Part shown: positions 1 to 64,000 of the stretch, in pieces
How the letters are laid out: each line of letters opens with the position of its first letter
How positions within the stretch are numbered: position 1 is the stretch's first letter
Assembly (NCBI GenBank): GCA_033182465.1
Contig: CP137330.1
Span: forward strand, 558,001-622,000
Length of the DNA: 64,000 nucleotides
Origin: Sanghuangporus weigelae
Taxonomy: Eukaryota > Basidiomycota > Agaricomycetes > Hymenochaetales > Hymenochaetaceae
Direction of reading: 5' to 3'
Position numbers and translations under genes: made by a program
Notes under the pieces: generated by a model
The model's input: only the letters and a program-made list of their open reading frames with translations
The model's database searches: none
What the model was told of the DNA's origin: nothing

Positions 1-1354
1 CGGGAACGATAGCCGCAGTAGTTGATGTAATGGTATGGTAATGAATCAGACGGCCCGGGATTGTATGGTCCATCGTGCTGCGATCTGTCGCGTGTGTGAG
101 AGCCTGCGAAGTAGGGACACCGTAGCGTACACAGCGTTCTGTCCTGATTTTATTTATGTGGCGTGGACCGACAGATTCTTGCTTCTCTCTTCATTCCATG
201 CAAAAAGGCCGACAACCTCTGCACCTTCTTACTGACACGGAGGCGAAAAGAAATGTAACCGCGAAATCACGGTAGAGCAAGCAGATGGGCTTGCTCCTCC
301 ATCGCAATTCAAATAGTTTTTCAAAGTACATGTCTGTGAGACGACATGCATGGTTTACGTCTGGGGTCCTCATGAAGATGCAAAACGTGATTTGAAACGA
401 GCTGGTCCATCAGTGAATACATGACGACTAGATGGCAGACGTGAAATTGGATCGTCCATTAGTGTGAACCAATACACACGAAAAGTATTGGGTTTACAGC
501 ATTTGGGACTTCACAGCGATAAGTACCTCACAATATGTCTCTGCTGAAATGCCCAATCAGATCTTCTGGTTTGACAATGAAATGCGCCTCGCTCACCTGC
601 TTAGACTGAGCCCACATGTTTTCCATCTCTTTCCATTAAAGTTCTCGAGACTCTTGTCTGGTACGAAGGGGCATAGTGGTGGAGTCTTCTCAGTTGCTTC
701 AGACCGATCGAGGCTCCATATCCTGCTCGTCGCCAGACTCAGTTCGAGTTCTCTCTAACCTTGCAGCCTCAGTAAAGACACGACAGTTTACGACATTTGC
801 GCTTTGCGATCTGAGAATGTCGAGTCGATAGGAGTAACATGAGTTGTGCCGCTATCTGAGATGCTGGCTAGCCTGATGCTGGGCCTCTTGCCGATCTCAC
901 CTCGCCTGGTGGTAATTAAATATAAGTAAGGACGATTGAGACTTCCGGATAAATCCGGGAAGATCACGTTTCCTGGTCGACTCGTCTAGCCGCATGACAT
1001 TGACAAGAGAATTCTGAATAATCCATCACCTCAAGTCCCAAACCAAACTTTGTCTAACGCAACAATGGACGTCCCTGTCTCTGCAATTCGCAAGTACTTC
1101 TACGTGGAAGAGACAGAAGACCACTCGTCATCAAAACAAGTGATACTGCATTCCGTTATTGATTTAGACTCCTTCTGCCTTGTTGAGACCTGTCCTATGT
1201 ACATGATTCGGATTCGCACTACCGGATTCGAATGCAACGAACAGGCATCAGGCTTTTCCGAAACTTCCAACGTCTATCGAGATGAGATGCTACACTTCTG
1301 TACTTTGGTATAAACGTGTCCACCGACTTGCACTCACAACAAATCATCTCAAGA
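1..1354. other. 5' flank of duplicated unit 1
   Basis: No gene is supported here. From about 240 to 790 the sequence is alignable by eye to 11,560-11,960 (shared phrases such as atgcaaa/gcgtgatttgaaacgag) and from about 680 to 790 to 7,520-7,630, so the block belongs to the tandem duplication. A short open frame at 1065-1313 has relatives at the same place in units 2 and 3 but differs in length in each copy, so it is more likely untranslated leader or an eroded upstream exon than a gene. Confidence 0.5.
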
Positions 1355-3120
1355 ATGTCCATCCTCCATGTCTCTGTACCTTTGCAAACTCGTTCGGACG
1401 CTGAACCCATTGATCCAAGTATCGTTCGGTTATTCGTTTCAGAGACCAGGACCGGCCAATACTTCAATGTGGCTCTTGCGACGGTCTTAGCATACCATTC
1501 CGGTATGCGTGTCCAGACTGTTTCTCTGACTAGCATCCCGTAAATCACTCTTGTCTCGTCTCGTGCAGTCATCACAATGGATAAGGAGGTAATGTCCCAC
1601 AGGAATCCCAGTCTGAGCCAAGACCCTGAAAAATGCTGTTCTTCGTCCACTCTCAGATAAAGTATTTCTGGGTGAGTTACATCAATGATCAGTTGACTTC
1701 AACTATCATGATCTGACAAAAAGGGATAGCCGAACCCACTCAGCTCAGTCAGCATTGTATACTTTGCTGTGAGTTGTATTCGCATCTACAGTCTGACGGA
1801 CTCTCATTCTAGAGTAGAATCGTTACATCGGGTTACTCGCGGCTGTTTGCAATATAAATGGTAAGCCATTGAGATATCCTATACATTGTTCGTGAAAATG
1901 ACATCTTCATTAGACTTCCTTTTTACCGAGAGCCTTGCAAGGTGTGTGTACTCAACCCTCTGTATGAGTGTCATGATGGCTGAATGTAGATGACCATTTG
2001 CTTAGTTGTACGTATTCACTCCAAAAACTTGCTTCTCGAATAACCTCATACTCTAGGTCTGTTTTCATACTGGACCTAAAGTTTGGCCAGTGCGTAGCTT
2101 AACCCAAGTGTTGATGCCATGCTCATCCGAAGGCTAGGTCTTGCCAATATCGTGCTGATTGACTGTAAGCAGGCGATGTGGAGTTGATGCAGCTGTTGAC
2201 TTGCCAAAATACGCAGACATTCTTCTCATTCGGGTCTTAGCGCTCTGGCGTCAAGGTAAGCACCCTGTTTACGAGAAGTTGCACCTTCCGATTATTTCGC
2301 AGACAAGAAACTGTCCATCACCCTCAAGATCCTTCTTGGATTGGAAGCGGGTCTCGATCTCGGTCTTCTCATATATGGCACATTATTTCAAGATAGTAAG
2401 ATCTTCACTCGCTGCGCCTGCTTTCACGGAACTGAACGATTTCCAGTTGCTGTCGGGAGTCTTGCAGAAGGAATGACAGTTTGCGTGGATAACAGGGTAC
2501 CTCCACAAACGTTGACCATCATCTCATGGTAAGCATGCTGCACTATATGAAGATCTACTCTGATGCTTTGCAGGCTTGTCCTGATGGCATATGGTTTAAT
2601 TCTGATGTGCCTCGCACTCTACAAGGCAGCAGAATATTGGAAGCTGTCATCCGGATTTAAGGGCCTTCACTTAGTTCGTGTTCTCATCCAGGACCAGGTG
2701 CTATACTATGGCTTGTAAGTTGCTTGGACTATAATTGGTTATTTTATACTTGAACGTCCCAAGTGTCATTTTCTGCTCAGTCTGTAAGATTGTGGAAATA
2801 AACATCAAGGAAATCAGTCCTGTCGCTGCAAACATCCTGGGCTCAGTCGGAAGTCCGACTCTTCTCTACGTTCTCGGAGGCCAACTCTTGATCAATCTGA
2901 AACAAGCCGGAGAGAGGGGCGTGAACGGCGGAACGAACTACACGCCGAGAAGTGTCAGTGACGTCGACTTTGGCGAGGTGCGTCTTCACGTTCTTGTTCT
3001 GAGATGGCTATGACTGACTGTGATATGCATCAGAATGGTGCGAACGATGAGCAAATCTCGGAACAAGAAGACTCAGTCCGATGCACAGAAATTGAGCTTC
3101 GTTCATTTCGGTCGTCGTGA
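1355..3120 (+). pseudogene. DUF6533-type membrane protein, copy A (probably broken)
   Basis: Basidiomycete DUF6533 proteins are multi-spanning membrane proteins of unknown function. This copy starts with MSILHVSVPLQTRSDAE and has the family signature of a hydrophobic helix followed by ITMDKEV. Later exons encode DILLIRVLALWRQ, a helix at about 2287-2396, the segment ending in VLIQDQVLYYGL, and the family C-terminus with LLINLKQAGERGVNGGTNY. Canonical intron ends separate these pieces. Relative to copy C (12,540-14,260) there is one extra base near 1,630, just after the DKEV exon core, which shifts the frame into an early stop. It is therefore probably a recent pseudogene, unless splicing avoids this point. 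The ATG is chosen because all three copies share it. A relic of a SET-gene exon follows downstream. Confidence 0.7.
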
Positions 3121-3429
3121 AACAGTAGCGAGTGAGTGGACATGATAGTGCAACTACTTTCGGGAGTCTATCCTTAAGTCTGGTACTCGTTCTCATCCAA
3201 GGTTTATGTATTGCTTTATTCAAGTATACTATGTATGGTATTTATTGTGTGTTCATCAGGTATTGAGGACTATGATTTATGATTCCAGGAGTCTTTGGCA
3301 GCCGTGTTTTCGCAGTGATCTCGCCCTCCGACTTGCAGTTTATACTGAATTCTCAGCAACTCTCAGAGGGACCAGTCTGTTTCTTTCGCCTTTCCTAATG
3401 TTGCGGTGCACGTCTGAATATGGATAGTG

Positions 3430-3655
3430 TGTGTGACGGTTAAGCAGGAGTTCTGTCTGTCCTCCATATAGACACTTACAAGACACCATACATCGATCTT
3501 CATATTTGCAGCAGACACCTCGGATCGGATGCGGAACCGTACCAGGAGTATCAGAACGAGTTCTTCAAGGAACGATGAGAGAAACTGAAAGCGAGGATGG
3601 CTGAGGACGAAATCATTTCATTATTCGTGAGGCCTGGTCGGGTAAAGAGGTTTTG
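3430..3655 (+). pseudogene. Relic of the last SET exon of the EZH2-like gene (1)
   Basis: The stretch tttgcag followed by a sequence reading as GTxxxYxNEFFKE is clearly related to the final exon of the EZH2-like genes (KPGTELYLDYGNEFFKEG at 6,480-6,544 and 17,680-17,748). It includes the preceding splice acceptor and part of the preceding intron. Key residues of the ELxxDYG motif are lost. It lies just upstream of intact copy A, so it is the tail of another, deleted SET gene copy. Confidence 0.65.
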
Positions 3656-3808
3656 TTACAATACAATAATACGAGACAAAAGCGGCAACTGATATTGCGT
3701 AATGCATTATTATATAAGCTAATTAGAGACGCGGGCGAATCGTGACTCGGGCACTTCTCAAACAGACTTCTACCTTTCGAAAAGCTTGCTACCGTAAAAA
3801 TCTGATAT

Positions 3809-6544
3809 ATGCCTGGAGAGGAAGATGAGGCTATTACGTCTCTTATAACTTCCGTATATCACGATGTCTGGGATGAACTCTATGCCTGGGAGCAAGACTA
3901 CTGCATCTGAAATCCATTCTCTTCAACGTACCAAGACAGACGCAACAGGAGAGTCTCTAGAATCAGAGCCCACTGACATCGTCAGTCCTCAGTCATTCTT
4001 CAGCAATGCCTCTGTCAGCCCAGATTCGCTTCATTGGGAATATCCGAGCGAGAAAGTCGAGCGTCGAGACGATGTGACGGCTTTGGTCGATTATAAAATG
4101 ATTCATCTGAAAGCTCCCAAATTGAACCCGACTCCGTGCTATGAGTCTTGCTCTCCGATGTCAACGAGCGTTTTTGCTGGAGATGACCCGGATGATATGC
4201 CATTCGTTCCTTTTCCAAGGAGCAATTTTAATTTTCCTGGGTATCGGAATCATCACGAGAGGTTCGCATGGGAGAATGAGCGCCTGGATCCTGATAGTAT
4301 GTCCTTAGTTATGTAATATCATGTTCTTATCTCACTTTTCTGTGTAGAGGAGACGATCATTCTCGAATCGATACGTCGGCTGAGTAACTATCATGATATC
4401 CCTTTGGAACATATAAAGCGGGTTCTCTTGCCGAACGTCCCGATCAGCAAGCTTGGGCAAAGGTAAGCTAGTGGATCGTAAATAAGCTTGCTTTAGCGCC
4501 AACACTTCACGATAGAGACCTCCTTCAATGGACATCCTTCGAAATTGGCCACGACGAAATACCAGCATCATCTTCTCTCCCTGAACATTGGGATACAAAA
4601 GCGCGCTTTGATGGCATAGTCAAGCACTTTTGCCCCAACCTGAATTGCATCGAGGCTTTCTGCTCTCTTCATGGTAAGTTCTATCTATCCTCGCTTTATA
4701 ACTAAGTACCGAAGATAACGTTGATGATTTGTATCAGAGGAGGTTCCTCCTGTCGGGCCACCGAATTACGCTTCGGCCAGGGAAAAGTCAGTTACCGATT
4801 CAGGACCTTGTAGATCACAATGTTATCTTTCTGCCCCTCATACGTCCAACGAAACGGATGTGGGTGTCCTCAAGTCCATGGGTTGTAATTTGTTTGATAT
4901 GATTATCCTAGGAAATTGAACTGGACGAAGCAATTCGGAACACCATGACAACCATTATTTCAGTCTGTCCGGATCTAAGTGACCGTCAGTTGGCTATCGC
5001 TTGCAACAGGACGTGTCGAGAGGTGAATTGTGCCATCCCGGCTCTTAGAGATGGACATTGCTAATACATATATGTAAAGACGCATGCTATTCGACAAAAG
5101 CTGGACTTACCAGCACAAGGAGGAACTTCTTCAATACGAACCGATGATTCTGGTTGGGATGATTTCACCAATACCGTAATCAATAGACGTACGTTCCTTT
5201 TCTTTCCTTTTCCTTGCCGTTAAAGCTCTTCATTGAACGCTCATTGATCTTTTGTCAACTATCCGCAGTCAACGACTTTACCTTGAGCTATGACCCGTGA
5301 GTCAAATACAATAGCACGCCCTCATGGGAAGTTTAGAGTTTTTGATGCTGATTGACTGTGCATCAAGTGGTCTATCATGTTCCCACCCGGGTCCATGCGA
5401 CAAGGCGACGAACTGCGCTTGCTATCGTAATAAGGCGCATTGTGAGAAGGGCTGTCGATGTTCATCGCAATGTACGTCCCTCAGAGATTCTCATCTGAAC
5501 AAACCACAGAAAATGTACATGCATATCGTTTCCTCCCAGGCATTCGTCGATTCCGCGGATGCAAATGCAGGATATGGTCGAAGCAAAAGCAAGGGATGAA
5601 GACATGCATGAGCAAGAGCTGTCCATGCCTTGCTTCAGGTAGGGAGTGCGATCCGGAGGTGTGTTTGTCCTGTAAAGAGGGGTGAGTCTCGTCCTGACTA
5701 CATATATGTTTATTTGCTGAGCGGTCCCGATTATATACATCATTGTAGAGGTGAGTTTTGATACTGTCCGCCAGTTGCTTTGTAATACCGATGATGATGA
5801 GATAGGAGGACGTTGCTTGAATTCTCAGATTCAACGTGGTGATTTCAAGGTTGATAACTTCTACTCGTTTCTTATGTACGCGATCACTGACAGCGCCCGT
5901 ATTGGTAGAGGACTATTGTCAAACAGAGCAAGTTCGGAATCGGACTTTTCTTAGACCAGGCTGTCCATGTAGGAGAGCTCATCCTCGGTAAGCGATAGGG
6001 TCCTCTTTGGCATATTTACCGATTCTAATGGTCTCGCCAAGAATACACGGGAGAAATCATCTACGAATCTACAGTCGATTCTCGAGCGTACGTACATCAT
6101 CGCATATTGCATTTCCATTTCACTCTTCGTATAACTGATTTGTAGTTTCTTCAATGAATTCCGCGGACGGAACTACGTCTACAAGCTCAACAACACACTC
6201 TCGATCGATGCTTCGAAGCTGGGCAACGAGTCAAGGTTTATTAACCATGACAGGGAGAAGGAGAACTGTTGTGCGAAATGTAAGTGCCGGGAAGCGACTT
6301 CACTCCATTTCACTCTCTTTCGGTTGCGTTTCTCACGCTCAAGTATGCGTTTACAGATATGCTTGTGAATGGCGTGCAGCGGATAGGCATCTACGCTGGT
6401 TAGTCCATCCGTCCACATTAAGCACCCGGAGGACCCTGAGCTGACATATAATGTATCTTCATGTACATTTTTGCAGTAAAGCACCTAAAACCGGGTACGG
6501 AGCTGTACCTGGACTATGGGAACGAGTTCTTCAAGGAGGGGTGA
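3809..6544 (+). CDS. EZH2/E(z)-like histone H3K27 methyltransferase, copy A
   Basis: This is a multi-exon gene encoding the catalytic subunit type of Polycomb repressive complex 2. In order: an acidic, Ser-rich N-terminus; a helical segment (ILESIRRLSNYHDIPLEHIK); the MCSS-like cysteine patch (CPNLNCIEAF...H...GPC..QCY); the CXC domain with PCSHPGPCDKATNC-type spacing, CEKGCRCSSQC, RFRGCKC and GRECDPEVC; then a SET domain with GELIL-EYTGEII, RFINHDRE..NC, MLVNGVQRIGIYA and ELYLDYGNEFF. The domain order CXC-SET at the C-terminus defines the E(z) family. Compared with copy B, two bases are missing near 3,905, so the frame begun at 3809 stops early. Translation could instead start at 3864 (MSGMNSMPGSK), which is in frame with the rest. 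The usual NHS of SET is NHD here. Product and family are sure; whether it works is not. Confidence 0.8.
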
Positions 6545-6929
6545 GAGAACCCGAAGGTTGGGATGCTTGGGACCAAGCTCGAGCATTGTCTCGTTATTCC
6601 TGGTCGTACAGAGTCCGCGTTATAGAGCTTACCACGAACCAAGCGCGCCGGAAAACAGCCTTCCCGCCTCGAATAGACTGAAGAGAGCGAAAGCAAGAGG
6701 AACAAAATTGAGCTCCCGATGATTCTTCCACCTTTATTGGCGAAGCTTCGTTAATTGATCCTTGAAAACGATAAATGTAACGGATTTCACACGCCAGGAG
6801 GTGGTCCCCTTTGATAATGTATAGATGCAGGAACTAGAAATACATACATACATACATACACACAGTATAAAGTGCTCATTCTTTTACCGTCCTGTTGGTT
6901 TCTGGTCAGAACGAGAGGGTGTCAATAAG
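6545..6929. other. 3' flank of EZH2-like copy A with (CATA)n
   Basis: No gene is seen. The block is the untranslated tail between the convergent SET and NF-YB genes and is repeated at 17,749-18,130. Both copies carry a short CATA microsatellite (about 6,840-6,862 here and 18,050-18,072 there), so the microsatellite predates the duplication. Confidence 0.6.
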
Positions 6930-7440
6930 TTAATCCTCGTCCATGTCTGCATGTCCGCCATCCCCTGCACGGTGCGCAGCGTTCGTCGTTGGGTGCTAAG
7001 ACAACAGCGAAAGGCGAAGATATAAGCCAACTTTCAGGACTCCTTTAAATACCAAGGCTCACCTGTCTCAACTTGGCCAAATAAATTTTCAATGTTTCCG
7101 AATAATTATCAAAACCCAGACTCGCAAGGGCGTAGAGAACGTCTTCGTCTCCAACGGTCTTGCGCTTCTCCAACCCGCATTTCTCGGCTGCTTCGCTGGT
7201 GACGAAGCTGATGAACTCGCTGACGCATTCTTGGACGCATTCTTTGGCGTCTAGCGATTTTGGCTGATAGAGCGACGGCGGATTCCGTTATTCGAGCGAC
7301 GCTGGCAATCTGCGTTGAGGTGAGCCAAGCCAATGGATAGAGTAAAGAAAAGGAACACGCACGCTGAGGTATCAATCCTACTCTCGATATTCACCCCATG
7401 CTCAGTATCTCCGTGAGTGGGCGACGAATGCCTCTCGGAT
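6930..7440 (-). pseudogene. NF-YB (HAP3) pseudogene 1
   Basis: On the minus strand this matches the intact NF-YB gene at 18,133-18,769 over its C-terminal tail, the intron and the histone-fold exon (for example [18 protein letters not shown] and IASVARI). The exon for the histone fold has lost two bases near the KIAKDAKEC position, and the N-terminal exon is eroded and lacks a usable start. It is the unit-1 counterpart of the working gene and is convergent with EZH2-like copy A. Confidence 0.75.
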
Positions 7441-8310
7441 GCATATGACTGTGACATAATGATACACCCAGTGGTCGCTACCAGCCTAGCTTCTGTCGTT
7501 GAACCTATCTATGTAACAGCGGCGTCTTCTCAGTTTATTTGAATCGATCGGATCGAGGCCTCGCCAACTTGTGACCAGGCTCAGTTCGGGTTGACGCCTG
7601 CCTCGCATCCTCAGTAAAGGCACGATAGTAGATGCTATTTGTGTATTGTCTTCCAAGAATATCAAACCTATAGGACGAAGCGATGAGTTGCATTACCATC
7701 TCCGATCACGGCTCAAACCTGACGCCGGCTTCGTTGAGCCATTTGCTGATCTCACTAGGATCTCACTTCGTCCTTGGTGGTGGGTACGACCTTCGGATTT
7801 ATCCGAAGGATTACATTACATTCCTGAAATGGAAACACCTGCTGGCCAGTGGCAATCACTACGTAGTATCACTGGCATGATCTGTCTATATGGATTCGAT
7901 CACCGAGTAGATGAGCATCTGGCACTTGCATGATCGTGAGTCCAGTGCTCCGAAAAAAACATCTTCATGACGCCTGGAAGATTCCGACTCTATCACCTCA
8001 AGTCCCCAACATGTCTAACGCAGCAACGGATGGACAGCCTGAGGCCCTTGAAATGTGCGAGTACTTTCATGTGAAAGAGCTCGTTAATGCTCGCCATCGA
8101 AACAAGCAGTACTGCATTCTGTTACTGATCAAGAATCCTTCTACCTTGTTGAGAACTGTTCCACATGAGTCGCATTGTCGGGTTTGAATGGAACGAACAG
8201 GCATCAGGCTTTTCCTAAACTTCCAACATTTATCGAGATGAGATGCTACACTTCTGTACTTTGGTATAAACGCGTCCACCGACTTGCACCCACGACAAAG
8301 CATCTCAAGA
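7441..8310. other. 5' flank of duplicated unit 2
   Basis: No gene is supported. Bases 7,520-7,640 repeat the block at 680-800 of unit 1 (gtcttctcagtt...ctcagtaaag), and 7,990-8,300 repeat the leader ahead of DUF6533 copy A. Confidence 0.5.
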
Positions 8311-10056
8311 ATGTCCATCCTCAATGTCTCTGCATCTTTGAAAATTCGTTCGGATGCTGATCCGAGTGTCGTTCGGTTATTCGTTTCAGAGGCCAGGACC
8401 GTCCAGTACTTCAGTGTGGCTCTCACAACAGTGCTAGTCTACCATTCCGGTATGCACGGTACCATCTTGTCTCTTTGGCATCCCGTAACTTACCCTTATC
8501 TTGTATTGTGTAGTTATCACGATGGATAAGGAGGTAATGTCCTACAGGATTCCTAATCTGAGCTAAGATCCTGACAAAGGCTGTTCTTCGTCTATTCTCA
8601 GATAAAGTATTTCTGGGTGAATTGCAACAGTCGACTTTGTCTTTTATGATCTGACAAAAATGGGTAGCCGAACCCATGCAGTTCTGTCAGCATTGTATAC
8701 TTTGCTGTGAGTTATATGTGCGTCTGGTTCTGGATAGCTTCTCATCTTAGCATAGAATCGCTACATCGGGTTACTCGGGGCCGTTTGCAACACAACTCGT
8801 AAACCATTGATTTGTTCTTTGTCACGTTTGGCTGCGAACTTACATATTTCAGTCGACGTTTTTACAGAGAGCCTTGGAAGGTGTGTGCACCCAATCCTCA
8901 ATATGAGTATCATGATCAGCAAATCTAGATGACCATTTGCTTAGTTGTACGTGTTCGCTCCAAGAACTTGCTTCTCGAATAATCTTATACTCTAGGTCTG
9001 TTTTCATACTGGACCGGAGGTTTGGCCGGTGCGTAGCTTAACCCAAGTGTTGACGCCATGCTCATCCGAATACTAGATCTGGTCATTGTTGTGCTGATTG
9101 ACTGTAAGCAGGCGAAGTGGAGTTGATGCAGCTATTGACTCGACATAATACACAGACATTCTTCTCATTCGGGTCTTAGCGCTCTGGCATCAAGGTAAGC
9201 ACCCTAATTACGAGAAGTTGCATCATCCGAGTATTTTTCAGACAAGAAACTGTCCATCGCCCTCAAGATCCTTCTTGGATTGGAAGCGGGTCTCGATCTC
9301 GGTCTTCTCGTATATGGCACCTTGTTTCAAGATAGTATGATATTCACTCACTGCACCTGCTTTCACGGAACTGAATATTTTTTAGTTGCTGTCGGGAGTC
9401 TTGCAGGAGGATTGACAATTTGCGCGAGAAACAGGGCTCCTCCACGCGCAATTATCATTGTTACATGGTAAGCATGCTGCACTATATGAAGATCTACTCT
9501 TATGCTTTGCAGGCTGACCCCGATGACATACGGGTCAATTTTGCTGTGCCTCGCACTCTACAAGGCAACGGAGTACTGGAAGCTGTCATCCGGATTTAAG
9601 GGATTTCACTTGGTTCGTGTTCTCATTCAGGACCAGGTGCTATACTACGGCTTGTAAGTTGCTTGGACTATTATTGGTTATTTTGTACTTGAATGTTCCA
9701 AGTGTCATTTTCTGTTTTGTTTGTCAGATTGTGGAGGCGAGCATTGACGAAATCAGTCCATTCGTTGCATACCTCCTGAGTGCTGCAGGAAGTCCGATTC
9801 TTCTCTGCGTCCTCGGTGGCCAGCTCTTGATCAATCTGAAAGAGGCCGGAGAGAGGGGCGTGAACGGCGGAACAAATTACACACCGACAAGTGTCAGTGA
9901 CATCGACTTCGGCGAGGTACGTCTTCACGTTCTTGTTCTGAGATGACTATGGCTGACTGTGATACGTATCAGAATGATGCGAACGAAGAGCAAATATCGG
10001 AACAGGAAGGCTCACTTCGATGCACAGAGATCGAGCTTCATTCATTTCGGTCGTGA
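8311..10056 (+). pseudogene. DUF6533-type membrane protein, copy B (broken)
   Basis: This has the same gene layout as copies A and C. It starts MSILNVSASLKIRSD and has the core YHS/VITMDKEVMSYR. Later it shows KKLSIALKILLGLEAGLD, YWKLSSGFKGFHLVRVLIQ, the C-terminal LLINLKEAGERGVNGG block and a final exon ending IELHSFRS. An in-frame stop follows shortly after the DKEV motif (LS then stop near 8,560), and a base is gained a few codons later relative to copy C. The C-terminal half remains very well preserved, which points to recent loss or to correction by a sister copy. Confidence 0.7.
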
Positions 10057-10399
10057 AATAGTACGAGCGAGCGAGCGAATATGACAGTGCGGCCACGTTT
10101 GGGACTGGCTAGCTGTCTATGGTTGGGCGTGGTATTCGTTCTCGTCCAAACTTTATGTGTTGCTTTATTCAAGTATACTATGTACGGTATTTATTGTGTG
10201 TTCGTCAGGAATTGAGGTCTGTTATTTATGATTCCAAGAGTTTTTGGCAACCGTGTTCTTCAAAATGATCTCGCCAACGACTTAGCACTTTATAAACTTC
10301 CCAGCAATTGTCGTCCAAGAGTCACGCCATCCCTCTGAAGCCTTTCCTAATGCCAGCGTACATGTTTAAATATGGATAGTGTGCTATTTGCATATACGC

Positions 10400-10665
10400 A
10401 GTTCTGTCTGTCCACTCCATAGACATCCAAAAGAGACTGTGCTAAATATACGTCGACCTCCGTATCTCTGCAGCAGACACCTCGGACTGAGTACGGAACC
10501 GTGACTGGACTATTGGAACGAGTTCTTCAAAGGACGGCGGTATCTCGCGTTTGTCTCATTATATTCTCGGGATCTGGTCGAATAAAGATCTCTCCACTCA
10601 TCCTGATGACGCTCGCCGGAGAACGGCCTTGCCAATTCGCATACACCAAGGCACGAAGGTAGGGA
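10400..10665 (+). pseudogene. Relic of the last SET exon of the EZH2-like gene (2)
   Basis: After ctgcag at about 10,470 the sequence resembles the terminal SET exon (TGGACTATTGGAACGAGTTC, compare LDYGNEF in the intact genes), followed by the same 3' flank (gaccttgccaattcgc-type). Everything upstream in the SET gene is missing in this unit, so unit 2 lost most of its EZH2-like gene by deletion between its DUF6533 gene and this tail. Confidence 0.65.
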
Positions 10666-10879
10666 AAGTTATTCAAGACTTTCAGCCCCCAGGTCTTCCG
10701 TGTCGAATGATTGTGGACGACTGTGATGATGATGAGTTTCGGTTGCCAGTCTTGCAGCGGTCCTCATGCATACTGTATAAATGCAGGATCTAGAGATACA
10801 TACGCACAAGGTAGATTGGAAGTCGTCTCTCTGCCGACTGCTGGTCTCGATCTTTTCGACACATAAATGAGAGGGGATC

Positions 10880-11260
10880 AGTGAGCTAATCTCCCTTCGT
10901 GTCTATATGTCCACTGTCCCCGGTTCCTAGAGAGGTGCGCAGCATTCACCGTTCGGTGTTGGAAAGCAAATACAAAAGCGGAAGACATAAGCGCACATCT
11001 CCAGAAACCCCTTCAACACTAAGCGCTCACCTGCCTCAACTCGGACAACATCTCCTCATGATTAAGCATCTTCGCCTCCAATGGTCTTACGTTTCCCAGG
11101 ACCGCTCCGCTCCACTGGTGAACTCGTTGGCGCCCTTGAATCTCTTTGTGTCTTGACAGTTTTGGCTATCAATTGAATGGAAAGATGGAACACGCATAGG
11201 AAAGTACCAATGTTGCCCATGATACCCGCCGGCCTCGTGTATGGCAGCCAGGCCAGCACA
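10880..11260 (-). pseudogene. NF-YB (HAP3) pseudogene 2
   Basis: On the minus strand, pieces of the NF-YB tail exon, intron and histone-fold exon can be aligned with 18,133-18,500 (gtccactgtcccc, cacctgcctcaactcgg, ttcgcctccaatggtctta). The middle of the histone fold is deleted and no long frame remains. It is more decayed than pseudogene 1. Confidence 0.6.
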
Positions 11261-12539
11261 TCTACATCCCCAGCACATTGTCCAGGTGATTTCCAACCAT
11301 CCGCTGGGCACCTAGAACAACAGGAAGGTAGCAGCAGTACCAGGTGTGATGATATGCCATCAGCATTCCGTTCTGATAAGTTGTGTTTTTTCGTTGGTGT
11401 GGATCGACAGGTTTCCGACCATTGACTTGTGTCCTCTATTCCTCGCAGAAATGTCAACAATCTCTATGACTTTCTGCTGACAATGACGCTAGGGTGAGTA
11501 TGACTGCAGATGGCGTGGGCTAGAACAAACAAACGAGCTCACTCTGATCCCAGATCCACCATTGCAATTTCGAATAGTTCTTCAAAGTACACATGTATGA
11601 GTCCACATCCATAGCCTATGTCCAGGGCCCTGGTGAAGATGCAAAGCGTGATTTGAAACGAGTTGGTTCATGAAAGTATTGGATTCACAGCCTTCGGGAC
11701 TTCATGGTGACACTCTCACAGCTCATGCCCTGGCGGCGGGCGCTGAGATGCCAGATCAGATCCTCTAAGGTTTGGCTGACCGTCTCACTCATCTGGCTTG
11801 GCAGCTGAGTCCACATCTTTTCCGCCTCTTTCCATCCAGGTTCTTGATACTCTTTTCGACACAAAGAGGTACAACAATCGTGTCTTCTGAGTTGCTTAGA
11901 ATCGATTGAGACCTTGTATCCTACGCCAGGCTCGGTTCGGGCGCTCTCTTACCTCTCAGCCAAAATAAAAGCATGAACATTTGTGCATTGTCTTTTGAGA
12001 ATGCCGATGAGTTGCGACGCCATCTGATATATTGGTTAGTTGGTAAAGCCAGATGCCAGCGCTGAGCGCTTGCTGATCTCATCTTTTCTGGTCTGATCTG
12101 GCGGCCTTCGGATGACTCCGGAAGGAAGATACCCAAGCCATCGGCATCGGTCCATATGGGTCCATCCGTCGAGTAGATGAGCAAACAGCAACTGCACAGT
12201 CGTAAGCGCAGTGCCTCCGCATGAGGGGTTCTGAGTCTACCATCTTATGCCCATGACATTGTCTAACGCAACGACGGATGTACCAGCCCTTGCAATGCTG
12301 GAGAGATAGATACTCGTCGTCAAAACAGGTGGCACCGCATTAATATTCTGTTGTTGATCAGGATTCCTTCTGCCTTGTTAAGATCTGTCCTATATGTATT
12401 GCATTGCCCGTTTCGAACGCAATGAGCAGACATCAGGTTGCTCCGAAGCCTCCAAGATCTACTGAGATGAGATGCAACACTTCTGCTCTTTCGTATAAAT
12501 GTGTCCACCAAATTACAACCACGTCAAATCATCTCAAAG
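11261..12539. other. 5' flank of duplicated unit 3
   Basis: No gene is supported. About 11,560-11,960 repeats 240-790 of unit 1, and 12,240-12,539 repeats the DUF6533 leader. The part from 11,261 to about 11,540 shows no match to the other units. Confidence 0.45.
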
Positions 12540-14260
12540 ATGTCCATCCTCAACGTCTCCGCGCCTTTGCAAATTCGTTCGGATGCTGAAACCATTGATC
12601 CGAGTGCCGTTCAGTTCTTCGTTTCAGAGTACACGACCGTCCAGTACTTCAATGTGGCTCTTGCGACGGTCTTAGTCTACCATTCCAGTACGTACTGTGC
12701 CAATTTGTCTTGTATCCGATACTAACTCTTATCTTATATTGTACAGTTATCACGTTGGATAAGGAGGTAACATCCCATAGGAATCCTGCTCTGAGCTACG
12801 AACCTGACAAGGCTGTTCTTCGTCCATTCTCAGATAAAGTATTTCTGGGTGAGTTGCATCAGTCAACTTCGACTATCATGATCTGATGAAAATGGGTAGC
12901 CGAACCCATGCAGTTCTGTCAGCATTGTCTACTTTGCTGTGAGTTATGTGTACATCTGGAGCTGGATAGCTTCTCATCCTAGCATAGAATCGTTACATCG
13001 GCCTACTCGCAGCTGTTTGCAACATAACTTGTGAACCATTGAGATATCCTATGCATCGTTCGTGTCTGAAAATGACATATTTTTCAGACTTCCTTTTTAC
13101 CGAGAGTGTTGCAAGGTGTGTACGCTCAATCCTCAGTATGAGTGTCATGATGACTGAAGCTGAGTGAACATTTGCCTAGTTGTACGTATTTGCTCCAAGA
13201 ATTTGCTTCTCGAATAACCTTATACTCTAGGTCTGTTTTCATACTGGACCGGAAATTCGGCCGGTGCGTAGATTATCCCAAGCATTGACTCCATGCTCAT
13301 CTACTCGCTAGATCTGGCCACTATTCTGCTGATTGACTGTAAGCAGGTGAAGTGGAGTTGATGTTGATGCAGTTGTTAACTTGCCAAAATACACAGATAT
13401 TCTTCTTATTCGAGTCTTAGCGCTCTGGCATCAAGGTAAGCACCTGTTTACGAGAAGCTATATCATCCGAGCATTTTGCAGATAAGAAATTGTCCATCGC
13501 CCTCAAGATCCTTCTTGGATTGGAAGCGGGTCTCGGTCTCGGTCTTCTCGTATATGGCACCTTGTTTGAAGGGCGTAAGTGCTTTGCTCGCTAAGTCTAT
13601 TTTTACTTAACTGGACATTCTTCAGACACTATCGGGAGTCTTGCGGAGGGAATGACAATTTGTGGGATAAACAGGAATCCTCCACGAACAATGACTATCA
13701 TCTCATGGTAATCATGATTAACTATATGAGGGTCTGCCCTGATGCTTTGTAGGCTGATCCCGATGACATACGGGTTGATTCTGCTGTGCCTCGCGCTCTA
13801 CAAGGCAACGGAGTACTGGAAGCTGTCATTCGGATGTAAGGGGTTTCACTTAGTTCGTGTTCTCATTCAGGACCAGGTGCTGTACTACGGCTTGTAAGTT
13901 GTTTGGATCACATTTGGTTATCTCGTATTTGACCGTCCAAAGTGTCATTTTCTGCTCAATTTGTAAAATTGTGCTTGAAAGCATCATAGGAGTCAGTCCT
14001 TTCGCTGCAAAGGTCCTGGATGCATCGGGAAATCCGACTCTTCTCTGCGTCCTCGGAGGTCAACTCTTGATCAATCTGAAAGAGGCCGGAGAAAGGGGCG
14101 TGAATGGCGGAACAAACTACACGCCGAGAAGTGTCAGTGACATCGACTTCGGCGAGGTATGTCTTCACGTTCTTGCTCTGAGATGGCTATGACTGACTGT
14201 GATATGCATCAGAACGGTGTGAACGACGAGCAAATCTCAGGTCAGGAAGGCTCAGTCTGA
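12540..14260 (+). CDS. DUF6533-type membrane protein, copy C (intact-looking)
   Basis: The gene is multi-exon. It begins MSILNVSAPLQIRSDAETID, then a first helix VALATVLVYHS and the DUF6533 hallmark VITLDKEVTSHR with continuous frame to RPFSDKVFL. Further exons give NRYIGLLAAVCNIT, DILLIRVLALWHQ, KKLSIALKILLGLEAGLGLG, MTYGLILLCLALYKATEYW, FHLVRVLIQDQVLYYGL, a last helix LLCVLGGQLLINLKEAGE and the cytoplasmic tail NGGTNYTPRSVSDIDFGE. Exons are bounded by gtaag/gtgag donors and cag/tag acceptors. It is the only one of three tandem copies without an obvious disabling change. The family is common and expanded in mushrooms; its function is unknown. Exon borders in the middle are approximate. Confidence 0.75.
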
Positions 14261-14350
14261 TGTGCAGAGATTGCGCTTCATTCATGTCGGCCGTGAAATA
14301 GTGTGAGCAAGCGAGTGGACATGACAATGCGGGCCACATTCGGGACCGGC

Positions 14351-14457
14351 TAGCTTGTTAAGGAAATTTTCTAACCAGGGCTGGAATTGAACCAGTGACC
14401 CCTGCTATTCCGGTGCAGTCTTGAGCTACCAGGCCTAGGTTCATTTTCAACATAGCT
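14351..14457 (-). mobile_element. 97-bp insertion with tRNA-like body, TAGCT target duplication
   Basis: Bases 14,356-14,452 are absent at the matching position of units 1 and 2 (unit 2 has an uninterrupted ggctagctgtctatgg). The insert begins TGTTAAGG and ends TTCAACA, and is flanked by TAGCT on both sides (14,351-14,355 and 14,453-14,457). On the minus strand it contains an A-box-like TGGTAGCTCAAG and a B-box GGTTCAATTCC that would sit in a tRNA T-arm (CTGG/CCAG stem). The acceptor stem is imperfect. Candidates are a short SINE or tRNA pseudogene, or a tiny solo-LTR-like element given its TG..CA ends and 5-bp duplication. Confidence 0.65.
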
Positions 14458-14699
14458 GACTATTATTGGTCGGGGTATTCGTTCTCGTCCAAAGTTTACG
14501 TGTTGCTTTATTCAAGTATACTATGTACAGTATTTATTGTGCGTTCGTCAGGTATTGAGGACTATGATTTATGATTCCAAGAGTCCTTGGCAACCGTGTT
14601 TTCGCAGTGATCTCACCCCCCGACTTGCAGTTTATACTCTTCTCAGCACCTCTCATACACTGATACAGGGACCGCTCTGTTTCTTTCGCCTTTCCTAAT

Positions 14700-14895
14700 G
14701 TTACGATGCACGTCTGAATATGAATAGTGTGTGTGACGCAGTTCTGTCTGTCCTCCATATAGACACTTACAAGATACTGTACATCGATCTTCATACTTGC
14801 AGCAGACACCTCGGATCAGGTGCGGAACCGTACCAGGAGAATCAGAACAAGTTCTTCAAGGGAAGATGAGAGAAACCGAAAGCGAGGGGATGGCT
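14700..14895 (+). pseudogene. Relic of the last SET exon of the EZH2-like gene (3)
   Basis: This is almost the same sequence as relic 1 (cttgcag, cagacacctcggat, ggaaccgtaccaggag, agttcttcaagg) and sits at the same place, between a DUF6533 gene and an EZH2-like gene. It shows that units 1 and 3 share the older rearrangement that left this tail behind. Confidence 0.65.
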
Positions 14896-15014
14896 GACAA
14901 TTGATATTGCGTAATACATTATAACATAAGCTAATAGACGCGGCGAATTGCGACCCGGGCACTTCTCAAAACTTCTACCTTTCTGAAAAGCTTGCTACCG
15001 TAAAAATCTGATAT

Positions 15015-17748
15015 ATGCCTGGAGAGGAGGATGAAGCTGTTACGTCTCTTATAACTTCCGTATATCACGATGTCTGGGATGAATTCAATGCCTGGGAGCG
15101 AGACTACTGTGCATCCGAAATCCATTCACTTCATCGCGACGCTACCAAGACAGACGCGTCAGGAGAGTATCTAGAATCAGAGCCCACTGACATCGTCAGT
15201 CCTCAGTCATTCTTCAGTAATGCCTCTGTTGGTCCGGACTCGCTTCACTGGGAATATCCGAGCGAGAAAGTCGAGCGTCGAGACGATGCGACGGCTTTGG
15301 TCGATTATAAAATGATTCACCTGAAAGCTCCCAAATTGAACCCGACTCCGTGCTATGAGTCTTGCTCTCCGATGTCGACGAGCGTTTTTGCTGGAGATGA
15401 CCCGGATGATATGCCATTCGTTCCTTTCCCGGGGAGCAATTTTGATTTTACTGGATATCGGAATCATCACGAGAGGTTTGCATGGGAGAACGCGCGCCTG
15501 GATCCTGATAGTATGTTCTTAGTTATGTAATATCATGCTCATATCTCACTTTTCTGTGTAGAGGAGACAATCATTCTCGAATCGATACGTCGGCTAAGTA
15601 ACTACCATGACATCCCTTTGGAACATATAAAGCGGGTTCTCTTGCCGAACGTCCCGATCAGCAAGCTTGGGCAAAGGTAAGCTAGTAGATCATAAATAAG
15701 CTTGATTTAGCGTCAATAGTTCACGATAGAGACCTCCTTCAATGGACATCCTTTGTAATTGGCCACGACGAAATTCCGGCGTCACCTTCTCTCCCTGAAC
15801 ATTGGGATACCAAAGCGCGCTTTGATGGCATAGTCAAGCACTTTTGCCCCAACCTGAATTGCATCGAGGCTTTCTGCCCCCTTCATGGTAAGCCTTATCT
15901 ATCCTCGTTTTAGAAATAAGTACCGAAGATAACGTTGATGATTTGTATCAGAGGAGGTTCCTCCTGTCGGGCCACCGAATTACGCTTCGGCTGGGGAAAA
16001 GTCAGTTACAGATTCGGGACCATGTGGATCACAGTGTTATCTTTCTGCCCCTCATACGTCCAACAAAACGGATGTGGGTGTCCTCAAGTCCATGGGTTGT
16101 AGCCTGTTTGATATGATTACCCTAGGAGGCGGAACCGGACGAAGCAATTCGGAGCACCATGACAACCATTCTTTCGGTCTGTCCGGATTTGACTGACTGT
16201 CAGTTGGCTGTCGCTTGCAGCAGATCGTGTCGAGAGGTGAATCGCGCCATCCAGGCTCTTAGAGATGGACATTGCTAATGCATCTATGTAAAGACGCATG
16301 CTATTCGACAAAAGCTGGACTTACCAGCACAAGGAGGAACTTCTTTAAAAAGAACCGATGATTCGGGCTGGGATGATCTCACCAATACCGTAATCAATAA
16401 ACGTACGTTCCTTTTCTTTCCTTTTCCTTGCCGTAAAAACTCTTCATTGAACGCTCATTGATCATATCTGCAGTCAACGACTTTACCTTGAGCTATGATC
16501 CGTGAGTCAAATACATAGCACGCCCTCATGGGAACTTTGGGGTGTTCGATGATGATTGACTGTGCATCAAGTGGTCTACCATGTTCCCACCCGGGTCCAT
16601 GCGACAAGGCGACGAACTGCACTTGCTATCGTAATAAGGCGCACTGCGAGAAAGGCTGTCGATGTTCATCACAATGTACGTCCCTCAGAGATTCTCATCT
16701 GAACAAAGCACAGAAAATGTACATGAATATCGTTTCTTCCCAGGTATTCGTCGATTCCGTGGGTGCAAGTGCAGGATATGGTCGAAGCAAAAGCAAGGGA
16801 TGAAGACATGCATGAGCAAGAGCTGTCCATGCCTTGCTTCGGGTAGGGAGTGCGATCCGGAGGTGTGTTTGTCCTGTAAAGAGGGGTGAGTCTGGACCTG
16901 ATAATTATATATATGCCTATTGTTGAGTGGTTCTAATGATATACATCATTGTAGAGGTGAGTTTCGATACTGTCTGCCGGTTGCTCTTCAGTACTGATGA
17001 TGAGATAGGAGGACGATGCTCGAATTCTCAGATTCAGCGTGGTGATTCCAAGGTTGATAACCCCTACTCCTTTCTTATGTACTCGATCACTGACGGTATC
17101 CGTAATGGTAGAGGACTATCGTCAAACAGAGCAAGTTCGGATTCGGACTTTTCTTAGACCAGGCTGTCCATGTAGGAGAGCTCATCCTCGGTACGCGATA
17201 GAAATCCTCTTTGGCACATTCACCGACTCTAATGGTCTCGCCAAGAATACACGGGAGAAGTCATCTACGAATCTACAGTCGATTCTCGAGCGTACGTACA
17301 TCATCGCATATTGCATATCCATATTCTTTGTTATAACTTAATTTATAGTTTCTTCAATGAATTCCGTGGACGAAACTACGTCTATAAGCTCAATAATACA
17401 CTCTCGATTGACGCTTCGAAACTGGGCAACGAGTCGAGGTTTATTAATCATGATAGGGAGAGGGTGAATTGTTGTGCGAAATGTAAGTGCGGGGAGGCCA
17501 CTGCACTTTACTTCATTCCCATTTTGTTCGCATTTCTTACGCTCAGATATGCGTTTATAGATATGCTTGTGAATGGCGTGCAGCGGATAGGCATCTACGC
17601 TGGTTAGTCCATCCGTCCACATTAAGCACCCGGAGGATCCTGAGCTGACATATAATGGATCTTCATGTATGTCTTTGCAGTAAAGCACCTAAAACCGGGT
17701 ACGGAGCTGTACCTGGACTATGGAAACGAGTTCTTCAAGGAGGGGTGA
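15015..17748 (+). CDS. EZH2/E(z)-like histone H3K27 methyltransferase, copy B
   Basis: This is the more complete of the two SET genes. It starts MPGEEDEAVTSLITSVYHD, and the frame is open through the first exon to RLDPD (15,512). Later exons carry the MCSS-like patch (HFCPNLNCIEAFCPLH, GPCGSQCY), a helical region (TMTTILSVCPDLTDCQLAV), the CXC domain (16,530-16,890: SGLPCSHPGPCDKATNC, CEKGCRCSSQC, CMSKSCPCLASGRECDP) and the SET domain (about 17,130-17,748: FGLFLDQAVHVGELIL, YTGEVIYES, ESRFINHDRERVNC, RIGIYA, ELYLDYG). The product should methylate histone H3 Lys27 in a PRC2-type nuclear complex. The NHS triad of typical SET domains is NHD and the following PN is replaced, so activity or substrate choice may differ. 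There are about ten small introns; borders are by eye. It is convergent with NF-YB. Confidence 0.85.
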
Positions 17749-18132
17749 GAGAACCCGAAGATTGGGACCGAGCTCGGGCATTGTCTCGTTAGTCCAAGGA
17801 CCTGGTCGTACAGAGTCCGCGTTATAGAGCTTACCACGAGCCATGTGCGCCGGAAAACAGCTTTCCCACCTCGAATAAGCTAAAGAGAGCGAAAGCTGAG
17901 GAACATGATTGAGATGTTTCTGCTCCCGATGATTCTTCCACCTTGAATGACGATGTTTTGTTGAATCATCGTTGACGACGGCACTTGTAACGGATTTTAC
18001 GCGCCGGGAGGTGGTCCCCTTTGATAATGTATAGATGCAGGAACTAGAAATACATACATACATACATACACACAACGTAGAGTGCTTGTCCTTTTGTCGA
18101 CTGTTGGTCTCTGGTCAGAACGAGTCAATAAG

Positions 18133-18769
18133 TTAATCTTCATCCATGTCTGCATGTCCGCCATCCCCAGCACGGTGCGCGGCGTTCGTCGTTTGGTGCT
18201 AGGAGAACAGCGAAGGCGAAGGCATGAGCCAACTTTCAGGACTCCTTTAAGTACCAAGCACTCACCTGTCTTAACTTGGCCAAATAAATTTTCAATGTTT
18301 CCGAATAATTATCAAAACCCAGACTCGCAAGGGCGTAGAGAACGTCTTCGCCTCCAACGGTCTTGCGTTTCTCCAACCCGCATTTCTCGGCTGCTTCGCT
18401 GGTGACGAAGCTGATGAACTCGCTGACGCATTCCTGGACGCATTCTTTGGCGTCTTTGGCGATTTTAGCTGTTGGGGGGACGGCGGACTTCATTATCCGA
18501 GCTACGTTAGCAATCTGCTTTGAAATGAGTTAAGCCAACAAGTAGACGGAAGGAAGGAGAACACGCACGGGAAGGTATCGATCCTGCTCTCGATACTCGC
18601 CGACCTCATGCTCGGTGATCTCAGGCGGCTCAGCGACGTCGCCAGTAGTATGTTCAGGTGGTTTCACGCCATCTGTTGATGGCCCCGGGGCGATTGGTTG
18701 AGGAGCGACGGGAGCGGAAGTAGTAGCGGCAGTTGTGGTGGTAGGAGAAGACGTGATTTCTGAAGACAT
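18133..18769 (-). CDS. HAP3: CCAAT-binding factor subunit NF-YB / HAP3
   Basis: The histone-fold subunit of the heterotrimeric CCAAT-binding complex (NF-YA/B/C; HAP2/3/5). Exon 1 encodes a Thr/Pro/Ala-rich N-terminus ending [11 protein letters not shown]. After an intron with cag acceptor the core continues [61 protein letters not shown] and [14 protein letters not shown], the near-invariant NF-YB core (both the DNA-contact [20 protein letters not shown] stretch and the NF-YC dimer helix). A last small exon adds [21 protein letters not shown] and the stop at 18,133. Two decayed copies lie at 6,930-7,440 and 10,880-11,260. It diverges from the gene at 18,994 over 224 bases. Confidence 0.93.
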
Positions 18770-18993
18770 TTTTTATTTTTTATTTTATGCGATGATTGAG
18801 TTGCGCTGGCCAATGGTATTTGCCTGTCGGGGTCGGGAAGGGAGTCTCGACGGGTCACGTTCCGTTCATCGTGTGGTGAGGCAGGAAAGCACGTGAATCT
18901 GATCCGCTTTAACGGTGTTTATTCAGTCTTTTTTCGTTCATTTGCACCATCCTTGGTTGAAGACGTTTGTACAATACCCAACGACGACGAGCA
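18770..18993. promoter_or_regulatory. Shared divergent promoter with a CCAAT box
   Basis: A 224-bp gap separates the start codons of NF-YB (-) and the hypothetical gene (+). It contains tggCCAATgg at 18,808-18,816, about 41 bases ahead of the NF-YB start, a candidate site for the CCAAT complex that NF-YB itself belongs to. A T-rich run (attttttattttttatttta) lies directly before the NF-YB ATG on the plus strand, meaning an A-rich leader on the mRNA. Confidence 0.5.
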
Positions 18994-20553
18994 ATGGACG
19001 ACTTTTCCTGGACGGACGGCGTTCGGGCAACAATTAGCACGTGTCTTCCATGCTTCTCCTCTCGTACACCCGACTCTGAGGCAGAACAAGAGCAAGAAAA
19101 CTCATCGACAAGGCGCGGTCAGCAGACTCGTTATGAAGAGCTTGAAGGCCTCTTGCGCAACGATCCAAGTGATACAGATGGAGGTGATGCAGAAACTATG
19201 TCGCTACACTCGAACTTAGGTTCAGCGGAGGGACGAAGAAAGACGAATAAGAGGAGGAAGAGCAGGAATCATGAATCCATTCGATTATTTGGATTTCATT
19301 TATTCGGAAGGCCTCCTATCCAGCTCTCTGATTCAGAAAATGATGATGAGGAAGTCGACAGCAGTCGTCGCCGTCGAGCCCGAAATCGACCTGGACACTT
19401 GACAATCGGTCAGCTTAGCTCGGCCCACTCGTCCTCCTCCGCCGATGCAGAAACATTCGGAGCATTCGACTCAGATGCCTCCCCGCTCGATCCTACTCTC
19501 ATCTCGCAGCTCTCTCCTCAGGACGCAGCAGCACGCGCTGCGCGCGCCGCAGCTGAGCACGAGGAGGACGAGGCGCGCAAGAGGCAGGAGCAGTTGGAGA
19601 AGGAGGAGAGGAGGCGGAAGAGAAGAGAGAGGAAGGAGATGCAGCGCAGGGCTGCGATGGGTATGAGTATGGATGGAGAGGAGTTTGAAGGCTTCCCCGG
19701 CAGTGGGTCAGTCCGTCCTCCCTTCAGCCCTCTCAGCCCAGGATCATTATCATCTATACCGACAAGTCCTCCCGAACCTGTGGAGGAGTTTGGTCCCTAC
19801 GTCGGTGCGCCTCCTCTCCCACCACTTGCAAGCGCAAATCCATCCAGAAGCAGACTCGGATTCGCTGCCGGGGACGATGGTGAAGGAGAGGATGAAGCTG
19901 ACTTTGGAGGAGAAGCGTACACGCGCAAGGCTCATTCGTCTTCTCGTGGCGGCCGAGGTTCTGATAGCTCGCGATCGCACTCGCAATCTCAATCACAGAC
20001 TTCGGCTTCACGCTCGAACGCTGATTCTTCTTCGCATTACTATTATCCATACCCTCAACAGCAACAGATGTACTTCTCGCAAAGCCAAGCCTCACCGCTC
20101 CCTTCTCCAAATAACCCTGCTTCTGGAGCAGGAGCGCCTGGTCCGTTCATCTTACAACAACAGAAGAAGAAACCCAAGTCGAAGTCGAAGTCAAAGCGCT
20201 CCTCGAATAGCGTGACAACTGGGACGACGACGACTTCTACAGGCTCTCGCTCGCCAACCTCCCAATCCACATCTCTCCCTTCACTCGACTCTCCAATTCC
20301 ACCTAACCTAAACGCTCCTAACGCAGATGCGCCTTCTGCGTCAGAACCAATCATCGTACAGCACGATGAAGAACCGCGGGCGACGCCTCAGCTACACTCC
20401 CAGATCATCTTCCCAGCAGATCCCACCAACGGGACTGGGAATGCTGGCGATCTCGATTCTAGATCCAAGTTCCCTACGGTTGGATTTGGTGGGAGGACGA
20501 CGAGCTCGGGGAGTTCGAGTGGCGTGTTGCTCGCTCGACGTGGCGATGATTGA
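18994..20553 (+). CDS. Hypothetical low-complexity protein
   Basis: A single open exon of 519 codons from ATG 18,994 (MDDFSWTDGVRATISTCLPC). The N-terminus has a Cys pair (CLPCF) that could be lipid-modified. A short conserved-looking block follows (IRLFGFHLFGRPPIQLSDSE). About residues 180-225 form a charged Arg/Glu helix (EEDEARKRQEQLEKEERRRK). The rest is Ser/Pro/Gln-rich disorder with Lys-Ser repeats (KKKPKSKSKSKRSS) and ends SSGVLLARRGDD. I do not recognise a catalytic domain. The W-x-x-G-V/R-x-x-I-x-x-C-L-P-C start resembles conserved basidiomycete proteins of unknown role. The start is chosen as the first ATG. Confidence 0.75.
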   Translation: MDDFSWTDGVRATISTCLPCFSSRTPDSEAEQEQENSSTRRGQQTRYEELEGLLRNDPSDTDGGDAETMSLHSNLGSAEGRRKTNKRRKSRNHESIRLFGFHLFGRPPIQLSDSENDDEEVDSSRRRRARNRPGHLTIGQLSSAHSSSSADAETFGAFDSDASPLDPTLISQLSPQDAAARAARAAAEHEEDEARKRQEQLEKEERRRKRRERKEMQRRAAMGMSMDGEEFEGFPGSGSVRPPFSPLSPGSLSSIPTSPPEPVEEFGPYVGAPPLPPLASANPSRSRLGFAAGDDGEGEDEADFGGEAYTRKAHSSSRGGRGSDSSRSHSQSQSQTSASRSNADSSSHYYYPYPQQQQMYFSQSQASPLPSPNNPASGAGAPGPFILQQQKKKPKSKSKSKRSSNSVTTGTTTTSTGSRSPTSQSTSLPSLDSPIPPNLNAPNADAPSASEPIIVQHDEEPRATPQLHSQIIFPADPTNGTGNAGDLDSRSKFPTVGFGGRTTSSGSSSGVLLARRGDD

Positions 20554-20591
20554 TTCACTTGTATGTCTTATTTTTTGGTTTCTAGTGGTAA

Positions 20592-20630
<39 letters not shown>

Positions 20631-20648
20631 AGTGCGGGATGCGGAGTG
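20592..20648 (+). repeat. Heptanucleotide repeat GCGGGAT/GCGGAGT, about 8 units
   Basis: Five GCGGGAT units are followed by alternating GCGGAGT and GCGGGAT units, starting about 40 bases after the stop codon of the gene at 18,994-20,553. It lies in the probable 3' untranslated region and is G-rich on the coding strand. Confidence 0.9.
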
Positions 20649-20653
20649 CCAAG

Positions 20654-23600
20654 CTGAGACTCGGACATCCGTGTAACATATACGTGCATCTCGTATAGCG
20701 CATACCGCTAGCTGGTGATGATGTGTGGCTTCTTTCTTGGTTACTTATCATTCATGATGCAGAGGTTCGAGTAGCGTTTGATTCTTTCTTTCTTTTTTTT
20801 TCTACTTCTGGTCATAATATCACTGCAGTACTCGTGTGTTTGTGTTTTGGATTTTGTCGTTGTGCCCCCAAGCTTCTCTTTAGTCCAGTTTTACGAACGA
20901 CGCGCTCCTTCCCCTTCCTCTCCCCTTTCTCATTACATTTACACATATTTATGCAGATCGTGAAATAGAAGGTATTCTCTCGCACTTGAGTCCTCTTTCT
21001 CACTCATGTTTTTGCGGGACTCATGATTGTCATGACCCTAATGACATTATACATCGCACTACCCGCCTACGTTAAATGAAGCAACGAGTGGGTGAAGATG
21101 TACCACGGTGCATACTGTACTTGGGTGGTAATCTTAATCTACACCGTGTGCTGAAAGGGACTACAATCTTCAAATCCATCGTGGCAGAAAGAAACTTTGT
21201 AAGGATTGATACTATTATTACTGCATGTACATACATACAGTATGGACAATATACAACTCAGGTTACGAGATGGAACCTCGCAAGCGCTGCGTCTAAGGAC
21301 GCTACTGTTACGTAACGTTCGCAAACTTTTGACAGAGAAAAAAATAAATGAGTGTTCCAGCCGAACCACGTCCATACAAGGAAAAGCGTAGAAAAAGTAT
21401 CGAGTTTTGCAATGAAGTATCTAAATTTCTCTGGACTCGAGCGCGTACACGAACCCACGACTCAAGGTTCTTGCAGCCCATGCTCTGAGCATTACGATCC
21501 CCCCTTGCCGTAAACTCCCGGTACGAAAGATGGGGGAACCGATGAGCCAACAGCGGTCTCGTGATAAATCTGCAGTCAGTCGAAGAAGGGTTAGGTGCCA
21601 CGATGGTGATGCGAAAGTCAAGTCCCAGAGTCTAATTGAACTTCCGTATGAACGTTCGCGCCTTCCGCCTTCCGCCTTCCACGCCCGTGCGTTCCTTCCG
21701 AATATAATCCTAAAACGTCCACAGCGGGGGCAGAGTCTCGGCTTTTCTGAGGATGCTTCCAGGCCAGTATTCTATACGCGACTCGAGAGGCGTCATGATT
21801 TCACAGAGTGGATGCCTGGTACGAGATGGATGGGAGGAAGGGATGATGGGTTCTCGTGATGAAATACGAGCAGAAGAGGGAGAAGGTGATGAACTCATGG
21901 CCAGCACATACTTCACCTTCCAAATGAACATTCGCGCCTTCCAGACCATACGTGAACCGGTGTATAGGAGAGTACTGTATGAAACGCAGGTGGTAATTCA
22001 ACTCTAAAGAGCGCTTCCGAGTCTAAGAAACTTGTCTGAAAAGGCAAGCTGAACAATCAGTGCGACCGTATTTACGTTGCTTTTTGTACACCTGATCCCG
22101 CCCTTCGAACTCCAGTTACATTCAGATGCTGAGTGAATGGGCGACTAAGAGATAAACCTTGAGCCGAAATACGACAATAGTAATGGTATGTGACGAATGT
22201 CCGGACGAAATGTCACTATTAGATGCTGAACGACCAGACTATAGCGAGGCTAGAGTCAGGACTCTGTTGCAGACCCTTCAGATTTGTTCCATAACCATCC
22301 GCTGAGTGAAGGTAAAGAACGAATGCCGGAACGAAAAACCCTGGTTTCACTGAGCTCGTAAAGCGAATTCCAGCTCAGACTCGAACTGCACCGGAGATTC
22401 GAGGGGTATTTCAAGTTTTATAGCGCCTTCACCTATGTCTCGTAAGAAGGGTGATTGAAGCAATGAGCTACCGTGAAGACTCCGTGATGAATTCGAACTT
22501 TGACCGGAACCGCTCATTACTGATGATCTCGTGTCCACTTCGGCCTATGCTTCCCCGCCATCTTCCAAACCCCATACACTGTACTTTCCCGTTCGGCACG
22601 CAAGTTGAAACGCACAAAGCGTGGTCAGAGTCTCGACTTCAATAGGGAGATGCTTCCGAAGCGTACCACGGTCATTCAGCGAAAGGCATAGCTTGTAGAA
22701 GACGAGTATTAAACGCTGCGTTCACGAGGCTACCATACCAGATAGGAATCAAACCCGAAGCCGGAGATCAGCCGGCCGGGCTTGGCTAGAATAAATGAAA
22801 ACGTTTGATCCATATAAACACGTCCATATGACCTCGCTGCGAAATGTACGCACTGCATTTGGGCGTATGATGCAAACAGGTTGGCATATATAGACGAATA
22901 TGCTGTACCATCTTGACGGGAGCGGGTATGGGAAGAACCCCAGACGTATGTTCCCGCCGTCTCGCCTCACCCTTGTAATGACTGCCGCATCCCGTCGGTC
23001 GGCCGAGTTCACCACGCGAAGCAGACTGGAAGGCCTCCCTGCGAGCATCTGCTCTGTCGTAAAGCATACTTCTGGGGTCGTGAATAGAGGGGATGGTCAG
23101 TCAGGGGGGCTGACGTGCACTTTGGCACAAGAATGGAAGTCAGAGTACTAAACGAACGGAAAACTGAAAAATCGATGATTGAGTTGCACTAGAATAGAAG
23201 GTTGAGTGACTAGTTGGAGTTGGATTTCGATGTAGCTGCCAGGAACAGTTGGGGATAGAACCTCATCTTCTAGTTCGGAGAATGCACATACGCCTACTCT
23301 TGGCCAGGATCGCTTCCGGAGGCGTCGTCGACTCAATTGAAGAATTCGGGGTGCCGGACGGGCCAGATCATCCATTCAGTAGCTGCACGGAAGTTTGGTG
23401 GGAGACCAACCGTCGGAATACTGAGGAGCACGGGAACAGGGCCGAAGCAGTTCGGATGCCTGGAAGCAGCCATGATGAATCACCCCATGAGTAACACCCA
23501 CGTGCCGACCGAGCGTGTCCCGCCAGTGAACCGGCTTGTTCTCAGGAGCGTGTGCGAGATGCCGCAAATGTCCGTCAACTAACAAGAGCCTGCGCGCATA

Positions 23601-23995
23601 ATGTCTGTTTGCTTCATTGTTCCCGTCTGGAGAGTCCCGTGACAAGTTGAACAAGAATGCCCCTGCGAGAGCCTCCAGGTCTTACTCACATGTTGAATCA
23701 ACATCTGCTTCCAGAAGATAATAAGCTTCGCGGGAGCCACGCGATGATCGGCAGCAGCCTGCATGGGTTGGACAGAATTTAGCTCCGGCATCACTCTTAG
23801 AAGGATCGATCCGATGAGGGTATACAGATGGTGACGATAACAAATACTCGCACAGGAATGCTTGTTATTAACAAAGGTGCGGATCGGAGTATACTATAGT
23901 TCCGAAATGCTAGCTTGGGGGCAATATCATAAGACAGAGAGGAAAGAAGGGAACAGTCATTAATCAATTCACCTCGGTATTAATCAAAGATGGGG
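20654..23995. other. 3.3 kb without a recognisable gene
   Basis: Short open frames only. From about 21,640 to 22,700 there are weak direct repeats: tatgaacgttcgcgccttcc near 21,647 against aatgaacattcgcgccttcc near 21,922, and gcagagtctcgg...gatgcttcc near 21,731 against tcagagtctcga...gatgcttcc near 22,625. This looks like old, decayed repetitive DNA. No RNA gene is seen. Confidence 0.5.
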
Positions 23996-25985
23996 TCACG
24001 ACCAATCGTCTAGGCCTCGTTTGCGAAGAGGAAGGGGAAGCCATGGCCTTCGTTTCGCGCCGTTCGTGCTCGAAGATAATCCAATCTTTCGGATTCTGGC
24101 GAGCCTATTAGAAAGGCGAAGAAAAGAAAGTTCAGACACGCGGTCAGAAACAACACGCATGAAATCTGTCATACTTGCGTAGACCTAGCCATGCTACCAA
24201 TAGGGAGACAGCCACTGCCAGAGCAGACATTTCGGCAAATGCCCATTCGCTCTCTTCCAAGTGACTCGTCAGCTACGGAGAACATGGGTTAGCAAGACCG
24301 AAAGTTACTCCGATTTCCCGACACGCACGTTCATACCAAAAAGGCCCGCAATGAGAGCTCCCGTTCCAATACCCAGAGTGCCGATAGACACCTAGATATA
24401 AGTCAGAATAATTGTTATGGTGCAGCATATTTTGAGAGTTTCAACTTGTAAGTCCAAAGCTAGTAATGCATTACGATTAGAATCAAGAATGAGCTCTACG
24501 ATTTCTTGCGTTGATTGCACGTTAGTCTGGTTAAAACGTACTATCAGTAAATGGTCGCTAAAGTACCAGCAAACTTACCATAATAGCGTCAGCCTCATTA
24601 ACGATTTCCTCGACTTGTTTAGAAAAGGATTCTAACAGGACTTCAAGCTCCTCGTGATCCTTAGAACTTCGTGGATTTCCTTTCTTCTTGTCGGTGAGAT
24701 ACATAGCCGCAAGATCCTCATCTATAGGATACATCACGCATGCGCCCAGAAGTCAGAAGATCGTTGTTCTCTACCTTGCTCCAACACTTCCTCTAAAAGT
24801 TCTTGAACCTAGAACGCTTGTGAGCAAGGCATGGCGATAATAACTAAGAAGAAGCTGACTAGTTTTGCCCGGTTTTGGAAAGCGCTGAGTCGTCGGGAGT
24901 AATGCAATAAGCGCTTAAACTTATCACGATTGATGTCGTCCTCGAGCTCGGCAAGGATTCCACCAATGAGATTACGCATGAATACCATTTCGGCCTCCAA
25001 GGCACCCAAAACCGAAAGAAGAATTGATTCAATAGCACTATTGGGCAATATTTAAGCAAGTGACGTGACACAGTGCAGATTTAACGGACCGAAACTCGTA
25101 AGGTAAGCTGTTCCCCTTCGCTTTCAAATTATGCTAGAAAGTGAACGCGATCAAAAGATGAACAATTTGGCGTCTCCGCGAAAATTATACCTCTAGGTGA
25201 TACAGGAAGACTGAGTGGAGACGAGAGTCAACCGATCCATATGTATCGAACAATATCACGGAATCTGCTTTGACCAAGGCGCGGATATGAAGTATATTTA
25301 TCTAATATTAGTTGAGAAGTTGTCGGACATCTCTTATTGGCCAGATAACCTCACCAAAATCGCCTCTCTCCTAGCCAAAATCGTAGGCACAAGGTTGGGT
25401 ATTCTGGAATCAATTTTGCGAAGATCGCGAGGCTGGAAAACGAAGTCAAAGTACGGCCTATTCAAAGACAAGAAAACTTACATTTAGTTTGTGCTCCGTA
25501 CACAGGTCTTGACGCTTGAATTGACCAGAAATAGTTTTGACGTCACCCTGAGAGTTGAGTATGGTGCCTAATATTCCATCAAGTTTTTGTTGTGCGGCAA
25601 AGTTGATTACAGACGTACATCGTAGCATAAGGTCTGCAGGCTGCCGGCCCTTCATAACCTTCTCTATAATTGCCACTCTCCCCGCCTCGTCTTCACCATC
25701 AGACGTGGAAGAGAATTGTTCAGAACTTCGACTGTCACGACGAAACCAATTGAGCCAAGACACGTTCCTGGAGTGGACATGAATGCTGTGAACAGGGTTG
25801 CTTCTACGATTCAAGACATGCGAAGAACCCAAGATCTTGACTGGGTCCTCGCGTAATCGAGGCGCCCTTTGTACGGTACTCAGCGAGCGATGTGAGAGAA
25901 CCAATGCTAACTGTCTGTGTGGTCGAGCATATTGGACGAGGTTCATTACATGGTTCCTCTGTCTCCTAAAGAACGTTTTTTGCAT
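23996..25985 (-). CDS. MRS2: MRS2-type mitochondrial inner-membrane Mg2+ channel
   Basis: The gene is multi-exon. It starts MQKTFFRRQRNHVMNLVQYA, an Arg-rich N-terminus without early acidic residues that fits a mitochondrial presequence. Family blocks follow in order: SGQFKRQDLCTEHKL, PRDLRKIDSRIPNLVPTILA, IRALVKADSVILFDTYGS, LPYEFR, ESILLSVLGALEAEM, GGILAELEDDINRDKFKRLL, YSRRLSAF, DEDLAAMYLTDKKKG and LLESFSKQVEEIVNEAD. The pore-lining helix then carries VSIGTLGIGTGALIAGLFGMN; the GMN selectivity motif is at 24,329-24,337. The second helix is EMSALAVAVSLLVAWLGLR, with a basic C-terminal tail RIRKIGLSSS...PLPLRKRGLDDWS. It moves Mg2+ into the matrix. All blocks are in the expected order with about nine short introns, so the gene looks intact. 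Confidence 0.93.
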
Positions 25986-26937
25986 TCGCTTCCACCAGCC
26001 TGTGCGAAAGACACGTTAGCTTCTGCTCGGAATTGATTGATATATTCTGCGTACAGCTCGAGTTTCTGAGCAGCTCGAGCTCAAGACTGGATCGTCAACA
26101 ACGTTGACCACCACGACGAACTGAGCTGTCGGTGCAAGAAAAGTCCGCATAAGACAACAAACTCTCACGGTCACAAACCTTCGCATCTCGTTCATCTCCG
26201 AGTACCGGACTGTTTGCAAATGCAAGCAATCCCGCTCGTGCAGCTTAAACTACCTTTTCTTGAGTTGGACACTGTTTTCAAAAGCCATTCCTTGTCTGAT
26301 CTTTTTTTTTTTACAAATTTATTCTCTTAATGACTCTCCGGCCAGCAGATTCAATTCATCTCGTCGGCGTTATTCGCAGCCTCTCGGAATCTTACCAGTC
26401 TCACACTCACAGCCGCCTGGTCAGGTATACCATGTGATCCCATGGTCCTCTCCGATGCCATGATATTAAATTCCAGTCTGAAAGGCGTGCATTACACTGT
26501 GCACGCGACTTGCCTTGCTAAGAAACAGATCAGATTGGCATTATTTGCTTCTCCTTCGACGCTGGAGCCATCTCATGGGCTATAAGAATCCAGATCTGCC
26601 TTCTTCCAATATGATCCATAGCATGTATGGGAGTTGTACCTCTGTGACACCTAACAGGGTCCCCTGTAACTTTTCATACATACATTGAACGAACACCAGA
26701 ACATCACAGGTTCTTCACTCCTAGACGTCTTCGTGGCCTATACACATTCGCACCCCGTTAACACGCTGGCTGCAAGTCGCCCAGCCCGATGCTCAAGTGA
26801 CTCATCGCGTTGCTGTTCTGGATTCAAGGCGCCCATGTATCGTTGTTCATCAGTTCCTTTCTGGCGTCGCTTTCCATCTCAGAAATCTATAAAAGTGGCA
26901 TGCCTTGCTCCTACTCAGACTGAAGTCCTGCTCGACA
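25986..26937. other. Intergenic, divergent promoters of MRS2 and the next gene
   Basis: No coding signal is supported. There is a T-rich run at about 26,300-26,313. An open frame from 26,685 runs into the first exon of the next gene in a different frame and is treated as leader. Confidence 0.4.
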
Positions 26938-27754
26938 TGGCAGAGACCAGCCGGGTCCTCCAAGCTGCGACGGTGCTCTCGCAGGCTCTTGCAACTGCGA
27001 GCATACCCCACGCCTTCCACGGCTCGTTGCTCATTGCTCTTCTGTCGAACAGTCCTCAGTGCAACGTCTGTAACAAATCGCTTGGACGTCTGCAGTGCAT
27101 GCTGACCCGCATTTTGTAGGAGGTGCTCTGCATAGCCGAAGGAGGTTCAGTGCACCCTTTCGGACGCGTACGCCAGGCAATTGACGGTCATGCGTCACTG
27201 ACGGTGACCAACTCGCCATGGACGAACCGGTAAGGCTATTTTAATTACGTGTCATTAGGAACAAGAGGAAAATATTAATATCCGCTGTTTACCAGTTTAT
27301 TCGTAACTTATAACGAGCCCATTCCGCCGGTCACGGTAAATTTCTCCTCCGCGAGGCAAATTATTCAACTGACTCTCTCTTCTCTGATGAAACCATAGAT
27401 TGAAATCATTCCTGCTGGAGAAGGAGGCCCACGCCGGCTCGACGATGCTACCACAACTCGTATTCGTGCTTTGCCGTTCCTCACTGTCTCCGAGTTTCTT
27501 CGTGCTAAAGTTAATTCCTGGGCTCTGTACGTACGCTTCCTCATTTATTTTTGCAAGATCTCATCCGCGGGCCGCCATTATTGTAGCCGTGCACTCGACT
27601 CGGACGTGCAGGACATCATTTGGGTGCTGGCACATTACTGGCAGAGCGTCGACATCAATAGGATCCCGGATCAGGACATGGAGCGCTTCATCTCAGAGCA
27701 TCCCAACGCTGCACCGGCATGGACTGCGATCAAGAACAAATTTGACGATCTCTA
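26938..27754 (+). CDS. Nucleotidyltransferase-like small fungal protein
   Basis: The spliced product is about 190 residues. Exon 1 is MAETSRVLQAATVLSQALAT ... FHGSLLIALLSNSPQCN; then HPFGRVRQAIDGHASLTVTN, LFVTYNEPIPPVT, IEIIPAGEGGPRRLDDATTT and ALPFLTVSEFLRAKVNSWAL, and a final exon RALDSDVQDIIWVLAHYWQ ... IKNKFDDL. Introns have clean gt..ag ends at about 27,065-27,117, 27,231-27,295, 27,336-27,398 and 27,528-27,585. A helix with (H)GS, a beta strand with hydrophobic-acidic pattern and a helical C-terminal segment that tallies residues are typical of fungal proteins annotated as nucleotidyltransferase-fold. I see no clear DxD catalytic pair, so it may be non-catalytic. The gene model is well supported; the function is not. 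Confidence 0.65.
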
Positions 27755-28838
27755 ATTTTTCCGTGACAATTATCCATTCGGAGGAACATTGTTTCGCGTC
27801 TTTTCTTCCATTCTGGTTCCGGGACAGGACTATTCACAATCGGACATGGACATTCGGCTTTGATGCAATTGTATTTTTCGCTATCCTCCTTAGCACTGTC
27901 TTCCACAGCATTGCATTATCTCCAAGGAGGAACATTAGCGGCTGGTATTTCCGTTTTGTGTCTCGAATTTTGTACATAACCACGACATTATAACAATAAA
28001 GCGTATGTCGGCTCGTTGCTCTCCGAAACTACCTATATGTCTTGATTTCTTCAGAAGAGAGGATAATACCGTGGTAAAACAAGACAGAGATCTACTACCT
28101 CCAGAGGTGTTGTTGGAGCAAGCTCAGGTTTGACGAAATTTGCGCACACAGGTGACACTGAATATCTCCAACAGCACGCTCTGTAGGTAGCAATTTTGCT
28201 AACGGAGATAACGCCGAAGAAGGTAGTTAAGTTCCGCCATAACCTGGGCATTACAGTCTTGTGGTGTGGTATTGTCTAGTGTAGTAGTCAGTTGCGTTCA
28301 CGAGATGTCTCGGAGTTTCATATCCGAAACAGAAATTAGACTAGATTTTCCAGATATGTAAGCGCCTTGATCACGAGACCCCAAAAGACGTTGTCAAATA
28401 AGCGTTTTACGTGGTGGAATGTCGACTTTCTTGACTCAATTCAACTAGCGCCAACTCCTCGTGGTAGCCGAGACGTCATGGAAATTAAGAACCTTATGGA
28501 AGTTCAAGAGATCATCCGTGCCAGAATGGGCTAAATGTTCTGTCCGTGACCGTGCAAAAAAAGGAAGAAGATGCTGTAAGTCAGGTGTATCCTCTGAGAT
28601 GAGCGTTGGCTCGAAACGGAACAAGAGAGTGTATAGTGTAGTATTCAAGCTCCGCTTGAGAGAATCGATACTCCAGCACGCGTCGCACACGTGCACGTCT
28701 CTATCACGTGCTCAACACGTCACCTTTCTTCGGTCATGGTTCTTGTGATATCTAGTTCTTTCCACCAGCGCATCATAATCCTCATCTTCGTCCTTATCTA
28801 CCTTCAGAAAGCACTTGGTAACGACGACAGATCTCACT
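27755..28838. other. Intergenic
   Basis: No gene is seen. Short frames at 28,445-28,748 on both strands overlap each other and lack family features. Confidence 0.45.
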
Positions 28839-29837
28839 ATGGATGAAATACGTAAAATTCCGCCGGTGACGCGATTTCTCTGCGCTGCGACGCTGGGAAT
28901 AACCCTACCAGTCAACCTCGGCATGCTCTCAGTATATAGAATCGTCTTCATTAAGGATGCTATCACGCAGAAACTTGAAGTCCGTCTTGTATATTGGCAA
29001 CTTCTACAGAAAGGCTGACCTTTGGGTGTATTAAAACGCAGATTTGGAGACCATTTACTTCACTGTTTTTCGGTGGTGAGCAGTCGTACCTGGCATCAAC
29101 TTTAACTCCCTAATTTCCTTTGACCATTTTCCCTCGTGATTCAGGTGGTGGATTTCAGTTTTTATTCGACTTCATCATGCTCTAGTAAGAGACACATATG
29201 GCACAAGCTCGATTCTGGAATAGGCTAATTGTTATTGCAGTCGAAATTCAAGCTCCCTTGAATCAGCGCATTATACCGGACGGTCTGCGGATTATGCATG
29301 GCAAATTTTCCTGAATTCTCTTGCCATTCTTGTACGTCGTCTCGTTTGAAGGCATCTATTCGACTAACACCCAATTCCAACTCTTAGGCTCTTAACATCC
29401 CTCTCAACTCCTTTATACACTTCCGACCTTTACTCATCTCCCTAACCACGCTCTCTGCCTACCTTGATCCTCTCGGGATCACATCGCTCTTCGGTCTCAT
29501 CTCGATACCACATAAATACCTTCCCTACGCTCTCGTCGCTATGGATCTGTTCATTGCGGGGCCTTCGGCAGCAGCGCAAGCACTAACAGGGGTGATCTCT
29601 GGCTACGGCTGGTGGTATCTAGTACATAGCACCGGCTCAGGTCGACCAGGAGCGGCCTTTGCGCGTGCCCCGCAATGGCTGGCGGATTACATGGATCAGC
29701 GCGGGGAAGGAGTTGTTCCTGGAGTCGGAAGAGTACTTAACGCGGGCGGGCAGCGTACTGCTTCTGCTGGGCGTTCTGCGTCACGAGCAGTGACGGGTTA
29801 TAATTGGGGTTCTGGACATCGTCTGGGAGGGAGTTAG
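28839..29837 (+). CDS. Derlin (DER1-like ER-associated degradation protein)
   Basis: Derlins are rhomboid-like ER membrane proteins that help move misfolded proteins to the cytosol for proteasomal destruction (ERAD, with Hrd1 and Cdc48 complexes). Exon 1 starts MDEIRKIPPVTRFLCAATLG (ATG at 28,839). The conserved WR motif follows as IWRPFTSLFFGG, then GGFQFLFDFIMLY, the GR-x-A-D motif as YTGRSADYAWQIF, several hydrophobic helices (LLISLTTLSAYLDPLG, YLPYALVAMDLFIAGPSAAA) and the GYGWWYLVH segment that matches the Derlin GHxYyfl end. The tail is Gly/Ala/Arg-rich (VPGVGRVLNAGGQRTASAGR). Four short introns have canonical ends. No active-site Ser/His is expected, as Derlins are pseudoproteases. The gene looks intact. 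Confidence 0.9.
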
Positions 29838-30360
29838 AGAGAGTCCTTCCGCGGACTTGCGTCACTAACTTTTTACGCATCCCTAATCTGATACTCCACC
29901 TTCGGCTTGTAAACTGAAATTCGAGCAATATTCCATACCTGTACTAGGAGTCACAAGTTATTCTTTCGATGTTCTATCCTAACGTTGAATTACATGACGC
30001 ACAGGTCGTCAGAACTTCAGAATCAAGACAAAACGAAAGGGAAGCTAATTGTCGCGATCACGTGACCGACTGGAACCATTCCCGAGCCCGAGACACCTCT
30101 TATCCTCTCCTGCGTATTGACCAAACCGCGGGGGATATAACGACAGTGCATCAAGACATTTCACTGAGACCCGCTATTCTGAACCCCGTCTCTGAATGTT
30201 ATTGTTGTATTGTGAATATCCAGCATCTGTCTTTCATCGGAAAATCGGAAAACGTCATAGAAATATTTACTATAAAGCTCGGCTGCCAAGGTGTAAGACT
30301 TGACTCTCCCAGAATATTCCTTCCTTCGTATTCAAGCAAACCAACCTATCGAAAGTTACG
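29838..30360. other. Intergenic
   Basis: No gene is supported. The open frame from 29,969 has no hydrophobic or compositional pattern of a real protein and overlaps the next gene out of frame. Confidence 0.4.
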
Positions 30361-31257
30361 ATGTCGGAAACTCTTGTCATATCTGATGGCGGACCAAGTT
30401 CCAATGCCTTACACGGTATCTTACTCTGCATCGCAGCTGAAGCGATGGCAGCATTGGGATTCCTGGTTGTACGTCATTTATTCCGAGAGTATAAGTGCTA
30501 TTCACCGACCTTCTCGCAGAGCATCTTTCGGACCGCCATCAAACCCCAGCCTGTTCAACCTCCGATGATCGAGAATTTCGTTATACGCTACAAGGACGTA
30601 GCGCCAAAAGCACCTCCTAAACCTACGTGTATGACAAGCAGGAGATCGTCCTTGCCACGCTCCAAATCGGAAATCACGATTCGGGAGATCAAAGGGCGTC
30701 CTCGCGCAAGCTCGGATCCAACAGGAACAACTTCCAGACCGGACCTGTTTCGAACGAGGGCGGCGAATCGCGCACGGAGGTGCATGAGCATCTGCGGTGC
30801 AGCTTGTGCTAAGACAGCCATTCCAGCGCGTCCTATCGTTAAGGGAGCTCGCACGGTATTGAGGACACTGTCGGTCAATGATGGTGTCCTTGGGAAGAAG
30901 GTCGAGGAGGACGAGGAAGATGACGAGGAGGACGACGAAAAGATACAGAAATCTGCGACGCCGGCGTTCCTAAGGAAGGCACGTTTTCGCACAAAGAATG
31001 CTCTGAATCGTTCCGCGACGGTTGCTACGGCTGCGTTTGTGGCGGTAAAAGCTCCAATAGCCAAAGGCTTTACTGGCTCCGTGGTGCCCGTGGTGCACAG
31101 CGAAGAAGCACCAACAGAAGCGGAAGGAGATACGATTGTTGAAGAGCTTCCCGAACTCGGACAGCGGCAGCGAAGCGTTCGGTCGGGCCGGCCCAAAATG
31201 ACGCGCAGACTCGCAGTTTTTGGAAATTCGCGATTGCTTTCCAGAGTCCGCGCATGA
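30361..31257 (+). CDS. Small membrane-anchored acidic protein, paralog 1 (unknown function)
   Basis: It begins MSETLVISDGGPSSNALHGI and then has one hydrophobic stretch (LLCIAAEAMAALGFLV), a basic/Pro-rich region, a Cys-containing block (RARRCMSICGAACAKTAIPA), a Val/Arg block (IVKGARTVLRTLSVNDGVLG), an acidic run (VEEDEEDDEEDDEK) and a basic C-terminal tail ending LLSRVRA. A 51-base intron with gtacgt donor and cgcag acceptor fits at about 30,467-30,517. It is a multiple of three, so retained and spliced forms stay in frame, and the paralog at 32,936-33,816 has an intron at the same place. I do not recognise the family. The two genes face each other tail to tail, 1.7 kb apart. Confidence 0.7.
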   Translation: MSETLVISDGGPSSNALHGILLCIAAEAMAALGFLVVRHLFREYKCYSPTFSQSIFRTAIKPQPVQPPMIENFVIRYKDVAPKAPPKPTCMTSRRSSLPRSKSEITIREIKGRPRASSDPTGTTSRPDLFRTRAANRARRCMSICGAACAKTAIPARPIVKGARTVLRTLSVNDGVLGKKVEEDEEDDEEDDEKIQKSATPAFLRKARFRTKNALNRSATVATAAFVAVKAPIAKGFTGSVVPVVHSEEAPTEAEGDTIVEELPELGQRQRSVRSGRPKMTRRLAVFGNSRLLSRVRA

Positions 31258-32935
31258 TAATTACTTGACATTCCTTTGTTACGGTATCGAACTTGTTACT
31301 TCTTCTCGTTTCGGGTAAAATTCTGCTCTCAAAACAATTGTATTATTATTCTCAGCAAAGGAAAAAAATACCTTAACGTCGCCATCCACTTCAGAATAAC
31401 TTTGACATGGCCTCGAAATTTAATACCGATCGGTAGTAAGACTGTCTGTCAAAGCGTTTCGCGTCCCGCCGACCCCGACTGGAAACGGCATTTTGTATGC
31501 AAAGCTGGTCGCAAATCCATGTTATAAATGCTCCGATTGCTCAGGTGTGCACTGGGAGGCGTGCAGTGCGAGTAAGTTGTGATCTCATCATGATGGTGGA
31601 GGATCAAGCTGCTAGTAGTTCATTCCATATATGGTTGGGACGCCGATCCTTTTGTCGTGACAGTGACTCGTTCAAAGTGTTTGTGTTTGTTATTGTGAAA
31701 ATTGTTGCGGTGACGCTCTCCGACTTCAGCCTTTTTATTGTCTGTCTACCAGATTGTACAATGAACATGTTGAATCATCTGCTATATAATACTTCATACA
31801 AAACACAAAATTTGGTATTCATTGATCATCTAGCGGATAGAGCTCTTTACAAGCATCTAGCAACCAAAAAAAGTCTGTTAAACCACCTCACCTCATTGCA
31901 TGGCGAATGAGCCGCCAAACTATTCGGACGAGCACCAACGAGTTTGAAATGCGAGTAAGACATGGTGGTAGGAGGTAGAGATCGTGGCAGCAAGTAAATA
32001 TCATACGTGACAAATATGTACGAACTGTTACACCACGTGATCGATTGGTCACACTGAAACCTAAACTCAAGTTACTATGCTATATCAAACGGTATCTGAT
32101 AGCGACCGTTTGAAATTCTGGGGCCCACCGTTTGAACGTGCGTGAGAGATCATGACAGACATCTTGCCGATCCGTAACGCGGTTCTGACCTGATTGGCAA
32201 GTCTCTTGTCTCCACAACCTTCAAGTCAAAATAAAATCCTTTTTCTGATTCAAGCTCTGGTTCACAGAAATATATAGTATAAGAGCGCATACTTGATGTG
32301 AATAGCATAAATTTTGTCAGATTATTCTCATCTCCTACTCCTTAAATGAGGAAGAGTTAAACCAGTTGATCGGCATTCCCAATACTAGACGATGTGACCT
32401 TTGTGACAGAACCCTTCGGCTCGCAACCGCTTGATTACAAACAAGGTTTTGCCTCGGCTGAATATGGGGTACCGTTGAAAAGACCTCTATTGTAGCATTT
32501 CCATCAGTTCGTTTTGCTTCACAAGTTCGCTACTCCCAATAATGTTCATCTAAATAGTCGCTCAATTCATCAGCAGTGGAAATAAAATAATACGGGTGAA
32601 CAGAACCCTAACTGCTTGTGTTGATTTCGAGCGGTTTGAGGCTGCGCGCCTCGGCAGTCTTGTCATGCTGTGTACCAGTAAGTTTATTCGATGCCGAATG
32701 CAAAACGTACTACGCTACTACAGCAACGGTTAACGCATCGGAAATCGAGAAAATAGCAGCCGAATATTGATGGAGAATTTTAATGCTTCATGAAAGTGCG
32801 GGTACGCTTTTTTCCTCCGATATTTTGTTCAAAGTTGATGACGATAATGTATTTGGTTTTCAGAACATAATTCAATGAGACCGGGAGATAATGGTACAAA
32901 TTCGAGCTCTGGGAAAGGGAACGTTAATAAAAACA
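31258..32935. other. Spacer between the inverted paralogs
   Basis: AT-rich, with no gene seen. I found no obvious long inverted match between the two sides beyond the genes themselves. Confidence 0.4.
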
Positions 32936-33816
32936 TCATCTGCGAATACCGGAAAACAGTCGTGACTTCCTCAACACTTTCAGTCTACGAGATAATCTGG
33001 AGCAGCGCAATCGAAATTTGCTCTGCAGCTTTCCGTGTTCAGGAAGCTCTTCAACAATCATACCTTCCGCTTCCGTCGTTTCTTCTTCACTGTACACCAC
33101 GGGCACCACGGGGCTGCTAAAGCCCTCGCCGATTGGAGCTTTCTTCATAGCCGTAGCAACCGTTGGGGAACGATTCAGAACATTCTTTGTGCGAAAGTGC
33201 GTCGACCTTAGGATCACCGGCGTCGCAGAGTTTTGTATATTTTCGTCTTCCTCCTCGTCATCTTCCTCGTCATCCTCGACCTTCTTCCCAAGGACACCAT
33301 CATTCACCGACAGAGTCCTCAAAACAGTGCGAGCTCCCTTAACGATAGGACGCGCTGGAATGGCTGTCTTGGCACAAGCTGCACCGCAGATGCTCATGCA
33401 CTTCCGTGCGCGATTCGCCGCCCTCGTTCGAAACAGGTCCGGTCTGGAAGTTGTTCCTGTTGGATCCGAGCTTGCGCGAGGACGCCCTTTGATCTCCCGG
33501 ATAGTGCTTTCAGAAAAAGACCGTGGTATCGATGGTTTCCTGCGAGGTTCATCTTCGGCTTCTTGTGGCTTTGGAGGTACGGGTCGATAACGAACAACGA
33601 AAGTCTTGATGATTTGAGGCGGAGGGGGCTGGGTTCTGATGGCGGGCAGGATAATGCTCTACAGGAAGATCAGCGAATAGCAGGTATGTACCGGAATGTG
33701 TGACATACGCGGAAGAGCCCCCAAGCCGCTACTGCTTTTGCAACGATGCAGAGCCAAACTCCATGCAAAGTATTCGAACTTGGTCCACCTTCAGATCCGG
33801 TAAAGTTGTTTTTCAT
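32936..33816 (-). CDS. Small membrane-anchored acidic protein, paralog 2 (unknown function)
   Basis: It reads MKNNFTGSEGGPSSNTLHGV on the minus strand, a hydrophobic stretch (WLCIVAKAVAAWGLF), an intron with gtatgt donor and ctgtag acceptor, then SIILPAIRTQPPPPQIIKTF, STIREIKGRPRASSDPTG, RARKCMSICGAACAKTAIPA, an acidic run (VEDDEEDDEEEDEN) and a basic tail ending LRKSRLFSGIRR. It has the same domain order as the gene at 30,361-31,257. The central part (about 33,230-33,505) is nearly identical in DNA to paralog 1, while both ends differ strongly. No disabling change is seen. Confidence 0.7.
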
Positions 33817-34381
33817 CGTGGGTGCTTCTGTTTGAATGTTTCCGTCTGGGAGTGAACTCCTGAATTTATACAAGATGTTTTCCGATGTACCGAGGAAAAA
33901 CAGAAAGTGAAACAGAACACATATTGAACAATAAAACAATAGTCTTCGTACGAAAAACGCAGAAGTTTAAGCAAGTCATAGTAGCGTGTCTTCATGCACT
34001 GCGGTAGTCTACCTCCCGAGACTTGAAGCGTCATTGATCAAAACCCAGGCTAAAGTGTGGAGTGCTGTACAAACAACAAAAAAAAAACATATCTAAGCCA
34101 GCAGCCTGTGCAAGAAAATGAATAAGCCTGATATAAAATCGGTACTTTGCGTCATGTCTCACTCCAGTCGAATTGCTTACATGTATCCGTGTTGCTTATG
34201 CAACATCTGGTTATCGCGCCGATCCTTGTCGATCATGCTATGAAATGGCTGACTGCACAGTTATTCAAAAACACCGACGAGGAAGGGAATACTTCACGTC
34301 CGAAATCGCGGCTGGAACGTGGGGCCCGAAGGACGTCGAAAATCACTGCTGACCCACGGGTCTTGACCAGCGATCGCCATC
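33817..34381. other. Divergent promoter region of paralog 2 and the OPRT gene
   Basis: No gene is seen. A poly-A run lies at about 34,078-34,087. Confidence 0.4.
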
Positions 34382-35164
34382 ATGTTGTCCACAGGTAGAC
34401 TGGAGCAGTACCAGAAAGACCTTATCGAAGGTGCTATGTCCGCTGGTGCACTGAAGTTTGGGTCGTTCATCCTCAAATCTGGTCGGTGCGCTCGATTTCA
34501 GTATTGCATCATCCTCTATTCCAGAATTGAACACGTTTTACTTGACAGGACTTCGCCATATTTCATCAACGCAGGTCTGCTGTCCAGCGGTCCGCTCATC
34601 TCTGCCGTCGCAACTGGTTACGCAACGCTCATTGCAGAACAATGGAAATCCTCGTCTACGTCCTCTTCATCATCCCCGCCATTTGATGTACTCTTCGGGC
34701 CAGCCTACAAAGGCATTCCCTTCGTTGCGGCGACTGCGCTTGTTCTACACCGCGACTACAACATGCAGGTCGGATATGCATACGATAGGAAGGAAGTAAA
34801 ATCCCATGGCGAGGGAGGGCGCATGATCGGGTCCGATGTACGCGGGAAGCGTGTGCTTGTATTAGACGATGTGATGACTGCCGGAACAGCCGTCCGCCAA
34901 TCCATCGAGCTCATCCGTTCTGAGGGCGGCATAGTTGTTGGCGTGGTAACTCTCCTAGATCGAGAAGAAGTTACATTGGACGGAAGGAACACTGTGAAGG
35001 ATATCGAAGGGATTCTGAGAGATGGACTAGGGGAGCAGCCAGGAGGAAAGGTATCCACGATATTACGGATGAGAGATCTGATGGCCTGGTTGGAGAGTAA
35101 TGGGCAGTCTGGTGTCGTTCAGAGGATGAGAGCTTACTGGGAGGAGTATGGAACCAAAGATTAG
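34382..35164 (+). CDS. URA5: Orotate phosphoribosyltransferase (OPRTase)
   Basis: Converts orotate and PRPP to orotidine 5'-phosphate in cytosolic pyrimidine synthesis. It starts MLSTGRLEQYQKDLIEGAMS. Exon 1 ends at FILKSGR, and an intron (about 34,489-34,549, gtgcgc..gacag) joins to SPYFINAGLLSSGPL, which completes the family motif SGR-xSPYFxNxG. Further blocks are FDVLFGPAYKGIPFVAATA (substrate loop), YDRKEVKSHGEGG (flexible catalytic loop with the Lys/His pair) and the PRPP-binding signature VLVLDDVMTAGTAVRQSIEL with the DD pair. It ends WEEYGTKD. Read without splicing the frame stays open, but the loop would be interrupted, so the spliced form is preferred. It is full length and intact. 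Confidence 0.95.
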   Translation: MLSTGRLEQYQKDLIEGAMSAGALKFGSFILKSGRCARFQYCIILYSRIEHVLLDRTSPYFINAGLLSSGPLISAVATGYATLIAEQWKSSSTSSSSSPPFDVLFGPAYKGIPFVAATALVLHRDYNMQVGYAYDRKEVKSHGEGGRMIGSDVRGKRVLVLDDVMTAGTAVRQSIELIRSEGGIVVGVVTLLDREEVTLDGRNTVKDIEGILRDGLGEQPGGKVSTILRMRDLMAWLESNGQSGVVQRMRAYWEEYGTKD

Positions 35165-35579
35165 GGCGAAGTATGGAACATGAACGAAATGCAAATACAT
35201 TCAGATGATTTTTTCTCATGATCACGACCTCGCTATATAACAGCAATTCTTAAGAATACTAACAACGTCAATCCAAAATCTAATCCTAACATTATCATCC
35301 TATACATTGGGAGCGAGAAAACACGGGAACTTCGGGATCAAAAAATTAACTAGTCGGCCGTTGATCACTGATCGACACTTCGGAGGTCCGGTAAACAACG
35401 GCTATTCTGCATACACCGTCAAAATTTATATCTTTCGGCCTACGTCACAAGACGCATAAATTATGACAATCCAATGATTTTCCCGCGAATTCTCCTTCCT
35501 GTCCAATAGGTAGTTCTCAGTCTTACGCTGCCCATCAGCTAGTTTATACCCTTACCATCACTGCCTTGTCTAGAGTTTC
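35165..35579. other. Intergenic
   Basis: The region between two genes on the same strand; nothing is recognised. Confidence 0.4.
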
Positions 35580-36492
35580 ATGTCTATGGTCACTCAGAAC
35601 GGTATTGACCAGCCTCAGCTTGACGCGCTCAGGACTGAGAAGGAGCATCATCTTCATCATGAGCGGGGAGACATCGGTGGACAGTATCACGACCAGAAGG
35701 ATATAGATGGGATCAGGATTGGTGATGAGCACTTCAAAGCTGCTGAGAAGGCGAGGCAGGAGGCAGCGGAGCTCAGTAAGGAGAAGAAGGAAGACAAACC
35801 TGCAGAACCAGTACTCATCGTCGTAATGGTATGATGCATTTTGGCTGGACCTGTATTCTAAGAATCGAAGTATAAACATTGTTTTCGATTTATATTAGGG
35901 CGTTTCTGGCTGTGGCAAATCTACACTGGGTGCAGCCCTGGCACACGCCTTCGGAATTCCTTTTGTCGATGCCGACTCCTTACACCCCAAGTCAAACGTC
36001 GACAAGATGTCCAACGGAATCCCACTTACGGACGAAGATCGACAACCATGGCTAGAGCGCGTACGTGCAGAGGCTCTTCATGCCGTCAAGGAACAGTCAG
36101 AATCCAATTCTCAGGAGAACATGGGTCGAACATTGAAAGGAATTGTAGTGGGCTGTAGCGCACTCAAGCGATCCTACCGAGACGTACTCCGGGGTTTCAC
36201 CCAGGAACAATCTGCATCCCATCAATCCAACAGCGAATTCCCAAAGCCTTCGTCCGCGCTCCCGACATATTTCGTCCACATCCGTGGATCGTGCGACGCT
36301 CTGGTGAAGCGCATGGAAATTCGTAAAGGACATTTCATGAAAGTGGGCATGCTTGAGAGTCAACTGCAGACTCTTGAACCTCCTGAAGAGACGAGCGAGC
36401 AGAACGTGATTACCGTCGACCTTGAGAAAGGCGTAGATGAACAAATCGAGCAGGCAAAGGAGGGTCTAAGAAAGCTCGGATTGAGAGTATAG
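35580..36492 (+). CDS. Gluconokinase (gluconate kinase, GntK type)
   Basis: Phosphorylates D-gluconate to 6-phosphogluconate, feeding the pentose phosphate pathway. Exon 1 encodes an unusual charged N-terminal extension of about 80 residues (MSMVTQNGIDQPQLDALRTE ... EKKEDKPAEP). One intron (about 35,829-35,899) splits the Walker A region, giving VVM/GVSGCGKSTLGAALAHAF. GntK hallmarks follow: FVDADSLHPKSNVDKMSNGI (substrate site), PLTDEDRQPWL, IVVGCSALKRSYRDVLR, YFVHIRGSCDALVKRM, RKGHFMKVGMLESQLQTLE and a helical end. Both exons fit a full enzyme of about 240 residues plus the extension, whose role is unknown. Confidence 0.93.
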
Positions 36493-39070
36493 AAACGTAA
36501 GTAATCGCTTTTCCTTCCTGAGTGACATTTATTCAGATTAGTGGACAGTAATGCCTTTATGAATATGAATATCACCATATCAGTGTGGGACAGAATCCAG
36601 AGCCATTCATATCCTCATTCGGAATCGCGTATTTTAAAGCATTACGTCCACATTAGTAAGGATGAGAAGAATGCTAAGCAAATAAGAAGCAACTGCAAGG
36701 TCAAGGAGAAATCTTAGCTAAGGACAGCATGTAGTATTACCTAACAGAGCTCTGTCATTCGCAAGCTACCTTGCAGTGTGTCAAGGTTCCAGGAATACCT
36801 CACCAATCTGCCACCCTTGCTCCGCTTATTCTTGTGTCCGAGCAAAAGCCTTGTTCCTTGTCGTCTTCTGCACAAAATGGTCCGCAATAGCTGCCACTTC
36901 TTTTCCTCTTTTACTGCGCATGCTAGGGAATTGGCAAGCAGGTATTCATAGATCCTGACAAACGTGTGGTCTATGATCAGCAAGTCCTGCACGGGGAGCA
37001 CGGAGCTCCAGTTCTCCGCGACTATGGGAACCCGCCACTCGTCGAGAAAACTGGATCAAGTCCCGATGAAGGGAAGCAGTGAAGAGAGATGCGTTGTGAT
37101 CTTCCCTACCGTTTCCGGTTCTGTTAGTTTGTTCTTTACTGGTGTGCTGGGAGGCTGGGGTGGATGATTCATATGGATAGGTTTCGTCCGGTGGTATTAT
37201 CTGGTCGATAGAATGAAGGAAAGTGATAGTCGTGGCAGGCAATTTGGTGAGCTCGAAGACCGGGAGAACAGAGCTGGGGAAAACCCGAACGAATATGATC
37301 AAACATGTGAACGCACGGAGTATCTTCCAAAGTTCCATGCAAGGTATTTGACCTGTGCGATGCGTAGCGATCGGGATCGGGACTCGATGCAAAGCTCGCC
37401 GTGCGTCTTCATTCGGCTTTGCACTCATCCTTAAGGGGTCAACGGAAGAAGGAAGCCGAGAGGGAGTTACGCTGCTCTATCGCAAAAAGTACGTTCGACC
37501 GTCTACCTGGACGGACAATCCGCGTCGAAATGTGTAAGCTTGCCAAGTATGGTCCATTCTTACATTCTTGTTTAGCTCCCCGGACGGAACTCAGTTCTGA
37601 CATCCTCGACGACCTCCATTCCTCTTCCTAGCTTCGCTATCTCTGTCTAATATGATACCGAGCCTTTCCTCCAGTTCGCGCGACGCGGGATCGGAGACAT
37701 CGAGATTTACCCTTGCCCATCTGAATTTCCAACAATGCGTCAGAATTTATGGGTGAGCACGTCGCAAATGTCAAGCAAAGAAGCTGGACACGCACGTGCG
37801 TATTCTCTACTCGGACGACGAAGGATTTGGAGAGGTGGACTCAGTAGACTCCGTGGAGGTATCGGTGTCAGTATCAGGAAGGAAATACACCGCAAAAGAG
37901 TACTGTATCGCGTACCTGAGATACAGTCAATCAACTTAGACGTATCAAAGAATAGCACAGTGCCTATAAAGAGTCACCTTTGATTTTTGGTTAGATCTCG
38001 GAGAAACGAGATTTTGGTGGTAAGAAAGAAGCTCATTGAACTACCCCAGACACGGTTAAGCGACCGTACTCGCCAGCTCACACGCACCGCATATTATTGA
38101 TATTCCATCGATACCGGCCATGCGTACGTTCTCCAGTTAGGAAAGGCGTGGTGCGAAGTCATCTAACGTCATACAGTGTCAGAAGTCTTGCAGACTGAGA
38201 CTCACTGAGTCCCCAAGTCCATAGTTACATCAGACGAGAGTTGAGGAGCAAACTTGGAAGTCTCACCGAGTCTCTGAGCAAATGTTGCTTGCACGTTTAA
38301 TAACTGCAGTCGTGCAGCAACAAGTCAAGAGGTCTCGGGAGAATCTCAGCTAGCACTTTTGAGAGAAATTTACGTCGTATATCTTTTTCCGAAAGTCCAC
38401 TAAGATCCTGTACAGTGTGGACCACCAAGAAAAAAGAAAGTATCTGCGAGCAGCGGAGAGTGGCTAGAAATCTGAGTAAGTAACATTTTCTCTCCCATTT
38501 GAAACAAATTAAGATTCCCGTCTCAATGAGAGGTAGTCTTCAAGGTAGTTATATGATGCATAAGCGACTATATAAGCAGTCAGAAAGACATCTATGGTGG
38601 ATATCATGACGGCTTCAGATTGTTCGTTGTGTTGTTGGAGTACTAGATAGAATTAGTAGAAAGTGAAAAGGCAATGGCGATCAGCACGTGTAAATTACAT
38701 AATTTCCATGTTTTCTACGATCACGTGACGTACCTAAAGACAAATTTAAATTCAAGCCGTTTCTGATTCACCTCACGCCGGTGACGTTAGTCTTGGGTCA
38801 GAAAATAACCATTTGATTCAGAGGTAATTATCTGAGTATTGACCTCGGAATAACAATAACTGATTCCTTTCTTCTGTCTCTTGAGCCCCGAACAAAGGGT
38901 TTTGCCATGAATCACCGCAAGACAGATTATCTTAATTGTTTTGCGTCATCCTCGTCTGTATCGTCGAAAAATGGATAAATGGACAAGAGGTAGAATGCCC
39001 TCGCAAACCCTCGGAATTCTTTGGAGAAACTGTCTCAAAGGCACCTTTTCCTCTTCTATTCCTCCTCAAA
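36493..39070. other. 2.6 kb with exon-like scraps but no confident gene
   Basis: On the plus strand a frame from about 36,747 (after a ttacctaacag acceptor-like site) to 36,945 reads RFQEYLTNLPPLLRLFL ... RELASR, and a second run at about 36,953-37,080 reads KRVVYDQQVLHGEHGAPVLR. A third at about 37,495-37,545 reads STVYLDGQSASKC. They may be pieces of an eroded gene, but I cannot join them to a family. The rest shows nothing. Confidence 0.3.
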
Positions 39071-39901
39071 ATGTCGTACTCGACGCCACGGAGCTCCAGG
39101 TTTGCTGATCATCAGAGTGGACAGCCTAGACACGGACACCGTAATAGTGATGCTACTCTAGTTGACTATCATCCATCTCCCGAGCCAGTGCATCAGGGAT
39201 TTCTAGGCAATACAATCAATCACGGCTACGATCCGTCGCGAAATCCCCACTACGATTATCAACAAAGCCGGCAACCTCTTCGACAATCCAATCATTACCG
39301 TGCTTCATACCCAAACGGCAACCGACCGCGTCGGTCTAGCTGCTTAAAGCAAAGTCACCAGAATTATTCTGCAGAGTGCGATGGCGATGACTCTTCCGCA
39401 CGCACTTCTCAGCCGAAGCGGCGAAGCGTTCACTTTGATGATGATGGATTTACGAATGGTGAAGACGATCATGAAGACGTTTATACCCCATCCTTAATGA
39501 GACCTCGACTTAATAACCGTGACGAGTATTCTGGAACGTGCCGCTTCGATCTGCCACAACCTGCTACCGCACCGGAACATCCAACAGGCGGCGTTCCGTG
39601 GGGTTATCTCATTATGCCCCCGAAAGAGAAAAAGTTTACACTTTTAAAACGCCTAAAGGAGGCTTTCGTCGCAGTCACGACCGATCCGGACTTTGTCGTG
39701 CTTGGTTGTAGGCCAGGGAATCCAACACCGCAGCATATCCTTGACAAAGAAGTTGAAGAAGAAGTCATCGAGGAAGCCAAACGGGCGGAGCAGTGTCGGA
39801 AGAAGGACGAAGATGTTCGGCAGAGCAAGTTGCGTCGACTCAACACGTATGATGCTCAAATGACTGAGTGGCGTGCACAAGAGGCTCAATCGCAGTCCTA
39901 A
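39071..39901 (+). CDS. Hypothetical protein
   Basis: A single exon of 276 codons starting MSYSTPRSSRFADHQSGQPR. The first half is disordered and rich in Ser, Arg, His, Asn and Asp. A more ordered C-terminal part begins GVPWGYLIMPPKEKKFTLLK and includes ALKRLKEAF-like and TDPDFVVLG segments, then a long charged helix (KEVEEEVIEEAKRAEQCRKK) likely to form a coiled coil. I do not recognise the family. The frame is open for about 45 codons upstream of this ATG, but no in-frame ATG lies there, so this start is preferred. Confidence 0.65.
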   Translation: MSYSTPRSSRFADHQSGQPRHGHRNSDATLVDYHPSPEPVHQGFLGNTINHGYDPSRNPHYDYQQSRQPLRQSNHYRASYPNGNRPRRSSCLKQSHQNYSAECDGDDSSARTSQPKRRSVHFDDDGFTNGEDDHEDVYTPSLMRPRLNNRDEYSGTCRFDLPQPATAPEHPTGGVPWGYLIMPPKEKKFTLLKRLKEAFVAVTTDPDFVVLGCRPGNPTPQHILDKEVEEEVIEEAKRAEQCRKKDEDVRQSKLRRLNTYDAQMTEWRAQEAQSQS

Positions 39902-42900
39902 CATCATCAAATGAGGCGCGCTTCAAGCTACAACTCTCAATTCGAGGCGTTTGGTTCAGGACGTTCCTCGACATTGCTCTTCTAATTTCGACGACCCGAT
40001 CATTTTGCCTGCTCATCTACGTTCCCTTTGCTTACGCTTACGATAAGCCTCTTCCATCTCAATTCGTAATAGTTTTACCTTGACATCACAGCGGCGACAG
40101 AATCCGAGTTATAAATGAAGTTTAACGTTAAAGTGATAGCTCTCACTGCTCCGGCGAGCACAAATACCACGTAAATTTTCTTGAGCCGCTACAACATTCC
40201 TTCCGATCAGCATACATTTTTCGGCTCAAAATAAAACCATACATGTATGATACGAAGGTCTTCATAAAGACATCGGCAGAATAGAACGCAGCACCATCCA
40301 GATTGAATTAGACATGTCAAGCATCGAGCTAGAGTCCAGAATTATCCGAATCAATAATAAGCGAACTGGCGGGAGAGAAAAGCATCCCGACAACGACAGG
40401 GAAATTCTTCTTCCGACGGGTATCTTCTTTTGCGCACCTTCTTTCATTATATGGCGTTACTCAACATGCGATCTGGCGAGACGTGATAACGGCTCTTCTC
40501 ATGGCTGAGGTGGTACAGGTGGTTGTCTTCCCTTCCTGAGAGGCTTTCCGCACAGACAAATTATGAAGTCTCAAAAACGTTACATCCGGACTGCGTAGGC
40601 AGCCGTTCATCACCGTGAACATTGTCATGTCATAGTCACGGAATCGGCCACATTCGCGAGCGTGATCCTACAAAACTTGAGACAGGATATTCTTGCAAAT
40701 GGCTTGAACTGGTAATGGATTGGTATTCCCTAGTATTTTTTATTGTCCTTATTGCCACGGGCCTCGAGGACGCGTCTGATTGCCCGGAGCTTGTTTACGC
40801 TACCAGACCGAGATGGATACAGACGGCGTCAATTGGTTAAAATTTCAACTATGGCATCGCGGAGAAGGAAAATCTGACAGACCTTGTTGTATAATTGAGC
40901 TGATCTATGATTCTACCGTAGTTGAATTCCCACAACAGAAGATATCGAGCAGAAGAATAGCTCGGAGCCAACTATATGAGAGCACTTCTTCCGAGATTTC
41001 CACGAAACTAAGATTGGATTGACCGCGATTCTGTCTCTGACCGGGAGCACCAGGCCGGAGAAATCTGGGAAAGCGAAAAAGTAAACACCACATCCTGGCA
41101 GGATTAATTGCGAAGATGGCCGTCGTCTTGTACACTTCCAGCGATCCGTGATGTCGAGTATTCGCATAATTAATATTCCCCGTCCTGCAAGCAAGGAACC
41201 AAACAAATCGAACAGACGATGTGCCCTTCTAGACCTCGGCTATGACGAGATAATAAGAAACGGATGCCGTGCCGTAGACTCACGGATCGAAGGAAACATG
41301 TCGTCATTCCCGAGTTTGCTGGCAATCATCGATGCGTACGATATTTCACATACGGACACAAAATCTCAACTAGTACTTGTGTTTGCAAATAGTCAGATCG
41401 CATGATCCCGTTATCTTGTTGGTCCTTCCAAGGTCATAGATAATCTCACCAGTGGGACTTCATGTCCATCTTGTCTGTAAGTGAATCGAACACGAACACG
41501 AACAAGACCGAATCCTCCATCCTGGCGGGGTGATAAATACACATGGGAGCACAGCATCCCGGGATACGATCGAGACCAGCGCAGCAGGGACGTCGGTGGC
41601 GGAGGAACAGGTAAGTAGATATGGTTCCTATTCACCTAAGTCATGCCATATGGTAGGCAAAAGTGAAAGCAGATCCCGTACCAAGCTATTACGTGTGACT
41701 TACCTCGCAATCTGCTGACCTTCGACTCCAGATTAAATGCGTCACTAAGCTCTGATTTGCGGCCGCAGGTCCTTCCGATGCGAAATGAAAGCTAGATGCG
41801 GAGCAACAGCATGAGAGCGCGACACATGTGAACATACAACCAATGCCCAGCTCGATCTCGATCTCAGGGCACTGATGATCTATTCGTCAGTTCTTGTGAA
41901 GGTTGGATCAGGTATTTACGCTAGAGGACTACGTGGTTCCGCCGGTACACTTAGGTTCTCGGTGTTAGCGCACCGACGTTAACGCTGTTTCAGATCGTGC
42001 GCCTTTCACATCCCGAGCTCGTGTACCATAAATACAGGCGTGCCTGGACGAGATGGCAGAAAGAAGCTGTCAAACAGCGAATGGCATTGACCTTCACTTG
42101 AGCAAAACGTCCGACACTTAACCCCCGAGACTAAGAGCGCATTCCCAAGCCCGCAGAAGAGAACGCGAGCTACTTCAGATGCCCTGCTGACGACCAGCCT
42201 GCGAGTAGTATTCCCGAAAGCTGGCTCGTGCAAGGAGATGTCTCGGACCGAAGCGGAGCAGTTGTGTGGGTATTTCCCCTACTAAGACCCACATCAATGA
42301 CTTCTTAAGCGGCGGTCAGGTCAAGCGTATGAGGGTGGCTGATTCGGCGGAAAAGAGGTACAGACAAAGGGATGGATCACAGCTAGTTATTATACACACC
42401 AGGAGTGCAGTTAACAAATAGTGAGTCATTTAGGCAACTCGTTGATATAGTCTTAACCAGAGTGATCCTTTGATAGCGTAGAAGCACAGGATACTCCACG
42501 CCCGATCCACTTAGCATATCGAGATAATAACTTGATGTAACATGTGGATTCGGTGTTGAAGGCAACTCTTTCAAATTCGATATATGCAGAGCGAAGAAGA
42601 TCGGGTAGGAGATAGGACAAAGAATAGCTGAGATTCGCGATCGCACGTTATATGGGAAGTTGACTTACTACCTCTAGGAATGAGATCCTTGCTTTTCCCC
42701 TGACGATGCTTTGTCCAAACTGATTCACAGCAGTGGAATGGTGTACATCGATTTCCGGCGCGTCTAGATCGCAGAATCTGGCTACGATTTGTTAATTAAT
42801 GTAGAATTTTCCCCTAAAGAGTAGTAAGTAAGAATATCACTGCATACGAAGAGACAGCACAGTTCAACGCTCCGTCTCGAAAATCTTTCAGAGGAATATT

Positions 42901-43199
42901 ACGTATCGGTGAACTTAACTGTTAATCTAGGGCAGCACTACTCGGGAAAGTAACGAATCAAATTGACGTATGCTCAAAGTTTGAGACACATGGAGAAGTC
43001 TTCTTCGCGCGAGAAGTGCGGCGTCCCTGCCTTCACGGAATAGTGTTGTTCATATGTCGCGTTCTTTGGTCCTTGTGGTGGGAGAGCGCGTGGGTCTCCG
43101 ACTCTTTGCTGCATGTGTAACAATGGAACAAGAAATCGCATTCTTCGGAAAAGCAGTGACGGCGAAAACGTGTACAGCCTGTATTCTATAATCGTATTC
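39902..43199. other. 3.3 kb without a recognisable gene
   Basis: Only short frames on both strands; no RNA gene, transposon protein or tandem repeat is seen. Confidence 0.45.
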
Positions 43200-44452
43200 T
43201 TAAAGGACAACTTTGAAAGTGCTCAGTGCACGGCGATCCTCTGGTAACAATGGGCGGTAGCTACGCGAGGGAGAGACGTGGACAGGAGAAAGGTGGCGAA
43301 CCGAGGAATCCGAGCCATCTCCATACATCGAATTAGGCGACGAGGGAGAATGTAATGTATAGTAACCTTGTTGGGGCAGTGGTGCGATGGTGGAGAGTCT
43401 CGGAAGTGTGCTAAGGTCGCGACTATTTGCTCGAGGCAATGACTGATGATGGACACCTTGCAGAGACCGTCCGTTCGAATGGCGTGTCTCGTATGCATGA
43501 CTTAATTTCAAACCGTCCACGGGCATCCGATCTCTCCCAAAGTGCTGTTGGACCGGACTGGAGCCGCCAACATCGTCACCATTGTACATGCTGGAGCCTG
43601 CTGAAGTATCATCCTCTCCATCAACGTCTGCATGGAGGTCATCGGATCTCTTGACTAGGCCTTTGGCAGAGAAAAAGATACCATCAGGGACACGGATCCG
43701 ACGAAGGTACTCGAAATTTTCAATCACAGGGAGATGAGTATAATCGGTCCCCTTTACGGAAAAATATTAAGCAAAGGTTACCAAGCGAATAATCATTCGA
43801 CGGAAATACGTACCGAGAAGTACGCGACGATATGCCATTTTCTAGGAGACTGCGACCCAGGTGAGTAGACTTGGGTGGAATAAGTTTGCTTCGTTAAGCC
43901 ATTAGGCTTGGTTGGACGATCTTGTCGTCTAGTTGGTATGCTCGGCACATGGTTTCCAGCGTTACGGCTGGCCCTACAGAGCAAAAAGTGAGACTTCTAA
44001 TCCCTCGCCCTAGCAGTACGCAAACCTTCGAGCAGCCTTGGCTTGTCTTTCTTCTTCTGTTGTTTCTACTTTCTCTTCGTAGAAGAGATATTCACCCTTC
44101 ATCCGACTCTGAGACCTTTGCATCAATGCGTCAGCTTATTATGAATACTTGTGAGTAAAACATAATCACCATCGACGTCCATCAGTCCAGCGCTCTAGTC
44201 CACCCTTGTGCTCAGCCTCTTCCCATACGAAGACATTGCCCGAGCACAGTAGGTCTCGTTCTTCCGAGGTGAGACGACGTTTGATGAGAGTGAGGCGTCC
44301 AAGGCGAACCGCTTCAAATACGACATGTGCGTCGTGCGCATCGCGAAGGTCTTGGGACATGGATGAGCAATTGGCTGCTAAAGAATCTTTTGAGAGAAAT
44401 TCTTACGAAGTGACGGATGCGTGGTGTAACCCGGTCCTGTAGCAACCTGCAT
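43200..44452 (-). CDS. WOPR-domain (Gti1/Pac2 family) transcription regulator
   Basis: WOPR proteins are fungal DNA-binding regulators of morphology, sporulation and virulence (Wor1, Ryp1, Gti1, Pac2). A tiny first exon (ATG at 44,450-44,452: MQVATGPGYTTHPSL) splices onto HLRDAHDAHVVFEAVRLGRL. The WOPR1 half continues LIKRRLTSEERDLLCSGNVF, VWEEAEHKGGLERWTDGRRW and, after an intron, SQSRMKGEYLFYEEKVETTE. Basic residues and NGLTKQTYS lead into WOPR2 (KWHIVAYFS, then TDYTHLPVIENFEYLRRIRVPDG after an intron). The C-terminus is Ser/Pro/Gly-rich and disordered, ending ALSTFKVVL. The T-K-Q-T-Y and WH-x-V-x-YF motifs match the family. About 2.7 kb of apparently gene-free DNA lies upstream, as is common for master regulators. 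Confidence 0.92.
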
Positions 44453-47137
44453 TGAGAAATTCTGGGAATAACCAGTCGAAAGATGCAGATGTAGGGACGC
44501 GGCAGAGATGTGCCCTCTTTTATATGCAGACATAGCCGGCGGAGAAAGTGGAGAAGCGACCTGAATAGATCATTTGCAAATGAAGCAGAATCAATCTGGA
44601 AACTGGAAAATAAGCACCGTAAGCCGGACCTTTTAGGAAGTGTCGTGTCGACCTATTTACGAGTGCGCTTGAACTCAGACTCGAGGTTGACGAAGCAGAT
44701 GGGGGTCGACGTAAGCCGAACTATATACACATGATCAATGCGGGCTGGCTTGATGCGGCTCAAGGTGAGAGTATAGACACGGAAACTTGGCGCCTCTAGC
44801 TCAGTAGTGCTCCGAATTTCCTCCCGCGCGATGGGATTCAAAGCCGCCGTTGGCAAAGTCAGAGCAGAAGCTGTAGCGGTGCGCACAATCCGGACTTAGA
44901 CGTCCGGCAGTTGGCGAAGACAGCGCGAAGACGAGTAACGGCCCCTGAACGCCCGTGATTGGCAGGCCATCCTATGATCAGACTCAGACTCCGAAGCTCG
45001 TGTTTTCATTCAATACTCACCCTTTTAGCTACAACAATATATGGAAGGGCTCGAAGAAGTACAAGATCTTGCGGAGAAATGCGAATGTGCGCGGAATCAA
45101 TTTCTTCGGCATTCGCACCCGTGAAATCCGTCAAGGAGTCAATTCATAATAATACTCTGAAATTTAGCTGGTGTCAGTACACGCCTTATCTGATCAAATC
45201 GGATAACACTTTCCTAAACAGATCCAGAGGTTTTCTGACGAGATGCGTCGCCCCAAGCAGCGGGGGGAAAAGTTACAATCAAGCACGAAGGGTTCTACGC
45301 AGCTGTTTTGTCGCATTGCCAGAACCCATGTGCTCTGACCAGGTAGTCAATATTTGCCGGAAGAAAAGAGCCCCTTTTGTCCTTCCCTGCAATTGGATCA
45401 AGCACAGTGGACCTGCCGAATGATGAGGCTTGATGTCCGCTTACGACTGCAACAAGCTCCCCAGCCGCAGTCTGTTAGTCACTTATGGCTCAGATACCGA
45501 AGCTCCCGATGGGCATTACTTCGGTATCCGGGAGTCCGAGACGCAACTATGCCATTCATTTCGTGCCTTGCGCTGGCGCGTATGATACTTCAACTGGAAA
45601 AAGACGTCAGGCGGGAATGAGCGTAGTTCGTGACTGCATCGCTTCGACACGGGGCGCACAAGAGAGCAGAACACGTAGACCATGTCGATTATTCAGATGA
45701 CCTTGATGACCGGCGGTAACTAGCATGCCCTACGTTCCTCGCGTACTTCACGGCCGTGTGAAGGGTAACTGCAGCTCGCATCCAAATTGGGCTCACTCGA
45801 TTATGCAAGCGGATAATATTTTACCAATAAGCAAGGAATTAAAATTAATTCATAATATAACTTAAGATGCTTACCTTGTTCTATCTATGCATATGCAGCA
45901 AAAGAATGCCAGCCGCAATACGAAAGGAATACTTTCCACACCCAGCTTCAATTGTTGCTGTGTTCCTTGTAAAACTTTAGCCTCAAGTAGCTATCTTGAG
46001 CTGTGCTTACTCTGGGTCCCCATAACGTCTTGCCATTATAACGGTTCTAGAGCAGATCTAGAAGTCGATTGGGGTGAGTCATTCTGACTCATTCTCCGGA
46101 AGAACTCGAAGAGCCATCGCTCGCACCAACTTTTCAGCCAGGCAAATTAATCTCGGACTTACAGTTGCAAAAACGAGCGTCTTCGATGCCTTGTCCGTAT
46201 TTTCGCGCATCCTCATAGTGCATCTAAAACTTTGATTGAACGCTGCACACGGCGGTGTCACTTTTGCTCGGATGTCGGGTAGAAAACGAGAGGAACTGCT
46301 TAGGCGGGAAGGAGCTGGTTCTCAGGCTCCACGATTGCACCCTGATAACGAGTCTAAAGGCGCCCGCGCCAATAATATACCATGGCCAGATCGCTGATGA
46401 GCTCACTAGAGGAGACAACCGGGTTTAGACGGGAGTGTTTCCTGGTGTTCCGGAACATTCCTGGACCTTGGCACGTAAAAATTGCAAATGTAAATTCAGG
46501 ATGAGCTGGAACGGTATCTTTAGACGCCAGACGAGATCCTACTTGCATCAAAATAGCTAGCAGCGGATTCACCTAGACCCACCGAAAGATTCGGTGAGTT
46601 TGAGTTGAGTCCGCATGCAGTACAGTTACCAAAACTTACCTACTCGGCATTCAGGAACGAAGGCCGCCTTGCTCAATCAGATCAGTGTGAGCGATTTATA
46701 GCGCAGTATACCACAATAGCGACGATCGCAGGAAGCACTACGCGATGTTCGCTGAAGACCTAGATTTCTTCTGGAGGTGTGAACACTGAAGATGCATAAC
46801 CCAAGGACTCGGAACCCGCGAACTCCGTCTGATCTCTTATAACTGCTCAAGCATTCCTCTTCCTTTACTGGATAACACGTTTGCAAAGAACGTTCATCGG
46901 CGATACGTGCGATCAAGGTCCGAAAGAACATACAGGTGCATGGTGGCAACGACCAAAGCTTGATGAGCGACAGAGACAAGGGTTGACGCGTTGCGTGGTT
47001 GTATTTGTAACTATTTGTTGACGTGCCAAGCTTACACGTGCTTTTGGGAGTGGGAAGAGAAAGAAATTCACATTATCGACGCATAAATATCTTGTAGGGT
47101 ATTATCTATGAGGTCCAATTGCAATAAATAAACAGTG
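44453..47137. other. Long upstream region of the WOPR gene
   Basis: No gene is supported over 2.7 kb. Short frames on both strands lack any family feature. It may contain long leader and regulatory sequence for the WOPR gene and the 3' flank of the NIPA gene. Confidence 0.4.
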
Positions 47138-48800
47138 CTATGAGTTTCCAGGGCGTGGAGATAAACGAGGGGAGTTGCTGTGACTTCTTGAGTTCTCTCT
47201 GCGAACGCTATGAATATGTCCGTTCTCCGCTGCTCGCTTCCTTGCTGACCGTAACCCGGTACGTTCATCCGCATCGCTCAGTTCGTCGTCATCTTCTTCA
47301 GGTTCTTCGCGTAGGCTACGCAATCCCACCGTTTCCTGACCTGGTCCGTCCACTTCGTCATCCTCTTCAAATGCATTGTACAGAGTCGATGTTTGGTGCC
47401 GGTATAGGCTGCTGTGTCGGCCATGTCCAGCCGAGAACGGAGCACCGTCAGCACGATGCCCGCTTACTCCACCCGGTCCAATCCCATTCCATCCTTCGAT
47501 TGATAATCGGCCCGAGACGCTCATTCTCGGGTTCATGAGCCCGTTTTCGAGGGCACCGCCATTCGCGCGAGGACGCTCACGAGCTCTGCTTAAGTTTAAG
47601 AGATGCACGCCGAGGAATGTGATAACAAATCCACACAGGAGTGTGACAGTTGTGATGCCATCGGAGGTATTCAGACCTTGGAAGAGGATCAGGGATGCGA
47701 CGAGCGTTGCTGTGGAGAAACAGACGTAATACATTGGGTTAACGCTGTTCGAGAAACTGTAAGTCACATTTATACTACATGACAGGTAGCACTTACACGT
47801 TGGTTGAGAAGATGTCGAGTGCTTTGTTGAAATAGTTCATCTGAACCATGATACATACTACAATAATGATGGCAAAAACGTATGTGCTGGGGTGCGTGAA
47901 TTGGTTATTTCCGCCGAATGTGAGCTTCAGAGCTACTCCGAAGCCTTTAATGGACATGACAGAGACTGAACCGACGAGTGAGCATATTGATACGTAGACC
48001 AGAGGATTCTTTCGTCCGTAGTTTGGCGCGACGGCGTAGATCATAACAAGAGTGAAGATTAGAACAGAGAGAACGTATAACAGAAATCCTGAAAGGAAGC
48101 TGATTCAATGTTTTCTGCTGTATTCCGAACCGGAGAGTAAAACTCACCAGGTTGTACAGCATAATGCAATATTTCGTCCACTGTTTGTACTTCTTTATCC
48201 GGGGGTGCATGCAGCACGATAATAAGCGAACCGATCAGGCATAGCGCGCAACCGACACGTCCTAAGTGCCCCAATTCCTCCTTGAGCAAGAACGATGCCA
48301 GCACAGCTCTGCGACGACGTTAGAAGGCACCAGCAAAAGACGTGGAACAGAGCTCACCCTATTAGAACGCTCAGCGCTCCGAGCGGTGTGACTAGGATCG
48401 GAGGGGCGAACATGTACGCGGAGAAGTTTGCAACTAAATCGCATCGGTCAAATTGTGCACGATCGGCCGTGAGCTTGGAAGCCCATACCTTCACCAATTA
48501 CCACTACAAACCAGGGTATGAATGATCAGTCAAGGAGACAAAGCAAGATCTTAGCACAACATACATGTTGAAATGCCAGCCCACCATATTGGATTCTTCA
48601 AGTATGACAAGTTATCGGATGCATTTGCGTATTCTGAGTTCTTGCTGGCGTCGTTTAGTCCCTAGACGCACACAATCAATGAGCCCGAATTCGGAGAATA
48701 ATGAACGTCTTCCAACCTTTTTCGTGATGATGAAGCTCGTTCCTATGGCCAGCGAGCTCGATACTGCCAGTGCTAAACCAATATACTTGTCCTCGACCAT
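47138..48800 (-). CDS. NIPA-type (DUF803) Mg2+ transporter
   Basis: A multi-span membrane protein of the NIPA/drug-metabolite transporter superfamily. It starts MVEDKYIGLALAVSSSLAIG TSFIITKK (ATG at 48,798-48,800). After introns come SEYANASDNLSYLKNPIWWA (the KNPxWW NIPA signature), NFSAYMFAPPILVTPLGALS, VLIG, LASFLLKEELGHLGRVGCAL, CLIGSLIIVLHAPPDKEV, FLLYVLSVLIFTLVMIYAVA, PLVYVSICSLVGSVSVMSIK, VFAIIIVVCIMVQMNYFNKA and NPMYYVCFSTATLVASLILF. That gives about nine helices, followed by a long disordered acidic/Ser-rich tail with EEDDEVDGPGQETVG, ending SPRPGNS. All blocks are present. It probably acts at the plasma membrane or endosomes. Confidence 0.93.
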
Positions 48801-49036
48801 TGGCAACGACAGCGGGAGTAGTCGAAGTGCGCGTGTGCGGTAATTGTTGTCAATTCAATGGCCTCGATGATGTGAAGCCGTGGCATTACTGTATCCAAAT
48901 ATAGTAATATGTGCTCACGCTTATGATTAGTTCCGTCTTCCATTTATGTAATGTAAAAGTAGCAACCATCCACAGCGGGCAAACAGTTATTTAGACACGG
49001 ACTGAATCCATTACTAGATGACAAATGAAATTTGAA
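48801..49036. other. Promoter side of the NIPA gene
   Basis: AT-rich intergenic sequence; nothing further is recognised. Confidence 0.35.
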
Positions 49037-49236
49037 ATATAATAATGCATTTAGTTGCATAATATATTTGATGTCTTTTCCTTAGCTAAATGCTAAACTA
49101 TATTTGAAATAACAAAAGGGATTTAGATTCAGATTTGGTAAACAAAGAAATAACTATACTTTCTAGTTTTAGTAATTATAGTTATTTCTTTGTTTGCAAA
49201 ATCCGAATCTAAATCCTTTTTGTTATTTCAAATATA
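49037..49236. repeat. AT-rich foldback (MITE-like) element
   Basis: Two 60-base arms, 49,099-49,158 and 49,177-49,236, are inverted copies with 4 mismatches around an 18-base centre; both start TATATTTGAAATAACAAAA when read inward. A second smaller palindrome (atataataatgca...ttgcataatatat, about 49,037-49,067) and the pair gcatttag (49,047) / ctaaatgc (49,085) lie just left. Such structure fits a foldback or miniature inverted-repeat element; the family is not identifiable from one copy. Confidence 0.75.
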
Positions 49237-49296
49237 TGTTATGAAAATTGTGGTTGACTGATGCGGTGTGGGCTAAGATAATTTACACACCAAATT

Positions 49297-49589
49297 ATGA
49301 TGCCAAATCAAGACTATTTCGAAAGGTTGCTCAGGCAGCATAGTGGTGGTGATTCACAAGTGGCGAATCACGGATCATCTGAAGAAGACACGGAGGACTC
49401 AAGCAATTTGCAGTTAGGACTAACTAATATGCATATTGAGCACACTCCTCCACCAGAACGCAGTCTGGCGATTATGGAAGATAGGAATGTCGCGAGATAT
49501 ACAGAACTCCTGCAACGAAGACACTATCAAAGTAGTGCGACTAGAAGGTTTATCCACGAAGGATTGGTATGTGCCAATTGTTACTTGGC
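49297..49589 (+). other. Possible coding fragment cut by an LTR remnant
   Basis: An open frame starts MMPNQDYFERLLRQHSGGDS and runs 98 codons to the exact edge of the LTR fragment at 49,590, then continues into it. It is acidic and Ser-rich at first, then TELLQRRHYQSSATRRFIHE. It could be the 5' part of a gene or element interrupted by the insertion. The family is not recognised. Confidence 0.3.
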
Positions 49590-50042
49590 TGAAAGGATCC
49601 GCTCAAAATCTCGCATCAGGATCGACGCGATCAGCAGATCCACACGATCGGCTTTCCAAACGCGACCAGTAACCAAGCCAGCTATCACGGGCCCAAGCGA
49701 TCAAGCGACCTAGGCAACAGTAACCCATTACCACCCGAGCGCTAGAAGCACCGAAGCGGATATGTAATCCCGCTAACAGCTAACACCGCCGACCGCCTAT
49801 TACCGCAGACTACCACTCTAACGCCGCCGACCAAGCAACCAGAGCGACCTTGATCAAAAGAAGCGATCAAACTCCTTAGAAGTCCAGAAGCACAACTACT
49901 AAAGCCTAAACGCTAAAAGGCTAAAGGCTAATAAGGTTTATGGAGACCTCACTGGCATTTCAGCACTGTCAAGTCTGTGCACGAGTTTACATGGTCCTTT
50001 ATGAAGTATACTACTTAGTATGCACGGCAACAGTTGGTACGC
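49590..50042 (+). repeat. Older partial LTR of the same Ty3/gypsy family
   Basis: It aligns without gaps to the first 453 bases of the LTR at 50,645 with about 16 differences (about 3.5%), nearly all transitions and most at CpG positions. It stops abruptly and is followed by unrelated GC-rich sequence. It is an old fragment left by an earlier member of the family. Confidence 0.9.
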
Positions 50043-50385
50043 TGTAGACTATCAGACCCTCTTAAGCAGCGGCGAAGGCGACGGCGTTCGACCACAGAGA
50101 GGCGTCGGCGGTGTCAAAGATCGGAGAGGTAAGAAGGGATCCAACTCGTGGCTCGACCTCCTGGACAGCTTGGTGCCGTGGGGGACAATTTGACCCGGAA
50201 GCACTGCTGCCGATCGGGATGCGCGCTCAGTCGTGGGGAGAGCTCAATCGTAGGGGCTATGGTATGATCTGCGTATAAAGGGGACGCCGCCGATAATGTA
50301 CGAGACAAAGCCGCCGATGAGTCAAGATGTCGGCGTCGCGAATAAGCAATAGAGCGACGGCGCTGTCGAGTCCTGCGAGCGGCGG
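50043..50385. other. GC-rich sequence of unknown origin
   Basis: It lies between the old LTR fragment and the minisatellite, with many cgacgg/cggcg phrases that look like decayed relatives of the minisatellite unit. No gene is supported. Confidence 0.4.
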
Positions 50386-50640
50386 CGATTACTAGTAGAG
50401 CGACGGTACCGCCGATTACCAGGAGAGCGACGGTGTCGCCGATTACCAGGAGAGCGACGGTGTCGCCGATTACCAGGAGAGCGACAGTGTCGCCGATTAC
50501 CAGGAGAGCGACAGTGTCGCCGATTACCAGGAGAGCGACAGTGTCGCCGATTACCAGGAGAGCGACAGTGTCGCCGATTACCAGGAGAGCGGCGGGGTCG
50601 CCGATTACCAGGAGAGCGACGGTGTCACCGAGTGTCAAGA
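50386..50640 (+). repeat. 27-bp minisatellite, about 9 units
   Basis: The unit is gattaccaggagagcgacg plus gtgtcgcc. Inner units are nearly identical; the first and last are degenerate. Because 27 is a multiple of three, it keeps frames open on both strands (SPITRRATV on plus, LLVIGDTVA on minus). It ends four bases before the 5' LTR. Confidence 0.9.
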
Positions 50641-50994
50641 GGGCTGAAAGGATCCGCTCAAAATCTCGCATCAGGATCAACGCGATCAACAGATCTACAC
50701 GATCAGCTTTCCAAACGCGACCGGTAACCAAGCCAGCTATCAAAGGCCCAAGCAATCGAGCGGCCTAGGCAACAGTAACCCGTTACCACCCGAGCGCTAG
50801 AAGCACCGAAGCGGATACGTAATCCCGCTAACAGCTAACACCGCCGACCGCCTATTACCGCGGACTACCACTCTAACGCCGCCGACCAAGCAACCAGAGC
50901 GACCTCGATCAAAAGAAGCGATCAAACTTCTTAGAAGTCCAGAAGCACAACTACTAAAGCCTAAACGCTAAAAGGCTAAAGGCTAATAAGGTTT

Positions 50995-51636
50995 ATGGAG
51001 ACCTCACTGGCATTTCAGCACTGTCAAGTCTGTGCACGAGTTTACATGGTCCTTTATGAAGTATACTACTTAGTATGCACGGCAACGGTTGGTACGCGTG
51101 ACTGTCACATCGAAACCGAGCGACACCTTCAGGATACAATGCATTCCAATCCACCAAGCCCAATAGTACCCAAGAAACGAGAGGAACTCACGATCACAAC
51201 TCGGACCCCTCGAACTGCGAACCCGATAACTTGGAGAATGATTGGATGGTATAGACCGGAGTTGCACACACCATGTCCAGCATCTACGATACAGGCAAAC
51301 CTTTATTTACCGAGAGATGCGAACCTGGAAACCAAGCAATTACAACTCCTTATACAACGAAGGATATGGCGCTACATTCGAGATATACGATACGAAGGCA
51401 AAGCATGGCTAGTCACCAGAACCCAGCAGAACCCACCAGCAGAGCTTATGCAGTTCATGATATGCCTTGGACCATACTCTACACCGACCCGACACCTTAA
51501 CACTGACGTGCGAGTTATGCTTACCCTCGCTGGACCTCGAGATGAATTCCGAAGAATCACATACCGAGCAGCCTACATCGCTCCAAGAGCAAAGATGCCA
51601 CTCAATGACGGCAATGACATCGTTATGGAGTACTGA
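50995..51636 (+). CDS. LTR-embedded ORF (5' LTR copy), unknown function
   Basis: 213 codons starting METSLAFQHCQVCARVYMVL, with a Pro/Thr-rich middle and a segment LLIQRRIWRYIRDIRYEGKA, ending GNDIVMEY. It lies in U3, upstream of the predicted RNA start, so from this copy it would not be in the element's own genomic RNA. No known domain is recognised. An identical frame is in the 3' LTR. Confidence 0.45.
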   Translation: METSLAFQHCQVCARVYMVLYEVYYLVCTATVGTRDCHIETERHLQDTMHSNPPSPIVPKKREELTITTRTPRTANPITWRMIGWYRPELHTPCPASTIQANLYLPRDANLETKQLQLLIQRRIWRYIRDIRYEGKAWLVTRTQQNPPAELMQFMICLGPYSTPTRHLNTDVRVMLTLAGPRDEFRRITYRAAYIAPRAKMPLNDGNDIVMEY

Positions 51637-51851
51637 CAGCGGAGCATTCCATATCGGAGCACCACCTCTATTGTCTCAGTCAGCAACTCCAAAGAATTCT
51701 GTCATAGTGGAGACGACCTTACAAAGATTGGAGCAAAGTGGAGCGAAGCGCAGCAGGATGACAAAGGAACAGATGTAATGGTGGAGGAAAGTGGAGTAAA
51801 GTGGAGACAGGATGAGTAAGAAATAGGACGGAAAATGGAATATCTGGGAGC

Positions 51852-51897
51852 ATAAATAGTTGTAGGATTAGGCCCTCATTTCCCCATCTTTCGATCC
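51852..51897 (+). promoter_or_regulatory. LTR TATA-like box and predicted RNA 5' end
   Basis: ATAAATA at 51,852-51,858 is followed 34 bases later by ATCTTTCGATCC (51,886-51,897), which is the exact reverse complement of the primer-binding site. In Tf1/sushi-type elements the first bases of the RNA pair with that site, so this marks the likely transcription start. Confidence 0.7.
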
Positions 51898-52158
51898 TCT
51901 TAACACACTGGTGTAAAGCTTGCCCTACAGCGAGCTATTACTGTGTGCTTTGTACTATCACGCCTCTTGGAAATCCCAATCTGCTTTACTATTACCTCGT
52001 ATCTGAAAACATCCATAACTCGGACCGCGACTAGGAAGGCTAGTAAGGGACCGCGTGGTACAGCCAGACGTGGGTAGATAAGATCACCTCTGCACAACAC
52101 ACCGCTGCTTAGGCAAAAGGATTGAACCGGTGTAACCCCGGGCCTACTCCCTAACATT

Positions 52159-52170
52159 GGATCGAAAGAT
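52159..52170 (+). other. Primer-binding site, self-priming type
   Basis: GGATCGAAAGAT lies two bases after the 5' LTR and is a perfect 12-base complement of ATCTTTCGATCC in the LTR. Pairing with the 5' end of the same RNA, as known for Tf1 and related chromoviruses, is the simplest reading. Confidence 0.75.
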
Positions 52171-52217
52171 CACTCGCTAGTTTTACCACCACCTCTCACG
52201 GGCAAGGTTCTTGGCTA

Positions 52218-52559
52218 GTGTTTTATCGAGGCGAGGACCGTCGACCTCAAGTCCCTATCGACGTCACTAGTTTCGAGACTAGTACCCATATCGAATCCTC
52301 AGGACAAGTGCACATCCTGGAGAACGACAAACCCGATTCACTTAAATCACATATCTACTATCATAACCCCTACAACGACGAAGTGTACCTAATAGCAAAG
52401 GCATCTGGTAGCCCTGCAGTTGGGAGCACGCAAACAACAACCACGAAAGTAGCAGCAGTCCCTTCCACTATTGCTACATTCGACGAGAAAGGAACTACTT
52501 GGTTAACAGCACCAAGGAACAATAACCCTGAAGCATCAGGCGAGAAACGAAGTTCATGA
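52218..52559 (+). CDS. Element ORF before gag, 113 codons
   Basis: Starts MFYRGEDRRPQVPIDVTSFE. Acidic to neutral, Thr-rich, with no recognised domain. Its stop overlaps the start of the next frame in an ATGA arrangement, which could allow linked translation. Role unknown. Confidence 0.4.
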   Translation: MFYRGEDRRPQVPIDVTSFETSTHIESSGQVHILENDKPDSLKSHIYYHNPYNDEVYLIAKASGSPAVGSTQTTTTKVAAVPSTIATFDEKGTTWLTAPRNNNPEASGEKRSS

Positions 52560-53590
52560 ACCGATCAGGAAACGCCAACAACAGAAGTAACGGTCATCGA
52601 ACGAACGAACGGGCGAACGATAATCAAACGAGGTTCACACCTAGATCCCTCGACGAACGAGTTCAACATATCACCAACAGGCTACGTAGTCTGGAAAGCG
52701 ATCACGACATACTATACGCGACAACGAACCACAGCATATTGTATCCACCAGTGATCAGAAGGCTACAAGAAAGGGTTGAAAGACTGGAAGAACGAACTGC
52801 AAACACGGGGCAGTCAAACAGTCTACCAACCGGAGCATACGCGACAGCAGTAGGAGATCGATTCGAAGCACTAGAAGCAACTACTCGAAGAATTGGAGCA
52901 CAGGTAGCAGCTCTAGAGAGATATACTCTGGAATTGGATCGAGCAGCAGGGGCACTCAATCAACGGGTCATAGACGGGAACGGAGTACTTGACCGAGAGC
53001 TCAACGCTATCCGGAACAGGATTACGGCCCAGGAACAACAACTACAGACGATTGAGACGAGAGTCGGAGAGCTTAACAGGACAGCTCTAGATCAACCAAG
53101 GATTGTTCAAGACATCCATAACCTGCGAGAAGCCCTACTCCAACTAGGACAAACAATCGAGTCGAGTCAACGCACCTACGCAGCTATACTCACATCGGTA
53201 CAGACAACCGAAACTACCTCAAGGAATATACTCGAACACGCTCAACGAATCCGAGAAGTAGCTCAGGCAGCACAACGCTGGGAACACTTTCTACCAAGAG
53301 AGAGAGCCCAACAGGAACAGAGTTCTGACGAATCAGTGTCCTCAGACGAAGAAGCATCACGAAGGCCATTCTTACTCAGAACCCCACCTCGAACGGTTGT
53401 CATCCAAGTACCAACAGTACCTGCAGTACCAGCAAGTGGTTCAGTAGCAACCCAAGCGCCAGAGAATCCACCACCACCATCCTATTCACCACCAGCAGTG
53501 CCCATAAGCACTTACGATCATGTCGACAACCGACCAGAAGGTGCAAGCACTGGAGCAGCAACTACAGACTCTTCAGACACAACTCTCTAA
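52556..53590 (+). CDS. Element ORF before gag, coiled-coil, 344 codons
   Basis: Starts MNRSGNANNRSNGHRTNERA. A Gln/Glu/Arg-rich heptad pattern runs through most of the protein (VQHITNRLRSLESD, LQERVERLEERT, LNAIRNRITAQEQQLQTIET), then a Pro-rich tail (PENPPPPSYSPPAVPIS). It overlaps the start of gag by 71 bases in another frame. It resembles the coiled-coil region that in other gypsy elements is the N-terminal part of gag, or an ORF1-like assembly protein. Inferred only. Confidence 0.5.
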   Translation: MNRSGNANNRSNGHRTNERANDNQTRFTPRSLDERVQHITNRLRSLESDHDILYATTNHSILYPPVIRRLQERVERLEERTANTGQSNSLPTGAYATAVGDRFEALEATTRRIGAQVAALERYTLELDRAAGALNQRVIDGNGVLDRELNAIRNRITAQEQQLQTIETRVGELNRTALDQPRIVQDIHNLREALLQLGQTIESSQRTYAAILTSVQTTETTSRNILEHAQRIREVAQAAQRWEHFLPRERAQQEQSSDESVSSDEEASRRPFLLRTPPRTVVIQVPTVPAVPASGSVATQAPENPPPPSYSPPAVPISTYDHVDNRPEGASTGAATTDSSDTTL

Positions 53591-54608
53591 ACACAGCATC
53601 AAACTTCCGAAGTACTATGGCAAGCGAAGCGAAGATATTGATCTGTGGATTAGTCGATGTATCTTGAAGCTGGCACAGCATGGAGTCAAGGATGAGGAGG
53701 AGATCGCAAAGAGCCTATTTGCAGCACTAGAAGGCGACAGCTACGATTGGTTTGCAGAGAAGAATACCCTAACGTCATTCGATGCCAATGGGAAACTGAA
53801 ACCAGTACCTGCGATTATCGCTGCAACAAATGGAATGTTCGCATCACTCAAGGACATGCTGAACTGGATGAGGATCCGAGCAGGACATCCGATCATTGGA
53901 GAACAGGAAGCCCTATTCCAACTACTATGCATCCAGCAGAAAGGAGCAAGCATTAGGGCGTACAACGACGAATTCCGACGACTCAAAGCACGAGCACCAG
54001 ACACGATGGATAAGCAGATGCTCAAGTACATCTATGTCAAAGGACTAGACATGTGGGTCAAACGACGAGTCGAATCTGTACAACCCGACGCTTTCGAGAA
54101 GAACGACCTCGATGCATGGATGGAATGGACAAGCAACCTAGCAAACTCTGATGCCAGGCAAAGGCTCATGGGTAGTCAAACATACACCCCGAGATTCAAA
54201 TCGAACGGACAGTCATCTTTCCGACCACCAGTACAAACAACGAAACGAGATCCAGACGCCATGGATGTAGATGCACTCCGAGGCTTGCCGAAGAAGGGAG
54301 GCAAATGCTACAACTGTGAAAAGTCAGGACATTACGCAAAGGATTGCAAGGCACCAAGGAAGCAAAAGGGTTCTTCCTCTAAGCGGCCGAAGAAGACTAA
54401 TGGTGTAAAACGGAGGACGATGACAACACGAACAATCGATTTCAAGGAAACATGTCCCGATCCGCACTGCCGAAGGCCAGTCCACTACGACCATGTAGCA
54501 TGGGCTAAAGGCGATGAATCAGCAGGATGGACTTGCAAGCATGACGAAGAATACCGAAACAACATTCGCAAATCCCTAGCAAGTAAAGAGCAACAGGGAA
54601 AAGATTAA
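53520..54608 (+). CDS. gag (capsid and zinc-knuckle nucleocapsid)
   Basis: 362 codons starting MSTTDQKVQALEQQLQTLQT. A short coiled coil is followed by the retrotransposon gag core (KLPKYYGKRSEDIDLWISRC ... DEEEIAKSLFAAL, DEFRRLKARAPDTMDKQ) and one CCHC knuckle (CYNCEKSGHYAKDC), then a second Cys/His cluster (CPDPHCRRPVHYDH). It is the structural protein of the particle. Confidence 0.9.
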   Translation: MSTTDQKVQALEQQLQTLQTQLSKHSIKLPKYYGKRSEDIDLWISRCILKLAQHGVKDEEEIAKSLFAALEGDSYDWFAEKNTLTSFDANGKLKPVPAIIAATNGMFASLKDMLNWMRIRAGHPIIGEQEALFQLLCIQQKGASIRAYNDEFRRLKARAPDTMDKQMLKYIYVKGLDMWVKRRVESVQPDAFEKNDLDAWMEWTSNLANSDARQRLMGSQTYTPRFKSNGQSSFRPPVQTTKRDPDAMDVDALRGLPKKGGKCYNCEKSGHYAKDCKAPRKQKGSSSKRPKKTNGVKRRTMTTRTIDFKETCPDPHCRRPVHYDHVAWAKGDESAGWTCKHDEEYRNNIRKSLASKEQQGKD

Positions 54609-54712
54609 GACCTCCATCGAACGAGACTGCGCGATGTGAGTGTGACAAGGGTGACGAGAAAGGTTTCAACAACCAGTGTTTCAAACCTCCTGGGTTCAAC
54701 CCCAGTGAAGCG

Positions 54713-57700
54713 ATGTACAATAAGCGATTGCCAATACAAGCATTGCATCCCCGATTACCTATTCGAGTGAAGGTTGGAACAAAGACCCTAGCAGTCAAAG
54801 CGTTAATCGATTCCGGAGCTACATGCAGCACGATACACCCCAACTTGGTACGACACTACAGCCTATTCAAAAAGAGGCTTGATCACCCTCGACCTTTGAA
54901 TAATGCGGATGGAAGTCCCAACCAAGGAGGAGCAATCACGCACGAGGTCTACACATTAATTTTTGATGGACCTAAACCGCAGCCACAAACGTTGGCAGTA
55001 GCAACCACAGGACAGGATCAAGTGATCCTAGGAATTGACTATTTGGCCAAAGTCAATCCCGAAATTGATTGGAAGAATCAAGTATGGAATCGGAATGGTA
55101 ATTCGATACCATTCGAGCTCAACGTCATACGAGCTACCAAGAAGCGAAGGCACAGGAAGCGCAAACGGAAACGGCAAACGAAAGGCAAACCTGACAAGAC
55201 AAGACCTAGGCATAACACGAAGCAACAGGCTCAGGACAGAGACAACTATCGACACTCTGGAGCACCAGGAATAATATTTGCGCCAAGGAGAGACAACAAC
55301 GGACACTCTCACGAAACGAAGCCACAAGCGAAGCCGGAAACCAGACCAGCAACACCAAGACTGGAACAGGCAAAACAGACGCCAGAAGTGAAGAGTCCGA
55401 GCACGGAAAATATACCAGACTCTGCAACGAAACAGCCACAACAGGAAACGGCAAACAAGCATCATCGAGATGAGGAGGAAATAAACTACACTCCCAAGCG
55501 ATGGAAGAAACAGGCACCACAAGGAACGAGTATAGTGCAACGACGACCAAGGCACATACCGAGACGGATGATCCCAGCATGGCAATTGTACCAGACATCC
55601 GAAGGCGAAACAGAAGAGATAACAGGCAAGCATAGCCTAGACGAACAGGAGGAAATAAACGACTCTCCGAAACGTTGGAAGAAACAACCACCACAGAAGA
55701 TACATCCACTGAGGCAAAACATGCCGGAAGATGAAGAACTCTGGCCATCACCAGAAGAAAACCCGGGCATGAAGTATAGGATACGACCACGAAAGACACG
55801 GTATCCAGAGAAGCCAGTGGCAGGCATTATACGACCCAGAACAGCATCGTTAATGCGAGGAGCGAGTCCCACACCGAAGCGTACAAGATGGGCAGACAAC
55901 GAAAGCGATATCGAGATGCAAGACGAGCAGGAGACAACAGAAGACACTCCTATGCGCGATATAGAACCAGAAGACATTGAAAGTCTTAGGACGACCAACC
56001 AACCAGCTACCCTTACCAGAAAGGAAGAGCTCGCTGCAAAGCTAGAGCTAGACATCAATCGAAATTGGTCACCAAGGCAGCAGAACCAAGTCTCACAGCC
56101 TCTGAACAAAGCGAGTTCAGTATCCCAGCAGTATTCTCAACAAAAGGCAGCTGCAGAAGGACTACTAGGAACACAGAAACGAGATTGGCGAAAACTCCTA
56201 CCAAAGGAAATAGAAGACTACGCAGATGTCTTTGATCCTGACAAGTCAAGAAGGTTACCCAAGCATACGAAATGGGATATGGCAATTAACCTCAAAGAAG
56301 GAGTACCATTACCGAAACCGAGGCCTATTATCAAGCTCACACGAGAAGAGCAGGCAGCACTCGATGCTTATGTCAAAGAGTTACTTGACAAAGGATGGAT
56401 TGAAAAGGTTCAACCACATGAACCATGTCCGGTAGCAGCACCAGTCTTCTTTGTAGGAAAGAAAGACGGAGGAGCACGAGCAGTAACCGATTACCGAGAC
56501 ATCAACGACACGACAGTATCAGATCCATACCCGATACCGATCATGAGTGTTCTCCCAGAGAAACTGGAGAAAGGAAAATTCTTCTTTACACTCGACATGC
56601 GATCAGGTTACAACAACCTGCGAATCCGAGAAGGAGACGAGTGGAAGGCAGCATTCCGAGTTGGCAATGCAGTCTACAAGCCAAAGGTCATGATGTTTGG
56701 AATGAAGAACTCACCTGCAGTATTCCAACGATTCATGAATGACAACTTCGAATATTGGCTCAGGACAGAAGAAGCACTCAACTATTTGGACGACCTTATT
56801 GGTCAAGCACAAACTGAAGAGGAACATTGGAAACTCCTCAGGGCAATTCTACAGAAATGCCGAGAGCTCGACATTTACCTCAAAATCGAGAAATGTCACT
56901 TCCTCCAAACCCAGCTCGACTACTTGGGATTTGTAGTAGGAACGAAAGGCATCCAGATGGATCCTTATAAGCTCAAAGCTATTCACGAATGGCCAGTGCC
57001 AAAGACGAAACGACAAGTTCGAAAGTTCCAAGGATTTTGTAACTTCTACCGAAGATTCATCAGGAACTATGCCGATACATTCGCACCTATTGGCGACCTT
57101 ATCAAAAAGGATCGCAAGTTCATATGGGCAGAGGCACAAGACAAAGCATTCGAAAGTATCAAGAAGGCATTCGAAACGGAAGTCGCATTGGCAATGCCAA
57201 AGCCAGACAAATCATACACATTGGAAACCGACGCATCCGATGTAGCGATTGGTGCAGTCTTACAACAAGAAGACAACCAAGGAGAACTGAGACCTTTAGG
57301 TTTCATGTCGAAAACTCTAACGAACACCCAACGAAACTATCCGACGCATGACAAAGAGATGCTAGCAATCATGGAAGCACTCAAGCATTGGAGACACCTA
57401 TTGGAGGGAACCAAAGAACCAGTAACAATCCGAAGCGATCATGCAAACCTCCGATACTTCATGACAGCTCAGAATCTATCGAGACGTCAAGCGAGATGGG
57501 CATTAGAGTTATCACGATATAACTTCAAGATTCTCCATTGGCCAGGCAAGAAGAACCAAGCTGACGAGCTATCACGACGATCCGACTATATGCCAGAGGA
57601 CAAGGACAACTTAGGAGTTACCTTGTTACCTCCTGATACGATCAAGCAACAAACATTGCGACGCACAGAGATCAACGGTCTATACAAGCTAGAAACTGAA

Positions 57701-59191
57701 ATGGTCACTATCTCTGATCCTATTATCCGAACGATCAAGAGGAACTACAATACCGAGGAGGCTAAGAAGGAAATTCAGGCGATCAAGCAGAGCAACGGCT
57801 ACAGTTACAGGAACGGCTTGCACTACGTAACCAATGCATTATATATCCCGCCGTCCGCCAACCTACGAGCGTTGCTAATCCGAAGGCGCCATGATCACAA
57901 ACTTGCAGGCCACCCAGGAGCAGAAAAGACCATAGAGCTTGTAAAGCGATCATACTATTGGCCGAAGATGGAAGAAATGATCCGAGCATATACCGCAACC
58001 TGCGACATATGTCAGCGTGCAAAACCGATTCGACAGTTTCGAAATCCGCCGCTCCAACCGTTGGAGGCACCACATCAACCATGGGAAACCATAACCTGTG
58101 ACCTGATTACCGACTTACCAGTCAGCAATGAAGGCTACAGTGCGATACTCGTTATAGTGGACAAACTCACTAAAATGGGGAAGTTCATTCCTTGCCAAGG
58201 AACACCCAATGCTAAGCAGTTGGCACGTTTGTTCCGCCAACATGTCTTCAAATACTACGGGGCCCCTAAACGAGTAATCTCCGACCGAGGTAGCAACTTC
58301 ACCGCGCAATTCCTCAAGGAGTTCTGCAGACTCATCGATGTCGATTGGAAAACTAGTACAGCGTATCATCCACAAACCGATGGTCAAACCGAGCGACTAA
58401 ATCAAGAGCTTGAACAGTACTTACGCTGCTATGTGTCCTACCGACAAACAGATTGGGCAGAGTACATCGATATAGCAGAATTCGCCTACAACAACAGGAA
58501 GCACAGTACTACACATCAGTCACCATTCTATACACTGTATGGATGGCATCCTCACCTGGACGTTGCGGAGACCGGTGATTCAAACGTCCCAGAAGCAATA
58601 AATCACCTAGAGGAGCTTCGACAAGTACAGCAAGAAGCCTATAATTCGATTAGGCAAGCGAATGAGGCAATGAAGCTTTATGCAGACCTGCATCGAGGCA
58701 AACTGCCAGAGTACAAGCCAGGAGACGAAGTGTTACTAGACATGAGGAATCTCAGTCGATTGGAACCAACGAAGAAACTTGCAATGAAATGGGCAGGGCC
58801 TTATAAAGTCGAGAAGGCAGTCGGACAAGTGTCATTCAGATTACGCTTACCCGAAACCCTTCCGATCCACCCAGTGTTTCATGCGAGTCTTCTCAGGCCT
58901 TACAAACGAAAGGAATACCCTGGAAGACCCACTTTGGATGAACCACCACCTATTGAAGTGGAGGGAGAAGCAGAGTACGAAGTGGAGACAATTCATAACA
59001 CAAGACGTCATCGGAGCAAGGTCCAATACCTTATCCAATGGAAAGGATACCAGGAGCGAACATGGGAGCCACTTGACAACCTCAAGAACTCCTATCAAAT
59101 GATCGAAGCATTCCATAAAAAGTATCCTCAGGCAATCCAGCCACCGAACCTTAACCAATGGATCGCCGCACGAAAACGAATGAGGCAATAG
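54713..59191 (+). CDS. pol: PR-RT-RNaseH-IN-chromodomain, 1,492 codons
   Basis: In order: an aspartic protease with LIDSGATCSTIH (about residue 36); a very long low-complexity Gln/Pro/Lys-rich spacer (about residues 140-480); reverse transcriptase with FTLDMRSGYNNLRI and the catalytic YLDD (about residue 690); RNase H (TLETDASDVAIGAVLQQ); integrase with the HHCC zinc finger (HKLAGHPGAEKTIELV, CDICQRAK), the DDE core (CDLITDLP, VISDRGSNF, HPQTDGQTERLNQELEQYL) and a GPY/F-like module (WAGPYKVEKAV); and a C-terminal chromodomain (YEVETIHNTRRHRSKVQYLI, QWKGYQERTWEPLDNL; residues about 1421-1475) that in chromoviruses guides insertion toward marked chromatin. It lies in a different frame from gag after a gap of about 100 bases. 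Confidence 0.95.
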   Translation: MYNKRLPIQALHPRLPIRVKVGTKTLAVKALIDSGATCSTIHPNLVRHYSLFKKRLDHPRPLNNADGSPNQGGAITHEVYTLIFDGPKPQPQTLAVATTGQDQVILGIDYLAKVNPEIDWKNQVWNRNGNSIPFELNVIRATKKRRHRKRKRKRQTKGKPDKTRPRHNTKQQAQDRDNYRHSGAPGIIFAPRRDNNGHSHETKPQAKPETRPATPRLEQAKQTPEVKSPSTENIPDSATKQPQQETANKHHRDEEEINYTPKRWKKQAPQGTSIVQRRPRHIPRRMIPAWQLYQTSEGETEEITGKHSLDEQEEINDSPKRWKKQPPQKIHPLRQNMPEDEELWPSPEENPGMKYRIRPRKTRYPEKPVAGIIRPRTASLMRGASPTPKRTRWADNESDIEMQDEQETTEDTPMRDIEPEDIESLRTTNQPATLTRKEELAAKLELDINRNWSPRQQNQVSQPLNKASSVSQQYSQQKAAAEGLLGTQKRDWRKLLPKEIEDYADVFDPDKSRRLPKHTKWDMAINLKEGVPLPKPRPIIKLTREEQAALDAYVKELLDKGWIEKVQPHEPCPVAAPVFFVGKKDGGARAVTDYRDINDTTVSDPYPIPIMSVLPEKLEKGKFFFTLDMRSGYNNLRIREGDEWKAAFRVGNAVYKPKVMMFGMKNSPAVFQRFMNDNFEYWLRTEEALNYLDDLIGQAQTEEEHWKLLRAILQKCRELDIYLKIEKCHFLQTQLDYLGFVVGTKGIQMDPYKLKAIHEWPVPKTKRQVRKFQGFCNFYRRFIRNYADTFAPIGDLIKKDRKFIWAEAQDKAFESIKKAFETEVALAMPKPDKSYTLETDASDVAIGAVLQQEDNQGELRPLGFMSKTLTNTQRNYPTHDKEMLAIMEALKHWRHLLEGTKEPVTIRSDHANLRYFMTAQNLSRRQARWALELSRYNFKILHWPGKKNQADELSRRSDYMPEDKDNLGVTLLPPDTIKQQTLRRTEINGLYKLETEMVTISDPIIRTIKRNYNTEEAKKEIQAIKQSNGYSYRNGLHYVTNALYIPPSANLRALLIRRRHDHKLAGHPGAEKTIELVKRSYYWPKMEEMIRAYTATCDICQRAKPIRQFRNPPLQPLEAPHQPWETITCDLITDLPVSNEGYSAILVIVDKLTKMGKFIPCQGTPNAKQLARLFRQHVFKYYGAPKRVISDRGSNFTAQFLKEFCRLIDVDWKTSTAYHPQTDGQTERLNQELEQYLRCYVSYRQTDWAEYIDIAEFAYNNRKHSTTHQSPFYTLYGWHPHLDVAETGDSNVPEAINHLEELRQVQQEAYNSIRQANEAMKLYADLHRGKLPEYKPGDEVLLDMRNLSRLEPTKKLAMKWAGPYKVEKAVGQVSFRLRLPETLPIHPVFHASLLRPYKRKEYPGRPTLDEPPPIEVEGEAEYEVETIHNTRRHRSKVQYLIQWKGYQERTWEPLDNLKNSYQMIEAFHKKYPQAIQPPNLNQWIAARKRMRQ

Positions 59192-59366
59192 TTGCATCAC
59201 ATGCACTCCACCCGATGGAGCCGCTTATGGATCCACAATAGAGATGATGAGTAAGGTCCCCAATGACCTTACCAAGCGATGACATCAATGTGGCACACCA
59301 AAGCGAGAGCAGAGATAGAAGAATTAGGCAAGACATCGCCGACATACCAACAAGATGGTATAAAAC

Positions 59367-60443
59367 ATGGAGAACTTCGAGCTAAGGAACAACAACTCGA
59401 ATCTCAACAGCTCTACTTCACTGCAGACGAACTACTACTCAGCTATGCCTATCTTCGATGAGCTACATGCATTCTGTCAACCAGAAGATGCACCAGAATG
59501 GACATTTGCACTTAGGCCACCGACCGAACGTTATCAATGGCCACAGCTGTGCAACCGATTCAACGAAGAGAACTACGAAGACGAAATCGTACCCCTATGC
59601 CCAGGAAAGTACTTCGACGATCTATTTGACAAGTGGAATGCAGTCCACCACAACCGAGACGAAATACCCCATCTTATGATGGCGAATCACTCAGACGAGT
59701 GGTTATTCAAACTCAGTAACCCTCGAGACGCAGCATTACGCCGACTCAATGATGATGCATTTCTAACCTACGCGATCGAACTCGAAACACAAGCATTACA
59801 TCGAGGCAAGATCGACTTTAGGCACGAAACGACATACAAGAACATCATGGGCATCTATCATTCGGCAATTCAAATTTGCGCCTACCGACGAGACATGACT
59901 ACCGCAATTCTTAACCGAATGATGCGATGGAGTCACTATCATCCGATGAGCATCGATGCGATGAAGTACATTATATACATAGCCGACCAGACGGGCTTCT
60001 ATGCATCCCACACCATGCAGTTCATGACGGTACTCAACATGACGAAGTATTACGAAGGAACGAGATACCGAACGGTTATTGAAGCGAGGAACTCTACTAC
60101 GGACGAGGTACCACTCGACAACATCGAGCACCACGTAGTCGAAGGCAAAGAGGTTAACTACGACCCTCATTACCTTATGGAACTCAACAACCGAGAGGAA
60201 GAAGCCAGAGAAAAACTACAGGCTACACGACACCCCTTGCTGGAAGATCTGATGATCTCAGTCTACCAGTACCCGAACGAACTCTACCAGCCGGACGAGA
60301 TGCTTACTATGTCGGAACAGGAGGACATGTACATACACTCCGACGATACAGAGTCAAGTGAAGAAGGTGAAAGCAGGGAACTATATACCCCAGCGAACTC
60401 GGCCCAGACTACACCTGAGGCTGAAGAATCCGAAGATTTGTAA
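59367..60443 (+). CDS. Element ORF after pol, 358 codons, unknown function
   Basis: Starts MENFELRNNNSNLNSSTSLQ, with an alternative inner start MPIFDELHAFCQPEDAPEWT. It is rich in aromatic residues, His and Asp/Glu (FALRPPTERYQWPQLCNRF, YKNIMGIYHSAIQICAYRRD, MMRWSHYHPMSIDAMKYIIY) with a predicted helical core and an acidic tail (DTESSEEGESRELYTPANS). No signal peptide or membrane span is seen, so it is not a typical env. The position is that of accessory genes in other retroelements. Confidence 0.55.
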   Translation: MENFELRNNNSNLNSSTSLQTNYYSAMPIFDELHAFCQPEDAPEWTFALRPPTERYQWPQLCNRFNEENYEDEIVPLCPGKYFDDLFDKWNAVHHNRDEIPHLMMANHSDEWLFKLSNPRDAALRRLNDDAFLTYAIELETQALHRGKIDFRHETTYKNIMGIYHSAIQICAYRRDMTTAILNRMMRWSHYHPMSIDAMKYIIYIADQTGFYASHTMQFMTVLNMTKYYEGTRYRTVIEARNSTTDEVPLDNIEHHVVEGKEVNYDPHYLMELNNREEEAREKLQATRHPLLEDLMISVYQYPNELYQPDEMLTMSEQEDMYIHSDDTESSEEGESRELYTPANSAQTTPEAEESEDL

Positions 60444-61157
60444 ACAACTCTTCTTTTATGCAACCCCTTTCCCATATCGTGACCCGACATGGTCAATTAT
60501 GCATTTCATTCTTACCTTATGATATTTATGGTCACATCCGACCAAATTATGCTTTATGCACCTCTTTATTTCACGCTTATTCGGCCAACCAGCACAAATG
60601 AAGCACTATGCAGAAGTGTCAAAGAACCTACAAGGGCCTAGACATTTTGTATATTGTTTTATTGTGCCGGCGCCGAATTGGCAGATTATGCCTACCTTTT
60701 ATTATCCTCTATGCAACGGAGAAGCCAAAAAGGTTACGTGAAGTCACTCCCTTGCATTATGCTAGGATGTGCCTTCACGCTGAAAGGCACTCCAATTACA
60801 CTCTTTCTTCGAAAAACTCCATTTGGGGGTTGAAGAGCCGTAGGTAAACACCTGGAACTTCACTCCCAAATTGGTATAAAACTTATTCATTAACGACTTA
60901 ATGATTTTAATGACTTTATAATTTCTTTCTTATCACTTTCAATTGCGTCATATTCTTTACATGATGCACATTTCATATTCATATCCCTTCCCACCACCCT
61001 TTACAAGTCAATGTCTTCCCAGACACCCTTTTCACGACGTTCCTGCGAAGCAATACCTGCATTTTCGACGACTGGATCGATATCCTCAACGTCATAACCG
61101 AGCGCGAGGTGAACTCGAAGCGCAACAGTCGTAACATCGCGCTGGAACGATTGCATT
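60444..61157. other. Untranslated 3' part of the element
   Basis: AT-rich sequence with no long sense frame. The right part (from about 61,000) faces the antisense ORF and may belong to it if that transcript is spliced. Confidence 0.4.
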
Positions 61158-61349
61158 TCAAAGTCGGCCTCCTAGAGGAAGATTAACGACTTGAAACGGC
61201 ACAGAGCATGCATCACTTACCTGAGCACGCCTCTTACGCTCCAAAATCCAATGATTTATGCCGAAAATCGCGACAATAACGACAAAAACAGTAACAGCAG
61301 CGGCGACTTTCGACATTTTGGAGCAGAGATGATGATGGTCTGATAGCAA
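61158..61349 (-). CDS. Antisense ORF with one membrane segment
   Basis: From ATG at 61,316 on the minus strand: MSKVAAAVTVFVVIVAIFGI then NHWILERKRRAQ, a short N-terminus, one strong transmembrane helix and a basic stop-transfer stretch. A good donor-like site (cag/gtaagt) lies right after, so the true product may be longer if the transcript is spliced. It sits just inside the 3' LTR. Function unknown. Confidence 0.4.
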   Translation of the reverse strand: MLSDHHHLCSKMSKVAAAVTVFVVIVAIFGINHWILERKRRAQVSDACSVPFQVVNLPLGGRL

Positions 61350-61399
61350 AAATCAACCATCACTAGGCGACCCTTTATCCGAGCTTTCTCACGGATTAG

Positions 61400-61435
61400 G
61401 ATGAACATTTCTCCGAAAGTTCATCTTAGGGGGGG
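61400..61435 (+). other. Hairpin and polypurine tract
   Basis: GATGAAC (61,400-61,406) and GTTCATC (61,419-61,425) form a 7-bp stem, directly followed by AGGGGGGG (61,428-61,435), the likely plus-strand primer site of the element just ahead of the 3' LTR. Confidence 0.7.
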
Positions 61436-61440
61436 TGTAG

Positions 61441-62952
61441 TGAAAGGATCCGCTCAAAATCTCGCATCAGGATCAACGCGATCAACAGATCTACACGATC
61501 AGCTTTCCAAACGCGACCGGTAACCAAGCCAGCTATCAAAGGCCCAAGCAATCGAGCGGCCTAGGCAACAGTAACCCGTTACCACCCGAGCGCTAGAAGC
61601 ACCGAAGCGGATACGTAATCCCGCTAACAGCTAACACCGCCGACCGCCTATTACCGCGGACTACCACTCTAACGCCGCCGACCAAGCAACCAGAGCGACC
61701 TCGATCAAAAGAAGCGATCAAACTTCTTAGAAGTCCAGAAGCACAACTACTAAAGCCTAAACGCTAAAAGGCTAAAGGCTAATAAGGTTTATGGAGACCT
61801 CACTGGCATTTCAGCACTGTCAAGTCTGTGCACGAGTTTACATGGTCCTTTATGAAGTATACTACTTAGTATGCACGGCAACGGTTGGTACGCGTGACTG
61901 TCACATCGAAACCGAGCGACACCTTCAGGATACAATGCATTCCAATCCACCAAGCCCAATAGTACCCAAGAAACGAGAGGAACTCACGATCACAACTCGG
62001 ACCCCTCGAACTGCGAACCCGATAACTTGGAGAATGATTGGATGGTATAGACCGGAGTTGCACACACCATGTCCAGCATCTACGATACAGGCAAACCTTT
62101 ATTTACCGAGAGATGCGAACCTGGAAACCAAGCAATTACAACTCCTTATACAACGAAGGATATGGCGCTACATTCGAGATATACGATACGAAGGCAAAGC
62201 ATGGCTAGTCACCAGAACCCAGCAGAACCCACCAGCAGAGCTTATGCAGTTCATGATATGCCTTGGACCATACTCTACACCGACCCGACACCTTAACACT
62301 GACGTGCGAGTTATGCTTACCCTCGCTGGACCTCGAGATGAATTCCGAAGAATCACATACCGAGCAGCCTACATCGCTCCAAGAGCAAAGATGCCACTCA
62401 ATGACGGCAATGACATCGTTATGGAGTACTGACAGCGGAGCATTCCATATCGGAGCACCACCTCTATTGTCTCAGTCAGCAACTCCAAAGAATTCTGTCA
62501 TAGTGGAGACGACCTTACAAAGATTGGAGCAAAGTGGAGCGAAGCGCAGCAGGATGACAAAGGAACAGATGTAATGGTGGAGGAAAGTGGAGTAAAGTGG
62601 AGACAGGATGAGTAAGAAATAGGACGGAAAATGGAATATCTGGGAGCATAAATAGTTGTAGGATTAGGCCCTCATTTCCCCATCTTTCGATCCTCTTAAC
62701 ACACTGGTGTAAAGCTTGCCCTACAGCGAGCTATTACTGTGTGCTTTGTACTATCACGCCTCTTGGAAATCCCAATCTGCTTTACTATTACCTCGTATCT
62801 GAAAACATCCATAACTCGGACCGCGACTAGGAAGGCTAGTAAGGGACCGCGTGGTACAGCCAGACGTGGGTAGATAAGATCACCTCTGCACAACACACCG
62901 CTGCTTAGGCAAAAGGATTGAACCGGTGTAACCCCGGGCCTACTCCCTAACA
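61441..62952 (+). repeat. 3' LTR
   Basis: Same length (1,512 bases) and, in every stretch compared, the same sequence as the 5' LTR. If the terminal TGTAG just before it (61,436-61,440) is counted, the LTR would be five bases longer and start directly at the polypurine tract. Confidence 0.95.
61791..62432 (+). CDS. LTR-embedded ORF (3' LTR copy), unknown function
   Basis: Identical to the frame at 50,995-51,636. In this copy it would lie inside the full-length RNA, since U3 of the 3' LTR is transcribed, so this is the copy that could be expressed from the genomic RNA. This layout recalls accessory genes in the 3' LTR of some retroviruses. Confidence 0.45.
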   Translation: METSLAFQHCQVCARVYMVLYEVYYLVCTATVGTRDCHIETERHLQDTMHSNPPSPIVPKKREELTITTRTPRTANPITWRMIGWYRPELHTPCPASTIQANLYLPRDANLETKQLQLLIQRRIWRYIRDIRYEGKAWLVTRTQQNPPAELMQFMICLGPYSTPTRHLNTDVRVMLTLAGPRDEFRRITYRAAYIAPRAKMPLNDGNDIVMEY

Positions 62953-62989
62953 ATAATAACTGTAAAGCTGCTTCCGAGCGACCAGCTAG

Positions 62990-62996
62990 AAAAAAA
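62990..62996 (-). terminator. Oligo-T terminator of the tRNA gene
   Basis: A run of seven A on the plus strand (T7 on the transcribed strand) lies 22-28 bases past the 3' end of the tRNA gene and suits RNA polymerase III termination. Confidence 0.7.
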
Positions 62997-63017
62997 GACC
63001 TCTTACAACGTAAGATT

Positions 63018-63104
63018 GATTCGGGCCGGGATCGAACCGGCGATCGCCTGTGAACACTAACTTCAGATGTAAGACAGGCGTCATAACCACTAGACCACCG
63101 AACC
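63018..63104 (-). tRNA. tRNA-Val (anticodon UAC) with 15-nt intron
   Basis: Minus strand. The acceptor stem GGTTCGG pairs with CCGAATC; the D-arm is GTCTAGTGGTTATGAC (A box); the anticodon stem CCTGT/ACAGG closes a loop CT-TAC-A with the intron inserted one base after the anticodon, ending before the final C; the T-arm is GCCGG-TTCGATC-CCGGC (perfect B box). 87 bases with intron, 72 without. It lies 65 bases from the retrotransposon's 3' end. Confidence 0.93.
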
Positions 63105-63331
63105 TAATTTCAATTTTGGTTTAGTAAATTTATATACCCTTCTAGCTCAAAGCAGAAGCGCACGTGATAATTTGCCGATGATCGACGATTGGATTTGCTA
63201 ACTCTCGTCAGATGCCTTCTTACTGGGCTCATCACTCTGTTGCTCGAGTTTGTCTTCGTTTCCTCCCACCAGGTATTCGTGGAGTGCGAAACGCTCGTCC
63301 CGGTCTTTTGCATCTCAGGCTTTATCAAACG

Positions 63332-64000
63332 ATGACTGCCTTTGAATCGCAAGCAGTCGACACGTCCAATAGGTTGTCTGCCCTCAGGAAGATACTGGCT
63401 AATAGCACACCACCAATCGATGCTTTCGTAATTCCGAGCGAAGATGCCCGTGCGTATATTTTCTTTCAGAGGTTTGGGATGGCTTTTTCATAGATCTTGC
63501 TTCGATCAGACTTCAGCGAGTTCCCTTCGCACAGTGATGAACGCAGGGCCTTTATATCTGGATTCGATGGTTCAGCTGGTAAATCGCTCATAACTTATCC
63601 ATGAGTGATACTAAACGAAACATATAGGCTGTGCCGTTGTGACTCAGACGGATGCCTATCTGTTTACAGATGGCCGATACTTCTTACAAGCGTCAAAACA
63701 GCTAGATAAGTAAGTACAGTGGTCATGTGCTTTTCGCTCTGCTTGTTAACGCATCTTAGGAACTGGACATTGATGAAAACAGGTTTACCAGGTAAAAGAA
63801 AATCTCCACATGTCGCTTCCGCACACAACTAAACCGGAGACAGGCATACCTACATGGCAAGAATTCCTTTCAGAAGTAAGTAGCGACCCGTTTGCGCGCG
63901 AATCCCAAGCAAGACCATGAACAAACACGGTTGACGTTTGAGTCCTGTCTCCTTGGTGTCGTATAATGCAATTTTTGAAATAACGGAGAGGTGTTGCCGT
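63332..64000 (+). CDS. Aminopeptidase P (Xaa-Pro aminopeptidase), 5' part, runs off the window
   Basis: Removes N-terminal residues before proline; metallopeptidase family M24. Exon 1 from ATG 63,332 reads MTAFESQAVDTSNRLSALRK, ending IDAFVIPSEDA. Spliced exons follow: HFSEFPSHSDERRAFISGFD GSAG (the family's SEYxxxxDxRRxFISGFxGSAG block), CAVVTQTDAYLFTDGRYFLQ, ASKQLDKNWTLMKTGLP and IPTWQEFLSE. These are the N-terminal creatinase-N domain; the metal-binding domain is outside. The frame is open upstream to another ATG at 63,212, which would add 40 residues with six Arg and no Asp/Glu, compatible with a mitochondrial presequence. Confidence 0.9.

Follow-up and report, generated by a model that had tools for sequence, protein, structure and literature searches.

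The LTR retrotransposon at positions 50645-62952 of the window (the whole stretch of 64,000 nucleotides of Sanghuangporus weigelae DNA that was analysed) probably belongs to a recently active Ty3/gypsy chromovirus family with an acquired set of four accessory genes, whose expression plan can be proposed from the DNA. Comparison of the copies demonstrates coding constraint in gag, in pol and in three additional genes, located before gag (pre-gag), after pol (post-pol) and in the putative U3 region of the LTR, and it points less firmly to a fourth, a short spliced gene on the antisense strand.

The element and its genomic copies

The structural elements are the following.

49590-50054, + strand: head part of an older family LTR that lies outside the element, 96% identity
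50645-62952: LTR retrotransposon, 12.3 kb, TG...CA ends
50645-52156, + strand: 5' LTR, 1512 bp (putative U3 50645-51885, putative R and U5 51886-52156, the U3/R boundary being placed through the self-priming complementarity)
61317-61440, no strand assigned: conserved non-coding block with a polypurine tract at its end
61441-62952, + strand: 3' LTR, 1512 bp, same sequence as the 5' LTR

The earlier note had delimited the element exactly, and the size that it gave, 12.3 kb with 1.5-kb LTRs, agrees with our measurements. Its reading of the element as very young accords with the two LTRs, which show 0 differences over 1512 bp, and its reading as a chromovirus with the Pfam content of pol, which includes RVT_1, RNase H, Integrase_H2C2, rve, SH3_Tf2-1 and Chromo. 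By this content the element is a Ty3/gypsy chromovirus: the domains follow the order PR-RT-RH-IN required of this class, and a chromodomain (PF00385, E 3.9e-10, residues 1422-1470) lies at the integrase C-terminus. The protease matches fall just under the Pfam cut-off (gag-asp_proteas, 25.7 vs 28.2 bits), and the other pol domains are above it.

The 34-Mb host genome holds about 110 copies of the family, and the two LTRs are identical in all four insertions compared, which were drawn from the best matches. At the window copy the flanks differ (AGGGC vs ATAAT) and a target-site duplication (TSD) is absent; a 5-bp TSD is present in 4/4 other insertions with both flanks in hand, indicating that the family makes TSDs and that the window copy seems to have lost its own. 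A recombination would explain the loss, and neither exact junction of its reciprocal product was found in the genome. Targeting of tRNA genes was considered, as a tRNA-Cys gene lies 64 bp from the 3' LTR, but it was rejected because a tRNA occurs at none of the 13 other loci scanned, some of which are the same insertion. Two divergent relatives match the block at 61317-61440 with 93% and 85% identity, whereas their adjoining exons show 65-70%.

Accessory genes and rejected frames

The protein-coding features, including the two copies of the U3 gene, are listed below.

50995-51636, + strand: U3 gene, 5' LTR copy, 213 aa, with codon constraint and homologues
52556-53590, + strand: pre-gag gene, 344 aa, with no Met besides the initial one and with a poor start context (T at -3)
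53520-54608, + strand: gag, 362 aa, overlapping the pre-gag gene by 71 nt, A at -3
54587-59191, + strand: pol frame (protease, RT, RNase H, integrase, chromodomain)
59445-60443, + strand: post-pol gene, 332 aa when translated from the start that its relatives use, the frame being open from the ATG at 59367 as well
61221-61316, - strand: exon 1 of the putative antisense gene, 32 aa, a hydrophobic stretch followed by basic residues
61172-61220, - strand: predicted antisense intron, 49 nt, GTAAGT...CTAG
61001-61171, - strand: exon 2 of the putative antisense gene, 56 aa and stop
61791-62432, + strand: U3 gene, 3' LTR copy, at the 3' end of the putative genomic RNA

The earlier note had counted at least five accessory frames and had proposed to look for purifying selection on them in other copies. 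This analysis retains the pre-gag, post-pol and LTR frames and discards two others. Specifically, the ratio of amino acid-changing to silent variants relative to a mutation-matched expectation (N/S) among young copies is 0.17 for pre-gag and 0.08 for each of post-pol, U3 and gag, while the shifted frames of these four genes are unconstrained (lowest ratio 0.88, p 0.36, in old copies); since loci overlap and copies are related, all p-values serve as guides. The pre-gag frame is without stop at 103 of 113 genomic places and the post-pol frame is without internal stop at 104 of 111, some of the places being fragments in both cases; gag is without stop at 103 of 110 same-family places, and the U3 frame in all of the 150 scored (the best 150 of 430 candidates). 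Constraint extends to diverged relatives, both for post-pol (0.53 against C6) and for U3 (0.45 against C6, 0.41 against C9). Moreover, relatives of the post-pol protein in other Sanghuangporus species share 50-73% identity, the 73% one spanning only 40% of the query, and are 322-335 aa long in four of six cases and 250 and 311 aa in the other two; U3 protein homologues in S. baumii and S. vaninii share 70-73% identity, and all measure 212-213 aa.

These data bear on the proposal that the additional frames were captured or are open by chance, and that they look intact only because most copies are young. The identical LTR pairs, the 98-100% likeness of most listed copies and the two initially listed frames that are truly of this kind speak for such passengers, but the variants that do exist shun amino acid changes about as strongly as those of gag, the post-pol and U3 proteins are present in other species, and the constraint persists against diverged relatives. 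The proposal is thus already disfavoured, and we regard it as very improbable.

The first of the two discarded frames (52218-52559, 113 aa, before gag) has a GTG start, no ATG and no codon constraint (N/S 1.46 in young copies, p 0.81; 0.75 in old; 0.94 in all). The second is an antisense frame; the earlier note did not specify which one it meant, and 55486-56109 within pol was taken. It contains stops in two of six other copies, and its length is reached by 52 of 1000 codon-order shuffles and by 39 of 1000 synonymous resamplings. Its ratios (0.43 in five copies, 0.67 against L059, 0.60 in all rows, p 0.0022) stand beside 0.43, 0.57 and 0.54 for pol in the same stretch, with which the frame shares third codon positions, so that chance and the constraint of pol itself explain the frame, which is best read as an artefact of an A-rich linker. 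Two further antisense frames in pol were rejected: 55028-55633 reaches 0.40 in five copies (n 21, p 0.031), yet its ratio is 1.29 against L059 and 1.01 in all rows, and 55206-55799 scores 1.70, 1.14 and 1.20 in the same three comparisons.

The similarity and fold searches support no function for these proteins. The pre-gag protein has only weak Pfam matches (E 0.007-0.07), mostly to coiled-coil families, no match at E<=0.001 in the protein database, and no relatives below 87% identity among the genome matches listed; for Gag, the CCHC match is above the Pfam cut-off and Ty3_capsid below it. Pfam returns no match for the U3 protein and nothing meaningful for the post-pol protein (two single-member matches, E 0.089 and 0.14), PDB sequence profiles give no match to either up to E 10, and a fold search with the U3 protein model yields 0 matches at E<=0.001, the AlphaFold models of these two proteins being of low confidence (mean pLDDT 51.5 and 40.4). 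Judged by hydropathy, the 332-aa post-pol protein shows neither the signal peptide nor the membrane anchor of a retroviral env, its top 19-residue mean being 0.42.

The earlier note missed the candidate spliced antisense gene (61316-61001, 88 aa, with a predicted membrane anchor), which is supported less firmly than the other three. Three lineages have its frame, its splice signals and the position of its intron in common, and exon 2 stays open in 108 of the 109 places. Codon constraint on the exons is modest (p 0.0017-0.028); a sense frame with the same third positions also scores 0.59 (p 0.013). The candidate would be a conserved antisense coding gene between pol and the 3' LTR, as in aORF-carrying elements, albeit with modest constraint. 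In the three lineages the most hydrophobic 19 residues of its product start at residue 2, 7 and 1, with Kyte-Doolittle means of 2.41, 2.04 and 2.74, and the predicted anchor is followed at once by a basic patch (ERKRR, ECKR and ERKKR). The length and the one hydrophobic stretch fit the range of sORF2/FAST-like proteins (about 70-115 aa, with a predicted anchor); an N-terminal ectodomain with an amphipathic motif and the MGxxxS/T motif are both absent (there is no MG start), and the one Pfam match (E 0.02) is below the cut-off. The product could instead work as RNA, through double-stranded RNA or interference with sense transcription. Roles of antisense RNA in plant elements are discussed in excerpts of PMC7264820, and the modest codon signal would suit such a role; still, the constraint acts on codons, and the frame, intron position and splice signals kept in three lineages and the open exon 2 speak against it, so that we consider this alternative unlikely and favour a protein. 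With its splice sites on the strand opposite to the genomic RNA, the antisense intron would be safe.

A proposed expression plan

The signals on which the plan relies are these.

51851-51858, + strand: CATAAATA, putative TATA-like sequence, about 28-35 nt upstream of the putative RNA start
51886-51897, + strand: ATCTTTCGATCC, putative self-primer and 5' end of the genomic RNA
51886-52555, + strand: leader without any ATG, 670 nt, holding most of the 52218-52559 frame
52159-52170, + strand: GGATCGAAAGAT, putative primer-binding site, exact 12-nt complement of 51886-51897
54596-54602, + strand: GGGAAAA slippery heptamer for a -1 frameshift, one codon (GAT) ahead of the gag stop

We infer that the genomic RNA begins near 51886 and that its 5' end pairs with the primer-binding site to prime its own reverse transcription; the complementarity is intact in 23/23 rows, several of which are the same insertion. 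Ribosomes would then scan the AUG-free leader, and a fraction would initiate at the weak first AUG and produce the 344-aa protein, while the remaining ones would cross the pre-gag gene, which offers no other AUG in any frame, and reach the gag AUG by leaky scanning. The region 51888-53519 contains a single ATG, whereas 2000 shuffles average 13.2 with a minimum of 4. The single ATG is found in all 17 young rows (14 insertions including that of the window; 7 rows are incomplete); among older or damaged copies, six of seven rows carry 3-13 ATGs, and the seventh, in which the start is deleted, has none. Within the pre-gag gene upstream of the gag start, out-of-frame ATGs number 0 against a mean of 6.5 upon synonymous-codon resampling, and only one of 5000 such runs is as poor in ATG as the observed gene.

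The pre-gag and gag frames overlap, and passage from the former to the latter would need a +1 shift, which leaves room for a single protein made by +1 frameshifting within the 71-nt overlap. Such a fusion leaves unexplained both the absence of a second AUG from every frame of the pre-gag gene ahead of gag and the fact that each of the 16 rows extending to the gag AUG retains it, with A at -3; we consider it improbable and prefer leaky scanning.

Downstream, Gag-Pol would arise from -1 slippage on GGGAAAA at the end of gag. The site is intact in 15/15 rows; a stimulatory RNA structure 3' of it was sought, and folding is no better than in shuffles (z 0.46). The post-pol and U3 proteins, sited at the 3' end of the RNA, would have to be made from a shorter mRNA or with the help of an internal promoter, and a search for sense splice signals of a subgenomic mRNA gave loose matches only. 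The U3 gene lies wholly in the LTR, 5' of the putative RNA start (51886, placed from sequence), and such a location means that a solo LTR can keep a whole protein gene; indeed, the one solo LTR read (L003) retains it intact. As the U3 gene in the 3' LTR and the antisense gene run in opposite directions away from a shared spacer of about 475 nt, a divergent promoter is the simplest guess for their transcription.

Precedents and possible roles

The earlier note knew of no such set in chromoviruses, and none was found among the matches listed in the literature searched; its phrase "undescribed system" is too strong, because precedents for every kind of extra gene exist among other retroelements. 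What is absent from the literature matches listed is the four-gene combination, as well as any fungal element with a conserved U3 gene. Mouse mammary tumour virus (MMTV) encodes a protein, sag, in U3, so that each LTR has a copy and the genomic RNA carries one at its 3' end, the arrangement proposed here; its host is of a different kingdom, and the likeness considered is one of arrangement. HTLV-1 HBZ, which is spliced, is likewise encoded in antisense near the 3' end of its element; it is a nuclear bZIP factor, whereas the antisense product described here has a predicted membrane anchor. With the self-primed Tf1/sushi chromoviruses the present element shares the chromodomain at the end of pol and would share a primer-binding site complementary to the RNA 5' end; it is much larger, with long LTRs and four putative accessory genes. 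Self-priming is described in excerpts of PMC2864245, and an antisense promoter in the 3' LTR of HTLV in excerpts of PMC7264820.

According to excerpts of PMC7264820 and PMC8365987, Botrytis Boty-like elements carry an antisense gene (brtn), the plant elements Grande, RIRE2, Retand and PvRetro13 carry an antisense aORF between pol and the 3' LTR, and the Grande gene is transcribed from its own upstream promoter. The element resembles this type in the location of its candidate antisense gene, which differs, by description, in being short, intron-bearing and predicted to encode an anchor, and in being accompanied by three more extra genes. In Drosophila, the MDG1 group carries the accessory genes sORF1 and sORF2 with low dN/dS (excerpts of the preprint PMC11952523), and resembles the present family in having a constrained accessory gene before gag and a short one-pass membrane protein (predicted here) with a basic patch. 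The MDG1 protein is encoded in sense, has an ectodomain and frequently bears a myristoylation motif (PMC11952523), whereas the one proposed here is antisense and spliced, with almost no residues before the hydrophobic stretch. LTR elements of bdelloid rotifers have, as here, a family-specific ORF3 after pol, of GDSL, DEDDy, coiled-coil or membrane type in the excerpts of PMC5408684, while the post-pol protein has no meaningful Pfam match.

We guess that the accessory proteins serve the life cycle of the element itself (assembly, trafficking or escape from silencing) rather than the host. A doubtful extension would be an organisation like that of complex retroviruses, with a gene-carrying LTR, a divergent pair formed by the U3 gene and the spliced antisense gene at the border between the internal region and the 3' LTR, and a choice between pre-gag and Gag by leaky scanning. 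In its boldest form, by analogy with what is proposed for insect sORF2 elements, the small predicted membrane protein might aid capsids in passing from one hypha to another in the absence of an envelope protein.

It is commonly assumed that LTR retrotransposons need no proteins beyond Gag and Pol, and additional frames are readily discounted. In this family, about 110 copies, the natural control provided by decayed copies, and relatives from other species allow genes to be separated from frames that are not genes, and the AUG-free leader provides a directly testable model of expression. If shown to act, the accessory proteins would offer an entry to the self-regulation of fungal elements or to their movement from hypha to hypha.

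Structure, age and flanks of the element

The Ty3/gypsy chromovirus is flanked by two LTRs of 1512 bp each that show no differences, and its features, with those adjoining it, are as follows (window positions, plus strand unless stated):

50055-50644, left flank of the element, 590 bp, containing a 27-bp tandem array
50645-62952, element, with LTRs at 50645-52156 and 61441-62952
50995-51636 and 61791-62432, U3 (LTR) gene, one copy in each LTR
52218-52559, candidate frame before gag
52556-53590, pre-gag gene
53520-54608 and 54587-59191, gag and the pol frame
59445-60443, post-pol gene
61316-61001, minus strand, putative antisense gene, 88 aa, with a 49-nt predicted intron (GTAAGT...CTAG)
61317-61440, non-coding block of 124 nt, from the antisense ATG to the 3' LTR, ending in a polypurine tract
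63017-63104, minus strand, tRNA-Cys gene in the right flank, 64 bp from the 3' LTR

The genome searched comprises 33,870,148 bases in 13 contigs (window, C13:558001-622000); the published S. weigelae assembly has 13 contigs, the longest of 4.49 Mb, an N50 of 2.77 Mb, a size of 33.96 Mb and an LTR/Gypsy share of 5.58% (PMC10803629). Pfam places protease (slightly under its cut-off), RT, RNase H, integrase and chromodomain in pol, and in Gag it finds a zinc knuckle together with weak matches to capsid. The earlier note had called the element very young; since the LTR pairs are 100% identical in all four cases compared (the window's among them, all from the best matches), the family includes very young copies.

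No target-site duplication is found at the window copy; a 5-bp duplication is present in all four other insertions with both flanks (one solo LTR and three full elements). Recombination between two insertions that removed the DNA separating them would explain both the flanks and the missing duplication; exact reciprocal junctions of such an event were not found in the genome. Because 532 bp of the left flank recur, at 94%, as an insert in pol of a divergent copy on contig C6 (L059, 6081-6612), the 27-bp-array stretch seems to be a dispersed repeat in its own right. Further left lie another LTR from this family, older than those of the element (96%; 49590-50054, 465 bp), which begins 1055 bp before the element and ends inside the U3 gene, and an inverted repeat (49094-49241) with 72-nt arms, 89% complementary, and a 4-nt spacer. 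Elsewhere on C13 (~364-389 kb), two neighbouring full copies, L004 and L007, are inverted to each other, and TAGGT is shared by one copy's 5' flank and its neighbour's 3' flank, as if their flanks had been swapped by inversion between the two copies. Across U3 and the genes of the element (50645-60443) the sense strand is A-rich, with 33-35% A and 16-20% T; window positions 1-18000 have no A excess (25% A, 28% T).

Codon constraint and relatives of the extra frames

All readings given here are drawn from DNA sequence. Codon constraint was assessed by comparing the window with other copies, counting every distinct substitution once and setting non-synonymous (N) and synonymous (S) changes against the chance expectation for each substitution kind (CpG transitions, other transitions, and transversions by base); p-values are guides, given overlapping loci and related copies. 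The young set holds 58 overlapping loci treated as young copies, and the other set 21 loci, mostly older copies (L060-L080; L076 unaligned).

Codon constraint in gag and three extra frames (frame; young-set coverage; young ratio; older-set coverage; older ratio)
Pre-gag; ~15; 0.17 (8 N, 22 S; p 4.1e-6); ~8; 0.43
Gag; ~10; 0.08 (3 N, 19 S; p 2.4e-7); ~5; 0.40
Post-pol; ~33; 0.08 (4 N, 27 S; p 3.2e-9); ~8; 0.39
LTR gene; ~34; 0.08 (2 N, 10 S; p 1.5e-4); ~3; 0.39

In the young loci every shifted frame either exceeds a ratio of 1 or lacks synonymous changes altogether; the lowest shifted-frame ratio is 0.88 in the older set, whose ratios reflect the neutral changes added by post-insertion decay. 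Internal stops occur at 7 of at least 111 post-pol, 10 of at least 113 pre-gag and 7 of at least 110 gag places in the genome (lower bounds), so that by this count disruption is about equally frequent in the accessory frames and in gag; in the LTR frame no stop occurs among the best 150 of 430 candidates. Judged by codon constraint, the pre-gag, post-pol and U3/LTR frames are genes, more certainly than the antisense one. Purifying selection on the extra frames, which the earlier note had raised, is thus borne out for these three and fails for the 52218 frame, which as a candidate gene is rejected (1.46 in young loci, 7 N, 3 S, p 0.81; 0.75 in the older set, p 0.26).

Database relatives of the post-pol protein number six and come without exception from Sanghuangporus (S. 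weigelae 98% identical, S. sanghuang 69%, S. vaninii 64%, S. baumii 54%, and two more S. baumii proteins at 73%, over 40% of the query, and 50%), and residue 27 of the window frame is where all six begin, which makes 59445 the more probable start. For the LTR protein there are four relatives, 212-213 aa long (S. weigelae 98%; two from S. baumii and one from S. vaninii, 70-73%), and 122 of 213 alignment columns are invariant, as counted from the listed columns. No database relative of the pre-gag protein was found at E<=0.001, a result of little weight, as an identical copy was also not returned.

Within the genome, DNA identity to the C6 copy falls from 86-89% over most of pol to 70% from the pol end through post-pol, whose protein is ~50% identical; from this drop, the post-pol gene evolves faster or has a separate history. 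Ratios against C6 are 0.33 from RT to chromodomain, 0.49 in earlier pol and 0.53 in post-pol. For the U3 protein, identity is 68% to the C6 copy, which has 4 stops in it and a ratio of 0.45, and 75% over 191 aa to a second divergent copy, on C9 (2 stops, ratio 0.41). The C6 copy has no gag region and is therefore uninformative on the pre-gag gene.

The antisense gene and the block before the 3' LTR

Antisense exon 2 occurs at at least 109 places in the genome and is open at 108 of 109, weak evidence by itself since the copies are so alike. Both antisense exons are present in the C9 and C6 relatives, with the intron, GTGAGT...CTAG (50 nt), at the same position; exon 2 is 57% identical without a stop in C9 and 52% identical with one stop in C6. 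Among copies the gene has an N/S ratio of 0.37 (12 N, 15 S; p 0.009); comparison with C9 gives 0.54 (p 0.005) and comparison with C6 gives 0.65 (p 0.028). Over all aligned rows, exon 2 gives 0.50 (p 0.0017), with shifted frames at 1.41 and 1.48; the sense frame with the same third positions gives 0.59 (p 0.013). All three antisense proteins have an initial hydrophobic stretch followed by basic residues, with top 19-residue Kyte-Doolittle means of 2.41, 2.04 and 2.74. The stretch 61316-61001 is regarded as a gene, though less securely than pre-gag, post-pol and U3. Its ATG lies 475 nt from that of the 3'-LTR U3 gene, in divergent orientation. The intervening 124-nt block before the LTR is 93% identical in C6 and 85% in C9, against 65-70% for the exons, and has a predicted stable hairpin (z -2.29, matched by 1 of 200 shuffles); it may be a promoter, an RNA signal, or both.

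The literature describes self-priming, additional genes ahead of gag or downstream of pol, and antisense genes located between pol and the 3' LTR. Frameshifting by -1 and the U3-encoded sag are likewise known. Neither this family or its combination of features nor a fungal conserved protein gene in U3 was found in the open-access literature, among the matches listed.

Priming, leader and translation signals

Two bases past the LTR, the 12 nt at 52159, GGATCGAAAGAT, are the exact complement of LTR 51886-51897, and both stretches are kept in 23 of 23 aligned rows, older copies among them. This complementarity is, on its sequence, a mark of self-priming, and because its LTR half sits at 51886-51897 the RNA would start near 51886, 28-35 nt past CATAAATA. 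Toward the end of gag, GGGAAAA lies one codon before the stop, phased so that -1 slippage would lead into pol, in 15 of 15 rows; the RNA past it folds no better than shuffles.

Between 51888 and 53519 the only ATG is the pre-gag start, whereas 2000 dinucleotide shuffles have a mean of 13.2 and a minimum of 4; the gag stretch, by contrast, has 34. Specifically, the first methionine of the pre-gag gene is its sole one, and up to the gag start there is no out-of-frame ATG, against a mean of 6.5 under synonymous resampling (1 of 5000 as low); ATGs in gag, pol and the U3 gene exceed such resampling, and those in post-pol about equal it. The single ATG is found in all 17 aligned young rows; these represent 14 insertions, counting that of the window, and 7 of the rows are incomplete toward their 3' side. 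Among seven rows of older or damaged copies, 3-13 ATGs, the pre-gag start counted, occur in six, and the seventh, which looks young but lacks the start through a deletion, contains no ATG. A second gag family, gypsy-type and 28% identical, occurs at at least three places; in the one copy read (L089, C13:462501-463700) gag is preceded by an open frame of at least 322 aa, in a stretch with 17 ATGs in 1.2 kb. Pre-gag frames are thus not confined to this element in the genome, but L089 does not have the AUG-free design.

The -3 position is T at the pre-gag AUG and A at the gag AUG. Leaky scanning is the simplest interpretation: some ribosomes would start at the pre-gag AUG and others would pass on to the gag AUG.
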